Below, piece after piece: positions 1-64,000 of a DNA stretch of 64,000 nucleotides. Source of the DNA: Nocardia nova SH22a (GTDB lineage Bacteria > Actinomycetota > Actinomycetes > Mycobacteriales > Mycobacteriaceae); assembly GCF_000523235.1 (NCBI RefSeq), contig NZ_CP006850.1, forward strand, positions 6,634,001 to 6,698,000, in the 5' to 3' direction. Numbering within the stretch: position 1 is the stretch's first letter; each line of letters begins with the position of its first letter. Below the pieces are notes generated by a model. It was not told the origin of the DNA. It was given only the letters and a program-made list of their open reading frames with translations, and made no database searches. The position numbers were made by a program, and so were the translations under genes.

Positions 1-46
1 GGTCACTGAGAGCGATCAGCGGTTGTACATCGCGCCGCCGATCTCT

Positions 47-68
47 AGAGTAAGTAAGTAAACACTCT
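47..68. promoter_or_regulatory. possible operator upstream of the amidohydrolase/ALDH unit
   Basis: Imperfect inverted repeat with arms AGAGT and ACTCT around a run of AAGT repeats. It lies about 40 bases upstream of the ATG at 109. The octamer AGTAAGTA within it recurs, on the opposite strand, upstream of the operon that starts at 8788. I read it as a possible repressor site; no regulator gene sits beside it in the window. Confidence 0.35.
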
Positions 69-108
69 CATATTTGAATAATCTTCCTGGTACAGAAGGA
101 GTTCACCG

Positions 109-1311
109 ATGGCTGACCCCGTTGGCGCCGGAGCCGCCCTGTGTGAGCGATATGCGGTCGCCGATGTCGATTCCCACATCATCGAACCGGCCGATCTGTG
201 GACCTCACGGATCTCGAAGAAGTGGGGCGACCTCGTGCCGCACGTTCGTTTCCACGAACGGCGACAAGAGGATTACTGGTACATCGGCGACAAGAAGCTC
301 TACGGTGTGGGCGCGTTCGCCCAGGCGAAATGGCCGGAATTCCCGCCGTCGCATCCGAAGAAGTTGTCGGAGGCCTTTTCCGCGGCACTGCACGCCAAGG
401 ATCGGCTGGCCTATATGGACGAGGTCGGCGTCTACTACCAGGTGATGTATCCGAACATCCTCGGATTCCACAGCCACGTCTTCCTCAATCAGATGCCGCA
501 CGAACTGGCGACCGAATGCGTTCGCGCCTACAACGACTGGCTGGTCGAATGGTGCTCGGCGGATTCGCGGCGGCTGATCCCGATGATGATGCTGCCCTTC
601 TGGGACATCGACGAATCGGTCGTCGAGATGAAGCGGGCCTACGAATTGGGCCACAAGGGCGTGCTTTTCGCCGCCCGCTACGACAAGGTGGGCCTGCCTC
701 GGCTGGTCGACGACTACTGGGAGCCGCTGCTCGGCCAGGCCCAGGACATGGGTCTGTCGATGAATTTCCACGTCGGATTCCTCAACAACCCCGACGACCT
801 CAAGGGCGCGGTCGATCAGTCGCAGAAACTCGACTTCACCAAGGAGAGCGCACTCGTCCTGCTCGGCAATGCGCAGAATATCGCCGAGGTGGTCGTCAGC
901 GGAGTGTGCCACCGGTATCCGAAGCTGAATTTCGTGTCGGTGGAGAACGGGGCGGGCTGGTTGCCGTTCCTGGGCGAGAGTATGGACTGGCAGTGGCTCA
1001 ATGTCGGTGCGCACCACGAATATCCGGACCGGCTGCTGCCCAGTGAGTACATGCAGCGGCAGGTGTACGGCATGTACTGGTTCGAGAATCGGTCGCTGCG
1101 GCCGGTGATCGGCGAACTGGCCGACCGGCTGATGTTCGAGACCGATTTCCCGCACGCCACGAGCCTGTCGCCCGGACCGGCCTCGGAATCGCCCAGTCCG
1201 CGCGACATCATCGAACGATCGCTGAGCGGAATTCCGGAGGAGACGGTGGCGAAGGTGTTGCAGCACACCGCGACCCGGCTCTACCACCTGGATCCGCCGC
1301 AGCGGAACTGA
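109..1311 (+). CDS. amidohydrolase family protein (Amidohydro_2 type)
   Basis: This 400-residue protein belongs to the amidohydrolase-2 branch of the metal-dependent hydrolase superfamily, whose members decarboxylate or hydrolyse carboxylic substrates. The N-terminal D-x-H metal motif (DVDSHIIEP, His23) and the late ETDFPH segment (metal-binding Asp) are visible, as are central FHVGF and FVSVENGAGW strands typical of the barrel. The start is supported by AAGGAG seven bases upstream of the ATG. It is followed 200 bases later by an aldehyde dehydrogenase on the same strand, so the two probably serve one catabolic route. In mycobacteria and Nocardia such proteins often sit in steroid or aromatic degradation loci, but the substrate cannot be read from the sequence. 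Confidence 0.85.
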   Translation: MADPVGAGAALCERYAVADVDSHIIEPADLWTSRISKKWGDLVPHVRFHERRQEDYWYIGDKKLYGVGAFAQAKWPEFPPSHPKKLSEAFSAALHAKDRLAYMDEVGVYYQVMYPNILGFHSHVFLNQMPHELATECVRAYNDWLVEWCSADSRRLIPMMMLPFWDIDESVVEMKRAYELGHKGVLFAARYDKVGLPRLVDDYWEPLLGQAQDMGLSMNFHVGFLNNPDDLKGAVDQSQKLDFTKESALVLLGNAQNIAEVVVSGVCHRYPKLNFVSVENGAGWLPFLGESMDWQWLNVGAHHEYPDRLLPSEYMQRQVYGMYWFENRSLRPVIGELADRLMFETDFPHATSLSPGPASESPSPRDIIERSLSGIPEETVAKVLQHTATRLYHLDPPQRN

Positions 1312-1510
1312 ACCATCCGGCGAGGCGGTGTGCGGGGGCGGATATCGGCCGCGCACATCGCCGACCGGGTTCACTGCGCGCCGACCGGGCGCGGGTGTCG
1401 TGCAGGGGCCCGTGGCGGCGTGGTGACGAGCGCGGCCACACAGGCATCGAAACGGGCGCGGGGGAACCGCAACCCGTGGCCGGTGCTGCCACCGAAGTAC
1501 AGGAGACGGC

Positions 1511-2986
1511 GTGAGTGATCGATTGATGTTCCGGCGGGAGTTCTTCGTCGGCGGCGCGTGGGTGCCGCCGACGAGCGACGAGCGGTTTCCCGTGATCTCC
1601 CCGTCGACCGAGGAGGTCGTGGGCGAGGTGCCGGTGGCGACCACCGCCGATATCGATCGCGCGGTCGACGCGGCCCGCATCGCCTTCGATGGAGGGCCGT
1701 GGCCGCGTATGTCACCGGCGGAGCGGGCCGACGCACTGACCCGCGCCGCGAAAATTCTGCGCTCCCGCGAGGCCGATATCGCGGCGATCACCGTAGACGA
1801 GATCGGTTGTCCGGTCAGCCAATCCAGGCAGGCACAGACCGGCATGGTCGCGGCGCTGTTCGACTACTACGCCGGGCTGATCCGCGAATTCGACTTCGAG
1901 CAGACCGTCACGGCCGGTGACCGGTGCGGTCTGGTGACCCGGGAACCGGTCGGCGTCGTGGCCGCCGTCGTCCCGTGGAATGCCCCGGTGACCCTGGCCG
2001 CGTGGAAGACCGCACCCGCGCTGGCCGCCGGGTGCACGGTGGTGCTGAAACCGCCGCCGGAATCGCCGCTCAGCAACTTCGTGCTGGCCGAGGCGCTCGA
2101 GGCGGCCGGAATCCCGTCCGGGGCCCTCAATGTCGTGCCCGGCGGGCGGGAGGTCGGCGAATATCTGGTCACCCATCCCGGCACCGACAAGGTGGCCTTC
2201 ACGGGATCGACGGCGGCCGGTAAGCGGATCATGAGCGTCTGCGGCGACCAGGTGAAGCGGGTATCGCTCGAACTCGGCGGCAAATCGGCCGCTCTCGTGG
2301 CCGACGACGCCGATATCGGGACCGTCCTGCCCGCGATCGTCAAGGGCGCGATGCATATGTCCGGGCAGGTCTGCGGTGCGCACACCCGCGTCCTGCTCCC
2401 CCGCGCGCGCTACGACGAGGCGGTCGAGGCGGCGGCGGCCGCGGCGGCAGCCGTCCGGATCGGCGACCCGCACGACCCCGCGACATTGGTCGGGCCGCTG
2501 GTGGCCGAACGTCAGCGCACCCGCGTCGAGCACTACATCGCACTGGCCCGCGAGGCGGGTGCGCGGGTGGTGACCGGCGGCGGGCGTCCCGCGGCCCCGG
2601 CGAAGGGCTGGTATGTGCAGCCCACGATCCTGTCCGAGGTCGACAATTCGATGCGAGTGGCGCGTGAGGAGATCTTCGGCCCCGTCCTGTGCCTGATCCC
2701 CTACGGCGACGACGACGAAGCCGTGCGCATCGCCAACGACTCCCCCTTCGGCCTGTCCGGCGGGGTGTGGACGGGCGCCCCCGAGCGTGGCCTTGCCCTC
2801 GCGCGACGGCTGCGCACCGGCAGCATCGCGATCAACGGCACCTACCCGCCGTTCCCGCACGTGCCCTTCGGCGGCTTCAAGGAATCCGGTCTCGGCCGCG
2901 AACTGGGCGTCGACGGCCTGCACAGTTTCCTCGAGCCCAGGAGTATCGGCCTGCCCGCCGCACTGCGGCCCGGCGGCGAAAGATGA
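1511..2986 (+). CDS. NAD(P)-dependent aldehyde dehydrogenase
   Basis: Full-length 491-residue aldehyde dehydrogenase that oxidises an aldehyde to its acid. Visible family landmarks are the PWNAP cofactor-loop motif, VAFTGST, the general-base glutamate in LELGGKS and the catalytic cysteine in SGQVCGAHTR, followed by EEIFGPVL and the C-terminal PFGGFKESG. The GTG start is chosen because AGGAG lies five bases upstream. It follows the amidohydrolase at 109-1311 and points toward the opposing IorAB operon. The adjacent acid-processing enzymes suggest a degradation route for an aldehyde intermediate, but the substrate is unknown. Confidence 0.9.
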   Translation: MSDRLMFRREFFVGGAWVPPTSDERFPVISPSTEEVVGEVPVATTADIDRAVDAARIAFDGGPWPRMSPAERADALTRAAKILRSREADIAAITVDEIGCPVSQSRQAQTGMVAALFDYYAGLIREFDFEQTVTAGDRCGLVTREPVGVVAAVVPWNAPVTLAAWKTAPALAAGCTVVLKPPPESPLSNFVLAEALEAAGIPSGALNVVPGGREVGEYLVTHPGTDKVAFTGSTAAGKRIMSVCGDQVKRVSLELGGKSAALVADDADIGTVLPAIVKGAMHMSGQVCGAHTRVLLPRARYDEAVEAAAAAAAAVRIGDPHDPATLVGPLVAERQRTRVEHYIALAREAGARVVTGGGRPAAPAKGWYVQPTILSEVDNSMRVAREEIFGPVLCLIPYGDDDEAVRIANDSPFGLSGGVWTGAPERGLALARRLRTGSIAINGTYPPFPHVPFGGFKESGLGRELGVDGLHSFLEPRSIGLPAALRPGGER

Positions 2987-3027
2987 ACGGCGCCAGCCCG
3001 TTCGAGGTGTGAAGGAAGTGATGTCCG

Positions 3028-3375
3028 ATGCGATCCGGATCAAGCCTGTGCGGCACGGCATTCGACGAGGAACTCTTCGTCCGGGCCACGGTCGAGTCGG
3101 TCGGCGCCTGCCCGGCACGCGCGGACTACATCGAAATCTGCTTCGCCACCACCGAGGGCCGCTGGAAGTGGTGCTTTCCCGAGCCCGACCCGTCGGACAC
3201 CGGCTCGGAACCGACCACCGAACTGGCGTTCACCCTGGACCACTATGGGGCGCAGGCACATCCGATCGTCGACGGACGGATTCAGCCCGCGATTCTCAGC
3301 GCGGCGGCCCTGCCCATGGTGATCGCGGGAACGCCCGTGCACATCGCCCGGCGGCTGGTGCTCATGTGCCGGTGA
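3028..3375 (+). CDS. hypothetical protein, 115 residues
   Basis: Not recognised. The reading frame has normal amino-acid composition, unlike the arginine-rich competing frames, and starts 41 bases after the aldehyde dehydrogenase with GAAGGAAG about ten bases upstream. The N-terminal half contains ELFVRATVESVG and DYIEICFATTEGRWKWCF, which look like beta strands. No signal peptide or membrane segment is evident. It ends three bases before the end of the convergent EthD-like gene. Its placement suggests co-transcription with the dehydrogenase; it could be a small accessory protein of that route. Confidence 0.55.
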   Translation: MRSGSSLCGTAFDEELFVRATVESVGACPARADYIEICFATTEGRWKWCFPEPDPSDTGSEPTTELAFTLDHYGAQAHPIVDGRIQPAILSAAALPMVIAGTPVHIARRLVLMCR

Positions 3376-3378
3376 GGC

Positions 3379-4062
3379 TCACGCGGTGAGTACGACCTCG
3401 CGGGCGGCGAGGAACCACGAACGTTCGAACAGATCACCGGGCTCGATCCGGAAGTTGCTGCGAAACCAGTCGATTCGGGACCGCAGCCCGGTGACATCGT
3501 CGAAGTAGACCTCGTTCACCGCATCGTAGGCGGCGGGGTCGGATTCGACCGGATGGTTCTGCACGTACGCGAGTCCCCGTGCGGAGTCGGGTATCCGGAC
3601 CGCCGTGGCGCCCGGCCGCCCCACCGAACCCGCGTGCGACTTCCAGCGGGTCGCGAATTCCGCGGGGCTCAGATCGGCCGCGCGCACCGCGACCGCCATG
3701 TGCACGAGCCGATCACCGCCCTCGTCCCAGCGATGTTCCAGCCAGTCCTCACCGCGCAGAATATGTTCGCGAGCCACCACTTCCACGACATCGCCGGTGA
3801 CCCCGGCGCCACCGTCCAAGCTGGTGCGCCAGCGATCGTGGCGGCGCAGATGCCGCAGATCGCGGAACCATTCGGCCACGACACCGTCGTGCCGGGGGCC
3901 GGGGCCGGTCAGATCGGGCAGGATCGTGCACACCGCGACCCGCAGCGGCCGTAGTCCACCCGGGGCGTCGGCCGAGGCGGCACACAGCAGCGGCCACTGC
4001 CGGGCGAAGACATCGGCGGGCAGATCGGGGTTTCGGGTGGCGAACCGTAGCCGTTTGATCAC
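3379..4062 (-). CDS. EthD-like domain protein
   Basis: A 227-residue protein resembling EthD-type ferredoxin-fold dimers. It opens with IKRLRFATRNPDL and has the family's typical second-half pattern (VHMAVAVRAADLSPAEF, then a HAGSVGRPG segment), so two tandem EthD-like halves are plausible. Its ATG overlaps the IorAB stop by four bases (ATGA), so it is the last gene of the three-gene minus-strand operon. EthD-like proteins commonly accompany catabolic oxidoreductases without a settled biochemical role. The assignment rests on pattern recognition only. Confidence 0.6.
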   Translation of the reverse strand: MIKRLRFATRNPDLPADVFARQWPLLCAASADAPGGLRPLRVAVCTILPDLTGPGPRHDGVVAEWFRDLRHLRRHDRWRTSLDGGAGVTGDVVEVVAREHILRGEDWLEHRWDEGGDRLVHMAVAVRAADLSPAEFATRWKSHAGSVGRPGATAVRIPDSARGLAYVQNHPVESDPAAYDAVNEVYFDDVTGLRSRIDWFRSNFRIEPGDLFERSWFLAAREVVLTA

Positions 4063-7000
4063 GAGGAAGCTCCCGTCACATCCGAAACCGGTGCCGCGAC
4101 AGTCTCTTCCCGGTGTTCCCGCCGCCAGGCCGCGATCCCGGAGCGCCAGCGGGCCACACTGTTCTCCTTGATCCCAGCGTACCCGCGGATCTCCGACGCG
4201 GAGGCCGCGAGCCGGACCTGCCGCTCGTAGGACACCCGCGCGGCCGGATCGACGACCTCGGTGATCAGCTGCGCGTACTCGGCGATGACCGCGCGCTCGG
4301 TGCGCCGATCACGATCCCACCCGAACGGATCGAACGGCGTGCCGCGCAGGCGTTTCATCCGGCGCAGCGCCCGGAAGGCCAGCTCGTACGGCTTGCCCGC
4401 GGGCAGTTTCCGGTTCATGCCGAGCCTACGCAGGATCGGCGGATGCAGCTGGTAGGTCACCGAATACGCGCCGTCGATGCCGAGTTCGGCGGCGACCGCG
4501 TCGTAGTCCGCGGCCAGATGTAGTCGCGCGACCTCGTATTCGTCCTTGTAGGTGAGCAGTGCGAACCACGAGTCCACGACGGTGCGGGTCAGCGACCAGT
4601 CCCGGGTGGCGTCGTCGTGGGCCGCCGCGTATTCGACCAGATCGAGGTACCGGCGGGCCCGCCCGGCACTCTGGTAGTCGACCACCTGCGCGGTGCGCCG
4701 CAGCAGCCGCTCCCGTAGCTCGGCCGGTAGGTCGCGCTGTGCGACAAGATCTTCCGCCGTGCTGAGCGCCGTGGCGGTCGGCTCGTATCCGCGTGCGGTC
4801 GGCGCGACCCGGTCGCCCTCGACCGCGGCCGCGACCGCCTCTGGATCGTGGACGAGCCAGCGTCCCCATTCGAAAGCGAGCCGATTGCCCGCGCCCGACC
4901 GGCCCGACAGCGCGGAGTCGACATCGGCCGCCGACACCGGCAGTCCGCCGAGTTGGAAGGCCGCGCCGAGCAGCACCACATTCGCCGGGAGATGGTCGGC
5001 GAACACCCGTTCGGCGAGTACCCGCGCATCCACCACGGTGGCGCGCTCGGGTCCGATGTGCTCGGTGATCGCGGCCTCGAGCTCGGCCACGGCGGGTGCC
5101 TGCGCCTGGTTCTGCAGCATCGCGGCGGTCGGCGTGACCGTCCTGTCGACCACCGCCATCGCCCGTCCCGCACGGGCTTTCGCCAGATGATCGGCGGTGG
5201 CGGCCTGCAGGATGTCGCCGGACAGGTACAGATCCGCACCGTCACCGCTGACCGCCGCGGAACTCAGGGCGGCCCGGTTCACCGCCAGATGCAGATGTGA
5301 CACCACCGCACCGGCCTTCTGCGACAGACCGGTCTGGTCCATACCGCCGACCGTCCAGCCCGCGGCCTCGGCCGCCCGCACGAGAATCCGGTTCGCCGTG
5401 ACGATTCCGGTGCCGCCGATTCCGGTGAAGTAGATGCTGTAACGATCGCCGACCACCGGCCGGGCCGGTTCGGGAAGAACCCCCGGCGGCAGCTCGGGAC
5501 GCTTGCGTGCGGGCCGGGCACGTTCGCGCCCACCGTCTTTCGGTGTGATGGTGACGAACGACGGGCAGTCGCCGTCCAGACACGTGTAGTCGCGATTGCA
5601 CGAGGAATCGTGAATGCGGCGTTTGGTTCCGAATTCGGTGTCCAGGGGCAGCACCGACAGGCAATTGCTCTTGACCCCGCAATCGCCGCACCCCTCACAG
5701 GCCGCCTCGTTGATCACGACCCGGCGGGGCGGCTCCGGCAGCAACCCGCGTTTGCGCAGGCGACGCGCCTCGGCGGCACAGCGCTGGTCGTAGATGATCA
5801 CCGTCACCCCCGGGGCCTTCCGCAACCGCTGCTGGACCTCCGCCAGCCGATCGCGGCCGAGCACCTGAACATCGTCCGCCCAGCCGGCCCGCCGCCCGTA
5901 ACGACCGGGATCCTCGGCGCAGACCACGATCTCGCGCACGCCCTCGGCCCGCAACGACCTGGTCAGCGCCGGAACATCCTGCTGTCCGGTCACCTCCTGA
6001 CCGCCGGTCATGGCGACGGCGGTGTTGTAGAGGATCTTGAAGGTGATGTCGGCGCCCGCGGCCACACTCGCGCGGATCGCCAGCGTGCCTGAGTGGGTCA
6101 GGGTGCCGTCGCCCAGATTCTGGATCAGATGGGGTTCGTTCACGAAGGGCGACAACCCGATCCACGGCACCCCCTCGGCGCCCATCGGCGTCGGCGGCAG
6201 CGTTTTCAGGTTCTTATTGCGGGCCTCGAAATACATGATCCCGTGGCACCCGACGCCGCCGCCGACCAGCGCGTCGTCGGGGGCGACCGTGGACCGGTTG
6301 TGCGGGCACCCACTGCAGTAGGCGGGCGCCCGCGCGGGCGTGATCAGCAGTGGCAGTTCCAGACGTGCCTTCGGCGCCGGGCGCAGAGACGGCAGCACCC
6401 GATCGACGATCTCGCCGATCGCCTTCGGATCCAGCACGCCGGACGAGGAGATCAAGGGCTTGCCGCCACCATCGCGCTTGCCCAGCACCGGGATTCGGCT
6501 TCCCGCCTCGTGCAGGGCGGCACGCAGCTGCGTTTCGACGAACGGCCGCTTCTCCTCCACCACCAGCATCCGCCGCACCGACGCCGCGAATTCGACCACG
6601 GTGTCCTCGACCAGCGGATAGGTCATGCCCAGGCGCAGTATCCGCACCCCGGCATCCGCCAGACCGGCCGGACTCACACCGCGTTCGGACAGGGCCTGGA
6701 CGAGATCGAAATAGGTTGCGCCGGAACAGACTATGCCCAGCTCGGCGGTGTCGGGCCCGACCGTGCGGTCCAAGCCGTTGTCCCGGGCATAGGCCCGCGC
6801 GGCGCGCAGCCGGAGCTCGTTGATCAGCTCCTCCTGCCCAGGAACGGCATGCGGGCCGATGGTCGCCTGCGGCCGATGCTCCCAGAGCTGCCCGTCGATG
6901 CTCAGCCGGGGTTCGACCGAGTGGTGGCGGCCGGGGTCGAGATCCACGGTGCCGATACCGTCCGCCACCGCGGTGACGATCTTGAGGCCCACCCAGGCGC

Positions 7001-7535
7001 CGGCGTACCGCGACATCCGGAACGCGTGGACGCCGAAGTCCAGGACATCCTGCTGGTCACCCGGAATCAGCACGGGCATACCGGCATCGGCGAAGGTGTA
7101 CTGACTGTCGCAGGCCAGCGTCGAGGACTTCGCGGCCGGATCATCACCGCAGAAGACGACCGCACCGCCGTTCGGCCCCGCACCCATCGCGTTGGCGTGC
7201 TTGAGAACATCGCCCGAACGATCCAGCCCCGGCCCCTTGCCGTACCAGGCTCCCGCCACCCCGTCGACCTCGTCGTAGGGCAGCGCGGCGCCCATCTGAC
7301 TGCCCCACACGGTGGCCGCGGCGAGCTCCTCGTTGAGTCCGGGCCGGTGCACGATCCGGTGCCGCCCCGGCTCGTGCTGTTCGAGTTCCAGATCGAATCC
7401 GCCCAGCGGTGAGCCCGGATATCCGGAAACCATGGTGGCGGTGAGCAATCCGTCGCGTCGATCCAGTTCGTGGCGCAGCGCGAGCAGCCGCACCAGCGTC
7501 TGCACCCCCGACAGCACCGGTGTCGCAGCCGTCAC
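4059..7535 (-). CDS. fused indolepyruvate ferredoxin oxidoreductase (IorA-IorB type)
   Basis: A single 1158-residue chain that carries out thiamine-diphosphate-dependent oxidative decarboxylation of aryl or branched 2-oxo acids to acyl-CoA, passing electrons to ferredoxin. Domains in order: pyrimidine-binding domain with SGYPGSPLGG near residue 40; thiamine-binding domain with CSGCPHNRS near 405 and GVGCHG; cysteine-rich iron-sulfur region (CEGCGDC near 611, further cysteines near 640-655); gamma domain with TGIGGTGIVTANR near 703; and a C-terminal region of about 200 residues corresponding to DUF6537. Length and order match the long single-chain actinobacterial and proteobacterial form. Its GTG start overlaps the preceding amidohydrolase stop (GTGA) and its stop overlaps the EthD-like gene, so all three are translationally coupled. 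The exact 2-oxo acid is unknown. Confidence 0.9.
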   Translation of the reverse strand: MTAATPVLSGVQTLVRLLALRHELDRRDGLLTATMVSGYPGSPLGGFDLELEQHEPGRHRIVHRPGLNEELAAATVWGSQMGAALPYDEVDGVAGAWYGKGPGLDRSGDVLKHANAMGAGPNGGAVVFCGDDPAAKSSTLACDSQYTFADAGMPVLIPGDQQDVLDFGVHAFRMSRYAGAWVGLKIVTAVADGIGTVDLDPGRHHSVEPRLSIDGQLWEHRPQATIGPHAVPGQEELINELRLRAARAYARDNGLDRTVGPDTAELGIVCSGATYFDLVQALSERGVSPAGLADAGVRILRLGMTYPLVEDTVVEFAASVRRMLVVEEKRPFVETQLRAALHEAGSRIPVLGKRDGGGKPLISSSGVLDPKAIGEIVDRVLPSLRPAPKARLELPLLITPARAPAYCSGCPHNRSTVAPDDALVGGGVGCHGIMYFEARNKNLKTLPPTPMGAEGVPWIGLSPFVNEPHLIQNLGDGTLTHSGTLAIRASVAAGADITFKILYNTAVAMTGGQEVTGQQDVPALTRSLRAEGVREIVVCAEDPGRYGRRAGWADDVQVLGRDRLAEVQQRLRKAPGVTVIIYDQRCAAEARRLRKRGLLPEPPRRVVINEAACEGCGDCGVKSNCLSVLPLDTEFGTKRRIHDSSCNRDYTCLDGDCPSFVTITPKDGGRERARPARKRPELPPGVLPEPARPVVGDRYSIYFTGIGGTGIVTANRILVRAAEAAGWTVGGMDQTGLSQKAGAVVSHLHLAVNRAALSSAAVSGDGADLYLSGDILQAATADHLAKARAGRAMAVVDRTVTPTAAMLQNQAQAPAVAELEAAITEHIGPERATVVDARVLAERVFADHLPANVVLLGAAFQLGGLPVSAADVDSALSGRSGAGNRLAFEWGRWLVHDPEAVAAAVEGDRVAPTARGYEPTATALSTAEDLVAQRDLPAELRERLLRRTAQVVDYQSAGRARRYLDLVEYAAAHDDATRDWSLTRTVVDSWFALLTYKDEYEVARLHLAADYDAVAAELGIDGAYSVTYQLHPPILRRLGMNRKLPAGKPYELAFRALRRMKRLRGTPFDPFGWDRDRRTERAVIAEYAQLITEVVDPAARVSYERQVRLAASASEIRGYAGIKENSVARWRSGIAAWRREHREETVAAPVSDVTGASS

Positions 7536-8788
7536 GGATAGACCTCGGGATCGACGTAGGCGAAGGCGCCGTCTTTGAGCACGGCGCGCATCTTCGAATG
7601 ATCCTGCAGCACCGTGATATCGGCGGTCGGGTCACCGTCGACGACGATCAGGTCCGCGAGCAGCCCGGCCCGGATCTCGCCGACCTCCAGTCCCGCCGCC
7701 GGGCCGATGTTGCGGGTGGCGGTGTGGATGGCCTCGATCGGGGACATGTCGACCAGTTCTACATACCGTTGCAGTTCGGCGGCGTAGGTGCCGTGCCGGG
7801 TCCACTGGTGGCCGAAATCGCCGCCGGACAGGATCTTGATGCCCGCCGCCTTCAATTTGTGCAATCCGTCCACCTGCGCATGCAATTCGTCGCGGTATCC
7901 CGAGGCGTCGACGCGCTCGGCGGTCATCCCCCACTGTTCGGCCCGGCCGGACACCACGGCGTAGAGGTAGTGCAGTCCGGGACACACCCAGACATCGTCG
8001 CGGCGCGCCTCCAGTGCGGTCAGCGCGCGATCGTCGAGGAAGCAGGCGTGATGAATGATCCGGACGCCGGTGCGCGCGGCCATCGCCACACTCTCGGCGC
8101 CCCGGGCGTGCACGACGATGAAGGCTCCGTAGCTGTCGGCGACCTCCACCGCGGCCGAGAGCATCTCGTCGTTCATGTAGACGTCCTCGGACGGGAATTC
8201 GGGGACCACCCCGTCGCCGGAGATGAACAGCTTGAGTGACCGCACCCCGCTGTCGCATTGCCGCGCAACGACTTCCCGGATGTCGCGGACACCGTCCACG
8301 ACCTCCATCAGGCCGCCCTCTTCGCCGCCCAGACCACCGCGCTCGGCGATCATCGCACCGCAGGGGATGATGCGGGGGCCGGGAATCAGTCCGCGCTCCA
8401 CCGCGTCGTGGATGAGCAGATCGTCCTCGGGCTGCGTGGCGCCGGCGCCGATCAGGAGCGTATATCCGCTCTGCAGATAGGTTTTCGCGACGGCCGCGAC
8501 ATCGAGCATGTGCCGACCGGGCGGCGTCGCGGCCACCGCCGCGTGATCGAAGACGAAATCCAGCGGCCAGCTGATGTGGGTGTGCGCGTCGCCGAGGCCC
8601 GGCAGCACCGTCGCCCCCCGCAGATCCACCACCCGCACGGCCCCCGGGTCGACCTCGATATCCGCGCCGATCGAGACCTCCGCGATCCGGTTTCCCTCGA
8701 TCAGGACGTCTCCCGCGAGGGGACGTTCGGCCGGATCACCGCCGCAGGTGAGCACCCGGCCGTTGGTCAACAGTATTCGCTCCGCCAT
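7532..8788 (-). CDS. metal-dependent amidohydrolase (imidazolonepropionase-like)
   Basis: A 418-residue amidohydrolase of the class with an N-terminal beta domain, an H-x-H motif (DAHTHISW, His69 and His71), later histidines in VVHARG and IIHHAC, and the catalytic aspartate region GGDFGHQW. It is the first gene of a minus-strand operon with IorAB and an EthD-like protein. GGAGG lies shortly upstream of the ATG. Enzymes of this group hydrolyse cyclic amides, imino bonds or prolidase-type substrates. Being first in an operon with a 2-oxo-acid ferredoxin oxidoreductase suggests it supplies or processes a ring-opened precursor. That is inference; the substrate is not evident. Confidence 0.85.
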   Translation of the reverse strand: MAERILLTNGRVLTCGGDPAERPLAGDVLIEGNRIAEVSIGADIEVDPGAVRVVDLRGATVLPGLGDAHTHISWPLDFVFDHAAVAATPPGRHMLDVAAVAKTYLQSGYTLLIGAGATQPEDDLLIHDAVERGLIPGPRIIPCGAMIAERGGLGGEEGGLMEVVDGVRDIREVVARQCDSGVRSLKLFISGDGVVPEFPSEDVYMNDEMLSAAVEVADSYGAFIVVHARGAESVAMAARTGVRIIHHACFLDDRALTALEARRDDVWVCPGLHYLYAVVSGRAEQWGMTAERVDASGYRDELHAQVDGLHKLKAAGIKILSGGDFGHQWTRHGTYAAELQRYVELVDMSPIEAIHTATRNIGPAAGLEVGEIRAGLLADLIVVDGDPTADITVLQDHSKMRAVLKDGAFAYVDPEVYP

Positions 8789-8799
8789 CAGCGACCTCC

Positions 8800-8820
8800 A
8801 GTACTGAGCGAGTACTTACT
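8800..8820 (-). promoter_or_regulatory. operator-like repeat AGTACT-GAGCG-AGTACT
   Basis: Two self-complementary AGTACT hexamers separated by five bases (8800-8816) are followed by AGTAAGTA read on the minus strand (8820-8813). The site lies between the -10-like element and the ribosome-binding site of the operon starting at 8788, the position expected for a repressor. The same AGTAAGTA octamer occurs upstream of the gene at 109. Confidence 0.45.
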
Positions 8821-8851
8821 TTATCACCGCCTCTTGGATCATGAGAGTCAA
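8821..8851 (-). promoter_or_regulatory. putative promoter of the amidohydrolase-IorAB-EthD operon
   Basis: On the minus strand TTGACT (8851-8846) is followed 19 bases later by TGATAA (8826-8821). These resemble -35 and -10 hexamers with a slightly long spacer. The operator-like repeat lies immediately downstream. Confidence 0.4.
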
Positions 8852-8965
8852 ATTCTTGTATTGGAGAATCATCCATCCGCACGGCCCGATGCGCAGCCGA
8901 ACGACCGAATGCGGCCGGGACGTCCGGCGGCGCGGTGGATCACCGCCGCGCCGTCGGATGTGTGG

Positions 8966-9424
8966 TCAACCGACCGTCACCGCCGCCCGTGACCGGGTCT
9001 CGCGCAGCAGCAACACCCCGGTGGCGGCGACCATGACCGCAGTGAGGCCGTGCACGCCGAGCGCGGTGGAGGTCGAGCCGTGCCGGATGAAGATCGTCGT
9101 CATATCGCCGACCGGTATCAGCGCGATGGTGAGAGTCGCGATGCCGAGCGCCTGGCGTTGCCGGGCGGCGAGCAACGCCAGAATGATGAGACCGGTCACC
9201 GTGTCGCGCACCCCCTTCACGTTCAGGAAGCCGGCGGCCGGGCCGTCGGGGGCGGCGGGCAATCCGAAACTGTCCGCCATCGATTGCGGCGCTACGAGAT
9301 AGCCGACCCCGACGAAGAGGATGAATGCCGCTCCGACCAGGGACAACACCGTGGCCAGGCGACCGGTTGCGGGGCCGGTTCCACGGTACGGGGCAGTGCG
9401 CTGGGGTAGATCTTGCGAAAGCAT
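8966..9424 (-). CDS. DUF4267-type small membrane protein
   Basis: A 152-residue protein with four hydrophobic stretches (starting with LATVLSLVGAAFILFVGVGY and then GLIILALLAA, ALGIATLTIALI and AVMVAATGVLLL) and the segment FLNVKGVRDTVTG that marks DUF4267 proteins. The ATG at 9424 is preferred over an upstream GTG because the homologous part begins only after it. It is transcribed away from the LysR gene at 9607, a common arrangement for a regulator and its target. Function unknown; likely an integral membrane protein. Confidence 0.75.
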   Translation of the reverse strand: MLSQDLPQRTAPYRGTGPATGRLATVLSLVGAAFILFVGVGYLVAPQSMADSFGLPAAPDGPAAGFLNVKGVRDTVTGLIILALLAARQRQALGIATLTIALIPVGDMTTIFIRHGSTSTALGVHGLTAVMVAATGVLLLRETRSRAAVTVG

Positions 9425-9572
9425 GGAATCGTCCGTTTCTTTGTTGGGGGTACGGGGGACTCCGGTTCGCAACCTCGTGTGCGACATATGGATCCGCTCT
9501 CGCCCCGGTCCGGCAGGAACGATTTCAGCCTCGGTCCTCGGCGATGGGAGATCAACGAGAGCCTGCGTATGA

Positions 9573-9586
9573 TCGGATAAGTCCGA
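9573..9586. promoter_or_regulatory. candidate LysR-type binding site TCGGA-TAAG-TCCGA
   Basis: A perfect inverted repeat with five-base arms TCGGA and TCCGA around TAAG, 20 bases upstream of the LysR start and within the divergent region shared with the DUF4267 gene. Such sites are typical of LysR autoregulation; this is inferred from position and symmetry. Confidence 0.4.
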
Positions 9587-9606
9587 CTGATTGATAGGAA
9601 AACCGC

Positions 9607-10521
9607 GTGGACCCGCGTGAAATCGAGTTGCGCGATATCGAGATCTTCCTGGCGCTGGCCGAGGAACTGCATTTCGGCCGCACCGCGGAGCGGTTGCATA
9701 TCTCGCAGGCCCGGGTGAGCCAGGTCATTCAGAAATTGGAGCGCAAGGTCGGCGGCAAACTCTTCGAGCGCACCAGCCGCAATGTGGCCCTGACCTCGGT
9801 CGGGCGACAGGTCAACGAGGATCTTCAGATCAATTATCGTGATCTGCGAGCGAGTTTGGAGCGGGCGGCCCGATCGGCGCGCTACGGCGACACGGGCATC
9901 CTCCGGATCGGCGTGACCACCAGTAGCCTCAACGACATCCGGCCACTGCTCACCTCGTTCCGGACCGGAAATCCGACCTGTCGGCTGCACGTCGAACACG
10001 TGCATTTCGGCAATCCGTTCGGGGCGCTGCGGAATGACAGAATCGACGTGCTGGTGAGCTGGCTCCCCGTGGAAGAACCCGATCTGGTGGTCGGGCCCGT
10101 TCTCTACGAGGAACCGTTCGTGCTGTTGGTCGGCGTGGATCATCCACTGGCGGAACGAGGGTCGGCCACGTACGAGGATCTGGCGGACTACGGCGTGTTC
10201 GGAATAGCGTCGTCCGACGCCGATACCCCGGTGCCCGACTATTGGGAGAACGCGGTGGTACCCGTGACAACTCCGAGTGGTCGTCCGATCCCGCGAAGCG
10301 CGCGAGCCGCCAACTTCCAGGACATGATTCTGCTCGTCGCGGCCGGGGAAGGCATCACACCGGTGCACGCGCACGCCGAGGAGTACTACTCCAGACCGGA
10401 CGTCACCTACATACCCATGCCCGATACCCCGCCTGCCCGCTGGGCACTGATCTGGCGTCGCGGCGCGGAGTCCGATCTCATCCGCAATCTCGTCGACGCC
10501 GCGGCAGTCATGGCACGCTGA
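9607..10521 (+). CDS. LysR-family transcriptional regulator
   Basis: A 304-residue LysR regulator. The N-terminal winged helix-turn-helix is plain (FLALAEELHFGRTAERLHIS then QVIQKLERKVGGKLFER), followed by a periplasmic-binding-protein-like effector domain from about residue 95. The start is a GTG preceded by AGGAAA. It is divergent from the DUF4267 membrane-protein gene, which is its most likely target. The effector cannot be deduced. Confidence 0.9.
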   Translation: MDPREIELRDIEIFLALAEELHFGRTAERLHISQARVSQVIQKLERKVGGKLFERTSRNVALTSVGRQVNEDLQINYRDLRASLERAARSARYGDTGILRIGVTTSSLNDIRPLLTSFRTGNPTCRLHVEHVHFGNPFGALRNDRIDVLVSWLPVEEPDLVVGPVLYEEPFVLLVGVDHPLAERGSATYEDLADYGVFGIASSDADTPVPDYWENAVVPVTTPSGRPIPRSARAANFQDMILLVAAGEGITPVHAHAEEYYSRPDVTYIPMPDTPPARWALIWRRGAESDLIRNLVDAAAVMAR

Positions 10522-10615
10522 CCGATCGCGTCCTGTCGATCCCCCATCCCGGACGGCGCAGCTGTCACGATGGTCAGCGGACTTCCCTCCCACCGCACCG
10601 AAGGAGCGTGATCGC

Positions 10616-12001
10616 ATGCCCGCCGATACTCAGGCGACCGAATCCGTGGATGCCGTCGTCATCGGCATGGGTCCCGGCGGTGAGTTCGTCGGGACCGAAT
10701 TGGCCCGCGCCGGACTGGCGGTGATCGGCGTCGAGGGCCGTCTGGTCGGCGGCGAATGCCCCTACTACGCCTGTGTGCCGACCAAGATGATGGTCCGGGC
10801 GGCGGAAACCCTGGCCGAAGCGCGTCGCGTCGGCAAACTCGCGGGAACCGCTCGGGTGCAACCGGATTGGGCACCGGTGGCCCAGCGTATTCGTGACGAG
10901 GCCACCGACAACTGGGACGATCGGGTGGCCGTCGAGCGGTTCGAGGACGCGGGCGGCACCTTCGTGCGCGGCTGGGGGCGCATCACCGGGCCCGGGCAGG
11001 TCCGGGTCGACACCTCCGAGGGCCCGCGTGAATTCCAGGCGCAGCGGGCGATCGTCCTGAACCCCGGCACCGCACCGGCCGTACCGCCGATCGAGGGCCT
11101 GGCCGATACCCCGTACTGGACCAACCGCGAGGCGGTCAGCACGACCGAGGCGCCCGAATCGCTGATCGTGCTGGGCGGTGGTCCGGTGGGCGTCGAATTC
11201 GCGCAGATCTTCTCGCGGTTCGGCGCCGAGGTGAGCGTGATCGTGCGCAGCCGCTTGCTGCCGCGCGCCGAACCCGAGGCCGCCGACACCCTGGCCACGG
11301 TCTTCGCGGAGGAGGGGATCGCCGTTCGCACCGGAGTCGAAGTGGTGCGGGTCGACCACGACGGCGACTACTTCACCGTGCGGCTGAGCACCGGTGACCC
11401 ACTGCGCGCCCGGCGCCTGCTGGTCGCCACGGGCCGGACCACGGACCTGTCGGCGCTGGGCATCGGCGCGGTCGGCCTGGACGAGCGGGCCCGCGGCATC
11501 ACCGTCGACGAGCGGATGCGCGCCGCCGAGGGCGTATGGGCGATCGGCGATGTCACCGGACACGGCGCCTTCACCCACATGTCGATGTATCAGGGCCGCC
11601 TCGCCGCCGCCGACATCCTCGGCGCACCGGCCGAGGCCGCGCAGTACCACGCGGTGCCGAACGTCACCTTCACCGAACCCGAGGTCGGCTCGGTCGGCAT
11701 GACCGAGGCCCAGGCGCGGGAGGCGGGGTTGAGCGTGTGGACCGGCCGCGCGGAGATTCCGTCGTCGACTCGCGGCTGGATCCACGGTCCGGGCAATGCC
11801 GGATTCATCAAACTGGTCGCCGATGCCGACCGCGGCATCCTGCTGGGCGCCACCTCGGTCGGCCCGGTCGGCGGTGAGGTGCTCAGCGCGCTGGTCGTCG
11901 CGGTGCACGCCCGCGTCCCGGTCACCACGCTGCGCGAGATGATCTACGCCTACCCCACCTTCCATCGGGCCATCGAGACCGCACTCGCCGATCTGGGCTG
12001 A
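10616..12001 (+). CDS. FAD-dependent pyridine nucleotide-disulfide oxidoreductase
   Basis: A 461-residue flavoprotein of the lipoamide dehydrogenase/mercuric reductase fold: FAD-binding glycines at VIGMGPGGEFVG, a redox-cysteine pair in GGECPYYACVPTK (Cys48 and Cys53, the canonical C-x4-C spacing), an NAD(P) site at VLGGGPVGVEF, a second FAD motif at WAIGDVTG and the C-terminal dimer domain. The usual C-terminal catalytic H-x-H-P-T is replaced by YAYPT (Tyr444, Tyr446), so classic dihydrolipoamide chemistry is doubtful. A substrate such as another disulfide, quinone or metal ion is possible. AAGGAG precedes the ATG. It is monocistronic or leads the small genes that follow. Confidence 0.85.
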   Translation: MPADTQATESVDAVVIGMGPGGEFVGTELARAGLAVIGVEGRLVGGECPYYACVPTKMMVRAAETLAEARRVGKLAGTARVQPDWAPVAQRIRDEATDNWDDRVAVERFEDAGGTFVRGWGRITGPGQVRVDTSEGPREFQAQRAIVLNPGTAPAVPPIEGLADTPYWTNREAVSTTEAPESLIVLGGGPVGVEFAQIFSRFGAEVSVIVRSRLLPRAEPEAADTLATVFAEEGIAVRTGVEVVRVDHDGDYFTVRLSTGDPLRARRLLVATGRTTDLSALGIGAVGLDERARGITVDERMRAAEGVWAIGDVTGHGAFTHMSMYQGRLAAADILGAPAEAAQYHAVPNVTFTEPEVGSVGMTEAQAREAGLSVWTGRAEIPSSTRGWIHGPGNAGFIKLVADADRGILLGATSVGPVGGEVLSALVVAVHARVPVTTLREMIYAYPTFHRAIETALADLG

Positions 12002-12051
12002 TCTCACCGATCCCCGCGCGAACACCCGGACCGGACACCATAATCGGGCAC

Positions 12052-12393
12052 ATGGCCGATGCCGACGACGTCCGGCGGATCGCCCTGGGACTGCCGGAGT
12101 CCTTCGAGGCGCCGCACTTCGACATGACGTCGTTCCGCGTGCGCAAGTCGATCTTCGCGACGCTGCCCGATGCCGGGCACGCCCACGTGATGGTGGGCGA
12201 ATCCGATATCCGGGAAGCGGTCGCGGAGAACCCGCACTGCTGCGAGGAGCGCTGGTGGGGTAAGCGATTGGCCGCGGTCCGGGTGGACCTCGAGGCGATC
12301 GACACCGCACTGCTCACCGAACTGCTGACCGATGCCTGGCGGCGCAAGGCGCCGCGCACCCTGGTCCGCGCCTTCGACACGGCCACCGAGTAG
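12052..12393 (+). CDS. MmcQ/YjbR family protein
   Basis: A 113-residue protein of the MmcQ/YjbR (CyaY-like fold) family. It shows the characteristic N-terminal pattern ADDVRRIALGLPES then an HFDMTSFRVRKSIFATL segment, and the late VDLEAIDTALLTELLTDAW helix. The family is often called DNA-binding, but its role is unsettled. It lies between the flavoprotein and an NTF2-like gene on the same strand. Confidence 0.8.
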   Translation: MADADDVRRIALGLPESFEAPHFDMTSFRVRKSIFATLPDAGHAHVMVGESDIREAVAENPHCCEERWWGKRLAAVRVDLEAIDTALLTELLTDAWRRKAPRTLVRAFDTATE

Positions 12394-12418
12394 AGAACGC
12401 ACCACCCGAGAGGTATTC

Positions 12419-12859
12419 ATGCTGTCGCTGCAGGAGATTTCGGACCGGCTCGAAATCGAGGATCTGATGGTCCGGTACTCCCATGCCGTGGACACCCGCC
12501 AGTGGGATCTGCTGGACGAGGTCTTCACCGCCGATGCCCACATCGACTACTCGGCGATGGGCGGCGCCTGCGGCGGCCTCACCGAGATCAAGCAGTTCCT
12601 CGCGACGGTGATGCCGAACTTCCCCGCCTTCCAGCATCTGATCAGCAATTCCTCGATCACCGTCGACGGCGACACCGCCACCGGGCGCACCATGTGCAAC
12701 AACCCGATGCTGGTGGGCGAGGAGGGAAATCGGAGTCTGATGCTGTGCGGGCTCTGGTATCTGGACACCTTCCGCCGCGTCGACGGTAGCTGGCGGATCG
12801 CGCGCCGGGTCGAGGAGAAGAGTTACATGTTCCTGGCCGCCGGTCCCGGCTCACAGTAG
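12419..12859 (+). CDS. SnoaL/NTF2-like family protein
   Basis: A 146-residue NTF2-like fold protein. It opens with the helix LSLQEISDRLEIEDLMVRYS, followed by WDLLDEVFTADAHIDYSAMGG and ending with strands (LWYLDTFRRVDGSWRIARR), the usual SnoaL-like arrangement. The ATG at 12419 is chosen over an upstream in-frame ATG because homology begins there and GAGAGG precedes it. Members act as cyclases, isomerases, dehydratases or ring hydroxylase small subunits, so the specific role here is unknown. Confidence 0.8.
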   Translation: MLSLQEISDRLEIEDLMVRYSHAVDTRQWDLLDEVFTADAHIDYSAMGGACGGLTEIKQFLATVMPNFPAFQHLISNSSITVDGDTATGRTMCNNPMLVGEEGNRSLMLCGLWYLDTFRRVDGSWRIARRVEEKSYMFLAAGPGSQ

Positions 12860-12934
12860 GCCCTCTACTAGAACCTGTTACAGTTCGCGCGTGGGCCTCG
12901 ACTTCACTTCATCGATTCACCTCGGGGCGGCCGC

Positions 12935-14149
12935 GTGATCGCCGATTTCACCGAACACTGGCTGCTGTACTGCTCGATTCCGGTCGTCGCCGCGCTGATC
13001 GGCTGGACCACCAAACTCGTCGCCGTCGAAATGCTGTGCCGCCCGCCGGAATTCCGCGGAATCCGGCCGTGGTTCGGCTGGCAGGGCGTGATCCCGAAGG
13101 CGGCGCCGCGAATGGCGACCATCGCGGTGGATCTGATGTTCTCGCGACTGATCGATCCCAAGGAGATCCTCGCCCGCATCGACGTCGCCGAACTCACCAC
13201 GACGCTGCGCGAACCGCTGGACGAGGCCGTCGCGCACACCGTGCACGAACTGATGATGCGCTACGAACCGCGGCTGTGGGTGACCATGCCGCAGTTCGCG
13301 CGGGAGGCGCTGATCCGCCGCGTCCAGCGCGATGTCCCGGATCTGATCGATGAGATCGTCACCGATCTGCGCACCAATCTGGACCAGATCATGGATCTGC
13401 GCTCGATCGCCATCGACACCCTGGTCACCGACAAGGCGCTGCTGGTGGAGATGGTGCGCCGAGTCGGCCATCACGAGCTGCGGTTCATCGTGCGATCCGG
13501 TCTGCTGTTCGGCACCCTGCTCGGCTTCGTGCAGATGGTCACCTGGGCCTTCACCCACTCCTCCTGGCTGATGCCGCTGTTCGGCGGCTTCACCGGTCTG
13601 GTCACCGACTGGCTGGCGCTGCAGATGATCTTCCGGCCGGTGCGGCCGTGGCGGATCTTCGGCCGGATCGGCTGGCAGGGCCTGTTCCACCGGCGCCGCG
13701 AGCAGGTGTGTATCGACTACGGCGATCTGATCGCCACCGAGATCCTGACCCCGGCCAAGATGCTGGCGGCGGTGCTCAACGGCGAGCGGTCGGATCGGCT
13801 GGCCTCGATCCTGGCCCGCCGGATGGACGAATTCATCGACACCCAGTCCGCCCCGGCGCAACCGCTGGTGACCCTGGTCGCCGGTGACACCATCGCCCGG
13901 GTCAAACGCGAGATCGTGCCCGAGATGCTGGCCTACATCCGCAGTGCCGCAGCCGGATTCGAGGATCACGCGATGCGGACGCTGGATCTGCGCAGTCTGG
14001 TGATCGAGAAGACCCGCCAGCTCACCGACGACGAATACGAGGGCCTGCTGCGTCCGGCGTTCAAGCAGGACGAGTGGAAACTGGTCGCCATCGGCGGCGT
14101 GCTCGGCTTCCTGGTCGGCGAACTGCAGGTGCACCTACTGCTCAGCTGA
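12935..14149 (+). CDS. DUF445 family membrane protein
   Basis: A 404-residue DUF445 protein. A hydrophobic N-terminus (YCSIPVVAALIGWTTKLVAV) carries the family's GWxTNxxA-like motif in the form GWTTKLVAVEM. A central hydrophobic pair near residues 190-230 repeats the motif (GFTGLVTDWLALQMIF), and another hydrophobic segment ends the protein (LVAIGGVLGFLVGEL). Between them are long amphipathic helices. The start is GTG behind a GGGGCGG stretch. The cellular role of the family is not established. Confidence 0.85.
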   Translation: MIADFTEHWLLYCSIPVVAALIGWTTKLVAVEMLCRPPEFRGIRPWFGWQGVIPKAAPRMATIAVDLMFSRLIDPKEILARIDVAELTTTLREPLDEAVAHTVHELMMRYEPRLWVTMPQFAREALIRRVQRDVPDLIDEIVTDLRTNLDQIMDLRSIAIDTLVTDKALLVEMVRRVGHHELRFIVRSGLLFGTLLGFVQMVTWAFTHSSWLMPLFGGFTGLVTDWLALQMIFRPVRPWRIFGRIGWQGLFHRRREQVCIDYGDLIATEILTPAKMLAAVLNGERSDRLASILARRMDEFIDTQSAPAQPLVTLVAGDTIARVKREIVPEMLAYIRSAAAGFEDHAMRTLDLRSLVIEKTRQLTDDEYEGLLRPAFKQDEWKLVAIGGVLGFLVGELQVHLLLS

Positions 14150-14225
14150 GCACCGCCGACCAGCGGATTCGCAGTAATCCACCGCCATCGGCTATTGTTT
14201 TCCACGCACCGCCGCGAGGCGGATT

Positions 14226-14298
14226 GCGGATGTAGCGCAGCTGGTAGCGCATCACCTTGCCAAGGTGAGGGTCGCGGGTTCGAATCCCGTCATCCGCT
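14226..14298 (+). tRNA. tRNA-Gly (anticodon GCC)
   Basis: A complete cloverleaf: acceptor strand GCGGATG pairs with CATCCGC, the D arm is GCGC-AGCTGGTA-GCGC, the anticodon stem TCACC/GGTGA closes the loop TTGCCAA with anticodon GCC, and the T arm GCGGG-TTCGAAT-CCCGT is standard. CCA follows directly at 14299-14301 and is therefore encoded. Confidence 0.97.
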
Positions 14299-14571
14299 CC
14301 ACGAATGTGCGGGACCGGACTCCCGCAGAGAAGCCCGATCCCGCGATCGGCCACCGGGTGTGGGACGGCAACCGACAATTATCCCCCTTGTTTCAGCGAT
14401 GACCTGCGCGTAGCCAATACTGAAACATGACTGTTTCTAACACTTCGGCGGAGTTCGCGGCAAGGTTTCCGGCGAATCCACGCGGTGAGAACAACGTCGA
14501 ACGCCCGAATCGAACCGTCCGGTCCGCCGGAAATAGGGATGCCCTCACCGCACACTCCCCGGTAGTCTGAA

Positions 14572-15384
14572 ATGCTTGTGCGCGCAGTCCCGGGGGTCTA
14601 TTCACGTCTGTTCGGAGCCGGATTCCGGCGGCAGTGGAACTATCGGGCGGCCATGTTCGCCGGTCTCGCCGCCAATGTCGTATTCGGGCTGATCCGCGGC
14701 GCGGTGATGCTGGCGGCGGTGCGCTCGGCCCCCGAATTCGGCGGCTACACCAGCGGTTCCATCGGCGCCTACGTATGGCTGTCACAGGGCATGCTGGGCG
14801 CGCTCCGGCTGATGGGCCCGCCGCCCGACATCGCCGAGCGCGTCCGCACCGGCGATGTCGCGGTGGATCTGCAGCGTCCCATCGACATCCAGAGCTTCTA
14901 TCTCGCAACAGATCTCGGCACGGCCACCTGCACACTGGTCCTTCGCGGCCTGCCCTGCGCCGCCGCGGGTCTGCTGACCGGGCAGTTCGTCCTCGGCGGG
15001 GGTATCGCACCGTATCTGCTCGGCATCGTGAGCGTCTTCGCGGCGGTGACGCTTTCGATGCTGCTGCTGTTCTCGGTGGGCCTGCTGGGATTCTGGTTGA
15101 TCGAGACGCGCGGGGTGCGCCTGCTCTATCAGATCGTCTCCACCTTCTTCGCCGGACTCTTCTTCCCCGTGCACATGTTCCCGGAACCGCTGGCGTCGAT
15201 CGCGCGGCTGACCCCGTTCCCCTGGATGCTGCAGGGACCGATCGACATACTGTCCGGCCGGGTCACGGGGGTTTCCGCGCTGGGCGTCATCGCGGTCCAG
15301 GTGATCTGGATCGGGCTGGCGGCCGGCATCGGGCGGCTGCTGCTGGCGGCCGGGCGGCGCAAACTGGAGGTGCAGGGTGGCTGA
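14572..15384 (+). CDS. ABC-2 type transporter permease (first of two)
   Basis: A 270-residue integral membrane protein with about six hydrophobic segments and an ABC-2 permease pattern (LFFPVHMFPEPLASIARLTP before the last segments). It overlaps the next permease gene by eight bases, which in turn overlaps the ATPase gene, so the three form one transporter: two different permeases plus one ATPase. From family knowledge, trios with this build include the cyanobacterial viologen exporter type. The exported substrate here is unknown. No ribosome-binding site is obvious at the ATG. Confidence 0.85.
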   Translation: MLVRAVPGVYSRLFGAGFRRQWNYRAAMFAGLAANVVFGLIRGAVMLAAVRSAPEFGGYTSGSIGAYVWLSQGMLGALRLMGPPPDIAERVRTGDVAVDLQRPIDIQSFYLATDLGTATCTLVLRGLPCAAAGLLTGQFVLGGGIAPYLLGIVSVFAAVTLSMLLLFSVGLLGFWLIETRGVRLLYQIVSTFFAGLFFPVHMFPEPLASIARLTPFPWMLQGPIDILSGRVTGVSALGVIAVQVIWIGLAAGIGRLLLAAGRRKLEVQGG

Positions 15385-16198
15385 CCTCGCTCCCCACGGC
15401 AGTCGATTCACGCCGTATCTGGTCGTGCTGCGCTCGCGGATGCGGGCCCAGCGCAGCTATCCGCTGTCGTTCGCCACCGATATGGCCTCGTCCCTGCTGA
15501 TCGGCGTGGTCGAATTCGCCGAGATGTGGCTGATCTACCACAATGTGCCCTCGCTGGGCGGCCTGGATTCCACCAGCATGCTGCTGCTGTTCGGACTGTC
15601 GAATCTGTGCTTCGCGCTGGCACAGGTCGCGGTGGGCCACACAGACACGCTGCCCACCTACATTCGCCTGGGCACCCTCGACGCCTTCCATCTGCGGCCG
15701 CAACCGCTACTGCTGCAACTGATCACGAGCGATGTCTCGCTGCGGCGGCTGGCGCGGGCCACCGTCGCGGGAGTGGTCCTGACCATCGGGCTGGCGACCA
15801 ACCCCATCGACTGGCATCCGGCGACCGTCGTCCTGCTGGCGATCGACATCCTGAGCGGCACAGCGATATTCGCCGGACTGTTCGTCTGCGCCGCCGGACT
15901 GCAATTCCACCTCATCGACGGTTCGGAACTGACCAACAGCTTCACCTACGGCGGCTCCTTCGCCGCCCAGCAACCGAGTTCGGTTTTCGATCGGCCGTTG
16001 CGTGTCGCGTTCGGATTGGCCATACCGGTGTCGTTCGCGGGGTATCTGCCCACCATCGAACTGCTGGGACTTCCCGGACCACCGTGGTTACCCGCCTGGC
16101 TGGCGTGGTTCGGACCCATTGCGGCGCTGTGGGTTTGGCTGCTGGCCTTGATATCCTGGCGGGTCGGGGTGCGGCGCTACCAGGGAGGGGCCGGATGA
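15377..16198 (+). CDS. ABC-2 type transporter permease (second of two)
   Basis: A 273-residue permease with about six membrane segments and the ABC-2 family segment LPTYIRLGTLDAFHLRPQ early on. The GTG start lies inside the end of the preceding permease gene, with GGAGG six bases upstream, and its stop overlaps the ATPase start (ATGA). It pairs with the product of 14572-15384 as a heterodimeric membrane channel. Confidence 0.85.
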   Translation: MADLAPHGSRFTPYLVVLRSRMRAQRSYPLSFATDMASSLLIGVVEFAEMWLIYHNVPSLGGLDSTSMLLLFGLSNLCFALAQVAVGHTDTLPTYIRLGTLDAFHLRPQPLLLQLITSDVSLRRLARATVAGVVLTIGLATNPIDWHPATVVLLAIDILSGTAIFAGLFVCAAGLQFHLIDGSELTNSFTYGGSFAAQQPSSVFDRPLRVAFGLAIPVSFAGYLPTIELLGLPGPPWLPAWLAWFGPIAALWVWLLALISWRVGVRRYQGGAG

Positions 16199-17208
16199 AC
16201 ACCGTCGAAGTCTCGGAACTGACCAGGCAATTCGTCCTGCGCCGCAAACAACCGGGGCAGCGGCGCCGCACCCGCGAGGTGCTGACCGCCGTCGACGCGA
16301 TGAGTTTCCGGATCGAATCCGGTGCGGCCGTGGGCTATATCGGCGCCAACGGCGCCGGGAAATCCACCACCATCAAGATGCTCACCGGCATCCTGGTCCC
16401 CACCTCGGGCACGGTACGCACCTGCGGACTCGACCCGGTGCGCCGGCGCCGGGAACTGGCCGGACGGATCGGTGTCGTGTTCGGGCAGCGCTCACAGCTG
16501 TGGTGGGATCTGCCGCTGCGCGAATCGTTCACGATTCTGGCCGCCATCCACCGACTGGCCCCGGCCGAAGCCCACCGCCGCACCGGCGAACTCGTCGATC
16601 ACCTGGACATGGGGCACACTCTCGACACCCCGGTGCGGCAACTGTCACTGGGCCAGCGCATGCGCGCCGAGATCGCGGCCGCCCTGCTGCATCGGCCCGA
16701 GTTGCTGATCCTGGACGAGCCGACCATCGGCCTCGATGTCCTGTCCAAACAGCGGCTGCGGGAATTCCTCGTACGAGAGCGGGCCGAACACGGCACCACA
16801 CTCCTGCTGACCACCCACGATATGGGCGATATCGAGCGATTGTGCGATCGGGTGCTGGTCGTCGACCACGGCAGCCTGGCCTACGACGGAACTCTGCCGG
16901 GTCTGGCCCGGACGGTCGGCGCCCGGCGAGTACTGGCCGTCGACCTGGCCTACCCGGCCGCCGACCTCACCGATCTACCGGACGCGACCTTACTGTCGAG
17001 TGCCGGTGACGGAATCCGGCAGCGGCTGGCGTTCGATCCCGAAACAACCACCGCGGCACAGCTTCTCACCGCCATATCCGATCGGGTCGAGGTCCGCGAT
17101 CTCTCGATCGAGGAGCCCGATATCGAGGATGTGGTCCGCCGCCTCTATTCCGCCGGGTACGACGCTGCCCCGGCGCCGAAGAGCGCCGGGGCAGTAGCGC
17201 GGGGCTGA
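16195..17208 (+). CDS. ABC transporter ATP-binding protein
   Basis: A 337-residue ABC ATPase energising the two upstream permeases. Visible motifs are Walker A GANGAGKST (residues 50-58), a signature variant LSLGQRMRAE, Walker B LLILDEPTIGLD and the switch TTHD. The C-terminal 90 residues form the extra domain common to DrrA-like exporters. The ATG overlaps the stop of the second permease by four bases. The 3' end contains strong hairpins (see 17165-17213). Confidence 0.95.
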   Translation: MNTVEVSELTRQFVLRRKQPGQRRRTREVLTAVDAMSFRIESGAAVGYIGANGAGKSTTIKMLTGILVPTSGTVRTCGLDPVRRRRELAGRIGVVFGQRSQLWWDLPLRESFTILAAIHRLAPAEAHRRTGELVDHLDMGHTLDTPVRQLSLGQRMRAEIAAALLHRPELLILDEPTIGLDVLSKQRLREFLVRERAEHGTTLLLTTHDMGDIERLCDRVLVVDHGSLAYDGTLPGLARTVGARRVLAVDLAYPAADLTDLPDATLLSSAGDGIRQRLAFDPETTTAAQLLTAISDRVEVRDLSIEEPDIEDVVRRLYSAGYDAAPAPKSAGAVARG

Positions 17209-17213
17209 GCCCC
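17165..17213 (+). terminator. two hairpins at the end of the ABC ATPase gene
   Basis: CTGCCCCGGCGC (17165-17176) pairs perfectly with GCGCCGGGGCAG (17183-17194) across a six-base loop inside the last codons of the ATPase gene. A second hairpin, GGGGC-TGA-GCCCC (17201-17213), holds the stop codon itself in its loop. No T-run follows, so termination is likely but not certain. Confidence 0.55.
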
Positions 17214-17233
17214 CGTCTCCACTCCGGGCGGCG

Positions 17234-17560
17234 CTACCTGTCGTCTGGGCGTTTGCCCTCCGCGGAATACAAACTCACCTCACCGCCCTCGCCCAGGAAC
17301 GCGTTGACCAGCATGGTGCGCTCGGCCTGCATGGCGTCGGCATCGGGGGCGGCGGTGGTGATCGAAATCTGCGGTATGGCAGCCCAATTCACGACATAGC
17401 GTTCCGGCGGGCCACTCGCACCGGAGACATGCGCGAGACGGAAAACCGAGACCGTGCGCCGTTCCATCAGATCGCGCACCACCTCGGCGATTCGCTCCGG
17501 ATCCTCCAGTGCGAACAGAAAGCCGAAGGTCAGCTCCGGCGAGGAGACATAGGCGGGCAC
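17234..17560 (-). CDS. hypothetical protein, 108 residues
   Basis: Not recognised. It starts at a GTG with GAGGA four bases upstream and has a balanced composition with alternating strand-like (YVVNWAAIPQISITTA) and helical (DPERIAEVVRDLMERR) stretches. No signal peptide or membrane segment is seen. It is convergent with the ABC transporter operon and separated by about 270 bases from the DUF4254 gene. The function cannot be inferred. Confidence 0.55.
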   Translation of the reverse strand: MPAYVSSPELTFGFLFALEDPERIAEVVRDLMERRTVSVFRLAHVSGASGPPERYVVNWAAIPQISITTAAPDADAMQAERTMLVNAFLGEGGEVSLYSAEGKRPDDR

Positions 17561-17827
17561 AAATCCTCAGGCTAGCCAAACGCAACCAGCCGCGCAGGCG
17601 CCGCGCCGAATCGGTTGCCGGACCGCCGCATCACGTATTCCGATCCGTAGCCGGAAACCGCGCCGGGGCGATGATGGATCTTGGCGATCACGTGACCCCG
17701 GTGTAATGCGTATAACGATTGCCCGGCACCTCGGGCGTTCGGCCTGTCAACCGTTGCGCGCCAAGTCAGGACACGCTTTCCTGAATAGGTCCACAGGTCC
17801 GACCGCTGAGACGAGGGTGGGAACACG

Positions 17828-18370
17828 ATGGCGACCGCATACGCCGGCGACAACGACACGATCGGCGCACTGCCCTCGGTATCGGTATTGCTGCGCGCAT
17901 TCCGATCATCCGACGCGCCGCCCGGCGACCATCCGGTGCTCGAGGCCGCCCGGCAACTGGTCCGCTGTCACGAGCTGCGCCTGCACGCCTACCGGGACGC
18001 CCACGCACCGCAGGTGACGAGCGCCCGGGTCGCCAGCTGCAGCCAGACCGTCGACGGAATCGACCGGGAACGGGCCGTTCTGGCCGAACGCATCGATATC
18101 TGGGTGGCCGACAATATCGCCCACCGGGCGGGCGCCTCGTTACATACCGAAACCCTCGGCGCAGTGATCGACCGGATGGCGGGCAAATGGGTGGCCGCCC
18201 AGCACGCGATCGGCCTGGGCGCGGCGACTCCCCCGCTGGAGGACGTCGCCGGATCGGCGCTCACGGGCGAGGCACATCTGCATTGGGTGCGCCTGGCGGA
18301 GCTGGCCGACGGTTATCAGGATCTGATCATCGATATCGCAGAACACCGGCGCCGGCTGCCGGTGTTCTGA
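17828..18370 (+). CDS. DUF4254 domain protein
   Basis: A 180-residue protein matching the DUF4254 pattern: an all-helical protein with HELRLHAYRDAHA, then VDGIDRERAVLAERIDIWVA and ETLGAVIDRMAGKWVAA, and a C-terminal helix LAELADGYQDLIIDIAEHRR. The ATG is preceded by a GAGGGTGGGAA stretch. DUF4254 proteins sometimes occur near glycosyltransferases, but nothing nearby supports that here. Function unknown. Confidence 0.7.
   Translation: MATAYAGDNDTIGALPSVSVLLRAFRSSDAPPGDHPVLEAARQLVRCHELRLHAYRDAHAPQVTSARVASCSQTVDGIDRERAVLAERIDIWVADNIAHRAGASLHTETLGAVIDRMAGKWVAAQHAIGLGAATPPLEDVAGSALTGEAHLHWVRLAELADGYQDLIIDIAEHRRRLPVF
18341..18367. terminator. bidirectional hairpin between convergent genes
   Basis: Ten-base perfect arms GAACACCGGC (18341-18350) and GCCGGTGTTC (18358-18367) flank a seven-base loop. 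The hairpin sits at the very end of the DUF4254 gene and just before the convergent gene ending at 18382, so it can serve both strands. Confidence 0.55.
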
Positions 18371-18381
18371 CGATCGCGTAC

Positions 18382-18702
18382 TCAGCGCTCGGGATCGACA
18401 ATTTCCACTTCGGCGTCGATGACGGGCTGTGCCGCACTGACATTCGGAGCGGGATCCGGTTCGTCGATCAATACATCGGGTTCGTCGCGCCCGGAATTCA
18501 CTCCGGCGGCGGCCTCCCGATCGCGATCGGCCGCTGCCGCGGCCTCCCGCATTTCGATCGCGTCGGTGATCCAGTCACCGATCTCGCGCGTCACTTCCGA
18601 AACCGTGCCCGTGATGATCGTTGCGATATTGCCGACGTGCCGTGCCCCCGACGACGTCAATTCCTGGATCAGATCCTTGTTGCTCTCGAATTTCCCGATC
18701 AT
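18382..18702 (-). CDS. hypothetical protein coupled to the desaturase
   Basis: A 106-residue protein not recognised by family. The first half is helical and moderately hydrophobic (IGKFESNKDLIQELTSSG, then HVGNIATIITGTVSEVTREI). The second half is acidic and probably disordered (VLIDEPDPAPNV). Its ATG overlaps the desaturase stop (TAATG), so it is the third gene of the reductase-desaturase operon and is probably translated by reinitiation. The pattern of a structured head and acidic tail suggests a small adaptor or regulator of the desaturase, which is inference. Confidence 0.6.
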   Translation of the reverse strand: MIGKFESNKDLIQELTSSGARHVGNIATIITGTVSEVTREIGDWITDAIEMREAAAAADRDREAAAGVNSGRDEPDVLIDEPDPAPNVSAAQPVIDAEVEIVDPER

Positions 18703-19859
18703 TACCCGCCAACCTCGCTCGCACGCTCGGACTGGTGCTCTCGCATCACGATAACACCAGGCTGCGAGCTCTTCCCGACGAGCGCCGGGGGCAGTGCGAG
18801 CTTGCAGATCTTCAGCCACACCGAGCCGATCTGCTTGGTGAACCGGCCGGTGTTGTAGGGCAGCCCGTACTTCTCGCACAGGGCGCGGACCTCGGGCGCG
18901 ATCTCCGGATACCGGTTGGCCGGCAGGTCCGGGAACAGATGGTGCTCGATCTGATGCGACAGGTTGCCCGACAGGATGTGGAACAGTTTGCTGCCGGTGA
19001 TGTTGGCCGAGCCGAGCATCTGCCGCACGTACCACTCACCGCGGGTCTCGTTCTCGGTCTCCTCTTCGGTGAACGTCTGTACGCCCGCGGGGAAGTGACC
19101 GCAGAAGATGATCGAATACGCCCACACGTTGCGCACGATGTTGGCGGTGAAGTTGCCCGCCAGAGTGGACGCGAACAGGGGACCGCTGAGCAGCGGGAAG
19201 ACGACGTAGTCCTTCAGCACCTGCCGCCCGGCCTTGCGAACCTGCCCCTTGACCAGGCGTTTGATATCGGACCACTTGCGCTCGCCCTTGACGATGTTGT
19301 CGGCCTCGAGGTCGTGCAGCATCACGCCCCACTCGAACAGCAGCATCAGCGCCAGCGCGTACACCGGGTTGCCCAGGTAGTACGGATTCCACTCCTGGTC
19401 CTCGTCGATACGCAGGACGCCGTAGCCGATGTCGCGATCGCGGCCGTGGATGTTGGTGTAGGTGTGATGCATGTAGTTGTGGGAGTGCTTCCACTGGTCG
19501 CCCGGGCAGACGTTGTCCCACTCGAACACACGGGAATTCAGGCCCGGTTCACGCATCCAGTCCCACTGGCCGTGCATGACGTTGTGGCCGATCTCCATGT
19601 TGTCCAGGATCTTGGACAGGCTCAGCGCGGCCACGCCCGCCAGCCAGAACGGCGGCAGGAAACCCAGATACAGCAGGCCGCGTCCGGCGATCTCGAAACC
19701 GCGCTGCGCCTTGATGATCGAGTAGATGTACTCGCGATCGCGCTCGCCCAGATCGGCGGTGATGCGGTCGCGCAGCGCGTCCAGCTCGCGACCGATCTCG
19801 GCGACCTGGTCCGGGCTCAGGACCAGCGGGCCGTTCTTGGTTTCGGTGAGGATGGTCAT
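18702..19859 (-). CDS. desA3: membrane fatty acid desaturase (DesA3-like)
   Basis: A 385-residue membrane-bound di-iron desaturase that introduces a double bond into acyl-CoA or acyl-lipid chains. All three histidine boxes are present: HNVMHG near residue 92, HSHNYMHH near 127 and HQIEHH near 301, with intervening hydrophobic segments. GGGGAG lies seven bases upstream of the ATG. The upstream gene encodes its electron donor and the pair corresponds to Rv3229c/Rv3230c of M. tuberculosis, where DesA3 is the stearoyl-CoA delta-9 desaturase. A divergent TetR gene is the likely regulator. Confidence 0.88.
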   Translation of the reverse strand: MTILTETKNGPLVLSPDQVAEIGRELDALRDRITADLGERDREYIYSIIKAQRGFEIAGRGLLYLGFLPPFWLAGVAALSLSKILDNMEIGHNVMHGQWDWMREPGLNSRVFEWDNVCPGDQWKHSHNYMHHTYTNIHGRDRDIGYGVLRIDEDQEWNPYYLGNPVYALALMLLFEWGVMLHDLEADNIVKGERKWSDIKRLVKGQVRKAGRQVLKDYVVFPLLSGPLFASTLAGNFTANIVRNVWAYSIIFCGHFPAGVQTFTEEETENETRGEWYVRQMLGSANITGSKLFHILSGNLSHQIEHHLFPDLPANRYPEIAPEVRALCEKYGLPYNTGRFTKQIGSVWLKICKLALPPALVGKSSQPGVIVMREHQSERASEVGG

Positions 19860-19874
19860 AGCTGTTCTCCCCTT

Positions 19875-20984
19875 TCAGATTTCGATGTCGACATCGCCGA
19901 CCGCGGCGCTGACACACAGCTGGATCGGCTGGTCGGGATCGTTGTCGAGTTCGCCGGTGCGCAGATTGCGGGTGCAGCCCGATCGCTTGACCGCGGTGCA
20001 GGAGAAGCAGATCCCCATCCGGCAGCCGAATTCCGGTGTCAGACCGGCGGACTCGGCCTGTTCGAGCAGGCTGGCACCGGTGTTCTCGGACTGTTTTCCA
20101 CTCACCGAGAATGTGGTCGCACCCTCGACATCGGTGGTGCCGGCGGGCGCCGCGGTGAGTACGAACTCCTCGCTGTGCAGGCGGTCGCCCAGTTCCTCGG
20201 CCTCGTAGATGCGCCGCACCGAATCCATCAGCGGCGGCGGGCCGCAGACGTAGGTGTGCGCGGTCGCGAAGTACGGCGCGATCCGCACCAGTTCGTCGTA
20301 GTCGAGGAATTTGGTGCCCGGAACGGCGGCGCAGGTCCACGGGGCGCCGTCCAGGCGCTCGGACCGGCCGAGCTCGGGATAGCCGAGGATGACGTCGACG
20401 TTCGGGAAGCGGCGGCCGATATCGGCGAGCAATTCCCGATGCGGCACCTCCTCGGGCGAGCGGGCGTAGTGCAGGAAGACGACCTCACCCGGGTACCCCT
20501 CGGCGACCAGCGTGGACAGCATCGACAGCACCGGGGTGATCCCGCTGCCACCGCTGATCAGCACCACTTTCTCCGGTCGCTGCGCGGGCATCCGGAAGAT
20601 TCCCGACGCGGGCGCCAGATCCACGACCATGCCCGGCTTCGCGTGCTTGTGCAGATATTGCGACACCAGCCCGTCCGGATGCGCCTTCACGGTCAGCGTG
20701 AGGGTGCGGCGCGGGCCGGTCTCGGCGTCGATCGGCGAATAGCACCGGGTGTGCTTCACACCGTTGATCAGCACGCCGACCTGCACGAACTGACCCGCCT
20801 CATGTCCGTTCCACCGCCGGGTCGGGCGCAGCGTGAGGGTGACCGAGCCGGGAACCGACCGATCCACGCCGATGATCTCGGCGCGCAGGTCGCGGACCGT
20901 CAGCGTCGGGCGCACCAACTCCAGATAGCGGTCCAGCGGGTGCGGCGTGGTCAGTGTCTGGACCAGATCGAGCAGTCCCACCAT
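19875..20984 (-). CDS. flavin/[2Fe-2S] oxidoreductase, desaturase electron donor
   Basis: A 369-residue reductase with a ferredoxin-NADP reductase module (HTRCYSPID flavin motif, ISGGSGITPVLSML nucleotide site) and a C-terminal plant-type ferredoxin with CRMGICFSC and a later cysteine. It passes electrons from NADPH to the desaturase encoded 15 bases downstream, as Rv3230c does for DesA3. I choose the ATG at 20984 because GGGGAG lies six bases upstream. In-frame starts at 21017 and 21026 lack a ribosome-binding site and run into the palindrome at 21029-21052, although the longer form would match the roughly 380-residue homologue. Confidence 0.88.
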   Translation of the reverse strand: MVGLLDLVQTLTTPHPLDRYLELVRPTLTVRDLRAEIIGVDRSVPGSVTLTLRPTRRWNGHEAGQFVQVGVLINGVKHTRCYSPIDAETGPRRTLTLTVKAHPDGLVSQYLHKHAKPGMVVDLAPASGIFRMPAQRPEKVVLISGGSGITPVLSMLSTLVAEGYPGEVVFLHYARSPEEVPHRELLADIGRRFPNVDVILGYPELGRSERLDGAPWTCAAVPGTKFLDYDELVRIAPYFATAHTYVCGPPPLMDSVRRIYEAEELGDRLHSEEFVLTAAPAGTTDVEGATTFSVSGKQSENTGASLLEQAESAGLTPEFGCRMGICFSCTAVKRSGCTRNLRTGELDNDPDQPIQLCVSAAVGDVDIEI

Positions 20985-21028
20985 GCGGATCTCCCCAAGC
21001 CTTCGTTGGATGGTCATGTGCAACAAAT

Positions 21029-21052
21029 TTCAGTGCACATCTGTACACTGAA
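21029..21052. promoter_or_regulatory. 24-bp operator-like palindrome between desaturase operon and TetR gene
   Basis: TTCAGTG (21029-21035) pairs with CACTGAA (21046-21052), and the core continues the symmetry with ACA/TGT (21037-21039 and 21042-21044); only four of 24 positions break it. It lies in the divergent region between the reductase-desaturase operon and the TetR regulator, so it is the best candidate operator for that regulator. Confidence 0.6.
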
Positions 21053-21155
21053 CAAGTGTGCCTCGCGGTACCGCAATAGTTCAACCTGCATGTGGTGTGA
21101 CCGATGCAACATCTCCCCGAATGGACCAATCGTGAACGGATGTATGCTCAGCGAA

Positions 21156-21773
21156 ATGAGCGAGCAGGCCGAAACCCGGATCGAGCGCAAGGAGCGCACG
21201 CGGCGAGCACTGCTGGACGGCACCCTGACCCTGGCCGCCGAACGCGGCTTCGCCGCCCTGAGCCTGCGCGAGATCGCCCGTTCGGCCGGAATCGTGCCGA
21301 CGGCGTTCTACCGCCACTTCGAATCCCTCGACGAGCTGGGCGCCACGCTCGTCGACGAGGGCGTCCGGCAGATGCGCCTGGCCCTGCGCCAACTGCGCCG
21401 CACCCCCGACGCCCGCCTGGCCGAAACCGTCCGCTTCGTCTTCGCCCAGATCGCCGGGCGCGAGGACCTCTACGGTTTCCTGGTCCGGGAACGCCATGGC
21501 GGCTCCCTCGCACTGCGCACCGCCATCGCCACCGAAATGCAGCTGATCACAAGGGAACTCGTGGTCGACATGTCCCGCGTCCCCGCCCTGGACGCCTGGC
21601 CCACCGACGACCTCGAACTGGCGGCCGACCTCATCGTCGCCACCGTCACCGACCACATCGCCGACTTCGTCGCGGCGCCGCTGCGCGACCGCCCCGAACT
21701 CGTGGATCGCACCGTGGGACAGGTACGGATGATCACTCTGGGCATGGCCGCCTGGAAGCCGCGCAACGCCTGA
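21156..21773 (+). CDS. TetR-family regulator of the desaturase unit
   Basis: A 205-residue TetR-type repressor. The N-terminal DNA-binding domain is clear (RKERTRRALLDGTLTLAAE, LSLREIARSAGIVPTAFYRH) and resembles the FabR/DesT/FasR group that senses acyl-CoA. The C-terminal ligand domain is helical. An in-frame ATG at 21144 would add four residues; neither start has a clear ribosome-binding site. It is divergent from the desaturase operon across the palindrome at 21029-21052, so control of membrane unsaturation is the likely role. Confidence 0.85.
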   Translation: MSEQAETRIERKERTRRALLDGTLTLAAERGFAALSLREIARSAGIVPTAFYRHFESLDELGATLVDEGVRQMRLALRQLRRTPDARLAETVRFVFAQIAGREDLYGFLVRERHGGSLALRTAIATEMQLITRELVVDMSRVPALDAWPTDDLELAADLIVATVTDHIADFVAAPLRDRPELVDRTVGQVRMITLGMAAWKPRNA

Positions 21774-21793
21774 TCGGCTCGGCGCCTCACACA

Positions 21794-21837
21794 GAAGGGC
21801 GCCCCGTGAAACCTTGCGGTTCCGCGAGACGCCCTTC
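21794..21837 (+). terminator. hairpin after the TetR gene
   Basis: GAAGGGCG (21794-21801) pairs with CGCCCTTC (21830-21837). An inner GAAACC/GGTTCC pairing extends the structure. It starts 20 bases after the TetR stop; there is no long T-run. Confidence 0.5.
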
Positions 21838-21933
21838 CCGTATCCGAGATAGTGCAGAGCACCGCGAGTGATGATACCCAAAGTGGGCGATGCTCACAGG
21901 ACTCTCGCAGCAACCGGTTCCCCCGGCCGGGGA

Positions 21934-21951
21934 TATGCACCACGTTGCATA
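21934..21951. promoter_or_regulatory. PadR-type operator candidate TATGCA-N6-TGCATA
   Basis: A perfect inverted repeat with six-base arms TATGCA and TGCATA separated by CCACGT, 30 bases upstream of the PadR start. PadR boxes commonly have an ATG-type half-site and its complement at similar spacing. Autoregulation of the PadR-FadH-VOC operon is therefore likely. Confidence 0.55.
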
Positions 21952-21980
21952 GTACGGCGTGTATCGGCTACTCTCGCGGC

Positions 21981-24641
<2,661 letters not shown>

Positions 24642-24642
<1 letters not shown>

Positions 24643-25232
24643 TGGCCGTACTCACCCGACTGGGCCTGCCCGGCGACGAAACCGCCTGGAAGGCACTGGG
24701 TTTCGTGCCCAATGACCGCATGCTGCGAATCGGGCAGATCTCGTGCACGCTCGGCGTCGGCGCGGGATGGGGATTCGAGGGCACCGAGACCGACGCGGGC
24801 ATCCTGGGCGTCCCCGAGGTCCTCAGCGACACCGACGGCGACCCGACCCATCCCAACGGCGTCACCTTCGTCGACCACCTCGTGTACTGGGTTCCCGATC
24901 TGGACGAGTCGATCGCGGCACTGAGCGCGGTACTCGGCACCGCGCCCCGGCGGCGATTCCATCCCCGCGGGCCGGAGGGACCGGAAATGGCCTTCTACCG
25001 GGTCGGGGAGGCATTCCTCGAGGTGGTGGCGGCCGGGCGGCGCGATCCGGCACTGGTCGGCATCGCCTTCGGCACGCCCGATCTCGATGCCACGGTGGCC
25101 GCCGTGCGCGCGGCGGGCGGACCCGTCGGCGACCCCAAACCGGCTGTCCAGGGCGGCCGGATCGCCGGGGTGTGGCACGGCCATCTGGACTGGGGTATCG
25201 CCTTTCTCGAGCCGAAGCCGCGCACCCGGTAG
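24642..25232 (+). CDS. VOC (glyoxalase/bleomycin resistance) superfamily protein
   Basis: A 196-residue protein with the paired beta-alpha-beta pattern of the VOC fold: an N-terminal half with RIGQISCTLGVGAGW and a second module starting VTFVDHLVYWVPDLDESIAAL, containing FLEVVAAGRRDP and ending with WGIAFLEPKP. It is translationally coupled to the FadH-like gene. VOC proteins can be isomerases, epimerases or dioxygenases. Here it may handle an acyl-CoA-derived intermediate, which is a guess based on context. Confidence 0.75.
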
Positions 25233-25243
25233 GCTCGGCGACC

Positions 25244-26035
25244 GTGAGCTTGCCTGCACCCACCGCCGACAATCGTGCCGTAGTCACCGGAGCCTCCTCC
25301 GGCATCGGATCCGCACTGGCCGAGGAACTGGCCAGACGCGGATATTCGGTGATCCTGGTTGCCCGCCGCGGCGATCTGCTCCAGGCACTCGCCGACCGGC
25401 TGACCAGTAAATACGGGGTGAGCGCCGAGGTCCGCGCGATCGATCTGTCCGATCGCGAGCAACGGGCCCCGCTGGCCACCGAACTGGCCGAACGCGAGAT
25501 CGCCATCCTGTGCAACAACGCCGGGGTCGCCACCTTCGGCGCGGTCGCCGATCTGGACGCCGATTTCGAGCGGTCGGTGATGGAACTCAACGCCGTCGCC
25601 GTCCAGGACTTGACCCTCGCGGTGCTGCCGGGCATGCTGGCGCGCGGCGGCGGCATCCTCATCACCGGCTCGGCGGCCGGGAACATGGCCATTCCGAACA
25701 ACGCCACCTACGCCGCCACCAAGGCGTTCACCAACACCTTCTCCGAATCGCTGCGCGGCGAGCTGACCGGCAGCGGCGTCCACGTCACGCTGCTCGCTCC
25801 CGGCCCGGTCCGCACCGACAATCCGGATCAGGAGGAAGTCGGCAGCAAGATACCCGACTTCATCTGGGTATCGGCCGCCCACACCGCCAAGATCTCCATC
25901 GACGCCCTCGCGCGCAACAAGATGCGGGTGGTTCCGGGCCTGATCAGCAAGGGTATGAGCGTGGCCGGGCAGTACGCGCCGCGGGCGTTGACCGCGCCGA
26001 TCGTCGGCACGTTCTACAAGCGCCTGGCGGGCTGA
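25244..26035 (+). CDS. cmrA: short-chain dehydrogenase, probable mycolate reductase CmrA
   Basis: A 263-residue SDR with the cofactor motif TGASSGIGSALAEELARRG, the NNAG motif, the catalytic serine in ITGSAAGNM and the Tyr-x3-Lys pair in YAATKAFTN. Family knowledge: the orthologue next to the HerA-like ATPase and orn in mycobacteria is Rv2509, the enzyme that reduces the beta-keto precursor of mycolic acids (CmrA in corynebacteria). Position (followed by that ATPase and orn) and sequence pattern both fit. The GTG start is 11 bases after the VOC gene. If correct, the host makes mycolic acids. Confidence 0.8.
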   Translation: MSLPAPTADNRAVVTGASSGIGSALAEELARRGYSVILVARRGDLLQALADRLTSKYGVSAEVRAIDLSDREQRAPLATELAEREIAILCNNAGVATFGAVADLDADFERSVMELNAVAVQDLTLAVLPGMLARGGGILITGSAAGNMAIPNNATYAATKAFTNTFSESLRGELTGSGVHVTLLAPGPVRTDNPDQEEVGSKIPDFIWVSAAHTAKISIDALARNKMRVVPGLISKGMSVAGQYAPRALTAPIVGTFYKRLAG

Positions 26036-26162
26036 TCCGGACCCCGTCAGGACCGCGTCAAGAACGCGGAACCGGGGGTCAAGACGGCGTATCGACACGT
26101 TCCGGAGACGACGCCGCGGCGTATTCCTGACAGTGGCACAACCCGCTGAACAGGAGTACGCC

Positions 26163-27506
26163 GTGACGTTGCTCGAGATTTTCCCGTCCTTACGCTCGGG
26201 GATGCCGTCCCCGCGATTGGACACCACCGTCTGGCCGTGCCGGACGCATTACGACGATCTGGGCCGCATCACCGTCGACGGGGTCGCCCTCGACGATATT
26301 GCCGACCGCTACGGCACCCCCACCTACGTACTGAGCGAAACCGAGATCCGGGACCGCTGCCGCTCCTATCGCAAACACTTCCCCGGCACCGAAATCGTCT
26401 ACGCCGCCAAGGCTCTGCTGACTCGCTCGGTGGCGCAATGGGTCGCCGCCGAGGGACTGGGTGTGGATGTGTGCTCGGCGGGCGAACTGGCGATCGCACT
26501 GTCCGCCGGGGTCGATCCCCGCCGAATCATCCTGCACGGCAGTGGAAAACCGTTCGCCGAGCTCGAATACGCGGTCGAGGCGGGAGTGGGCCGCATCGTG
26601 GTCGACTCGCTCACCGAGGTGAGTCTGCTCAGTACCCTGGTCACCCGCCCACAGCGCGTCCTGCTGCGGATGACACCCGATATCGACGTGCACGGCCATC
26701 CCGCGGTGCGGACCGGCATCACGGACCAGAAGTTCGGCTTTCCCGTGGACGGCGCGACGGCCGAGGAGGCGATTCGCACCGTCCTCGGACATCCCCTGCT
26801 GGAACTGGCGGGTTTCCACTGTCATCTGGGCTCGCAGATCCACGATCCGGACCATTACGGCGAGGCCGTGCGCCGACTTGTCGCGCGGATGGCCGAGGTG
26901 CGCCGCGAACACGGGAAACTGCTCACCGAACTGAATCTGGGCGGCGGTCACGCGGTGGCCTACCGGACCGGTGACGCCGAGCTGAATCTGAGCGAGCTGG
27001 CCGACATCATCGACGACGCCCTCGATGCCGCCTGCGCGCGAAATCGCTTCCCCCGCCCCGTGATCGCGATGGAACCGGGACGCGCCATCGTGGCGCGAGC
27101 GGGTGTGACCGTGTACCGGATCACCGCGATCAAGCGGGTCGAGGGCGGGCGCACCTACGTGATAGTCGACGGCGGGATGAACGACAATCCCCGTGTGGCC
27201 CTGTACGGTTCGCGCTATACCGCCGTGGTGGCGAACCGGCATCCGACCGGTCCGGAGATGACCGTCACCGTGGCGGGGCGCTACTGCGAGGCGGGCGACA
27301 TCCTCGCGACCGAGGTGCGGATGCCCGCCGATCTGCATGTCGGCGAACTGCTCGCGATGCCCGCGACCGGCGCCTATCACCACAGCCTGTCCTCGTCCTA
27401 CAACGGCGTCGGCCGTCCCCCGATCGTCGCCGTTCGCGACGGCCGGATGTGTGAGCTGGTGCGCCGCGAAACCGTCACCGACCTCATGGCCCGCGATATG
27501 GGTTGA
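26163..27506 (+). CDS. lysA: diaminopimelate decarboxylase-like PLP enzyme
   Basis: A 447-residue fold-type III decarboxylase with the PLP lysine in VYAAKALLT, the motif GFHCHLGSQI, EPGRAIVA, and the C-terminal CEAGDI cysteine segment and tyrosine motif of the LysA family. It converts meso-diaminopimelate to lysine if it is a true LysA. The GTG at 26163 is preferred over one at 26133 because AGGAG lies six bases upstream. In relatives the main lysA is usually near argS/thrA, so this copy, wedged between cmrA and the HerA-like gene, may be a second or specialised decarboxylase. Confidence 0.8.
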   Translation: MTLLEIFPSLRSGMPSPRLDTTVWPCRTHYDDLGRITVDGVALDDIADRYGTPTYVLSETEIRDRCRSYRKHFPGTEIVYAAKALLTRSVAQWVAAEGLGVDVCSAGELAIALSAGVDPRRIILHGSGKPFAELEYAVEAGVGRIVVDSLTEVSLLSTLVTRPQRVLLRMTPDIDVHGHPAVRTGITDQKFGFPVDGATAEEAIRTVLGHPLLELAGFHCHLGSQIHDPDHYGEAVRRLVARMAEVRREHGKLLTELNLGGGHAVAYRTGDAELNLSELADIIDDALDAACARNRFPRPVIAMEPGRAIVARAGVTVYRITAIKRVEGGRTYVIVDGGMNDNPRVALYGSRYTAVVANRHPTGPEMTVTVAGRYCEAGDILATEVRMPADLHVGELLAMPATGAYHHSLSSSYNGVGRPPIVAVRDGRMCELVRRETVTDLMARDMG

Positions 27507-27518
27507 GCCACACCATGA

Positions 27519-29192
27519 TCAGCGCTTGCGGGTGCCGAACAGACTGCGACTGATCTCCCGTCCCGCCGCCGAGGCCGCCGAGCGCAGGAAACTCTTCACC
27601 GCCGGATTGCTCATGATCCGCTCCGCCGCCGACCCGTCCGGTTCCGGTGTCCGCCCGGCGGACTTCTCCGGCGCCGGTTCCGGCTGGGCCGCGGCGACTT
27701 TCGCGGCCAGCATCTCGTAGGCGGATTCGCGGTCAACGGTCTGCCCGTACTTCGCGTACAGCGGACTCGACTGCGCCCGTTGGCGAATGCCGTCGTCGCC
27801 GATGGTTCCCATCAGCGAACGCGGCGGGCGCAGCCGGGTCCAGGCGACCGGAGTGGGCGCACCGGCCTCCGACAGCACCGTCACGACGGCCTCGCCGATC
27901 CCCAGCGAGGTCAGCGCGTTCTCGAGGTCGTACACGGTGGTCTTGGGATAGGTCCGCACCGTCTTCGACAACGCCTTCTGATCATCGGGGGTGAAGGCGC
28001 GCAGGGCGTGCTGGATGCGCGCACCCAGTTGGGAGAGCACGGAATTCGGCACATCCGTGGGCAGCTGGGTGCAGAAGAACACGCCGACGCCCTTGGAGCG
28101 GATGAGTTTCACGGTCTGCTCGACCTGTTCCAGGAACGCCTTGGACGCGTCGGCGAACAGCAGATGCGCCTCGTCGAAGATGAAGATCAGCTTCGGCTTG
28201 TCGATGTCACCGACCTCCGGCAGCGTCTGGAACAGATCCGCCAGCACCCACATCAGGAATGTGGAGAACAGCACCGGACGCGCTGCCGCCGAACCCAATT
28301 CGAACAGGGTGATCACGCCCTGGCCGTCCACGCTCCGCAGCAGATCGGCGGGGTCGAGTTCGGGCTCACCGAAGAAGGTGTCACCGCCGTCGGCCTCCAG
28401 ATTCACCAGGGCCCGCAGAATCACCCCGGCGGTCGCGGCCGACACCCCGCCGATGCCCTTCAGATCCTCCTTGCCCTCCGGGCTGGTGAGATGCTGGATC
28501 ACCGATCGCAGATCCTTCAGATCCAGCAGCGCCAGGCCGCGGGTGTCGGCCCAGTGGAAGATCAGGCCGAGCGTCGACTCCTGAGTTTCGTTGAGGCCCA
28601 GCACCTTACTGAGCAGCACCGGCCCGAAAGAGGTGATGGTGGCGCGGATCGGCACCCCGATCCCCTCCGTGCCCAGGGAGACGAATTCGGCCGGGAATCC
28701 GTGCGGCGCCCAGTCGTCGTCGCCGGTCTGAACGGCACGCGCGGCGAGCTTGTCATCCGATTGCCCGGGTTGTGCCAGCCCCGACAGATCGCCCTTCACA
28801 TCGGCGAGCACCACCGGCACCCCCGCCGCCGACAGTTGTTCGGCGATTCCCTGCAGCGTCTTGGTCTTGCCGGTTCCGGTCGCGCCCGCGACGAGGCCGT
28901 GCCGGTTCAGCGTCCGCATCGGAATCCGCACGCGCGCACCGCTGTCGATCCGACCGTCGACCAGCACCGCGCCCAATTCGAGTGCGGCGCCCTCGAATTC
29001 GTATCCGGCGGCGATCTGCCTGGCAGCGCTGTTCTCCGCCACATCGGCGGTGGGCTCGGCGGTCTGCTCCGCGGATGCTTCGGCTTCGGCGGCCTCCGCC
29101 GCTGCCGCCGCCTCCGCCGCGACCCGCGCGGCCTCCTCGGCCGCCTTCCGCGCCGCCGCCGCCTTCGCCGCCTTGTCCCCGGGAGTACTCAT
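27519..29192 (-). CDS. HerA-like DUF853 ATPase
   Basis: A 557-residue ATPase of the DUF853/helicase HerA-like group, corresponding to Rv2510c. An alanine- and glutamate-rich, probably coiled-coil or disordered leader of about 55 residues precedes the ATPase. Walker A is [10 protein letters not shown] (residues 103-112) and Walker B is [12 protein letters not shown] in the middle. AGGAG lies five bases upstream of the chosen ATG. It is divergent from orn, as in mycobacteria. The family resembles DNA-translocating HerA proteins, but the cellular role is not settled. Confidence 0.85.
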
Positions 29193-29349
29193 CGCCACTC
29201 CTGTGCTCTGTTCATTCCACGGAACGCACGTATACACCTGCCGAAACTGTAGCCGCGGATTTGCCGGAAAGCGGATGCGACGGGCCGGATCGGCCCCGTC
29301 CGGGGGCGGTCGGTCCGATTCGCCGCGAGCGCGCACTACTGTTGCCGGA

Positions 29350-29988
29350 GTGTCCGACAAATTGATGGTGTGGATGGATTGCGAGATGACCGGGCTGCGC
29401 CTGGACAGCGACAAGCTGATCGAGGTGGCCGCGCTCGTAACCGACAGTGACCTGAACATCCTCGGTGAAGGCGTCGACATCGTCATCCACGCCGATGACG
29501 ACGCGCTCGCGGCCATGCCCCCGGTGGTGCAGGAGATGCACGCGAAATCCGGGCTCACCGAGGAGGTGCGCCGCTCCACGGTCACCATGGAGCAGGCTCA
29601 GCGGCAGGTCCTCGACTACATCCGGGAGTGGGTGCCCGCCCCCGGCACCGTCCCGCTCGCGGGCAATTCGATCGCCACCGACCGCGGTTTCATCGCGCGC
29701 GACATGCCCGACCTCGACACCTACCTGCACTACCGGATGATCGATGTGAGCTCCATCAAGGAGCTGTGCCGCCGCTGGTACCCGCGCATCTACTTCGGCC
29801 AGCCGGAGAAGGGCCTGGCCCACCGCGCCCTGGCCGACATCGAAGAATCCATCCGTGAGCTGCGCTACTACCGCCGCACGGCGTTCGTCCCCGCCCCCGG
29901 CCCCTCCACATCCGAGATCGCCGCGATAGCCACCGAGGTCAGCGCGGGTTTCGACAGCGCCAAGGGCCCCGCGAAACCAACCGATTAG
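29350..29988 (+). CDS. orn: oligoribonuclease
   Basis: A 212-residue DEDDh exonuclease that degrades two- to five-base RNA and pGpG to mononucleotides. The active-site motifs are present: WMDCEMTGL near the N-terminus, the central aspartate in NSIATDRGF and the [12 protein letters not shown] histidine-aspartate motif. A C-terminal extension of about 20 residues is typical of actinobacterial Orn. The start is a GTG; the gene is divergent from the HerA-like gene and precedes tRNA-His, the same order as in M. tuberculosis. A small hairpin (CGCCGG/CCGGCG, 30022-30039) lies between it and the tRNA. Confidence 0.95.
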
Positions 29989-30041
29989 GTATCCCGGCGG
30001 GGTTCGCGCTACGATCTAGCGCGCCGGTTGTTACCGGCGAT

Positions 30042-30115
30042 GGTGACCGTAGTTCAGTTGGTAGAGCACCAGGTTGTGATCCTGGCTGTCGCGGGTTCGA
30101 GTCCCGTCGGTCACC
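30042..30115 (+). tRNA. tRNA-His (anticodon GTG)
   Basis: GTGACCG (30043-30049) pairs with CGGTCAC (30108-30114), the anticodon stem CCAGG/CCTGG encloses TTGTGAT with anticodon GTG, and the T arm GCGGG-TTCGAGT-CCCGT is standard. The base at 30042 is the extra G at position -1 typical of tRNA-His, opposite C73 at 30115. No CCA is encoded. Confidence 0.97.
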
Positions 30116-30119
30116 CTGT

Positions 30120-30157
30120 AAGGGGCAGGTCAGGAAGAGATTCCGGGCCTGCCCCTT
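30120..30157 (+). terminator. terminator of tRNA-His
   Basis: AAGGGGCAGG (30120-30129) pairs with CCTGCCCCTT (30148-30157), with an inner GGAA/TTCC stem. It begins five bases after the tRNA and is followed by a short T-rich stretch. Confidence 0.75.
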
Positions 30158-30317
30158 CTTCATGACTCGAGTTTTTCGAGTCCATACCAACTTTTCCGGC
30201 CGATCCCGCCCGGAGACATGTCGATCTCTTGAAGAAAACGCTGCGGATGCCGTTCGCACCCCAGAATCGGATGCGTACTCCGTACATCCGAGCGAAAGCT
30301 CACCGAGAGAGGACAAG

Positions 30318-30827
30318 ATGCAACGTCGAATCGCCGGTAGCCGTCTCCGTGATCGCATCCCCTTCGGCCGCGCCGCACTGGGACTGACACTGGCCGCCGC
30401 GGCGGTCGCCCTCGTGCCCGGTACCGCCCAGGCCGATCCGGGCGCCGTGTACTTCGGGACGTCCGGTGGCACCAACTGCGTTCTGCACGACAACGGCACC
30501 TTCGCCTGTGGGTTCGGCCATTCCTACAACCCGCCCGGTGTGACGATGAAGATCGCCGGGGCCGACATCCCGATTCCGTTCGGGGTCAACCAGATTGCCT
30601 ACGACGGGTCGTTCCTGGGGACCCATCCGGCGTTCGGCTCGGCCGGCGCGTACACCCAGCCCGGCGGTAACCCGGACATCTCCACCGTCGCCACCTCTCA
30701 GGGGCAGTGGGGACCGGTCGTCGAGTACGGCGGCACCAAGTGCGAGAGCGGCTTCCACGGCAGCTTCACCTGCACCTCGCAGGGCCACGCGTTCACCACC
30801 TGGATGAGCAACCTGAGCATGGGCTGA
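30318..30827 (+). CDS. secreted small cysteine-containing protein
   Basis: A 169-residue protein with a classical signal peptide: a basic start, a hydrophobic core ALGLTLAAAAVALVP and a cleavage site after AQA near residue 39. The mature part of about 130 residues has four cysteines (GGTNCVLHD, TFACGF, TKCESGF, SFTCTSQ), which likely form two disulfides. GAGAGG precedes the ATG. The pattern recalls small secreted proteins common in Nocardia and Mycobacterium; I do not recognise a specific function. Confidence 0.75.
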   Translation: MQRRIAGSRLRDRIPFGRAALGLTLAAAAVALVPGTAQADPGAVYFGTSGGTNCVLHDNGTFACGFGHSYNPPGVTMKIAGADIPIPFGVNQIAYDGSFLGTHPAFGSAGAYTQPGGNPDISTVATSQGQWGPVVEYGGTKCESGFHGSFTCTSQGHAFTTWMSNLSMG

Positions 30828-30866
30828 TCGCGCGGTAGCCGACGCAACTGCCGGTACCGCTCATCG

Positions 30867-30898
30867 CGCTCGTCGAACGACATGTCGTTCGACGAGCG
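30867..30898. terminator. 32-bp perfect palindrome between convergent genes
   Basis: The 16 bases from 30867 (starting CGCTCGTCG) are followed without spacer by their exact reverse complement, centred on ACATGT. It lies between the stop of the secreted-protein gene and the end of the convergent MetE-like gene, so a bidirectional terminator is the simplest reading. Confidence 0.65.
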
Positions 30899-30934
30899 TG
30901 TGGGTAGTCGGAAAACGCTACTCGTCGACCGCGA

Positions 30935-31966
30935 TCACAGCAGTTCGGCGGCCACCGCGGCATGCAGTTCCAACAGCTCCGGAATCTGCTCGGCGGGTCG
31001 GCGGCCGAACCCGCACTCGGTGGCGATCCCGAAATCGCCGACGACCGAACGTGCGGCGGCGATACGACGACGCGCACCATCTACGCCGTCGGTGGCATGG
31101 ATGAGCCCCAGATACAGCCGCGTCGATTCCGGGAGTCGCAGCCCGGCCAGTGGTGCGAAGTACTCTCGGTCGTCGCGGGAGCGTGGCACCGGCATGTGCA
31201 CCCAATCCGCGGGTCGGCGCGATGCTTCCAGTACGGCCGCGATCACCGCCACCATTCGCGCGGTATCCGCGGGCTCGACGAAATGCCGATGACCGAAATC
31301 GCCGTAGCACAAGTGATATCCGAGTTCCACGCCATCGGGGACGGCCGCGCCCAGACGGGCCAGCCGCGTGACGATCTGCTCGAATTTCGTGTCGGGATCC
31401 GTACCGAACCACGACGGGAAGACGCCCTCGAATATCGCGAACTCGACCGGGCAATCCCACTGCACGGCCAGGTCTGCGACCGGGACCTCGGTCACGATCC
31501 GATCCAGTTCGGCCAGCAGGGCAACCTCGTAGCGCTGTTCGAGAATGTCCTGTGGATCCCCTGCGAATGCGCCGACCACCGAGATCGGACTGGGCAGGCA
31601 GACCTGGAACCGCACATCCCGGTCGACAATGTCCTGCTCGCGCAGTTCGGCGAAGATCCGCCAGGACTCCAGTGCGGCTTCCGCGTATCCGAGCGCACCG
31701 AAATCTATCGAGTTCGGATCAACGCCGGGCTTGGGCCGCACCCGCTCACTGGGCCCGTATTCCGGGCTCGGCGGCGGCACGGTCTCCAGATCCGGATGCG
31801 CGCCCATTCTCGGCAGCTGCCATACCGTGAAGTTGTCACGCTCACCGGTCTCCCCGTCCGGAATTCGGGCCAGCCACGGCCCGATCCGCCGCATGGACTC
31901 GGTGAAGACCGACTCCGCATTCGGCAGCGGCACACTGCCGCACAGATGTATATCGCCCCGGGGCAT
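30935..31966 (-). CDS. cobalamin-independent methionine synthase-like (UROD/MetE fold) protein
   Basis: A 343-residue protein resembling the C-terminal zinc domain of MetE. The zinc-ligand pattern is visible as the H-x-C in GYHLCYGD and a late cysteine in IATECGFGRR, preceded by YLGLIHATDG. The folate-substrate N-terminal half of MetE is absent, as in the stand-alone family that transfers methyl groups from other donors. AGGAG lies six bases upstream of the ATG. It is isolated between a secreted-protein gene and the L,D-transpeptidase. The methyl donor or substrate is unknown. Confidence 0.75.
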   Translation of the reverse strand: MPRGDIHLCGSVPLPNAESVFTESMRRIGPWLARIPDGETGERDNFTVWQLPRMGAHPDLETVPPPSPEYGPSERVRPKPGVDPNSIDFGALGYAEAALESWRIFAELREQDIVDRDVRFQVCLPSPISVVGAFAGDPQDILEQRYEVALLAELDRIVTEVPVADLAVQWDCPVEFAIFEGVFPSWFGTDPDTKFEQIVTRLARLGAAVPDGVELGYHLCYGDFGHRHFVEPADTARMVAVIAAVLEASRRPADWVHMPVPRSRDDREYFAPLAGLRLPESTRLYLGLIHATDGVDGARRRIAAARSVVGDFGIATECGFGRRPAEQIPELLELHAAVAAELL

Positions 31967-32107
31967 CCCGAACTCCTAGCGTTGTGCCGGGCCATGATCC
32001 GGGTGTGCAGCATTCGTGGGACACGGCGACGGCTGACCGACGCGACGAGAGTAGATCCGCTCCCTGTCAGCACTTTCCCACCTGCGAGAACTCGGGGTGA
32101 AGCGCGA

Positions 32108-33316
32108 TCAACGATCGGTGTCGGCGTTACCGGCCTTCCATTCCGCCCACGGGATGTTCCAGTCGCCGAGTCCGTCGACACCGGAAAGAGTCTCGCCCAC
32201 AGTGTTCTTCACGATCGCGATGTCGCCGCGCTTGGCGTTGTAGTACACCCATTGCGCGTCCTCGGGACTGAGGTTCAGGCAGCCGTGGCTGGTGTTCGAA
32301 TAGCCCTGCTGCCCGACCGACCACGGCGCCGAATGCATGAAGATCCCGCTGTAGGACATGCGGGTCGCCCAGTCCACCGGTGTGCGGTAACCGTTGGGGC
32401 CGGTCGCCGACACCCCGTAGGTGGACGAATCCATGATCATGTGGTCGAACTGGTCGCCGATGATGTAGACGCCGTTCTGGGTGGGCGTCGAATCCTTACC
32501 CATCGAGGTCGGCATCGTCCGGACCACCTGGCCGTTGCGTTCGACCGTCACCGTCTTGGTGTTGTCGTCGGCGGTGAAGACCATCGGGTCGCCGATGGTG
32601 AAGGCCGAATGGATATCGCTGTCGCCGATGACACCGCCGCCCAGATCCCGGCCGTAGGTGTTCACATCGACGGTCACCCGGGTGCCCGGGGCCCAGTAAT
32701 GTTCGGGGCGCCACCGCACCTCGCGATTGTTGACCCAGTAGAAGGCGCCCTCCACGGCCGGAGTCGTGGTGATCTTGATGGCGTCCTGCGCGGCCCGCCG
32801 ATCGGGAATGTTCTCGTCGAACTGCACGGCCACCGGCTGCCCGATCCCGACCACCGCGTCCTCGGCGGGCAGCAGCCACGGATGGGTACGGACACGCGGT
32901 GAGAGAGTCGTGAAAGTCGTTGTCATCGAGGATGTTCCGCTCAATCCGACCGCGTCGGCCTGCAAACGGTAGGTCCGTCCGAAGCCGAGTTGCTCGGTCG
33001 GTTCCCAGGAGGTGCCGTCCGGCGCGATCCGGCCCGGCACGGGATCACCCTCCGGCGTGAGCAATGTCACCGCGGTGAGGAGACCGTTGTCCACCCGGAC
33101 CGGAAATTGGTCACCCGGCGACACCCCCGCCGCGCCATCGGCGACCGGCATCACCAGTTTCGGCTTCGCCATATCGACCGCCGAAGCGGACCGGATCTCC
33201 GGTCCGCCGTCCTGCGCACCCGACGTACTGCATCCGGTGGCCGCGAGCGCGAGCATCGACAGCACGCCCAGCCAGCCCGCCACCAGTTTCAACCGCCGAC
33301 CTCGACGTTCGCCCAT
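32108..33316 (-). CDS. L,D-transpeptidase lipoprotein (LppS/LdtB type)
   Basis: A 402-residue cell-wall enzyme forming 3-3 cross-links in peptidoglycan. Order: a basic N-terminus, a hydrophobic signal ending in the lipobox LAATGC, two Ig-like domains (one ending in [11 protein letters not shown], the next carrying [13 protein letters not shown]), then a YkuD catalytic domain with [16 protein letters not shown] holding the active-site cysteine and the upstream histidine in IFMHS. This is the architecture of LdtMt2 (Rv2518c), which also lies near tRNA-Lys in M. tuberculosis. The ATG at 33316 is preferred; in-frame ATGs at 33340 and 33382 lack better ribosome-binding sites. Confidence 0.9.
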
Positions 33317-33623
33317 GTCCAACCCCGTTTCATGCCTCATACGCAACCGGAAACCGGCCACTCCGCTGGAACCACGACGCATGCAGGAAATCGGTCGACA
33401 TCACGCGCGCCCATTCTGTCAGGCCCACGCTTGCGATCCGGGTAAACACGACGAACAACCCCGCACGCTCTGTCCGATTCATCCCTTCGAGGCCCGGTTC
33501 CGTTACCACCGGCTCCGATCCCTCGAACCACCTTCCGACCAGGCGATTTCACTTTCCGCCCGCGCAACTGTTATGGTTTCTCCCGCACCGGAACGGAGCC
33601 GCAAGCCCGATCCGGATGTCCAA
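33317..33623. other. intergenic region between L,D-transpeptidase and tRNA-Lys
   Basis: About 300 bases without a convincing gene. It must hold the promoter of the L,D-transpeptidase (reading left) and that of tRNA-Lys (reading right). TTATGG and TATGGT stretches near 33570 could be -10 elements for the tRNA, but I see no clear -35 partner. Confidence 0.4.
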
Positions 33624-33696
<73 letters not shown>

Positions 33697-34016
33697 CTTC
33701 ATTTCCTTCTCCTGTCTTCGCGGCAGAGCCAGAAATATATCAGTCGTCCCAGTTCAGCCGCTTTCTGCGACATCGACTTGTGATACCGCCTCGTCCGATT
33801 CGTGTCGCCGCCCGATGTTCTGGCCGGATCTTCCGAACCCGTCTCCCGCACATGGGCAGCCGGTCGGCTGATGTCGGTTCCATAGCATTAGCCCCATGAT
33901 TGCTGATATCGAATTAGGCTGTGCGACGTTCGATGACACCTGTCGGCGCGGTGGTGCGGTCCGCGTGCCGACCGTGGGTGCCGGTGAAGCCGATTCGGTC
34001 ATGAGAGGCGCACGTC
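33697..34016. other. intergenic region after tRNA-Lys
   Basis: About 320 bases. A 74-codon frame beginning at 33896 overlaps the DUF1254 gene, has no ribosome-binding site and shows no recognisable feature, so I do not call it. No repeat of the tRNA-Lys 3' end was found here or elsewhere in the window. The DUF1254 promoter should lie in this stretch. Confidence 0.4.
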
Positions 34017-35423
34017 ATGTCGATATCGAATGGTCACGGATGGTTGCAGACGGGGACGTTGCCGACTCGGTTCGGCGACTTCGAGTTCTCCGGCGGATAC
34101 CCGGTCGGCGACAGCGGTGATCGTTTGCTGGAGCAGTTGCGGTTCAATCGCGCGGTCGAGGTGTATCTGACGCAGTTGATGCGGGTCTCCGAGATCGCGA
34201 CCCGCGAGGGCATGCGGGCGTTCGGCTCGCGGTCCCCGCAGCAGCTGGTGATCTGGGAAGACCTGATGGGCCCCGACACCGTCTTGCTGACCGCGAACAC
34301 CGAAACCGTCTACGCGCTGGCGCATCTGCGGTTGAAAACCGACGGGCCCACCGTGATCGAGGCGCCGCCGGCGGTCCTCGGCTTCGTCCAGGACGGGCTG
34401 CAGCGATATCTGGGCGACATCGGAATGCTGGGTCCCGACCAGGGCCGCGGCGGCAACTACCTCGTTCTGCCGCCCGGCTACGACGGCGAGGTTCCCGACG
34501 GGTACTTCGTCATGCGGTCCCCGACCTATTCGGCACTGTTCGCGATTCGCGGGTTCCAGGTCGATGCCGGCACCGACAAACCCGTCGCGGCGATGAAACA
34601 GACCCGCATCTATCCACTGTCGCAAGCGGATTCGCCGCCGCCGATGGAGTTCCTCAACGGCTCGCATCGGCCGATCGACACCGTATTCCCCGACACCGCC
34701 CGGTATTTCGATCTGCTGGCGATGCTGGTCGAGGAGGAACCCGCCGAATTGTTCGACCCGCTCGAGCGGTTCCAGATGCAAGCGATCGGCATCGAGAAGG
34801 GCCGCCCGTTCGACCCGGATCCTGCCGAGCGTGCCCTACTCGACGAGGCCGCCCAGGTCGGCGGTGCGATGGCACGCGCCAACACCTACCGGCAGCGTGA
34901 GGACTATTACTACCCCGGACGGCACTGGCAGGGCGTGAGCGGTCTGGACTACACCTTCACCGTCGACGGGATTCCGCAGATCGATTCCCGTGACGACGTC
35001 TACTACATGGCCGCGGGCAACAGTCCGGCGATGATGGCGAAGAACGTCGGACGCGGCTCGCAGTACCTGTGGACCTGGTGGGACGCCGACGGCAACCATC
35101 TACAGGGTGAGGGCAGCTACCGCTTGCACGTGCCCGCCGGGATTCCGGTGGAGAACTTCTGGTCCGTCGTCGTCTACGACGCCGTGAGCCGGTCGGAGTT
35201 GCAGAACGGTCAGCCGCTGCCGTCGGTCAGCTCCTACACCGACCCGATCGTCAACGACGACGGCAGTGTCGACATCACCTTCTCCCCGGAACAGCCTGCG
35301 GTGGAAGGGAACTGGATCCGAACCGTGTCCGGGCGTGGCTGGTTCGGCATGTTCCGCTTCTACAGCCCCACGGAAGAATATTTCGACAAGAGCTGGCAAC
35401 TCGACGACATCGTCCGGGCGTAG
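34017..35423 (+). CDS. DUF1254/DUF1214 domain protein
   Basis: A 468-residue protein with the DUF1254 half first (VYLTQLMRVSEIATREG, then TANTETVYALAHLRL near residue 95) and the DUF1214 half last (GSYRLHVPAGIPVENFWSVV, then GRGWFGMFRFYSPTEEYFDKSW). Unlike many exported relatives it has no signal peptide. The biochemical role of the family is unknown, though members are widespread in environmental bacteria. It stands alone upstream of the aspartate decarboxylase gene. Confidence 0.85.
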   Translation: MSISNGHGWLQTGTLPTRFGDFEFSGGYPVGDSGDRLLEQLRFNRAVEVYLTQLMRVSEIATREGMRAFGSRSPQQLVIWEDLMGPDTVLLTANTETVYALAHLRLKTDGPTVIEAPPAVLGFVQDGLQRYLGDIGMLGPDQGRGGNYLVLPPGYDGEVPDGYFVMRSPTYSALFAIRGFQVDAGTDKPVAAMKQTRIYPLSQADSPPPMEFLNGSHRPIDTVFPDTARYFDLLAMLVEEEPAELFDPLERFQMQAIGIEKGRPFDPDPAERALLDEAAQVGGAMARANTYRQREDYYYPGRHWQGVSGLDYTFTVDGIPQIDSRDDVYYMAAGNSPAMMAKNVGRGSQYLWTWWDADGNHLQGEGSYRLHVPAGIPVENFWSVVVYDAVSRSELQNGQPLPSVSSYTDPIVNDDGSVDITFSPEQPAVEGNWIRTVSGRGWFGMFRFYSPTEEYFDKSWQLDDIVRA

Positions 35424-35580
35424 GCGCCGTCGCCGGACCGACCAGACATGGAAAGGCTGTCGTGAAAGTGGGATGAGTTGCTATGTCTCGAAATCATGAA
35501 GGCAACCCAGATAGCTGTTTATCGGCGAACAGTCACGCTAGATTTCAGATCCTTCCAGAGGCGAACGACGGAGGTTTGAG

Positions 35581-37218
35581 ATGCCCATCGAGAACATCGC
35601 TGTCAACCGCGCCACCGAGAAGGAATATGAGCAACTCAGCCCGTTCGAACTGAAGAACGAACTGATTGAACTCGCCGATGAGGGCATGCGGAAGACCTCG
35701 CACACGATGATCAACGCGGGTCGTGGCAATCCGAACTGGACCTCGATCGCCGGTCGCGAGTCCTTCTATCTGCTCGGGCAGTTCGCCGCCGCGGAAGCAC
35801 GCCGGAACTGGACCGAATTCCCCGAGCTCGCCGGAATGCCGCAGACTCCTGGCATCGCGTCCCGGTTGGACGAGTTCCTCGCCGATCAACCGCCATCCGA
35901 TGCGGTGACGCTGTTGCGTGGATCGGTGCACTACGGAGTCGCCGAGATGGGGTTCGACGCCGACGAATGGGTCGGTGAGCTCGCGGACGCCATCCACGGG
36001 GATCACTACCCGGTTCCGGATCGGATGCTGCCTCGCATCGAGCGCGTGGTGCATCGGTACCTCGATCACGCCATGGGCGGAGCCCCCGAGGGCGGCTGGG
36101 ATCTGTTCGCCACCGAGGGCGGTACTGCGGCCATGTGCTATCTGTTCGACAGTTGCGTGGTCAACGGCTTGCTGGCGACCGGAGACCGGATCGCGATCAT
36201 GACGCCGATCTTCGCCCCGTATCTCGAGATTCCGCATCTACAGCGCTACCAATTCGATGTGCTGGAACTCCCGGCGTCGATGACATCCGATACCGGCATG
36301 CACACCTGGCAATATCCGCCCGAGGAGATCGAGAAGCTGGCCGATCCCGCAATCAAGGCCCTGTTTCTGGTCAATCCGTCGAATCCGCCGTCGGTGAAAC
36401 TCGACGACGCGACGCTCGAGCGGATCGCGCATATCGCTGCGCACGAGAACCCGAATCTGACGATCATCACCGATGACGTGTACGGCACCTTCGTCGACGG
36501 ATTCCGGTCGTTGATGTCGGTGGCACCGGCCAACACCCTCGGGGTGTACTCGTTCAGCAAGTACTTCGGTTGCACCGGTTGGCGTTTGGGTGTGATCGCG
36601 GTGGCGCGCGACAACGCCTTCGATCGACGCATCGCGGCTTTACCCGCCGCGGACCGGGATCGGCTGACCCGCCGGTATTCCTCGATCGCCCTGGACCCGG
36701 CCCATCTGCGATTCATCGACCGCATGGTCGCCGACTCACGCGATGTCGCACTCAATCACACCGCGGGGCTCTCGACCCCACAGCAGGTGCAGATGGCGTT
36801 GTTCGCCCTGGGTGATCTGCTCGAACAGGACCGACAGCACCACCGGGACTGTCAGGCGATCATCGCCCGCCGACTGGACGCACTGTGCGGGGGACTGGGC
36901 GTGCCGGTCCCACGGGACCCGAACGCGGCGAACTACTACGTCGAGATCGACCTGCTGGTGTGGGTTCGCCAGAAGTACAGCCCGGAATTCGCCGACTGGC
37001 TACGCACCGAGCACGAGCCTGTCGACCCGATCTTCCGTCTGGCACAACAGGGTTCCGTCGTGCTGCTCAATGGTGGCGGGTTCGACGCACCACAGTGGTC
37101 GGTGCGCGTGTCACTGGCCAACCTCGCGCACGCCAGCTACACCCGGATCGGCCGATGGCTCACGGAAGTGATCGACGAATACCACCTGGAGTACACCCGG
37201 CGCGCGACCGGCCGCTGA
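35581..37218 (+). CDS. aspD: aspartate 4-decarboxylase / aspartate aminotransferase
   Basis: A 545-residue fold-type I PLP enzyme converting L-aspartate to L-alanine and CO2, with aminotransferase side activity. The PLP lysine lies in YSFSKYFGCTGWRLG (Lys327); the N-terminal segment SPFELKNELIELADEG and the GRGNPNW motif are typical of AspD and distinguish it from ordinary aspartate aminotransferases. Family length is about 530. GGAGG precedes the ATG. The next gene, 29 bases on, is the aspartate/alanine exchanger, so the two form the known proton-motive decarboxylation cycle: uptake of aspartate, intracellular proton consumption and export of alanine. Confidence 0.92.
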   Translation: MPIENIAVNRATEKEYEQLSPFELKNELIELADEGMRKTSHTMINAGRGNPNWTSIAGRESFYLLGQFAAAEARRNWTEFPELAGMPQTPGIASRLDEFLADQPPSDAVTLLRGSVHYGVAEMGFDADEWVGELADAIHGDHYPVPDRMLPRIERVVHRYLDHAMGGAPEGGWDLFATEGGTAAMCYLFDSCVVNGLLATGDRIAIMTPIFAPYLEIPHLQRYQFDVLELPASMTSDTGMHTWQYPPEEIEKLADPAIKALFLVNPSNPPSVKLDDATLERIAHIAAHENPNLTIITDDVYGTFVDGFRSLMSVAPANTLGVYSFSKYFGCTGWRLGVIAVARDNAFDRRIAALPAADRDRLTRRYSSIALDPAHLRFIDRMVADSRDVALNHTAGLSTPQQVQMALFALGDLLEQDRQHHRDCQAIIARRLDALCGGLGVPVPRDPNAANYYVEIDLLVWVRQKYSPEFADWLRTEHEPVDPIFRLAQQGSVVLLNGGGFDAPQWSVRVSLANLAHASYTRIGRWLTEVIDEYHLEYTRRATGR

Positions 37219-37247
37219 CTACGCTTTCGAGCGAGGACGGGATACGG

Positions 37248-38930
37248 ATGGATTCGGTCAAATCCCTGCTGCAACAGACCCCGGAGATCGCGCTGTTCCT
37301 TTGTCTGGCAGCCGGTTACGCAGTGGGCAAGATCAGGCTCTGGAAGCTGTCCCTCGGTGGTGTGGCCGGCACACTGATCGTGGCGATCTTCGTCGGGATG
37401 GCAGGGCACATCACCATCGATGATCAGGTCAAGAACATCGCGTTCGCCCTGTTCATCTTCACTCTGGGCTACATCTCCGGTCCGACGTTCTTCGCCAGCC
37501 TGAACCGCAAGAGCCTCAAATACGGTGCGTTCACCCTCGTCGAGGTGGCTTCCGTGCTGGCGATCACCGCGCTTGCCACAGTCGTCATGCACTTGGACGT
37601 GGGGACCGCGGCCGGATTGCTGGCAGGCGGGGCCACCGAATCGGCAGCGGTCGGCACCGCCACCGACGCGATCGCGCGCCTCGACCTGCCGGCCGAGCAG
37701 ATCAAGACATTGCAGGCCAATGTCGGCACCGCGTACTCGATCTCCTATATCTGCGGACTGATCGTCGTGGTCATTCTGACCAGCCAGATCTTTCCCTTGG
37801 TGATGCGGGTCAACCTGCGCACCGAAGCCGACAAGCTGTGGAAACAGCTCGGCGGTGGCACCGACGAGGACGACACCCACCGCCGCGCGGCCCCCGAACT
37901 CGTCGGACGCGCATTCCGTGTGACTCATGTTGCCGGGCAACAGGTTTCCCGAGTCCGCACCGCACTGGGCGGCCACACGACCATCGAACGGCTGCGGCGG
38001 CGGGGCGTCACCGTCGCAGTCGACGCGGACACCGTTCTGGAAAACGGCGACGAGATCCTCGTCGTCGGCACCCGCCAGGACATCGTCCCCGCCGAGACGA
38101 CGATCGGCCCCGAGATCGTGCCCAGCACGGACCTCAACATGGAGCTCGACATCGCGCAGGTCGTCCTCGATCACCGTCACACGCGCCCGGACACCCTGGG
38201 CGAACTGAGCGCCGAGCTCGGAAAGGGCTCCTACATCACCGGTTTGGTCCGCGATGGCCGCGAACTGCCACTGCGGCCCAACATCCCGATCCAGCGCGAA
38301 GACACTCTGACCCTGACCGGAGCCAAGTCCGACTTGGCCAGAACCGTCCCGGGCCTGGGCTATCGGCTCGACCCCAGCGTGAAAGCCGACATCATCTACA
38401 TCGCCCTGGGAGTCGCACTCGGCTTCCTGCTGGGCAAGATCGTCCTACAGGTCGGCGATATCCCGCTGACTCTCGGCACCGGCGGCGGCTGTCTGCTCAC
38501 CGGTCTGCTGTTCGGCTGGTTCCGCTCTCGCAACCCGGTCATCGGCCAATACGCCCCCGCGGCAGCCGATGTCATCAAGACCCTCGGTCTGTCGATCTTC
38601 ATCGCGGTCGTCGGCCTCACCTCCGGCCCGCAGGCGGTGCACCTGGTTCAAGAATTCGGAATAGGCCTGCCCATCGCGGGCGTACTCATGACCGCCGTAC
38701 CCGCATGCCTGTCGTTGATCCTGGCGTGGAAGGTGATGAAGCTGCCCGCCCCCTTGGCACTGGGAGCGATCACCGGCCAGCAATGCTCGACCCCCGGCAT
38801 CACCGCTGTGCAGCAGGTCGCCGGTAACGCCACCCCATTGATCGCCTACACCATCGTCTACGCGCTCTCCAATGTCGTGCTCCCTCTGCTGGGTCCGATC
38901 GTCGTGGCCATGGCCACCGCACTCACCTGA
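37248..38930 (+). CDS. aspT: aspartate:alanine exchanger (AspT family)
   Basis: A 560-residue membrane antiporter with two AspT/YidE membrane halves (first from residue about 10 to 180, second from about 390 to 560) around a cytoplasmic region that contains two TrkA-C-like modules (GGHTTIERLRRRGVTV and LGELSAELGKGSYITGLV). The conserved AGGATESAAVGTATDA segment and its C-terminal counterpart GAITGQQCSTPG are present. The ATG at 37248 follows GAGGACGGGA. It is co-transcribed with aspD and exchanges aspartate for alanine to generate proton-motive force. Confidence 0.92.
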   Translation: MDSVKSLLQQTPEIALFLCLAAGYAVGKIRLWKLSLGGVAGTLIVAIFVGMAGHITIDDQVKNIAFALFIFTLGYISGPTFFASLNRKSLKYGAFTLVEVASVLAITALATVVMHLDVGTAAGLLAGGATESAAVGTATDAIARLDLPAEQIKTLQANVGTAYSISYICGLIVVVILTSQIFPLVMRVNLRTEADKLWKQLGGGTDEDDTHRRAAPELVGRAFRVTHVAGQQVSRVRTALGGHTTIERLRRRGVTVAVDADTVLENGDEILVVGTRQDIVPAETTIGPEIVPSTDLNMELDIAQVVLDHRHTRPDTLGELSAELGKGSYITGLVRDGRELPLRPNIPIQREDTLTLTGAKSDLARTVPGLGYRLDPSVKADIIYIALGVALGFLLGKIVLQVGDIPLTLGTGGGCLLTGLLFGWFRSRNPVIGQYAPAAADVIKTLGLSIFIAVVGLTSGPQAVHLVQEFGIGLPIAGVLMTAVPACLSLILAWKVMKLPAPLALGAITGQQCSTPGITAVQQVAGNATPLIAYTIVYALSNVVLPLLGPIVVAMATALT

Positions 38931-38971
38931 TCGCCGCCAGTGTCCATCACAACTCCCAGGAGGTTCACCAG

Positions 38972-39184
38972 ATGAGTTCCGAGATCGAGACCGCGCTGGA
39001 CAAGCTGATCGAACACGCACGCGAAGAACTGCATGTGCGCCGCCGTCGTGATCAAGAAAAGACCAACCACTCCGACCATGGCCACGACATGGCGCAATTG
39101 CTGACCAATGCCGCCCAGGTCGACCACTACGCTCGCGAAATCCTCGCGATGCACAGCAAAGAACTACCGAACCTGCGGACATAG
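38972..39184 (+). CDS. small hydrophilic protein of the aspD-aspT operon
   Basis: A 70-residue, mostly helical, charged protein (EIETALDKLIEHAREELHVR) with a histidine-rich middle (NHSDHGHDMAQ). An excellent AGGAGG lies seven bases upstream of the ATG and the gene follows aspT by about 40 bases, so it is probably the third gene of the operon. I do not recognise a family. A chaperone, regulator or metal-binding partner of AspT is possible but unsupported. Confidence 0.65.
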   Translation: MSSEIETALDKLIEHAREELHVRRRRDQEKTNHSDHGHDMAQLLTNAAQVDHYAREILAMHSKELPNLRT

Positions 39185-39289
39185 CCCAGACCTGCGCAGA
39201 CCCGGCCATCTCCGCCGATAGCCAGCCGGGCATAGCAACGGCCGCATTCGGCATTGGACAGGTATTTCCGGCGGTCTCAGGATGAAACC

Positions 39290-40462
39290 GTGACGGGAAA
39301 ACCAACCGCCGAGATCATCGGCGCCGGGATCGGCGGATTGACCGCGGCGACTGCATTGGCACAGCGAGGATGGCAGATCCGGCTACATGAACGGGAGTCC
39401 GAGATCCGGGCGATCGGAGCCGGAATCTATGTGTGGGGCAACGGCTTGGCGACCTTGCGCGCCCTCGGCCTCCACGACGAGGCGGTGATCGGCGCCCATA
39501 TCGGGCCGACGCTGGAAAGCCGGGATCGTCGCGGGCGCACGGTCGAGCGGCTGACCATCAACGGGCCGGATCAGCCGCAGGTGAAAACCATCATGCGGGA
39601 CAGGCTGATTCGCACCCTGGTGGCGGGCGCGGTCCGGGCGGGCGTCGAGATCCGCACCGGGTCGGAGATCGTCGCGGCCGACCCGGCCGGCGCGGTGTTC
39701 GACAGCGCCGGCACCCGCTTCGGCGCGGATCTGGTGGTGGCCGCCGACGGTGTCAACTCCCGTATCCGCGACACCCTCGGCGTGCCGATGCGGCGAATCC
39801 GCTCCACCCAGGGCGCGATTCGCCTGACTGTGCCGTGGACCCAGGAATTCGTCGCGCCCGAGGATCGCGGCAGCTACCTGGAGTTCTTCAGCGGCCGTCG
39901 GCGAGTGCTCTATACACCCAGTAGCGCCGAGCACCTCTACGTGGCGTTGGTCGCCGACACGTCCGACACCGCCGCGACCACGGTACCCATCGATGTGGAC
40001 AGCTGGGTGCGCTCTTTTCCCGCCCTCGAAACCCTGATTCGCAGCCTCGCGGAGGTTCCCGGCCGCTGGGATACGTTCGAATTCATTCGGCTTCGGCGCT
40101 GGTCGACGGGCCGGGTGGCTTTCCTCGGTGATGCCGCCCACGCCCAGCCGCCCTATCTGGGCCAGGGCGGCGGGTGCGCGATGATGAACGCACTCGGTCT
40201 GGCCGACGCGGTATCCGCTGCGCCCCAAGCGATTACGAAGGCCCTCGGGGTGTGGGAAGCCACGGAGCGCCCCACCATCGAACACACCCAGCGCTGGTCC
40301 TACGGGCTGCGGCTGCTCAACAACCTGCCCGATGCCGCCCGGTCCCCGCTACTTCGCACCGTGGACCGGATGCCGATACTCGGCCGATCCCGACTCCGGG
40401 CCGCGGTCACGATCCCCACCGGCTGCGACGCGTTCGCGGCCGCCGAAAGGACCTCCGAATGA
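39290..40462 (+). CDS. aqdB: FAD-dependent aromatic monooxygenase, AqdB-like
   Basis: A 390-residue single-component flavoprotein hydroxylase: GAGIGGLTAATALAQRGW FAD motif at the N-terminus, the mid-protein DG motif VVAADGVNSRIRD and the GD motif FLGDAAHAQPPYLGQGGG. The GTG at 39290 has AGGA seven bases upstream. Its ATGA overlap with a Hod/Qdo-type dioxygenase, which is itself followed by an alpha/beta hydrolase, reproduces the gene content of the aqd operons of Rhodococcus and Mycobacteroides. There AqdB 3-hydroxylates 2-alkyl-4(1H)-quinolones (HHQ to PQS). The substrate assignment comes from this context rather than from sequence alone. Confidence 0.7.
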   Translation: MTGKPTAEIIGAGIGGLTAATALAQRGWQIRLHERESEIRAIGAGIYVWGNGLATLRALGLHDEAVIGAHIGPTLESRDRRGRTVERLTINGPDQPQVKTIMRDRLIRTLVAGAVRAGVEIRTGSEIVAADPAGAVFDSAGTRFGADLVVAADGVNSRIRDTLGVPMRRIRSTQGAIRLTVPWTQEFVAPEDRGSYLEFFSGRRRVLYTPSSAEHLYVALVADTSDTAATTVPIDVDSWVRSFPALETLIRSLAEVPGRWDTFEFIRLRRWSTGRVAFLGDAAHAQPPYLGQGGGCAMMNALGLADAVSAAPQAITKALGVWEATERPTIEHTQRWSYGLRLLNNLPDAARSPLLRTVDRMPILGRSRLRAAVTIPTGCDAFAAAERTSE

Positions 40463-41274
40463 GATTCCCCGCCCTGCGCACCCTCGAGGTGAACGGCTAC
40501 CCGATCAGCTACGACGAGCACGGCGAAGCGAAGCATCCGACGGTGGTGCTGCTGAGCGGCTGGTGCCAGGACCATCGACTGTTCGATCCGCTGGTGCCGC
40601 TACTCACCACCGATCATCATGTGCTGCGCGTCGATTGGCGTGGGCACGGCGAAGATCGTTCCCCCATACCGGATTTCGGTCCCGATGAGCAGGCCGCCGA
40701 CACCCTCGCCGTTCTGGACGCACTGGGTGTGGATCGTTTCCTGCCCGTCTCCACCTCCCACGGCGGCTGGGCGAACCTGGAGATCGCCGAGCGTGCCGGC
40801 GCGCCACGGGTTCCGGACGTCATCGTGATCGACTGGCTGCAGACGCCCGCCAGTCCCGAATTCCTGGCAGATCTGGCCGCCAGCCGCAGCGAACACTGGC
40901 GGGCGGCCCAGCGCGCGCTGTTCGATATCTGGCTTGCCGGAAGCCGCAACGAACTGGTCCGCAACCATCTCGACAAGGAAATGGCCGAGTTCGACCACGA
41001 CATGTGGGCTCGCTCCTGCGACGTCATCGCCGCCGCGTACGACCGCTGGGACTCGCCGCTGCAGCGGATGCTCGCCCTGTCCGGCGAACACACGGTGCGG
41101 CATCTCTTCTCGCAGCCCACCGCACGGGATTACCTTGCGGCCCAGTCGGATTTCGGCGACTCCCATCGGTGGTACTCGCACAAGTTGCTGGGTGGTGACA
41201 CCCACTTCCCCACCCTCGATTCCCCCGATCTGGTAGCAGCCGAGATCCGGGCCGCGACCTCGGCACGGATGTGA
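40459..41274 (+). CDS. aqdC: cofactor-free 2,4-dioxygenase of the Hod/Qdo/AqdC group
   Basis: A 271-residue alpha/beta-hydrolase-fold protein that closely follows, from memory, the Arthrobacter 3-hydroxy-4-oxoquinaldine 2,4-dioxygenase Hod along its length: LSGWCQDHR, DWRGHG, PDFGPDEQ, LPVSTSHGGW (Ser100 and His101), the IDW aspartate (Asp125), RHLFSQPT and GGDTHFP (His249, the catalytic base position). Such enzymes cleave 3-hydroxy-4(1H)-quinolones with O2 and release CO, without metal or cofactor. Between an FAD monooxygenase and a formamidase-like hydrolase, the best match is AqdC, the PQS dioxygenase. The ATG overlaps the preceding stop (ATGA). A 2-methyl or unsubstituted quinolone could be the true substrate. 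Confidence 0.82.
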   Translation: MRFPALRTLEVNGYPISYDEHGEAKHPTVVLLSGWCQDHRLFDPLVPLLTTDHHVLRVDWRGHGEDRSPIPDFGPDEQAADTLAVLDALGVDRFLPVSTSHGGWANLEIAERAGAPRVPDVIVIDWLQTPASPEFLADLAASRSEHWRAAQRALFDIWLAGSRNELVRNHLDKEMAEFDHDMWARSCDVIAAAYDRWDSPLQRMLALSGEHTVRHLFSQPTARDYLAAQSDFGDSHRWYSHKLLGGDTHFPTLDSPDLVAAEIRAATSARM

Positions 41275-41278
41275 CCGG

Positions 41279-42172
41279 ATGAGCGACCCCCACATCGACG
41301 ATGCGTTCAATGTGCGAAATACAGTGCCGCCGAAGGTTTTCGACGCCACCATCGCCGCGTACCGCAGGCGCTCCGATCAGGCCGTCGCCGGTCTGCCCGG
41401 GATACCGGATCTGGTCTACGATCCCGAGAGCGGGCAGCGCCTCGATATCTGGGGAACCGCCCCCGGCGAACTACGCCCGGCGTTCCTGGCCATTCATGGC
41501 GGATATTGGCGCATGCTCTCCCGCCACGACACCGCCTTCATGGCCCGCCCCCTCGCCGATGCCGGAATAGCCACGGTCGCGATCGATTACGGGCTGGCCC
41601 CTGCCACCACGCTGGAGGAGATCGTGCGCCAGGTCCGCACCGCAGTGGCCTGGGTCCATCACCACGGCACGGCGCACGGTCTCGACCCGCATCGCATCAC
41701 CGTGGGCGGCAGCTCGGCCGGTGGCCACCTCACCGCGTCTGTCATGGTCCGGGGCTGGCACGCCGACTTCGCGGTGCCCGTCGATGTCGTGAAGGCCGCG
41801 GCCCCACTCAGCGGACTGTTCGACCTGCGCCCCCTGGTCGACTCCTTCGCCAACGAGTGGCTCGGACTCACGCCTGCTCGGGCAGCCGCCCTGAGCCCGC
41901 AACTGCACGCCGATCAGCCCGGCCCGCCGGCCCTCATCGCGGTCGCAGCCGCCGACGGCACCGGATTCCTGCACCAGAGCCGCGTTTTCCACGACTCCTG
42001 GTCTCGTCACTCCCCCAGCACCCTGCGAATCATCCCTGCCCGCAACCACTACGACCTGTTCCTGGACCTGGCCGACCGGCAATCGATCCTCACCCACGAT
42101 CTGATCGCGCTCATCGAAGCAACCGCCATCCGTTCGCCCGCGCCCTCCTCCACGGCGACACCGCACGACTGA
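41279..42172 (+). CDS. aqdA: alpha/beta hydrolase, AqdA-like N-acylanthranilate hydrolase
   Basis: A 297-residue alpha/beta hydrolase related to kynurenine formamidases and HSL-type esterases: oxyanion motif HGGYW (residues 73-77), nucleophile GGSSAGG (Ser146), acid Asp226 in AAADGTG and His257 in ARNHYDL. In aqd operons AqdA hydrolyses the N-acylanthranilate released by AqdC to anthranilate and a fatty acid. The gene begins four bases after the dioxygenase stop and is the last of the three-gene operon. A terminator follows at 42194. Aryl-formamidase activity is the main alternative. Confidence 0.72.
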   Translation: MSDPHIDDAFNVRNTVPPKVFDATIAAYRRRSDQAVAGLPGIPDLVYDPESGQRLDIWGTAPGELRPAFLAIHGGYWRMLSRHDTAFMARPLADAGIATVAIDYGLAPATTLEEIVRQVRTAVAWVHHHGTAHGLDPHRITVGGSSAGGHLTASVMVRGWHADFAVPVDVVKAAAPLSGLFDLRPLVDSFANEWLGLTPARAAALSPQLHADQPGPPALIAVAAADGTGFLHQSRVFHDSWSRHSPSTLRIIPARNHYDLFLDLADRQSILTHDLIALIEATAIRSPAPSSTATPHD

Positions 42173-42193
42173 CGCGACCACCGCGAAATCATC

Positions 42194-42227
42194 GGCCCTC
42201 CATGCTGCCCAGCCGGCATGGGGGGCC
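42194..42227 (+). terminator. terminator of the aqd-like operon
   Basis: GGCCCTCCATGC (42194-42205) pairs with GCATGGGGGGCC (42216-42227) with one mismatch and a ten-base loop, 21 bases after the last stop and followed by TTCTC. The remaining bases up to 42440 hold no gene I can support. Confidence 0.7.
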
Positions 42228-42440
42228 TTCTCACGTCGAACCCGCACAGTCGATTCGGTGCGGCGGGCCGGATCGTCGGCCGACTCCGTCCCCGTCGCTG
42301 CTCGAAGACGTCGAATGCCCGCATCGGTCCGGCGATGCGGGCGGTATCGGCGACGTGCACGGCGTGTGGGACGCCGAAGCACTCGGTGCTACGGACGAAC
42401 GCCGGTGACGATGGTCCGCGCAAATGTTCGGCGAGGAGTC

Positions 42441-43886
42441 CTAGGCGGTGGTGTATGCCTGGGCAAAGTTGGCGGAGGCGGTGCGTTCGGCCTGGGAGAA
42501 CCAGCCGTAGATCTCCGCGTCGGAATACTTCGGTAGCATCGCCGCGGCCTTCTCCAAGCGATCGAGGGCGGCATTCGCTTCGGTACGCACGGTATTCCGA
42601 TCGACGCCGACCAGGACACCGTCCTGCTTGCGAATGACGCCGTTGACCATGACGGTGTCCACATCGGCGGCAGTGGACTGCAACACCACCGAACCGGCCG
42701 GGTAACTCGAACGCACCAGATCCATGCGCGGCCGCACCACGATCACATCGGCCTTCTTGCCGACGGTCAGCGACCCGATCTCGTCGGCAAGCCCGATGGC
42801 GGCGGCGCTGTTGTGGGTGGCCCAGGTGAGCGCGTCGCGCACACCGAGATCGACTGTGGTGGGCATGGTTCCGGTGGCGTGTACCCGATCGTGGTCGAGG
42901 CAACGCTGGAATTGCAGGCCGAGGCGCATCTGCGAGAACAGGTCGCCGGAGCCGACGCACACGATGTCGGTGCTGATGCCGGGGGCCAGCCCGTGGTCGA
43001 GGGCGGCGCGGAACGGCGGATGCCCCATGCCCATCTGCATCTCGGTTTCCGGCGCGATGGTGACCTTGCCGCCGGTGTCGGCGATCAGCTGCCACTCCTG
43101 ATGGTTGAGCGCCGGACAGTGGATGTGCAGATGGCCGGGCAGCAGCAGTTCCCGGTCGTCGAGTTCACGCAGTCCGCGCAGCAGGATCGACGAGGTCGCC
43201 GCGCCCGTGTGGGAGGCTCCCACGATGCCGAGTTCGCGTACCCGCCGGATCTCCGCGGCCGTCTCCTCGAAGGAGACGGTGCCGAAGTCGCTGTAGAGCA
43301 TGGCCATGCGCGACATATCGTCGTCGGAAGCGAAGTGCGAGCCGCGCAGGGCCGAGGCGTCCGCCAGGCGCGCCGCGTGCCCGTCGAACGCGGGCGGCCG
43401 ATAGTCGTACTGCTGCATCCCGTACGCGTATACCGACCGGATTCCGGTCGCCCGCAGCGCTTCCACGTCGGCGCGGGCGTGGTCGGGGCTGTTGACGCAG
43501 TCGTGGCAGTCGAAGATCGTGGTCACGCCGGCGTCGAGGGCTTCCAGTGCGCCGACCGTGGACGCCGCGGCGGCGTCCTCCGGCTGCACGACCGAGCCGA
43601 TGCCGTAGAAAGTGGTGGCCAGGAACTGCATGAGCGACTGATCGGCGGAGATGCCGCGCAGCAATGCCATCCAGGTATGGCGATGGCTGTCGATCATGCC
43701 CGGCAGGATGTAGCCGCCGCGCGCGTCCACCACCCGCGCGTCCACACCGGCGAATTCGTCGGCCGAGCGCGCGATGGCGATGATCCGGTCGCCCTCCACG
43801 AGCACCGCGCCCTCGGGAAGGTCCCCGAATTCGGGATCCATGGTGATGATGTGCCCGCCGGCGATGACGGTTTTCTCGAGACTCAT
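42441..43886 (-). CDS. deaminase-type amidohydrolase, paralogue 1
   Basis: A 481-residue amidohydrolase of the cytosine deaminase/TrzN/8-oxoguanine deaminase subgroup: an N-terminal beta sandwich with GGHIITMDPEFGDL, the H-x-H metal motif in GMIDSHRHTWMALLRG, HIHCPALNHQEW and the catalytic aspartate in GISTDIVCVGSGDLF. The ATG at 43886 starts the homology and GAG lies five bases upstream. It is strikingly similar along its whole length to the protein encoded at 51502-52962. It is divergent from the LysR gene across a strong palindrome. Deamination or dechlorination of a nitrogen ring is typical of the group; the substrate here is unknown. Confidence 0.85.
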   Translation of the reverse strand: MSLEKTVIAGGHIITMDPEFGDLPEGAVLVEGDRIIAIARSADEFAGVDARVVDARGGYILPGMIDSHRHTWMALLRGISADQSLMQFLATTFYGIGSVVQPEDAAAASTVGALEALDAGVTTIFDCHDCVNSPDHARADVEALRATGIRSVYAYGMQQYDYRPPAFDGHAARLADASALRGSHFASDDDMSRMAMLYSDFGTVSFEETAAEIRRVRELGIVGASHTGAATSSILLRGLRELDDRELLLPGHLHIHCPALNHQEWQLIADTGGKVTIAPETEMQMGMGHPPFRAALDHGLAPGISTDIVCVGSGDLFSQMRLGLQFQRCLDHDRVHATGTMPTTVDLGVRDALTWATHNSAAAIGLADEIGSLTVGKKADVIVVRPRMDLVRSSYPAGSVVLQSTAADVDTVMVNGVIRKQDGVLVGVDRNTVRTEANAALDRLEKAAAMLPKYSDAEIYGWFSQAERTASANFAQAYTTA

Positions 43887-43975
43887 GTGTGCTCGCGCTT
43901 TCTGCTCGTTTCGGGAAACGGTGTGCACCGATATTCACCCGGACGAGACATGTCACGCTAATGCTTGTTCGACAA

Positions 43976-44003
43976 TCCGGCATACCTGTTCAGGTATGCC
44001 GGA
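43976..44003. promoter_or_regulatory. 28-bp palindrome, probable LysR operator with CATACC/GGTATG
   Basis: Perfect 13-base arms TCCGGCATACCTG and CAGGTATGCCGGA flank a central TT. It lies about 90 bases upstream of both the amidohydrolase (minus) and the LysR gene (plus). The CATACC/GGTATG half-sites recur in the divergent region 50092-50181 upstream of the nba-like operon and the P450, suggesting the same regulator. Confidence 0.7.
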
Positions 44004-44098
44004 GTCTCCCGGTTAGATATGCGTTAATTGGTATGGCGAACAGAGAAATTCTGCCGATTCGGATATCGCGGGCAATCCCGCCGATTTACGATGCGCGA

Positions 44099-45055
44099 AT
44101 GGATCTACCCCGATTGCTCGATGGTCGCTTGAAGCTACGGCACCTGGTGCTGGTGGACGCGCTCACCCGGCACGGCAGTGTGGTGGGCGCGGCCGCGGCC
44201 CTGCACGTCACCCAGCCGGTCGCCACCCGCAGCCTGCACGATCTGGAAGCCATTCTGGGCGTGGACCTCTACGACCGCGGCCCGCGCGGCATCACGCCGA
44301 CCATCTTCGGCGACGCGTTCACCACGCACGCGCGCGCGGTGCTGGCCCAGCTCGACCAGGCCGGGCGGCACGTGGTGGAACTGGCCCGCGCCGATCGCGG
44401 CACCGTGGTCGTCGGCTCGCACCTGGCTGGATCGAATGTGCTGCTGCCGCGCGCCATCGCCCGCCTGAAGTCGGAGCATCCGCTGCTCACCGTCGTGGTG
44501 CGGGAGGGCTCCCCCGAGGCGCTGCTGGTCGAATTGGAATCCGGCCGGGTGGATCTCATCGTCGGCCGCCTGACCGCCCCCTCCGACGAGACCGCCATGC
44601 GCGGCGCCCTCTACGACGAGTCGGTGGAACCGGTGACCCGGGCCGGCCATCCGCTGACGGTGCGCGGCACGGTCACCATCGCCGATCTCACCGCCTACCC
44701 GTGGATTCTGCCGGGCACCGGTACCTCGCTGCGGCTGGAGCTGGAGAAGTTCTTCGCGCGCAACGGCATTCCGCTGCCGGAGAACCGGGTCGAAGCCACC
44801 TCGTATCTGACCGTCCGCCAGCTGCTGCTGGAGACCGACATGATCGCGGTGCTGCCGAGCCTGATCGCACGCGGCGACACCCGCCTGGCTCCGCTGCCGG
44901 TACCGCTCGACACCATCGGTCACAGTGTCGGCCTCACCATTCCGGCCACCCGGACTCCGACGCCCGCCGCGGAGGCCCTCATCGCCTCGCTCAACCGGGT
45001 GGCCACGGACATGCGGAAACCGGGCGGCGTCCAAGACGCCGCCCGGTGGCGGTAA
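44099..45055 (+). CDS. nbaR: LysR-family regulator, probable nba pathway activator
   Basis: A 318-residue LysR regulator: helix-turn-helix LVLVDALTRHGSVVGAAAAL followed by TQPVATRSLHDLEAILG, then an effector domain with VVVGSHLAGSNVLLP. The ATG at 44099 begins the homology. It ends six bases from the convergent end of the ACMSD gene and is divergent from the first deaminase paralogue. In the Pseudomonas fluorescens KU-7 nba cluster the regulator nbaR also follows nbaD, although here it is on the opposite strand. The CATACC palindrome upstream is its likely site. The effector is probably a pathway acid such as 3-hydroxyanthranilate. Confidence 0.8.
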   Translation: MDLPRLLDGRLKLRHLVLVDALTRHGSVVGAAAALHVTQPVATRSLHDLEAILGVDLYDRGPRGITPTIFGDAFTTHARAVLAQLDQAGRHVVELARADRGTVVVGSHLAGSNVLLPRAIARLKSEHPLLTVVVREGSPEALLVELESGRVDLIVGRLTAPSDETAMRGALYDESVEPVTRAGHPLTVRGTVTIADLTAYPWILPGTGTSLRLELEKFFARNGIPLPENRVEATSYLTVRQLLLETDMIAVLPSLIARGDTRLAPLPVPLDTIGHSVGLTIPATRTPTPAAEALIASLNRVATDMRKPGGVQDAARWR

Positions 45056-45061
45056 CACGGT

Positions 45062-46057
45062 TCAGCTCAGGCCCAGGAACCGTTCGGCATTGCCGCGCGC
45101 GATCAGCCCGCGCGTGGCCTCGTCGAGAAACTCGCTCTTGCGCACCACATTTCCGACGGGACGCTCCCCCAGCGGGTAGGGATAGTCGCTGCCGACCATC
45201 ACCCGCTCCGGCCCGACGGTCCCCACCAGTAGCCGCAGCGCGCGCTCGTCGAAGACCACCGAGTCGACGTAGAATCGGCCGAGGTAGTGCGACGGCGGAT
45301 ACTGCGAGGTGCCGATCACATCGTGCCGGTTGTGCCAGGCGTTCTCCATCCGGCCCAGCCAGAACGCGAAAGATCCGCCGCCGTGGGCGAATCCGATGCG
45401 CAGCCGATCGTCGATGCGGTCGAAGACGCCGCCGAGCACCAGCGCCAGGATCGACAGGTGGGTCTCGGCCGGCATCGCGGTCAGCCACTGCGCCATCCAG
45501 CGATCCAGCCGCGGCGAACCCGCCATGTCCCAGGGGTGCACGAACACCGGCACGTTCAGGTCCGCACAATGCTGGAGGAAGGTGACCACCCCCGCGCTGT
45601 CGAGATCCTGGTCGCCCACATGGTTGCCGATCTCCACACCGCGATGACCGTTGGCCACACAGCGTTCCAGTTCCCGGCAGGCGGCGTCGGGATCCTGCAG
45701 CGGCACCTGGCAGAAGGGCAGCAGCCGGTCCGGCGCGGGTGCGACGATCTCCAGGGCCAGGTCGTTGAAGATCCGGGCGATGCGTTCGGCCTGTGGCGCG
45801 CTGCGGCCGTAGTTGAAGAACGCCGGGGTCGGCGACACCACCTGGATGTCCACCCCATCGGCGTCCATGTCCGCGAGCCGCCGCTCGGCCAGCCAGCAGT
45901 CGTCCCGGATGCGCCGGAACTCTCTGGACCCCATCATGATCATGGCCTCGGCCTCGGAATCGATCCGCAGCCAGGGCGCGTCGGCTCCGCCCTCGGCGGT
46001 CAGGTCCGGCCAGCCCCTGGGCACGTAGTGGGTGTGGATATCGATCATCCGCTCCAT
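45062..46057 (-). CDS. nbaD: 2-amino-3-carboxymuconate-6-semialdehyde decarboxylase
   Basis: A 331-residue zinc enzyme of the ACMSD family, converting 2-amino-3-carboxymuconate-6-semialdehyde to 2-aminomuconate-6-semialdehyde. Zinc and catalytic residues are in place: DIHTHYVP (His8, His10), VHPWDM (His174), AHGGGSFAF (His225) and GSDYPYPLGE (Asp291). It matches the Pseudomonas NbaD pattern from memory (QVPLQD, GNHVGD, AMPAET). It begins three bases after the 3-hydroxyanthranilate dioxygenase gene and closes the minus-strand operon. Confidence 0.93.
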   Translation of the reverse strand: MERMIDIHTHYVPRGWPDLTAEGGADAPWLRIDSEAEAMIMMGSREFRRIRDDCWLAERRLADMDADGVDIQVVSPTPAFFNYGRSAPQAERIARIFNDLALEIVAPAPDRLLPFCQVPLQDPDAACRELERCVANGHRGVEIGNHVGDQDLDSAGVVTFLQHCADLNVPVFVHPWDMAGSPRLDRWMAQWLTAMPAETHLSILALVLGGVFDRIDDRLRIGFAHGGGSFAFWLGRMENAWHNRHDVIGTSQYPPSHYLGRFYVDSVVFDERALRLLVGTVGPERVMVGSDYPYPLGERPVGNVVRKSEFLDEATRGLIARGNAERFLGLS

Positions 46058-46060
46058 GCG

Positions 46061-46582
46061 CTACCCCTTGCCCGGATGCAGCGTGCCGCAGGCGGGGCAC
46101 GTGCGCGCCTGCTCGTCGGCGTAGAAGGCGGTGAAGACCGGTGGCAGGTCGGCGACGATATCGCGCACCTGCAACTGCACCTCGTGCACCAGCCCGGAAC
46201 AGTTCGGGCAGTACCACTGGAACTTCTCGAGAGTGCCTTCCGCGCGCACCCGCTCGATGACCAGGCCGATGGATCCGTCCTGGGGCCGCTGCGGTGAATG
46301 CGGCAGATTGCCGGGCAGCAGCCAGGTTTCCCCCTCCCTGATGTGCACGGTCTGCTCCCCTTCCGCCGTCATCACGTTGACGTGGATATCGCCCTTGATC
46401 TGATAGAACCACTCCTCGTAGGGATCGACGTGAAAGTCGGTGCGCTGGTTGGGTCCGCCGACCACCTGCACGATGAAGTCGCTGCCCAGCGCCATGGTCT
46501 TGTTGTTGACCGGTGGCCGCAGCTGATCGGCGTGCTCGGCGATCCACTCGGCGAAATCTATGGTGGGCGGGATGGCGGTCAT
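46061..46582 (-). CDS. nbaC: 3-hydroxyanthranilate 3,4-dioxygenase
   Basis: A 173-residue cupin dioxygenase that opens the ring of 3-hydroxyanthranilate. Iron ligands are His51 and Glu57 in [11 protein letters not shown] and His95 in [13 protein letters not shown]. The C-terminal rubredoxin-like site has CPNC (Cys125, Cys128) and CPAC (Cys162, Cys165), as in bacterial enzymes. The ATG overlaps the stop of the RidA gene (ATGA). It acts directly before NbaD. Confidence 0.95.
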
Positions 46583-47016
46583 TGCACTGCCTCCGGTCGG
46601 GTGCGGTCGATGTGTGCGATGCCCTGCATTTCGATGAGCAGGTGCGGATGTGGAAGCTGATGCACCGCGACGGTGGTGCGCGCCGGGCCGGCTTCGTCGA
46701 AGTATCCGGCGTACACCTCGTTGTAGCCGCCGAAGTCGTTCATCGACACCAGATACGTGGTCACCTGTACGAGATCGCCCAGGTCCGCGCCGACCTCGCG
46801 CAGGATGGCGCGCATGTTCTCGAGCACGGCCCGGGTCTGGACACGGATGTCGAGTTCGGTCACCCCGAACTCGTCGGCGCTCGCCCCGGCGAAGGTGTTG
46901 TCCGGCCGCCGGGAACTGGTGCCGGACACGAAGATCAGATCGCCGACCACCTTCACGTGTGGAAAACGCCCGCGCGGCACCGCCATTCCGGCGACGACGT
47001 GGGCCTCGGCGCTCAT
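46579..47016 (-). CDS. nbaF: RidA-family 2-aminomuconate deaminase
   Basis: A 145-residue RidA/YjgF-fold protein ([53 protein letters not shown]) that in this context hydrolyses 2-aminomuconate to 4-oxalocrotonate and ammonia. Its ATG would overlap the expected stop of nbaG (ATGA). In the sequence as given, nbaG is frameshifted and reads into this gene in frame (see 47013-47796), but the protein can still be made from its own start. Its stop overlaps nbaC. Confidence 0.85.
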
Positions 47017-47796
47017 GCGCGCCCGCCGATCGCGGTCAGGCCCACCCGGCCGAGCCCGGCCACCTCGCACTTCGGCCACACCGGGTGTCAGCGGGACGGC
47101 CGTGGTCGCCGCGCCCGCCAGGATCACCTGACCGGCGCGCAGGGCGAATCCTCGTGCGCGACACAGCCGGACGAGGGCGTGCAGCGCGCGGATCGGATCA
47201 CCGAGAATGGCGGCCGTGGAGCCCACCGTCTCGTGCTCGCCCATGCGCAACCGCACGGCGCTGTTGGGGACCGCGCGCAGCGGCTGCCACGGCCCGATCA
47301 CGAAGGCGGCGGCGGAGGTGTTGTCGGCGACCACGTCGGTGTGGGTGAAGCGGAAGTCGCGATAGCGGGAGTCGATGACCTCCATCGCCGGGGCGACGGC
47401 ATCCACGCACGCCTCGATATCGACCTCGGGATCGGCCGGGTCCACCGCGCGCGAAAGCCGGTACGCCACTTCGGGTTCGATCTTGGGGTGAATGAACCGC
47501 GACAGGTCGAGTTCACCGCCGTCGGGCACCCGCATGGCATCGGTGAGGCGTCCGGCGATCACCTCCGACACCCCCATTTGCGCCATCTTCTCCCGGCTGG
47601 TGAAGCCGAGCTTGAGCCCGGCCGCGCGCTCACCGCGGCCCAGGCGGCGCGAGAACAGCGCGTTCTGGATGGCATAGGCATCGTCCAGGCCGAACGTGTA
47701 CTCGTCGGCGAGGCTGGCCACGTCGGTGACCGTACGCTGCGCCAGGTCGAGTCGATCGGCCAGGCGGTCGAGGTCGATGACCGTGCAAGACTTCAT
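47013..47796 (-). pseudogene. nbaG: 4-oxalocrotonate decarboxylase with a 3'-terminal frameshift
   Basis: The frame from the ATG at 47796 (GGAG six bases upstream) encodes a 2-oxo-acid decarboxylase/hydratase-family protein: [70 protein letters not shown]. Right after VAEV one extra base (G on the plus strand at 47067) shifts the frame. Removing it restores [17 protein letters not shown] and a TGA at 47013 overlapping the nbaF ATG. As written, the frame instead continues into nbaF, giving a chain of about 400 residues. It decarboxylates 4-oxalocrotonate to 2-oxopent-4-enoate. All catalytic residues precede the shift, so activity may remain; a sequencing error is equally possible. Confidence 0.8.
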
Positions 47797-48599
47797 TTCC
47801 CGCTCCCCGCGTCGATCACTGCTTCCACTTCGCCCAGTCCGTCCAGCCGCAGCCGGTATCGGCCGGGCCCGGCGATGGGCACCATGGGGCCCAGGGCCCC
47901 CGACATGACGACATCCCCCGCGAGCAGCGGCTGCCCACGCGAGGCGAGTTCGCGCGCCAGCCACGCCACCGCCACCACCGGCGAGCCCAGGCAGGCATGG
48001 CCCGCGCCGAAGGACACCGGTTCGCCGTCGCGTTCGAGCACCATGCCGACCTGGGAGAGGTCACGGTCACGCAGGGAAAACGGGGCCGTGCCCAGCACCA
48101 CCGCGCCGCTCGAGGCATTGTCGGCGACGGTGTCGACGATGGTGAGGTCCCAGCCGGTGACGCGAGAGTCGACGATCTCGATGGCGGCGAGCACGAAGTC
48201 GGTGGCGCGCAGCACATCCGCCACGGTGGCGCCGGGCCGGTCGAGATCCGCGCCGAGCACGAAGGCGATCTCACCCTCCGCGCGCGGCTGCAGAAACCGT
48301 TTGTGCGCCAGCGGTTCCCGATGTCCGACGACCATATCGTCGAGCAGAATCCCGAAATCGGGGCGGAACACCCCGAACTGCTGCTGCACGACCGGAGCCG
48401 TCAGGCCGATCTTCGCGCCCACCGGCCGCGCGCCCGCCCGCACTCGGGCCGCGACCACCTCGCCCTGCACCGCGTAGGCGCGATCGATATCGCTGTCGCC
48501 CAGCAGATCTCGCACCGGCGCGCAGGTCATCCCGGTGCGCGCGGCCTCCGACAGCCGCTCGGCGGCGCGTACGACCGCCGTCTTCTCATCGAATGTCAC
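47793..48599 (-). CDS. nbaH: 2-oxopent-4-enoate hydratase
   Basis: A 268-residue member of the 2-keto-4-pentenoate hydratase family: [72 protein letters not shown]. It adds water to 2-oxopent-4-enoate to give 4-hydroxy-2-oxovalerate. The start is a GTG in a GTGA overlap with the dehydrogenase stop; the stop overlaps nbaG (ATGA). It is a paralogue of nbaG, and I assign the two by operon order and by the NbaG-type start; their roles could be swapped. Confidence 0.82.
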
Positions 48600-50068
48600 A
48601 GTTGCACACACACATTCGTCGGTTCGGTATAGAAGTGCAGCGAGGATTCGCCGCCCTCGCGCCCGATGCCCGAGAGCCCCGCCCCGCCGAAGGGCGAACG
48701 CAACTCCCGTGCGAACCAGGTGTTGACCCAGGAGATGCCGGCCCGCATGGCCCCGGCGACCCGGTGCCCGCGGCGCAGGTCGTTGGTCCACACCACGGCG
48801 GCCAGGCCGTAGTCGGTGTCGTTGGCGAGCCCGATGGCCTCGTCCTCGGTGTCGAAGGGCACCAGCGCGGCCACCGGCCCGAAGATCTCCTCACGCAGCA
48901 CCCGGTCGGCATTGGTGAGCCCGGTCCACAGGGTCGGCTCGATCCAGGATCCCCCGGCCAGATCCGGGCCCAACTCCGGAATCCCGCCGCCGGTCAGCAC
49001 TTTCGCCCCCGACTGCTCGGCCAGGGCCAGGTAGCGCAGCACCTTGTCGCGGTGCGCGTGGGAGATGAGCGGACCGGTGGTGGTCGCCGCATCCTGCGGT
49101 GAGCCCAGCCGCAGTCCGCGCGCCCGCTCGGCGAGCCCGTCGGCGATATCGGCGAAGATGCCGCGCTGCACGTAGATTCGCTCGGTGCACAGGCACACCT
49201 GGCCGGTGTTGGCGAACACCGACCGGCTCAGCCCGTCGAGGGTCTCCCCGAGGTCCACATCGTCGAACACCACCGCCGCGTTCTTGCCGCCCAGTTCGAA
49301 AGACACCGGGCGCACCCGCGGCGCGACGGTTCTCATCACGTGCGCGCCGGTCGCCGACGACCCGGTGAAGGTGACCCCGTCGATGCCGGGATGAGTGGTC
49401 AGGAACTCCCCGGCCGAACCGGCCCCGAAGCCGTGCAGCACGTTGTAGACCCCGGCCGGCAATCCCACCTCGGCCAGCACCTCGGCCAGCAGGGTCGCCG
49501 TCGACGGCGTCTCCTCGCTCGGTTTGACCACCACCGCGTTGCCGCAGGCCAGGGCCGGGGCCACCTTCCAGGTGAGCAGCAGCAGCGGCAGATTCCACGG
49601 CACGATCACCGCCACCACGCCGAGCGGTTTGCGCAGCGCGTAGTTCAACAGCGTGCGCCCGTCCGGCAATTCGGTGAGGAACGACTCCTGCCCGGCCGCG
49701 GCCACGATGTCGGCGAAGGTCCGGAAGTTCGTGATGGCCCGCGCCACATCGAGTTCGCGGGCCTGCGCGACCGGCTTGCCGGTATCGGCGACCTCGGCGG
49801 CCACGAATTCCTCGAACCGTTCCGCGATCCGATCCGCGGCCCGCCGCAGCAGGGCCGTGCGCTCACGCACGGGCGTCGCCGCCCACCGTTCGCCCGCCCG
49901 CCGCGCCGCCAGCACCGCCCGATCCACCAGTGCCGCGTCCGCCTCGTGCACCCGGCCCACCGGTGCTCCGGTGGCCGGGTCGAGGGTGTCGAAACCGCGC
50001 TCCGGGTCCGGATCGACGTATCCGCCGTCCACGTAATTGCGAATCCAGCGTTCGCTCGAACTGGTCAT
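48596..50068 (-). CDS. nbaE: 2-aminomuconate-6-semialdehyde dehydrogenase
   Basis: A 490-residue aldehyde dehydrogenase with PWNLPLLLLTWKVAPAL, GVTFTGSSATG, ELGGKNAAVVF (catalytic glutamate) and NTGQVCLCTERIYV (catalytic cysteine), a pattern typical of 2-hydroxy/2-aminomuconic semialdehyde dehydrogenases. It oxidises the NbaD product to 2-aminomuconate with NAD. It is the first gene of the six-gene operon, every following junction being an overlap or a three-base gap. The promoter region is shared with the divergent P450 and carries CATACC-type half-sites. Confidence 0.9.
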   Translation of the reverse strand: MTSSSERWIRNYVDGGYVDPDPERGFDTLDPATGAPVGRVHEADAALVDRAVLAARRAGERWAATPVRERTALLRRAADRIAERFEEFVAAEVADTGKPVAQARELDVARAITNFRTFADIVAAAGQESFLTELPDGRTLLNYALRKPLGVVAVIVPWNLPLLLLTWKVAPALACGNAVVVKPSEETPSTATLLAEVLAEVGLPAGVYNVLHGFGAGSAGEFLTTHPGIDGVTFTGSSATGAHVMRTVAPRVRPVSFELGGKNAAVVFDDVDLGETLDGLSRSVFANTGQVCLCTERIYVQRGIFADIADGLAERARGLRLGSPQDAATTTGPLISHAHRDKVLRYLALAEQSGAKVLTGGGIPELGPDLAGGSWIEPTLWTGLTNADRVLREEIFGPVAALVPFDTEDEAIGLANDTDYGLAAVVWTNDLRRGHRVAGAMRAGISWVNTWFARELRSPFGGAGLSGIGREGGESSLHFYTEPTNVCVQL

Positions 50069-50091
50069 GCACTCATGATCAGAGCCAAATC

Positions 50092-50181
50092 CATACCTCA
50101 CAAATGCGAATTCGCGCGGCTTCCATACCCGGCCGGATATACCGCCCGGACCAGGTGGCGAGCCATTTCCGAACGGGTATG
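50092..50181. promoter_or_regulatory. divergent regulatory region with CATACC/GGTATG half-sites
   Basis: CATACC occurs at 50092-50097 and 50124-50129, GGTATG at 50176-50181. The second CATACC is part of a near-perfect 16-base palindrome (ATACCCGGCCGGATAT, 50125-50140, one mismatched pair). The region separates nbaE (minus) from the P450 (plus). The half-sites equal those in the perfect palindrome at 43976-44003. Confidence 0.6.
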
Positions 50182-50279
50182 CCCCGGCCTCGAATAGGCA
50201 TTTCCGGCACATGGGCACGCGGTACCACACTGGCCGAACCCGGGTGCTGCCCGGTCCCGATCGAAAAGGGGTTCGCCAC

Positions 50280-51470
50280 GTGACAACCCAGTCCTCGCCC
50301 ACCGTTCCGGTCTACGACCTCGACCTCTACGACGCCGCCGCCATCGCCGATCCGTACCCGCACTACCGGGCACTGCGCGACCTCGGCCCGGTCGTATGGC
50401 TGCCGCGGCACGGGGTCTACGCCCTGCCCCGCTACGCGCAGGTCCGCGCCACCCTCGCCGACGACGACACCTTCCGCACCTCCTTCGGCGTCTCACTGAA
50501 CCCCGAATACGGTGCGCTGCTGGAGGGTTCGACCTTCGCCAGCGACGGGTCGCGACACCGCTTCCTGCGCGGCGTGGTAGCCCAGGAACTCGCCCCGCGC
50601 AAACTGCGCGGCATCACCGAGCGGGTGGCCGCGACCGCCGACACAGTCGCGGACGAGCTGCTGGCCGGCGGCGAATTCGACGCCGTCACCGATCTGGCCC
50701 GGCGCATGGTGCTGGCCATCGTCCCCGACTTCATCGGCATCCCCGAGGACGGGCGCGAACATCTGGTCGATTGGGCCGCAGCCAATTTCAACTGTCACGG
50801 CCCGCTCAACGCGCGTGCCCGCGCGTCCATGACCGAATCCGGATGCATGGCCGCCTACGCGCAGCGGCTGGTAGACGAACGCGCCGCGCAGCCCAGTGGC
50901 GTCGCCCATCGAGTACTCGAGGCTCTCGATCGCGACGAGATCGATGCCGGGCAGGCGGTCTCGCTCATGATCGACTATCTCGCACCGTCACTGGACACCA
51001 CCGTCACCGGAATCAGCACCGCCATCTGGCTTTTCGGTCGATATCCCGAGCAGTGGCAGCGGGTGCGCGAGGATCCCGCGCTGATTCCGCACGCCTTCAA
51101 CGAGGTGCTGCGCTTCGAAACGCCCGTGCGGGCCTTCGGCCGCCGCGTCTCCCGCGACACCGAGATCGCCGGAACCGTTGTCCCGCAGGGGGCGCAGGTA
51201 CTGATCCTGTTCGCCTCCGCCAATCGCGATGAGCGCAAATGGGACCGCGCCGACGTCTTCGACGTCGGCCGCAAACCCACCGACCACGTCGGTTTCGGCT
51301 ACGGCGTGCACGGGTGCGTCGGGCAGGGTCTGGCCCGTCTGGAGACCCACACGCTGCTCGCCGCCCTGGCTCGGCGCGTCGAACGCTTCGAGGTGGGCGG
51401 CGAACGCTGGGCGATCAACAACCTCATGCGCGCCCTCGACACCGCGCCGACCCGCGTGCACGCGGCCTGA
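50280..51470 (+). CDS. cytochrome P450, aromatic-acid type
   Basis: A 396-residue soluble bacterial P450. The heme loop is FGYGVHGCVGQGLARLE, the K-helix motif is NEVLRFETPVRAF and the I-helix region reads YLAPSLDTTVTG, where the usual A/G-G-x-D/E-T-T appears as A-P-S-L-D-T-T. This overall pattern recalls the CYP199 group that oxidises benzoate-type acids. The GTG start has AAGGGG upstream. It is divergent from the nba-like operon across shared half-sites and is followed after 31 bases by the second deaminase paralogue. A plausible role is hydroxylation of an aromatic acid such as anthranilate to feed 3-hydroxyanthranilate into the pathway; this is inference. No ferredoxin gene is adjacent. 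Confidence 0.85.
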   Translation: MTTQSSPTVPVYDLDLYDAAAIADPYPHYRALRDLGPVVWLPRHGVYALPRYAQVRATLADDDTFRTSFGVSLNPEYGALLEGSTFASDGSRHRFLRGVVAQELAPRKLRGITERVAATADTVADELLAGGEFDAVTDLARRMVLAIVPDFIGIPEDGREHLVDWAAANFNCHGPLNARARASMTESGCMAAYAQRLVDERAAQPSGVAHRVLEALDRDEIDAGQAVSLMIDYLAPSLDTTVTGISTAIWLFGRYPEQWQRVREDPALIPHAFNEVLRFETPVRAFGRRVSRDTEIAGTVVPQGAQVLILFASANRDERKWDRADVFDVGRKPTDHVGFGYGVHGCVGQGLARLETHTLLAALARRVERFEVGGERWAINNLMRALDTAPTRVHAA

Positions 51471-51501
51471 CCCCCACCCCTCAGCAGACAGGCGAAAAAT
51501 C

Positions 51502-52962
51502 ATGAGCGGCAACAAGACTCTCATCACCGGCGGTCACGTCATCACCATGGACCCCGCCCTGGGCGATCTGGCCGGCGGCGCGGTCCTCATCGAGGACGAC
51601 CACATCCTGACCGTGACACGCGACGCCGCCGAACTCGACACCGTGGACGCCGAACGCATCGACGCCACCGGCGGCTACGTGCTGCCCGGCATGATCGACT
51701 CCCACCGGCACACCTGGCTGGCGCTGCTGCGCGGCATCTCCGGCGACCAGTCCCTGCTGGAATTCCTGGCCACCACCTTCTACGGCATCGGCGCGAAGAT
51801 GACCGCCGAGGATCTGGCCACCGCCTGCCGCGTCGGCGCGCTGGAGGCCCTCGACGCCGGGGTGACCACGATCTTCGACTGCTGCGACTGCGTCAACACC
51901 CCCGAGCACGCCGAGGCCAATGTGGAAGCCTTGCGCGCCAGCGGTATTCGCTCCGTCTACGCCTACGGCATGCAGCGCTACGACTACGAGCCACCCGCCT
52001 TCACCGCGCACGCCCAGCGTCTGGCCGACGCCGCCCGGCTGCGGGGTCACCTCTTCGCCGCCGCCGACGACATGTCCCGCATGGGCATCCTCTACAGCGA
52101 TTTCGGCACCGTCCCCTTCGACGCCACCGCCGCCGAGATCCGCCTGGCCCGGGAGCTGGGCGTCTTCGGGGCCTCGCACACCGGGGCGGCCACCACCTCG
52201 ATCCTGCTGCGCGGCCTGCGCGAACTGCACGACCACGGCCTGCTGCTGCCCGGTCACCTGCACGTCCACGTCAACGGTCTCAACGCCCAGGAGTGGCAAC
52301 TGCTGGCCGACTCCGGTGCGGTCGTCACCACCTCGCCGGAAACCGAATTGCAGATGGGCATGGGCATGCTGCCGCTGCGCCCAGCCCTGGACCACGGCAT
52401 GGCACCCGGCGTCGGCACCGACAGCATCATCTGCGGATCGGGAGACCTGTTCTCCGCCATGCGATTGGGCCTGCAACACCAGCGCTGTATGGACGCCGCG
52501 CCGGTGCACGCCGGCGGAACCATGCCGCTGACAGTCGATCTGGGCGTCCGTGACGCGCTCACCTGGGCCACGCACAACGGCGCGCACATCGTCGGTATGG
52601 ACAACCGGCTCGGTGCGCTCACCTCCGGCTACAAGGCCGACGTGATCGTCGTCAAGCCCCGCTGGAACCTGGTCCGTTCCAGCTACCCCGCCGCCAGCGT
52701 CGTCCTGCAATCCACCGCCGCCGACGTCGACACCGTTCTCGTCAACGGCATCGTCCGCAAACGCGACGGCCGGCTCACCGGCGTCGATCTCGACGCTCTC
52801 CGCAAGCAAGCCGACACCACCCTGGACCGGATCGAGACGGCGGCCGCGACCCTGCCCGTGTATTCGACCGCTGACCTGCGCGACTGGTATGGCCAAGCCG
52901 AACGCACCGCAACCGCTTACTACGCCCGGGCATACCCCGACGCCTTGACCGCTCAGGTGTAG
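51502..52962 (+). CDS. deaminase-type amidohydrolase, paralogue 2
   Basis: A 486-residue amidohydrolase nearly colinear with the product of 42441-43886: GGHVITMDPALGDL, GMIDSHRHTWLALLRG (H-x-H metal motif), VYAYGMQRYDYEPPAF, and the aspartate region GVGTDSIICGSGDLF. It lies 31 bases after the P450 and is probably co-transcribed with it. The preserved metal ligands in both copies argue that both are active. Substrates of the subgroup are aminated or halogenated nitrogen rings and related compounds. A terminator-like hairpin follows at 52966. Confidence 0.85.
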   Translation: MSGNKTLITGGHVITMDPALGDLAGGAVLIEDDHILTVTRDAAELDTVDAERIDATGGYVLPGMIDSHRHTWLALLRGISGDQSLLEFLATTFYGIGAKMTAEDLATACRVGALEALDAGVTTIFDCCDCVNTPEHAEANVEALRASGIRSVYAYGMQRYDYEPPAFTAHAQRLADAARLRGHLFAAADDMSRMGILYSDFGTVPFDATAAEIRLARELGVFGASHTGAATTSILLRGLRELHDHGLLLPGHLHVHVNGLNAQEWQLLADSGAVVTTSPETELQMGMGMLPLRPALDHGMAPGVGTDSIICGSGDLFSAMRLGLQHQRCMDAAPVHAGGTMPLTVDLGVRDALTWATHNGAHIVGMDNRLGALTSGYKADVIVVKPRWNLVRSSYPAASVVLQSTAADVDTVLVNGIVRKRDGRLTGVDLDALRKQADTTLDRIETAAATLPVYSTADLRDWYGQAERTATAYYARAYPDALTAQV

Positions 52963-52965
52963 CAC

Positions 52966-52992
52966 CGGGAGCACCGACGGTCTTCGCTCCCG
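52966..52992 (+). terminator. hairpin after the P450-amidohydrolase pair
   Basis: CGGGAGC (52966-52972) pairs with GCTCCCG (52986-52992) across 13 bases, immediately after the stop at 52962. It lacks a T-run. Confidence 0.45.
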
Positions 52993-53116
52993 TCGTCCGG
53001 ATCGCCCGGGCCGAATAGCCGAGCCGTTCGGCCCGGACGACGCGGCGGAATCCAATCGTCCCAATCCCGTACGGCGACTATCCTTTTCGCGTGGACAAGA
53101 TCCGGCACACATCCCT

Positions 53117-53731
53117 GTGGCAGACAGCAGGCCCGGCGCACGTCTGCGTGGCCCGCACGTGACCGCGACCGGGAGTCGAACGTCCGTCTCCGACAGCATC
53201 CTGTTCGGCGATGTGCTGGTGACCCGCACGGACGAACGTGTCACCGCGCGCCTGGCCTCCGATGATTCCGTCGTCGTCACGATCGAGCGGCGCGGTCCCC
53301 GAACCCGGAAGAACGTGCCGATCGGGACACGCGCACCTCATGCCCTCACGGCCCGGGTGAACGAACGGGAGATCACCGTGACGCCCGGCCGGGGCACGAT
53401 ATTCAAACGGACGTATCGAATACTGGTGGACACCGGCGACCGATTCCTCAGCATCCGCCCCAAGACGATCGACACCTGCGAGTTCGTGGCCGGTCGACCA
53501 CACGAGACCGAGAAGACGTTCGGCGAACTCCGCGCGCTGCCGGACGGCCGGATCGATATCTCCTGGGCCGCGACGACGACGATCCCGGTCCTCGGCAAGA
53601 CGGTCGTGCCACCGGAACCGACGGCCGAGGACGTACTGATCGGATGCGCGCTCGCCGCGGCCTTCGGCACCGGCGCACTCTCGCTGACCGCGATCGTGAC
53701 GGGCCTGGTCGCCGCCGCAATACCGGGATGA
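53117..53731 (+). CDS. hypothetical protein with C-terminal hydrophobic segment
   Basis: A 204-residue protein I do not recognise. The first 160 residues look beta-rich (DSILFGDVLVTRTDERVTA, VVVTIERRGPRT, FKRTYRILVDTGDRFLSI). The last 30 form a glycine/alanine-rich membrane-like segment (GCALAAAFGTGALSLTAIVT). No signal peptide is seen, so a tail-anchored protein is possible. The GTG start lacks a convincing ribosome-binding site; GTG at 53159 is an alternative. Neighbours give no functional hint. Confidence 0.5.
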   Translation: MADSRPGARLRGPHVTATGSRTSVSDSILFGDVLVTRTDERVTARLASDDSVVVTIERRGPRTRKNVPIGTRAPHALTARVNEREITVTPGRGTIFKRTYRILVDTGDRFLSIRPKTIDTCEFVAGRPHETEKTFGELRALPDGRIDISWAATTTIPVLGKTVVPPEPTAEDVLIGCALAAAFGTGALSLTAIVTGLVAAAIPG

Positions 53732-53848
53732 CGCCTCCTCCGCACTGGTCGCGGTGGCCGGACGTCCCGGCGTCGATGTCACCGCGATCGCCCGAGTGGA
53801 TCGGTCTGGCTAGGCTCGAGGGCAACTGTTCACGACCGGGAATCGACC

Positions 53849-54193
53849 ATGGCCGACTACGCACACACCGATCACGCGGGTAAGGGGCGCGCCGACAAGG
53901 CGCGCAGGCTGGCCGCGTATGTGTGGCAGCGCGATATCTCCGGCACCGACCTCGCGGCGGTTCCGGCCGCGACCAAGCGCAAACTCGCCCGCGCCGCGGG
54001 GGTCAATCCGCCGAGCACCGACGAGACCTGGACGCTGGTCGCGGCGTTGCTCGACGACAAGGACGCCTGGGCCGCCCGGAACCCGGGCCATCCGGCGGCC
54101 CGCCGCGAATTCGCCGACGAGAAGATCCTGTGGGTGAAGCCTCCGGTCACGCCGTGGCTCACCGGCGGCAAGGGTCCGGCCGACGGCTCTTGA
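53849..54193 (+). CDS. hypothetical protein, 114 residues
   Basis: Unrecognised, helical, charged protein (GRADKARRLAAYVWQRDISG, ATKRKLARAAGV, DETWTLVAALLDDKDAWAAR). GGGAA precedes the ATG. No membrane segment or signal peptide. The helical pattern with basic clusters could bind nucleic acid, but no known domain is apparent. It ends just before the inverted repeat upstream of the crotonase gene. Confidence 0.55.
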   Translation: MADYAHTDHAGKGRADKARRLAAYVWQRDISGTDLAAVPAATKRKLARAAGVNPPSTDETWTLVAALLDDKDAWAARNPGHPAARREFADEKILWVKPPVTPWLTGGKGPADGS

Positions 54194-54196
54194 CAG

Positions 54197-54224
54197 CAAG
54201 AAATGAATTGAAGTTCACTTCTTG
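54197..54224. promoter_or_regulatory. 28-bp inverted repeat abutting the crotonase start
   Basis: CAAGAAATGAA (54197-54207) and TTCACTTCTTG (54214-54224) are complementary at ten of eleven positions, separated by six bases, and end two bases before the ATG at 54226. It is AT-rich against its surroundings. It could be an operator that blocks initiation or a 5' RNA hairpin masking the ribosome-binding site. The nearby MarR gene is one candidate regulator. Confidence 0.55.
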
Positions 54225-54225
54225 G

Positions 54226-55245
54226 ATGACCGACTACGAGAATCACTCCGGCACCCGCCCGGCCGCCTGGCGCGAGGATCTGCGCGAAGGGACCGATTCG
54301 CTGTTCGCCGACCGCCCGGACCCCGAGGACGGCCCCGCGTACCGCACCCTCACCTACGAGGTCACCGGCCGGATCGCCCGCATCACCTTCGACCGCCCCG
54401 AGCACGGCAACGCGATCACCGCCGACACCCCGATCGAACTGGCGCACGCGGTCGAGCGCGCGGATCTGGATCCGCGGGTGCACGTGATGGTGGTCTCCGG
54501 ACGCGGAAAGGGATTCTGCGGCGGCTACGACCTGTCGATCTTCGCCGAGAACGGCTTCACTCCTACCGCCTCCGCGCAGCCCACCGCCGGGACCGTTCTC
54601 GATCCGGTGGTCCAGGCCCGCAACCACAACCCTTGGGGCACTTGGGATCCCATGGTCGACTACCAGATGATGAGCCGGTTCAACCGCGGGTTCGCCAGCC
54701 TGCTGCACGCGAACAAGCCGACGGTCGCGAAACTGCACGGCTTCGCGATCGCGGGCGGCACCGATATCGCGCTGTTCTGCGATCAGATCATCTGCGCCGA
54801 CGACACCAAGATCGGCTATCCGCCCACTCGCGTGTGGGGTATTCCGGCGGCGGGCATGTGGGCGCACCGGCTCGGTGATCAGCGAGCCAAGCGACTGCTG
54901 TTCACCGGCGACTGCCTCAGCGGCAGGCAGGCCGAGAAATGGGGGCTCGCGGTGGAATCCTGTCCCGCCGACGAGCTCGACGAGCGTACCGAGCAACTGC
55001 TGCAACGGATTTCGCAGATGCCGGTCAATCAGCTGATCATGGCGAAGCTGGCCCTCAACAGCGCACTGCTGGCCCAGGGGGTGGCCAATTCGAGCATGGT
55101 CGGCACCGTCTTCGACGGCATCTCCCGGCACACCCGTGAGGGCTACGCCTTCCAATTGCGTTCGGCCACCACGGGTTTCCGCGACGCCGTGCGCGAGCGC
55201 GACGCGCCGTTCGGCGACTGGAAGCGAGCCGGGCTCGAACCCTGA
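54226..55245 (+). CDS. enoyl-CoA hydratase/isomerase (crotonase) family protein
   Basis: A 339-residue crotonase-fold protein: ITFDRPEHGNAITADTP, the oxyanion loops MVVSGRGKGFCGGYDLSIF and AIAGGTDIALFCD, then PPTRVWGIPAAGMWAHRLG. It is longer than the usual 260 residues because of an insert of about 35 residues after the first oxyanion loop and an extended N-terminus, a form common in mycobacteria and Nocardia. The catalytic glutamate of true hydratases is not evident in its usual place, so isomerase or hydrolase activity on an acyl-CoA is possible. The ATG is preceded by an inverted repeat rather than a clear ribosome-binding site. Confidence 0.82.
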   Translation: MTDYENHSGTRPAAWREDLREGTDSLFADRPDPEDGPAYRTLTYEVTGRIARITFDRPEHGNAITADTPIELAHAVERADLDPRVHVMVVSGRGKGFCGGYDLSIFAENGFTPTASAQPTAGTVLDPVVQARNHNPWGTWDPMVDYQMMSRFNRGFASLLHANKPTVAKLHGFAIAGGTDIALFCDQIICADDTKIGYPPTRVWGIPAAGMWAHRLGDQRAKRLLFTGDCLSGRQAEKWGLAVESCPADELDERTEQLLQRISQMPVNQLIMAKLALNSALLAQGVANSSMVGTVFDGISRHTREGYAFQLRSATTGFRDAVRERDAPFGDWKRAGLEP

Positions 55246-55249
55246 TCGA

Positions 55250-55711
55250 TCAGCCGAGATCCGTTTCGCGCTCGGCCTCGGCGGCAACCTTGGCCGCCAG
55301 CGACCGCACCGCCCGCGCCTCGGCCGGGCTGAGCCGGTCCACGAACAGCCGGCGCACCAGTTCGACGTGATGAGGCGCGGCCTGCTCCAGCGCCCGGCGT
55401 CCCGCCTCGGTCAGGCAGACCAGGCGACCGCGCGCATCGTCGGCGGCCGTACTGCGCTGCACCAGTCCCCGCGCGTCCATCCGCGCCAGGTGTTTCGACA
55501 ACCGGCTCTTGTCCCAGCAGATCTGCGCACCGAGATCACGCGCACGCAACGTGGCGTCCGGCGCCGCCGACAGGGCGACCAGCACCTCGTAATCGGAAAC
55601 CGACAAGCCGTCACGCGCCAGCCCCGCCGCCATCGCCGCGTCCAGCCGCTGCCGCAGCCTGATGAACGCCGACCAGGTCTGTTGCTCCTGATCATCCAAC
55701 CATCGCACCAT
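55250..55711 (-). CDS. MarR-family transcriptional regulator
   Basis: A 153-residue MarR repressor with helix WSAFIRLRQRLDAAMAAGLA, the winged-helix core LSVSDYEVLVALSAAPDATL, LGAQICWDKSRLSKHLARM, and the wing ARGLVQRSTAADDARGRLV. It is divergent from the pirin gene with 59 bases between the starts and convergent with the crotonase gene. Control of the pirin gene and of itself is the likely role. Confidence 0.9.
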   Translation of the reverse strand: MVRWLDDQEQQTWSAFIRLRQRLDAAMAAGLARDGLSVSDYEVLVALSAAPDATLRARDLGAQICWDKSRLSKHLARMDARGLVQRSTAADDARGRLVCLTEAGRRALEQAAPHHVELVRRLFVDRLSPAEARAVRSLAAKVAAEAERETDLG

Positions 55712-55735
55712 GGGAATGATCCTATCGAGCTATTG

Positions 55736-55752
55736 GTTGACATGGACACAAC
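55736..55752. promoter_or_regulatory. MarR-type operator candidate GTTG-N9-CAAC
   Basis: GTTG (55736-55739) and CAAC (55749-55752) are inverted around a nine-base core (ACATGGACA) in the short divergent region between the MarR and pirin genes, overlapping a likely -35 TTGACA element (55737-55742). The size and position suit a MarR dimer site. Confidence 0.45.
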
Positions 55753-55770
55753 TCGCCCGAGGAGGACATC

Positions 55771-56748
55771 ATGCCAGCGATCACCGTCGACGACATCCTG
55801 GTGCTGCCGCGGCTGCCGCGCCCCGAGGCGACCGTGCGGCAGCGCCCGGTCCGCACCGTCACCACCGCGCACAAACAACTCGAAGGCGCCGGTTTCGAGG
55901 TGCGGCGACCGTTCCCCAGCCTCGACGTGCGCACGGCCGATCCGTTCATCCTGCTCGACCACATGGGCCCGGTGGCCTACGAGCCCTATGAGGCGAAGGG
56001 CGCGCCGTGGCACCCGCACCGCGGCTTCGAAACCGTCACCTACATGCTCGACGGCACCATGGTCCATCACGATTCCAACGGCGGCGGCGGGGTGATCTCC
56101 GAGGGAGACACCCAGTGGATGACGGCCGGATCCGGAATCCTGCACGACGAACTTCCCGCCGAGGAACTCGTGATCTCCGGCGGGGTGTTCCACGGCGTGC
56201 AGCTGTGGGTCAATCTGCCGCGTTCGCTCAAGATGGCCGATCCCCGCTATCAGGATCTGCGCGCGAGTGAATTGAAGCTGGTCACCTCGCACGACGGCGG
56301 TTCGCTGGTCCGCATCATCGCGGGCGCGGTCGGCGGATACGAGGGGCCGGGCTCGACCTACACCCCGATCGCCTACGCGCACGCCTCCGTCAGCCCCGGC
56401 GGGCGGCTGGAGACGCCGTGGCCGCAGGATTTCACGGCGATGGTGTACGTCCTGTCCGGCAGCGGTTCGGTCGGCGCGGAAGGCCGCCCGCTGACCGAAG
56501 GGCAACTGGCGGTCCTGGGACACGGGGACGCCGTCGCGATCACCGCCGACGACCACCAGGACGGCCCGACCGGTCAGCTGGAGGTGCTACTGCTGGGCGG
56601 TGCGCCGATTCGTGAACCCGTCGTGCAGTACGGCCCGTTCGTCATGAACTCCAAACAGGAAATCATCGACGCCGTAACGGATTTCGAGGCCGGTCGAATG
56701 GGACATATTCCCGCCGAACACATGACGGGCCGGCGATTGGGCGAGTAA
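55771..56748 (+). CDS. pirin family bicupin protein
   Basis: A 325-residue pirin. The metal-binding N-terminal cupin is seen in DHMGPVAYEPYEAKGAPWHP followed by HRGFETVTYMLDG (His and Glu ligands) and the GDTQWMTAGSGILHDE motif. The second cupin carries VYVLSGSGSVG. Pirins act as quercetin-type dioxygenases or redox-sensing regulators. GAGGAGG lies seven bases upstream of the ATG. Divergent MarR control suggests induction by a phenolic or oxidative signal. Confidence 0.92.
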   Translation: MPAITVDDILVLPRLPRPEATVRQRPVRTVTTAHKQLEGAGFEVRRPFPSLDVRTADPFILLDHMGPVAYEPYEAKGAPWHPHRGFETVTYMLDGTMVHHDSNGGGGVISEGDTQWMTAGSGILHDELPAEELVISGGVFHGVQLWVNLPRSLKMADPRYQDLRASELKLVTSHDGGSLVRIIAGAVGGYEGPGSTYTPIAYAHASVSPGGRLETPWPQDFTAMVYVLSGSGSVGAEGRPLTEGQLAVLGHGDAVAITADDHQDGPTGQLEVLLLGGAPIREPVVQYGPFVMNSKQEIIDAVTDFEAGRMGHIPAEHMTGRRLGE

Positions 56749-56876
56749 GCGGCTCTCGGCCGCCCGGTTGACAACGACGGTCGCCATCGAAACAGTAGAC
56801 TCGGCGGTTCCCGGCCCTCCACCGCGGGGAGTGCGGCCGGTCCGTCGTATCAACCGTAGCTGACAACGAGGAATAC

Positions 56877-57191
56877 ATGAACGTTCGCAGGCTTTTCGTC
56901 ACGGGCGCTGGCTTGATCACCCTGGCCGCCCCGATCGTCCTGTCCGCCCCGGCCGCCACGGCCGACGCCTTCATCCCGACCGGCTCGGCCGGTACGGGGT
57001 CGTCGGGTATCGATGACGTCATCGGCGCCACCGGGTCATCGGGCATCACGCAGACCGGTTCGGCGGACGGCACGTTCAAGAACTGTGACGACGCCCGCGC
57101 GGCCGGCCGCGCCCCGCTGTTCCGTGGTGAGCCCGGCTACTCGCCGCACCTGGACCCCGACGGCACCGGAATGGCCTGCCCGACCGTCTAG
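56877..57191 (+). CDS. secreted excalibur-domain protein
   Basis: A 104-residue exported protein: a signal peptide with LFVTGAGLITLAAPIVL and a cleavage near ATA-DA (about residue 30), a serine/glycine linker, and a C-terminal excalibur calcium-binding motif (FKNCDDARAAGRAP ending in LDPDGTGMAC, two cysteines). The acidic DPDGTG loop is the expected calcium site. The domain occurs in extracellular nucleases and surface proteins; here it stands alone. A strong terminator follows. Confidence 0.85.
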   Translation: MNVRRLFVTGAGLITLAAPIVLSAPAATADAFIPTGSAGTGSSGIDDVIGATGSSGITQTGSADGTFKNCDDARAAGRAPLFRGEPGYSPHLDPDGTGMACPTV

Positions 57192-57206
57192 GCCGCCGAA
57201 ACGCAC

Positions 57207-57241
57207 GGAACCCGGTGTGACACATCGTCACACCGGGTTCC
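57207..57241. terminator. strong bidirectional terminator
   Basis: Perfect 15-base arms, GGAACCCGGTGTGAC (57207-57221) and its complement (57227-57241), with a five-base loop, followed by TTC. It lies between the excalibur gene (plus) and the DUF3618 gene (minus), so it can stop both. Confidence 0.85.
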
Positions 57242-57256
57242 TTCGTCTGTACGGCC

Positions 57257-57481
57257 TCAGCGGCGGAACAGCCGGACCAGCACCAGCACACCGACCAGGG
57301 CGCCCGCGCCGATCAGGCTGTATTTCACCTTCGGCTCGTTCACCTTCGCCAGGACCACCTGCTTGGTGTTGCTGGCGATCCGCTGCGGGTCCGCCCGTAC
57401 CGCGAGCTCGTCGAGTGTGCTCGCCAGCCGGTTACGCGCGGCTTCGATCTCCCGCTCGATGTGCTCGGTATCCCTCGCCAC
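57257..57481 (-). CDS. DUF3618 small membrane protein
   Basis: A 74-residue protein matching the DUF3618 pattern: a helical head DTEHIEREIEAARNRLASTL containing DELAVRADPQ, then a single membrane segment YSLIGAGALVGVLVLVRLF at the C-terminus. The GTG start has AGGAG seven bases upstream. It is divergent from bcp, the same arrangement as Rv2520c/Rv2521 in M. tuberculosis. Role unknown; probably a membrane-associated helper. Confidence 0.85.
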   Translation of the reverse strand: MARDTEHIEREIEAARNRLASTLDELAVRADPQRIASNTKQVVLAKVNEPKVKYSLIGAGALVGVLVLVRLFRR

Positions 57482-57588
57482 GTTGTGTCTCCTGTTGTCT
57501 GTCGTTCGTGTAGGTCGCTGGGCGTCGAGTCTATCCGCCGCCGCCGATGTCACGTCCCCTGTCGCATCCGTGGACTACCGTGCTGGGC

Positions 57589-58059
57589 ATGACCGACAAA
57601 AAACTCGGCCCCGGCGATCCGGCGCCGGATTTCACCCTGCCGGACGCCGACGGCAAACCGGTGTCGCTATCGGACTACCGCGGCCGCAAGGTGATCGTCT
57701 ACTTCTACCCGGCCGCCAGCACGCCGGGCTGCACCAAACAGGCCTGCGATTTCCGCGACAACCTCGCCGAACTGAACGAGGCCGGTCTCGACGTCATCGG
57801 CATCTCACCGGACAAACCGGCGAAACTCGCGAAATTCCGGGACAACGAGAACCTGACCTTCCCGCTGCTGTCGGACCCCGACCGCGAGGTCCTGCAGGCG
57901 TGGGGCGCGTTCGGCGAGAAGACGATGTACGGCAAGCGCATCACCGGCGTGATCCGTTCCACCTTCCTCGTCGATGAAAACGGCAAGATCGAGGTCGCGC
58001 AATACAACGTACGAGCCACGGGCCACGTGGCGAAGCTGCGCCGCGATCTGTCGGTGTAG
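57589..58059 (+). CDS. bcp: thioredoxin-dependent peroxiredoxin (BCP type)
   Basis: A 156-residue peroxiredoxin reducing hydroperoxides with thiol donors. The peroxidatic cysteine is Cys48 in [15 protein letters not shown] and the resolving Cys53 is five residues on, as in the BCP/PrxQ class. Other landmarks are [15 protein letters not shown] and the C-terminal [12 protein letters not shown]. The ATG at 57589 starts the homology. The last 20 codons and the terminator have a decayed second copy at 62201-62315, which marks the far edge of the island that follows. Confidence 0.93.
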
Positions 58060-58067
58060 GAACACAG

Positions 58068-58111
58068 GATGCAGCGGGCCCCGGGACGAGCGTCCCGGGG
58101 CCCGCTGCATC
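58068..58111 (+). terminator. bcp terminator
   Basis: A perfect 21-base inverted repeat (arms 58068-58088 and 58091-58111) separated by two bases, starting eight bases after the bcp stop. A second small hairpin, GGCCCAC/GTGGGCC (58115-58132), follows. A diverged copy of the first hairpin's core (GCGAGCGTCCCG) lies at 62286-62297. Confidence 0.85.
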
Positions 58112-58139
58112 TTCGGCCCACTCCCGTGGGCCCCTGATT

Positions 58140-58297
58140 GGTCCTTGTCGCCGTCGCTTGATTCCGGCGGTTACGCCGTGCGAGTTCGGTACCCGACCGG
58201 CCCTGCCAGCAAGCTCGCTACCGCCCAGGCCAGTGCTGAGGCACAACTCCCTGAGTCGCACCCCTGGCGCCTCTTGTTGTTGAGCCGAGTCTGTCAG
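58140..58297 (-). pseudogene. remnant of an Scr1-type helix-turn-helix regulator
   Basis: Directly after the DUF6879 gene ending at 58294 the minus strand encodes LTDSAQQQEAPGVRLRELC then STGLGGSELAG, a decayed version of the start of the regulator at 58912-59745 (VTGSVGQQRESLGARLREI, TAGLSGAELAR). The start codon has changed from GTG to CTG. After a frameshift the similarity resumes as TELARRN, and the rest of the gene is missing; it stops against the bcp terminator region. Confidence 0.7.
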
Positions 58298-58806
58298 TTG
58301 GTGACGTATTCGCTGTAAGGAATCGAGTCGGACCACAGGCGGGCTTGAATACTGAGACAGATGCTTACGATCCGCACGTCGGTGGTTACTGCAGCCCCGG
58401 CCGGTTTCCCTTCCTCGTCTACGAGATTGAACGCTATTTTCTGACTGTCGAATATCCAGAAATCATCGTCCGGAACCTCTCCGGCGAGGTCCCGGGGAAG
58501 ATATCGGATATCTTCCCCAGCATCTATGTTGCTTGCGGTTACAGACAGCAGCCACCGGTGATAGTCACTGTGCGGAACAGTGACCACCCTCACCCTGCTC
58601 ACGATGACACCGCGCGCTGTGGTTTCTTCCACGAGTTCTGCCCAAACCCCTTTGCCGTATTCCCGTGATGGCTCACCCGCAAGAAACCGTCGAAATGGTT
58701 CCGATTCAGCCGGGACGGCATAGGTGTCTCGTACCTCGAGGTGAAAGGCAGATTGCCTAGCCTGCCGGAACAGCCGAGGCCATGGATCGTTCGGAATCAA
58801 TTCCAC
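58294..58806 (-). CDS. DUF6879 family protein, copy 2
   Basis: A 170-residue protein with the family pattern FHLEVRDTYAVPAESEPFRRF (in two parts, FHLEVRDTY and ESEPFRRFLAGEP), RVRVVTVPHSDYHRW, GEDIRYLPRDLAGEV and DDDFWIFD. It is a paralogue of the product of 59742-60251. The start is a GTG with GGAGG ten bases upstream, mirroring the other copy. In actinomycetes these genes are commonly paired with DUF5753 helix-turn-helix regulators, and here the following regulator copy has decayed. Function unknown; a role as the partner of the regulator is likely. Confidence 0.8.
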   Translation of the reverse strand: MELIPNDPWPRLFRQARQSAFHLEVRDTYAVPAESEPFRRFLAGEPSREYGKGVWAELVEETTARGVIVSRVRVVTVPHSDYHRWLLSVTASNIDAGEDIRYLPRDLAGEVPDDDFWIFDSQKIAFNLVDEEGKPAGAAVTTDVRIVSICLSIQARLWSDSIPYSEYVTN

Positions 58807-58860
58807 CGTAGTAAGTCCTCCGTTTCTTCGGGACCTCGATGGATTCGTTTGGATCTGCTC
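58804..58860 (-). pseudogene. 3' remnant of the 110-residue module gene
   Basis: Overlapping the start of DUF6879 copy 2, the minus strand encodes ESIEVPKKRRTYYG, matching the C-terminus of the 110-residue protein at 60232-60564 (TAIEVPKQPRRFYG). The rest of that gene is missing from this copy, which shows that a whole three-gene module was duplicated and then eroded at both ends. Confidence 0.6.
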
Positions 58861-58911
58861 GATGCAGACGAAGCCAGTGAGGAGTCTCCAGCGTGGTAGT
58901 GCGTCAGCGTC

Positions 58912-59745
58912 CTAGGTCCGACTGTCCAGCGCCTGTCTGATCAGCAGGCGAGCCGCTTCGCCTGTAACAGACTGCCGTGCCAGCACATCGAATGTCCGGT
59001 GATAAATCTTGACCTCGCGAGGCTGGGTGATGTTCAGTTCTGCCGTGATGTTTTCGACCAGGACCATTTTCGAGTCGAACATGAGAAAACTAGTCGTTGC
59101 CGTCTCGAACGGTGCAGTGAACGGGATTACCCCGATGGTTATCCGTGGCATACCTTGAACCGCCAGAAGTCGATCCAACTGACCGATCATCGTTTGATTG
59201 TCTCCTACGGTGGTATACAACGCTTGTTCACCGAGGATGAAATGAAACAGATGGTCACGCTGATACAAGACTCGTTGTCGTTCCATCCGCTTGGATACCC
59301 CGGCATCCAGATCGTCGGGTATCTGCTGGAATTCGATAACCTTCCGGAGGATTCCGGTGGCGTATTCAGCGGTTTGTAGTAATCCCGGAATCAATGTCGG
59401 CTCGAATGATCGGAGTATCCGAGCCTCGGATTCCCACTTGATCGACGCTTGCTGCCGTCGTCTGGTTCCCGTGCCGAGAACTTTCCGCCATTCGAGGTAC
59501 GAGGTATCTATATTCTGTCGGGTAGCGTGCAGGTCCGCTAATTGATCCTGCGCGTTGCAGTCCCGACAGTATGCGGTGATGTCCTCGAGAGACGGCTTTA
59601 TCCGGCCGTACTCGATTTTGGAGACCTTCGACGGATCCCAACCGTTACGCCGCGCGAGTTCAGCACCGGAAAGCCCTGCGGTAAAACGAATCTCCCGGAG
59701 CCGAGCCCCGAGAGATTCGCGCTGTTGACCTACAGAACCGGTCAC
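58912..59745 (-). CDS. Scr1-type helix-turn-helix regulator with DUF5753
   Basis: A 277-residue regulator. The N-terminal helix-turn-helix is RLREIRFTAGLSGAELARR then WDPSKVSKIEYGRIKPS (residues about 14-50), and the remaining 190 residues are the DUF5753 domain (FEPTLIPGLLQTAEYA, RMERQRVLYQRD, FILGEQALY, GVIPFTAPFE). The GTG start overlaps the DUF6879 stop (GTGA). Proteins of this build regulate antibiotic or development genes and are often paired with DUF397 or DUF6879 partners in a toxin-antitoxin-like arrangement. The palindrome at 60658-60675 is a candidate site. Confidence 0.88.
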   Translation of the reverse strand: MTGSVGQQRESLGARLREIRFTAGLSGAELARRNGWDPSKVSKIEYGRIKPSLEDITAYCRDCNAQDQLADLHATRQNIDTSYLEWRKVLGTGTRRRQQASIKWESEARILRSFEPTLIPGLLQTAEYATGILRKVIEFQQIPDDLDAGVSKRMERQRVLYQRDHLFHFILGEQALYTTVGDNQTMIGQLDRLLAVQGMPRITIGVIPFTAPFETATTSFLMFDSKMVLVENITAELNITQPREVKIYHRTFDVLARQSVTGEAARLLIRQALDSRT

Positions 59746-60251
59746 TGGGTGACGTACTCCCGAAGCGGGGTACTGAGCGACCAGAACCGTTGTTTCAGCC
59801 CTCGGGCGTACTCCGCAATGTGCGGGTCGGTGGTGAGCGCACCGGACCAGCCACCCGACTCCCCGAACGCCGAGTAGATGACCGTCTCGTCATCGAACAG
59901 CCAAAAGTCATCCGACGGAACTTCCCCTGCCTCATGCCGGGGCAGGTACCGGATGTCTTCGCCTGCGTCGGTGTTGAGCTCAGCGACCCGCATCGAGAAC
60001 CGGGTGTAGTCGGTGTACGGCACCGAGACGATACGTACCCGCGTCACCGAGACTCCCCGGCTGACTGTGCCTTGAACAAGGTCCGTCCACGGTTCAAACC
60101 ATCCGAAATCGTCCGGTTCACCGGCTAGGAACCGCCGAAACGGTTCACTCTCCCCCGGCTCGGCGTAGGAGTCGAGCACTTCGAGGTGAAACGCCTCCCG
60201 TTTGCAGGTCCGCAGTAAGTCCGGGAACCCTTCATCGGGTACTAGCAACAT
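59742..60251 (-). CDS. DUF6879 family protein, copy 1
   Basis: A 169-residue DUF6879 protein: FHLEVLDSY, ESEPFRRFLAGEPDDF, VTRVRIVSVPYTDYTRF, GEDIRYLPRHEAGEV, SDDFWLFDDE. The ATG at 60251 begins the homology with GGAGG ten bases upstream. It lies within the end of the 110-residue gene (20-base overlap) and overlaps the regulator start (GTGA), so the three form one operon. No enzymatic motif is known for the family; association with DUF5753 regulators is the best clue. Confidence 0.82.
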   Translation of the reverse strand: MLLVPDEGFPDLLRTCKREAFHLEVLDSYAEPGESEPFRRFLAGEPDDFGWFEPWTDLVQGTVSRGVSVTRVRIVSVPYTDYTRFSMRVAELNTDAGEDIRYLPRHEAGEVPSDDFWLFDDETVIYSAFGESGGWSGALTTDPHIAEYARGLKQRFWSLSTPLREYVTQ

Positions 60252-60564
60252 TTCCGTAGAACCTCCGTGGTTGTTTCGGAACCTCGATTGCGGTCTCATC
60301 TTCCGCCAAGGTCAACCTGCCGAGTACGTCTGGCTCGGTGACCGGTCGGCCGGTGAGCCGGAACGTGCCCCGGCCGGTGTCGGTCATCGGTGTCCCGATG
60401 AACGTATCCGGATCGGCGAACCCGGTCAGCAAGTGCGGAATCTCAACTGTGCCAGCAGTGTTCGTCTCCCATCCTTGCACGAGATACGTGCCTTTGTCGG
60501 TGGCGTACAAGCTAGGGCACCCGTTATTGGTGCTCCCGCCTTTACCGAGAAAACGTAGCTCCAT
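60232..60564 (-). CDS. conserved small protein upstream of DUF6879
   Basis: A 110-residue protein of a type I recall as frequent next to DUF6879/DUF5753 pairs in actinomycetes, but without a name I can give. It begins MELRFLGKGGS, continues CPSLYATDKGTYLVQGW and EIPHLLTGFADPDTF, and ends EVPKQPRRFYG. GGAGG lies eight bases upstream of the ATG. Mostly beta strands are expected. It heads the minus-strand operon of the island; a 3' fragment of a second copy survives at 58804-58860. Confidence 0.75.
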   Translation of the reverse strand: MELRFLGKGGSTNNGCPSLYATDKGTYLVQGWETNTAGTVEIPHLLTGFADPDTFIGTPMTDTGRGTFRLTGRPVTEPDVLGRLTLAEDETAIEVPKQPRRFYGNVASTR

Positions 60565-60657
60565 CACACTTACCTCCCGTTGTGTCATGCATGAAGTTGC
60601 ACGTACCTGTTCAAGTCTGACGCGAAAATATCCGGCGCACAATGGAAACTTTCAATC

Positions 60658-60675
60658 CGTGCACGGTTGTGCACG
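60658..60675. promoter_or_regulatory. operator-like palindrome CGTGCAC-GGTT-GTGCACG
   Basis: Seven-base perfect arms with a four-base spacer in the 250-base divergent region between the island's two operons, 94 bases upstream of the minus-strand start and 141 upstream of the plus-strand start. It is the best candidate site for the Scr1-type regulator to control both operons. Confidence 0.5.
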
Positions 60676-60815
60676 ATCATAGACGGACAGGCAGCGGGTT
60701 CGTAGCTTCGGAATCAGCCCCGGCATCGGGCCGAAACCGACATTCCCGGTGCCGGGTGCTCACCAAGCGGACAACCGTCCGCCCTGGAGGTACCACCCGA
60801 CTGCAGGGGGTCGAT

Positions 60816-61070
60816 ATGAGCGGACACGGAGATCAACCGGCCAGGCGCACAAGGCTTTACACGTTTCCCGGTGGAGTACTCGAGGTGCAGGAGTATCCCG
60901 GAGACGAACCGGGCGTGGGCGTGTATTTGGAGTACCGGCGGTCGTGCAGCGACGCGCGGGCGTTCGGTTCCGGCGAAACGGAGCAGACCGGCGTCGTGGA
61001 TGGCGGGCGATCGGGGACCATGCAGGCGCCCGGAGGCAGTCGGCTCCATAACGAGAGCGAGCCCGCGTGA
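60816..61070 (+). CDS. hypothetical protein, first gene of a five-gene operon
   Basis: An 84-residue unrecognised protein. The ATG is chosen because AGGGGG lies five bases upstream. The first half is strand-rich (RLYTFPGGVLEVQEYPGD, GVGVYLEYRRS); the second half is polar and probably disordered (GSGETEQTGVVDGGRSG). Its stop overlaps the next start (TGATG). No signal peptide or membrane segment. Confidence 0.6.
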   Translation: MSGHGDQPARRTRLYTFPGGVLEVQEYPGDEPGVGVYLEYRRSCSDARAFGSGETEQTGVVDGGRSGTMQAPGGSRLHNESEPA

Positions 61071-61144
61071 TGGGTCTGTGGCTGGCATTCGCGATTCCGT
61101 TGGTGGTGTTCCTCGCGGCCGTGTTCTGGCCGCATCGGGGGTGA
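61070..61144 (+). CDS. 24-residue single-span membrane peptide
   Basis: The complete product reads MGLWLAFAIPLVVFLAAVFW plus PHRG: almost entirely one membrane helix with a basic C-terminus. Its ATG overlaps the previous stop by one base (TGATG), and the next ATG follows its TGA after a single base, so the frame lies exactly between two coupled genes. The pattern matches hydrophobic miniproteins such as small toxins or subunit-like membrane peptides. No homology can be claimed at this length. Confidence 0.6.
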   Translation: MGLWLAFAIPLVVFLAAVFWPHRG

Positions 61145-61145
61145 G

Positions 61146-61301
61146 ATGCCGATGCTCGAGCAGCGCAGCGAGCCCGGAACCTACATGGTCCGGGAACTGG
61201 ACAACGGGGCTCGAGCTGAGCCGTTGCCGATCGAAGTGATCGCCCGGCTCCGCGACGCTCTGAAATGCGAAACCGGTCAAAACCCGGAGGGGGACAAATG
61301 A
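61146..61301 (+). CDS. 51-residue hypothetical protein
   Basis: A small charged protein (EQRSEPGTYMVRELDNG, PLPIEVIARLRDALKCETG) with a probable C-terminal helix and one cysteine. It begins one base after the stop of the 24-residue peptide and its stop overlaps the next start (ATGA). The tight coupling at both ends supports it as a real gene. Function unknown. Confidence 0.55.
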   Translation: MPMLEQRSEPGTYMVRELDNGARAEPLPIEVIARLRDALKCETGQNPEGDK

Positions 61302-61717
61302 ATATTCGATTGGGTTCGATCTTGGCCGCCGTGCTGATTGGGCTCGGCCCAGCGCTCACCGTCGGCATCGGACCCGCCCACGCGAACGCCGAGAACCAGC
61401 AGGGACCCGTTACCATTTATGTGAACGGGCATGGAACCACGGTGTACAAAACCGCGACGACGCTGGCCGTCGATAACGGCCACAGCGGGAACCTTCAGGC
61501 GTACTACCTGATCGTTCCGCCGAACGGCAATCCGCGCAATGCCGAAAAGCACTACAGCGAACACGTATTTCAGGGACCGTTGCGGCCGGGTGTGGCTCGC
61601 GATTCCTACGGGCCGACCGGCGGGTTTCTCGACGGCACGCTGTTGTGCGCTGGATGGTGGGATCCGTCCGGAAGAGTCACCGTCGCGGGGTTCCCCTGTG
61701 TGAGGATTCATGCATGA
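61298..61717 (+). CDS. secreted protein of the island operon
   Basis: A 139-residue exported protein: signal peptide with ILAAVLIGLGPALTVGIGP and cleavage after AHA (about residue 29). The mature domain of about 110 residues is beta-rich (GPVTIYVNGHGTTVYKTATT, LQAYYLIVPPNG) and has two cysteines (LLCAGWW and FPCVRI) that could bond. GGAGGGGG lies shortly upstream of the ATG. It is coupled by ATGA overlaps to both neighbours. No family recognised. Confidence 0.7.
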   Translation: MNIRLGSILAAVLIGLGPALTVGIGPAHANAENQQGPVTIYVNGHGTTVYKTATTLAVDNGHSGNLQAYYLIVPPNGNPRNAEKHYSEHVFQGPLRPGVARDSYGPTGGFLDGTLLCAGWWDPSGRVTVAGFPCVRIHA

Positions 61718-62175
61718 CGACGCTCGCAGACGAAGGCTGGATTCCGGTCACGGCCGAGCAGTCCCAAGACGGTTACACGTGGCGGATGTGGGTTCGCCCT
61801 GATGCTCCGGAGTGGACGTTCGTAGAGGTCCGGGACGAGTTGGGCCGAACGCACTCCGGCGGTGTAGGCGAGCCGTACGGCTTACCCGAGCAACCAGGAC
61901 CGCAGTTCTGGACAGGTACATCCGACGGGTTCCCGACTTTTGTCGGCGTGAGGTTCGAAGACCGGTACCCCGGAATCGATATCGAGACGACGCGTCGACA
62001 GATAACCGTCAAAGCTGAACAAGCCGAGTCCCATTTCGGGAAGCGGTATTACGCCATGCCATTGCGGGACGACGAGGAATTGGTCGCCATTATCGGAGGC
62101 GGGGTCCGCACGCCCCAGGACTCAGCATCGGGCATCGACTCCCGTGAGACGGGGTTCTACCCCTTCGAGCGTTGA
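61714..62175 (+). CDS. hypothetical protein, last gene of the five-gene operon
   Basis: A 153-residue protein of unknown family, without signal peptide or membrane segment: TWRMWVRPDAPEWTFVEVRD, GVRFEDRYPGIDIETTRRQI, HFGKRYYAMPLRDDEELVAI. The mix of strands and aromatic residues suggests a compact globular domain. The ATG overlaps the stop of the secreted-protein gene. The decayed bcp fragment begins 26 bases after its stop, and the hairpin in that fragment may serve as terminator. Confidence 0.65.
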   Translation: MTTLADEGWIPVTAEQSQDGYTWRMWVRPDAPEWTFVEVRDELGRTHSGGVGEPYGLPEQPGPQFWTGTSDGFPTFVGVRFEDRYPGIDIETTRRQITVKAEQAESHFGKRYYAMPLRDDEELVAIIGGGVRTPQDSASGIDSRETGFYPFER

Positions 62176-62200
62176 CGCTCGGCAACTCGTGCCGCACCCC

Positions 62201-62315
62201 GATACGACATGGTTGCCACCGGGCACGGCACGAAGCTACGTCACGATCTGTCGGTATGTGAACCGGTACCGCCGAGGGGCTCGGGGCGAGCGTCCCGAGG
62301 CTAGGCGTCCTCGGC
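62201..62315 (+). pseudogene. degenerate 3' fragment of bcp with its terminator
   Basis: In one frame this stretch encodes YDMVATGHGTKLRHDLSV, matching the bcp C-terminus [18 protein letters not shown], and the DNA similarity continues through the region after the stop (which is lost here) into the terminator core GCGAGCGTCCCG. The hairpin GCCGAGG/CCTCGGC (62271-62315) with an inner CTCGGG/CCCGAG stem is still intact. No upstream part of bcp is present. Confidence 0.75.
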
Positions 62316-62318
62316 GAC

Positions 62319-63632
62319 TCAGTCCCGCGCGGGCACCATCGTCATCACCCAGCGCAGGGTCAGCCGCCAGTGGTTGTCCCACCACTGGTTGAATTCCTCG
62401 GTACCGACCTGCGGCGGCGCGGACTCGCCCGGGAACAACAGTGCGCCGTCGGGTGCGCCGACCGGTTCGGTGGGGGCGGGCACGATCGACTTCTGCTGCT
62501 GTTGCGGCGCATCCGAATCCGGGGCCTCCTTCACCAGCCGTTTCGGCTCACCGCCGGGGTCGGAACCGCGTAACCCCAACATGGTGCTCTCACCCACACC
62601 CCAATTCACGCCGGCCGTATCGGCATTCGCGGACGGATCGGGCGCGGCGTGCCGCGGACCGGACGAACGGATGCCCGGCTGCTGCGGGCCCGGCAGCTCG
62701 GGAATCGAGTCCGCCGCGGGCAGTCCCGGCTCCGGCCGCGCATGCTTGGGACCACGATTGCCCTCGGCCGTGGTGCGGGCGTCGGCCAGCCGGGTCGTGG
62801 CGTCCGAGCGCGGATGATCGCTGAACTCGTGGATGCCGCCGAGGGTGAGGCCACCCGCCAGCACGCTCGCGGCGGCGACCACCGCCACCGAATTGCGTGA
62901 GATCCGTACGGATTCGGGCGGCAGGACCGCGAAGGACTCCGGCTGCACGACCAGCGCCGCACCGACCGCGGAACCGGCCACCCCGACCGCACACGGAATC
63001 ACCGGCGCCTCGAAACCGGCCGACAGCACCGCCGACATCCCGGGACGGTCCGCGACCGCGCCGACCACGACCACCGCGCTCGGCCGGACCCCGGCCGCGT
63101 CGAACTGATCCCAGGCGGCCGCGATCCCGGGCTGGATCGAATCCTCGGAGACGAAACCGGCGGTGGTCGCCGCGCCCGCGACCACCCGGTCGCGATGCGG
63201 TGAGATGAGCGAGAACCCTTGATATCCCGGCGTCAGCTCGCACACCAGAAGATCCTCGAATTCGGCGGCCCAGGTCATCGCGCGCGCCAAGGCCAGATGA
63301 GCCGATTTGGCCGATACCAGCGACGCTTCGTACCACGGCCCCGAGGCCAGCCCGCTGACCACCGCCCGCCGCCCGGCCGCGTCCCGATAGCTGACCGCCG
63401 CACCGGCGACCTCGTACTCCTCCCCGATGTCCGCGCAGAGGGCGTCGAGCATGGATTCGATCAGCGCCGGGACACCGGCCCCCGCGCCCGGACCACGCGC
63501 TGCCACATCGAGTTCGGCCACGCGATGCGCGAGCACGCGATCGATGAGTTTGCCGTTTCCGCCGAGCAGGGCCACCGCGTCCACCCGGTCGCGGGCGATC
63601 GAAGCACCGAGAGTCACCACAGGTCGAACCAC
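62319..63632 (-). CDS. membrane-anchored protein with actin-like N-terminal half (DUF7159-like)
   Basis: A 437-residue protein. Residues 1-240 have alternating strands and helices with glycine turns (VTLGASIARDRVDAVALLGG, SAVVVVGAVADRPGMSAVLS) reminiscent of an ASKHA/actin-like fold and of the mycobacterial DUF7159 group. A membrane segment (SVAVVAAASVLAGGLTLGGI, about residues 248-267) follows, then a proline-rich exterior tail ending FNQWWDNHWRLTLRWV. I cannot confirm the family. Topology suggests a cytoplasmic head and an extracellular tail. It starts 234 bases from the TetR gene and ends at the edge of the bcp remnant. Confidence 0.65.
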   Translation of the reverse strand: MVRPVVTLGASIARDRVDAVALLGGNGKLIDRVLAHRVAELDVAARGPGAGAGVPALIESMLDALCADIGEEYEVAGAAVSYRDAAGRRAVVSGLASGPWYEASLVSAKSAHLALARAMTWAAEFEDLLVCELTPGYQGFSLISPHRDRVVAGAATTAGFVSEDSIQPGIAAAWDQFDAAGVRPSAVVVVGAVADRPGMSAVLSAGFEAPVIPCAVGVAGSAVGAALVVQPESFAVLPPESVRISRNSVAVVAAASVLAGGLTLGGIHEFSDHPRSDATTRLADARTTAEGNRGPKHARPEPGLPAADSIPELPGPQQPGIRSSGPRHAAPDPSANADTAGVNWGVGESTMLGLRGSDPGGEPKRLVKEAPDSDAPQQQQKSIVPAPTEPVGAPDGALLFPGESAPPQVGTEEFNQWWDNHWRLTLRWVMTMVPARD

Positions 63633-63868
63633 CAGAGATCAAGCCTTCCGTGTGCAGGAACCGCGCCGGAGAAGCCGCGCCGAGCAGCGGTTCAACGCCG
63701 CAGCGGGAATGGATCGGATATCGACAGACCCCCGCCGATGTAGATCTACTCAGTATGTGTTCGTCACCACATCCGGAGTGGATGGGTTATGAATCCAGCC
63801 GAATTGCGAGCGCCGACGTCGCGGTCGTGTGTCATCCGCGTGTCGCTACCGCTAGCCTGGAGGTTGTG

Positions 63869-64000
63869 GTGGAAGCGCGCACGGCACCGAGGTCGAACCG
63901 ACGCCCCGACCCAGCGTTGGAGTTGCAGGACGACCCACAGGAGTTGATGCCGCGCCGTCGTCCCACCCAGGAACGCAGCAAGCGCAAGTTCGACGCGCTG
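63869..64000 (+). CDS. TetR-family regulator, 5' part only
   Basis: The window ends inside this gene. A basic leader (RTAPRSNRRPDPALELQDD) precedes RRRPTQERSKRKFDAL, the typical opening of a TetR helix-turn-helix domain. GGAGG lies five bases upstream of the GTG at 63869; the GTG at 63866 is an alternative. The roughly 30-residue leader before the domain is longer than usual. Confidence 0.65.
   Translation, partial: MEARTAPRSNRRPDPALELQDDPQELMPRRRPTQERSKRKFDAL

What the first reader, a model, noticed from the sequence alone, without database searches (positions are those of the whole stretch)
39290..42172. aqdBCA-like operon: predicted degradation of alkylquinolone quorum signals
Three genes joined by an ATGA overlap and a four-base gap encode an FAD monooxygenase, a protein closely resembling the cofactor-free dioxygenase Hod (Ser100, Asp125 and His249 all in place) and an HGGYW/GGSSAGG hydrolase. 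This is the content of aqd operons that turn HHQ into PQS, cleave it with CO release and hydrolyse the N-acylanthranilate. Order here is B-C-A and no AqdR-type TetR gene is adjacent. If correct, the host can silence Pseudomonas signalling.
Basis: partly seen in the sequence, partly recalled or inferred. Interest (0 to 1): 0.85.

Follow-up and report, generated by a model that had tools for sequence, protein, structure and literature searches.

The report
Quinolone-cleaving operon beside hydroxyanthranilate pathway
Three linked genes in this Nocardia-like bacterium look like a CO-releasing route for breaking open a 4-quinolone ring, but their relatives, active-site residues and neighbours suggest that the ring fragment is 3-hydroxyanthranilate from a small hydroxylated quinolone rather than a Pseudomonas quorum signal.

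Summary
In detail: an FAD monooxygenase (B), a cofactor-free 3-hydroxy-4-quinolone dioxygenase (HQD, C) and an N-acylanthranilate-amidase-like hydrolase (A) form one tight operon. The aqd/quorum-quenching reading is only partly supported. A is 55% identical to the third gene of the quinaldine (meq) operon and unlike AqdA1/AqdA2; the order B-C-A is that of meq; no AqdR is adjacent; C lies outside the AqdC clade. C's pocket residues match QDO (2-unsubstituted substrate) at 19 of 22 positions: HOD His38/His100 are Gln/Thr, and HOD Met177 is kept where four Aqd-type references have Ala/Ser. 3-Hydroxyanthranilate (3-HAA) dioxygenase (HAO), within a 3-HAA meta-cleavage gene set, lies 4.8 kb from C. 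HAO neighbours HQD in 27 of 69 related loci in three phyla, and in 0 of 13 AqdR/AqdA2-type loci. Five same-genus genomes carry A beside a 3-HAA cluster without a match to C. The genome has no tryptophan-dioxygenase match and no kynureninase over cut-off. Best explanation: catabolism of an 8-hydroxylated, 2-unsubstituted 4-quinolone via N-formyl-3-HAA (confidence 0.55). No activity was measured; the residue pattern may rest on few evolutionary events.

The parts
39290..40462 (+). B: FAD-dependent aromatic monooxygenase, predicted quinolone 3-hydroxylase (AqdB/MHPCO-like)
   Evidence: MHPCO 5e-72; 57% Nfa_B, 51% pAL1_B, 50% AqdB2, 49% AqdB1
40459..41274 (+). C: cofactor-free 3-hydroxy-4(1H)-quinolone 2,4-dioxygenase, QDO-type pocket (Q37/T99/S100/M175/H249)
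41279..42172 (+). A: N-acyl(anthranilate) amidase-like alpha/beta hydrolase, HGGYW...GGSSAGG
   Evidence: 54.7% to third gene of the pAL1 quinaldine operon; homologues beside 3-HAA genes in 5 same-genus genomes
42441..43928 (-). AMH1: metal-dependent amidohydrolase (PRK08204 subfamily), frequent partner of window-type HQDs; the Glu of two deaminase relatives aligns with Thr or Ala
   Evidence: (400 bits, cut-off 391)
43889..45055 (+). LysR-type regulator (PcaQ-like, below cut-off); real start probably about 44096
   Evidence: LysR genes also found in many related loci
45062..46057 (-). 2-amino-3-carboxymuconate-6-semialdehyde decarboxylase (ACMSD)
   Evidence: 1.9e-102 to solved ACMSD
46061..46582 (-). 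3-hydroxyanthranilate 3,4-dioxygenase (HAO)
   Evidence: 257.6 bits, equivalog cut-off 220
46579..47964 (-). one open frame holding a RidA-type (2-aminomuconate deaminase-like) protein and, upstream in the same frame, a 4-oxalocrotonate decarboxylase-like protein
   Evidence: decarboxylase 188 bits, below the 350 cut-off
47793..48791 (-). 2-oxopent-4-enoate hydratase-like protein
   Evidence: 265 bits, below the 350 cut-off
48596..50302 (-). 2-hydroxymuconic/2-aminomuconic semialdehyde dehydrogenase (start about 50070)
   Evidence: 740.6 bits, TIGR03216 cut-off 693
50211..51470 (+). cytochrome P450, shared with the Streptomyces KL109B locus
51229..52962 (+). AMH2: second amidohydrolase, 69% identical to AMH1 (start about 51499)

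Best explanation
The B-C-A operon is the upper part of a catabolic island for a small 4(1H)-quinolone that carries a hydroxyl at C8 and little or nothing at C2 (simplest candidate: 4,8-dihydroxyquinoline, possibly derived from xanthurenate). B puts an OH on C3. C, a cofactor-free dioxygenase, deprotonates that OH with His249/Asp125, lets O2 bridge C2 and C4, and releases CO, leaving N-formyl(acyl)-3-hydroxyanthranilate. A hydrolyses the amide to 3-hydroxyanthranilate, which the nearby HAO-ACMSD-dehydrogenase-deaminase-decarboxylase-hydratase genes degrade towards central metabolites. Shown by sequence: enzyme families, catalytic residues, QDO-type contact residues, linkage to 3-HAA genes. Inferred: the substrate, the 8-OH, the identity of the acyl group, and any role of AMH1/AMH2 and the P450.
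For: (1) HAO lies within the held flanks of 27 of 69 HQD loci from a genome-wide scan: Actinomycetota 3 of 32, Bacillota 2 of 9, Pseudomonadota 22 of 28; and in the window. The 10 HAO proteins tested, of those 27, all pass the HAO equivalog cut-off. (2) In L067 (Mesorhizobium) B, C, A, a DHDPS-family gene and HAO run on one strand with short gaps, followed by ABC-transporter genes; B is the only monooxygenase among the families recognised there. (3) Five other genomes of the genus carry A (63-65% identical) beside ALDH-OCD-RidA-HAO-ACMSD although none of them matches C at E 1e-30. (4) No tryptophan dioxygenase match and no kynureninase over cut-off in the genome, with positive controls, so no kynurenine route to 3-HAA was found. 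(5) C's contact residues match solved QDO, including Gln/Thr for HOD His38/His100; 28 of 28 HAO-linked loci (window included) carry Thr100 with Gln (27) or Arg (1) at 38, and 0 of 24 His/His loci have HAO. (6) A resembles kynurenine formamidase around HGGYW, which would suit an N-formyl product.
Against: QDO itself has the Gln/Thr pair and, as recalled, feeds an anthranilate pathway, so the pair says something about C2, not about 8-OH; and 22 of the 49 Gln/Thr loci show no HAO in the held flank. The Gln/Thr-HAO association may rest on very few events: one clade for the Gln/Thr rows is not rejected (p-AU 0.308) and only 1-2 independent pairs exist. 22 of the 27 HAO-linked loci are Pseudomonadota, mostly close kin. 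In the window the 3-HAA genes are on the opposite strand, not in the operon. B was not found in 17 of 76 loci, among them the nearest relative L015 and the HAO-linked L043; 5 of the 17 have an HsaA-family gene, 12 neither. No anthranilate 1,2-dioxygenase over cut-off, but no control genome passed that cut-off either; a partial anthraniloyl-CoA-monooxygenase-like hit (339 bits, cut-off 1078) exists, so anthranilate degradation is not excluded. The P450 could hydroxylate a later intermediate.
Confidence: 0.55

Rival explanations
1. A meq/QDO-like operon for a plain 4-quinolone (4-hydroxyquinoline or 4-oxoquinaldine) whose product is anthranilate; the 3-HAA cluster is an independent neighbour, or is reached after a separate anthranilate 3-hydroxylation (for example by the P450).
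For: Order B-C-A and A as in pAL1; QDO-type residues; a P450 in the island; HsaA-type genes in six related loci; a partial anthraniloyl-CoA-monooxygenase-like match in the genome.
Against: HAO linkage recurs in three phyla with different gene orders; A is linked to HAO in five same-genus genomes without a match to C; no anthranilate dioxygenase over cut-off (no control over cut-off) and no quinaldine 4-oxidase homologue at E 1e-20 (no positive control); no monooxygenase besides B among the families recognised in L067.
Confidence: 0.25
2. An aqd-type operon that degrades HHQ and PQS to anthranilate and quenches Pseudomonas signalling.
For: C is 46% identical to the HQD-locus protein of N. farcinica, a species whose HQD cleaves PQS (PMC8961568); B is 57% identical to its AqdB-type neighbour; AqdC1 shows that PQS cleavage occurs outside the AqdC clade (PMC8961568).
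Against: No AqdR or AqdA homologue, different gene order, C and B outside the Aqd2-type clades; Met at HOD-177 where the four Aqd-type references have Ala/Ser; HOD, which also has Met177, has low PQS activity (PMC8961568); 0 of 13 AqdR/AqdA2-type loci have HAO.
Confidence: 0.12
3. C is not an oxygenase in vivo but a hydrolase/esterase with an intact Ser-His-Asp triad.
For: Ser100 is retained and the fold is that of hydrolases.
Against: 40-46% identity to HQDs; HOD W36, H102, W160 and W185 positions are kept; it sits in an operon with a monooxygenase and an amidase.
Confidence: 0.03

Closest known systems
meq quinaldine operon of Arthrobacter sp. Rue61a pAL1 (FAD monooxygenase - hod/meqE - hydrolase)
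   Same: Gene order B-C-A; A 54.7%, B 51%, C 45% identical; an MFS gene follows in pAL1 and in the related Streptomyces KL109B locus.
   Different: No quinaldine 4-oxidase match in the genome (no positive control); C has Gln/Thr where HOD has His38/His100; the linked lower pathway is 3-HAA meta-cleavage, not CoA-thioester anthranilate degradation (PMC3534580, passages).
QDO, 1H-3-hydroxy-4-oxoquinoline 2,4-dioxygenase of Pseudomonas putida 33/1 (PDB 3ibt)
   Same: Of the 22 positions listed, 19 are identical (all but HOD 143, 156 and 188), including the Gln/Thr pair and Met177.
   Different: QDO sits elsewhere in the tree, near Serratia/Comamonadaceae (support 86); anthranilate as its pathway's product is recalled.
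aqdRABC / aqdA1B1C1 of Rhodococcus erythropolis BG43 and M. abscessus
   Same: Same enzyme classes B and C and same overall chemistry.
   Different: Order A-B-C in both BG43 clusters, AqdR present (aqd2 type), AqdA of other families, small residue at HOD-177, no HAO in the AqdR/AqdA2-type loci.
nba-type 3-hydroxyanthranilate meta-cleavage pathway
   Same: HAO, ACMSD, semialdehyde dehydrogenase, RidA, 4-oxalocrotonate decarboxylase and hydratase families all present.
   Different: Here it lies next to a quinolone-cleaving operon; genes of nitrobenzoate reduction were not searched for.

Membership tests
cofactor-free 3-hydroxy-4-quinolone 2,4-dioxygenases (HQD) | Full-length similarity to HOD/QDO/AqdC and His-Asp dyad with nucleophile-elbow Ser/Ala | tested here: met
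   S100, D125, H249; E about 1e-66 to 1e-73
cofactor-free 3-hydroxy-4-quinolone 2,4-dioxygenases (HQD) | O2-dependent CO-releasing ring cleavage without cofactor | not testable with these tools
   needs enzyme assay
aqd operon | AqdR-type TetR regulator adjacent | tested here: not met
   no TetR family among the 19 ORFs scanned; nearest regulator is LysR-type
aqd operon | AqdA (type B carboxylesterase as AqdA2, or AqdA1) in order A-B-C | tested here: not met
   WIN_A 30% over 105 aa to AqdA2, 32% over 112 aa to AqdA1; order B-C-A
aqd operon | Dioxygenase inside the AqdC clade | tested here: not met
   (quick trees, SH-aLRT 100): AqdC clade without the window; AqdC1 also lies outside it
aqd operon | HHQ and PQS turnover | not testable with these tools
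   needs assay
meq (quinaldine) operon | Order monooxygenase-HOD-amidase and homologous amidase | tested here: met
meq (quinaldine) operon | Quinaldine 4-oxidase (QoxLMS) genes | tested here: inconclusive
   QoxL has no match at E 1e-20 in the genome, but that call had no positive control; QoxM and QoxS were not sought in the genome
QDO-type specificity (2-unsubstituted substrate) | Gln/Thr at HOD 38/100 with Met177 | tested here: met
   that this pair sets C2 specificity is inference
3-hydroxyanthranilate meta-cleavage pathway | HAO and ACMSD present | tested here: met
   HAO over equivalog cut-off; ACMSD 1.9e-102
3-hydroxyanthranilate meta-cleavage pathway | Semialdehyde dehydrogenase, deaminase, decarboxylase and hydratase | tested here: met
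   dehydrogenase over its cut-off, decarboxylase and hydratase match their families below the equivalog cut-offs

The most novel reading that the evidence does not exclude
Many HQDs outside the AqdC clade are upper-pathway enzymes of an undescribed aerobic route for 8-hydroxylated 4-quinolines (xanthurenate or 4,8-dihydroxyquinoline from tryptophan turnover) that drops CO and formate and enters the 3-hydroxyanthranilate pathway, spread over three bacterial phyla. Quorum-signal cleavage would be a derived specialisation within that family, with AMH-type amidohydrolases preparing a further-substituted precursor.
Probability: 0.4. Interest if true: 0.65.

Novelty: new variant of a known kind. Interest (0 to 1): 0.5.

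Why it matters
If right, it gives a physiological role to HQD-family genes that might otherwise be read as quorum-quenching, names residue positions (HOD 38/100 and 177) as candidate predictors of substrate class, and predicts a microbial sink for 8-hydroxyquinolines of the tryptophan pathway. It also warns against reading every HQD operon as a Pseudomonas-signal quencher.

Tried and rejected
Kynurenine pathway as source of 3-HAA: no tryptophan dioxygenase match, no kynureninase over cut-off. Quinaldine as substrate: no QoxL match (no positive control) and HOD's His/His replaced. Canonical heteroaromatic deaminase for AMH1: the Glu of the two deaminase relatives aligns with Thr (4f0r) or Ala (7ww2), so I do not assign deamination. 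I first read the Gln/Thr pair as a pocket for a 2-carboxylate (xanthurenate itself); the QDO control showed the pair in an enzyme for a 2-unsubstituted substrate, so I dropped that. The B-ring position HOD-143 (Ser in the window) does not track HAO: the 22 loci with HAO alone have Ile or Leu. Lineage-independent test of the Gln/Thr-HAO link: too few independent pairs. No formal null model for HAO proximity was run. The trees are quick ones with SH-aLRT support only.

Literature: 10 paper searches ran, full text of the held PMC library only. Those bearing on xanthurenate or on HQD together with 3-HAA (59: 15 of 91 listed; 82: 6 of 6; 83: 10 of 826; 84: 10 of 125; 92: none found; 93: 2 of 2) listed no paper whose title or abstract start describes this pathway; for the capped lists I saw only the part listed. 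Papers opened: PMC5332414 (abstract, sections 3 and 17), PMC8961568 (abstract, sections 3 and 19), PMC10548524 (abstract, sections 4 and 6, passages), PMC3961685 (passages), PMC3534580 (passages), PMC6479552 (term search without occurrence). The HQD-subfamily paper in AEM (doi tried) is not held and was not read. No structure prediction or docking was run.
Full report
WHAT IS THERE. The three ORFs are as described: B 39290-40462, C 40459-41274 (ATGA overlap) and A 41279-42172 (4-base gap), all on +. C is an HQD: solved AqdC, HOD and QDO match at 5e-73, 2e-72 and 3e-66, with Ser100, Asp125 and His249 aligned to HOD S101/D126/H251. B is an FAD aromatic hydroxylase whose best solved relative is the N-heteroaromatic oxygenase MHPCO. 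A is an alpha/beta hydrolase whose best two solved relatives are a lipase and kynurenine formamidase. The window lies in an 8.35-Mb single-contig genome. The name Nocardia is inferred from named relatives of C and from N. farcinica-type loci turning up in the genus search; no tool named the organism.

IS IT AN AQD OPERON? I compared the three proteins with references fetched from plasmid records. Identities: B 57% N. farcinica locus, 51% pAL1 (quinaldine), 50% AqdB2, 49% AqdB1; C 46% N. farcinica, 45% HOD, 43% AqdC1, 40% AqdC2; A 54.7% over 278 aa to the third gene of the pAL1 quinaldine operon, but 32% over 112 aa to AqdA1 and 30% over 105 aa to AqdA2. The order B-C-A is that of pAL1; BG43 has A-B-C in both clusters. 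In quick trees of C the AqdR/AqdA2-linked dioxygenases, with AqdC2, the N. farcinica locus and solved M. abscessus AqdC, form a clade (SH-aLRT 100) without the window; the window pairs with Saccharopolyspora elongata (97-98). In the B tree the AqdR/AqdA2-linked proteins are likewise one clade (100) without the window, whose own place is unresolved (with a long-branch warning). AqdC1, which cleaves PQS (PMC8961568), groups with HOD and not with the AqdC clade, so being outside that clade does not by itself exclude PQS.

WHAT THE NEIGHBOURS SAY. Downstream lie an amidohydrolase (AMH1), a LysR gene and, on the other strand, ACMSD, HAO, RidA, 4-oxalocrotonate decarboxylase, hydratase and semialdehyde dehydrogenase genes, then a P450 and a second amidohydrolase: a 3-HAA meta-cleavage gene set. 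C and HAO are 4793 bases apart in an 8.35-Mb genome; by simple arithmetic a single gene falls that near by chance about once in a thousand. A scan of one genome for each of 84,980 species gave 69 HQD loci. HAO (at least 40% identical over more than half its length) lies in the held flank of 27 of 69, AMH1/AMH2-type (at least 55%) in 18 of 69, AqdR or AqdA2 in 10 of 69. Counting the 6 plasmid loci and the window, 76 in all, none of the 13 AqdR/AqdA2 loci has HAO or AMH. Some flanks are cut by contig ends, so these are minimum counts. HAO-linked loci fall in Actinomycetota (3 of 32), Bacillota (2 of 9) and Pseudomonadota (22 of 28). The Streptomyces KL109B locus holds nearly the window's gene set, rearranged: AMH2, P450, B, C, A, MFS, AMH1, LysR, ALDH, OCD, RidA, HAO, ACMSD, with MFS added and no hydratase shown. 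In Mesorhizobium L067 B, C, A, a DHDPS-family gene and HAO run on one strand with short gaps, followed by ABC-transporter genes (families). All 10 HAO proteins tested, of those 27, pass the equivalog cut-off.

AN INDEPENDENT LINE. Among 150 genomes of the genus (own included) C rings at 1e-30 in 13, of which only the own genome is above 50% identity; HAO rings at 1e-20 in 10; AMH1 at 1e-100 only in the own genome, twice. A rings at 1e-30 in 19, at 63-65% identity in five genomes besides the own one (two of these five matches contain one in-frame stop) and at 34-38% in the rest. All five have HAO, none is among the 13 with C, and in all five A lies beside ALDH-OCD-RidA-HAO-ACMSD. So A keeps company with 3-HAA catabolism even without the dioxygenase. 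Conversely HAO clusters without A also exist in the genus (L111-L113). The own genome has no tryptophan dioxygenase match and no kynureninase over cut-off (each family rang over cut-off in 2 of 14 control genomes). No anthranilate 1,2-dioxygenase passed the cut-off either, but neither did any of the 14 controls, and a partial anthraniloyl-CoA-monooxygenase-like match exists, so an anthranilate route is not excluded.

THE POCKET. HOD's 19 ligand contacts are listed in PMC10548524 (passage). At these the window differs from HOD at H38Q, H100T, L143S and G189C; from QDO only at 143, 156 and 188 among the 22 positions (the 19 plus three more). The four Aqd-type references have a small residue at HOD Met177 (AqdC Ser, AqdC1 Ala, AqdC2 Ser, N. 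farcinica Ala); window, HOD and QDO have Met. HOD's PQS activity is low (PMC8961568, section 3). Across 76 loci the pair 38/100 is Gln/Thr in 49, Arg/Thr in 1, His/His in 24, Gly/Ala in 1 and Gln/Val in 1. The 28 HAO-linked loci are 27 Gln/Thr plus the Arg/Thr one, and none of the 24 His/His loci has HAO; 22 of the 49 Gln/Thr loci show no HAO in the held flank. QDO, whose substrate has no C2 substituent, is also Gln/Thr. That corrected my first idea that the pair binds a 2-carboxylate: the simplest reading is that Gln/Thr goes with a bare C2 and His/His with 2-methyl or 2-alkyl. The pattern may reflect very few evolutionary events (three changes on the tree; one clade not rejected, p-AU 0.308), although in the tree the window, L015 and L016 fall on the side that holds the His/His rows (99).

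MECHANISM. B places OH on C3. B was not found in 17 of 76 loci, including the nearest relative L015 and the HAO-linked L043; in 5 of these 17 an HsaA-family gene, a phenol ortho-hydroxylase type, lies nearby (six loci in all; of three tested, two pass the HsaA cut-off and one, L025, does not), and in 12 neither was seen, so another hydroxylase, a gene outside the flank or a ready-made 3-hydroxy substrate must be assumed there. C removes C3 as CO and leaves an N-formyl(acyl)anthranilate; A hydrolyses it. The linked pathway starts with 3-HAA, which requires an OH at quinolone C8. 4,8-Dihydroxyquinoline and xanthurenate are tryptophan-pathway products (recalled). The substrate assignment is inference; AMH1, AMH2 and the P450 remain without an assigned step.

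VERDICT. No activity has been shown here.

Noticed in passing
L067 12.7-20.4 kb and other Rhizobiales loci (e.g. L045, L057): The Rhizobiales HQD-HAO loci show no ACMSD or RidA match in the held flank but carry a DHDPS-family gene, an aldehyde dehydrogenase (SSADH-like in L060), branched-chain-type ABC importer genes and, in some, an aspartate-dehydrogenase-like gene: possibly a different lower route for the HAO product.
   Followed up: partly
window 42441-43928 and about 51499-52962: Two PRK08204-type amidohydrolases, 69% identical, flank the island; the Glu of two deaminase relatives aligns with Thr or Ala in AMH1, so the chemistry is unclear. AMH-type homologues lie near HQD in 18 of 69 loci.
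   Followed up: partly
L106-L110 (five same-genus genomes): The amidase A beside a 3-HAA cluster (with an MFS gene detected in three of the five) and no match to C in the genome: perhaps catabolism of an imported N-acyl-3-hydroxyanthranilate.
   Followed up: partly
window 35581-38930: Aspartate 4-decarboxylase and a membrane protein that I take for an AspT-like antiporter (recalled, not scanned) directly upstream of B on the same strand; neither showed in the other HQD loci.
   Followed up: no
L041 12685-15012, L051: A molybdenum-hydroxylase-like protein (29-31% to QoxL) between A and HAO in two Nitratireductor loci, a candidate N-heteroarene hydroxylase.
   Followed up: no
L025, L026, L031, L035, L039, L040, L042: In these Bacillota HQD loci a BD-FAE-type hydrolase may take the place of A; an EamA-type transporter family is also found in Bacillota loci.
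   Followed up: no
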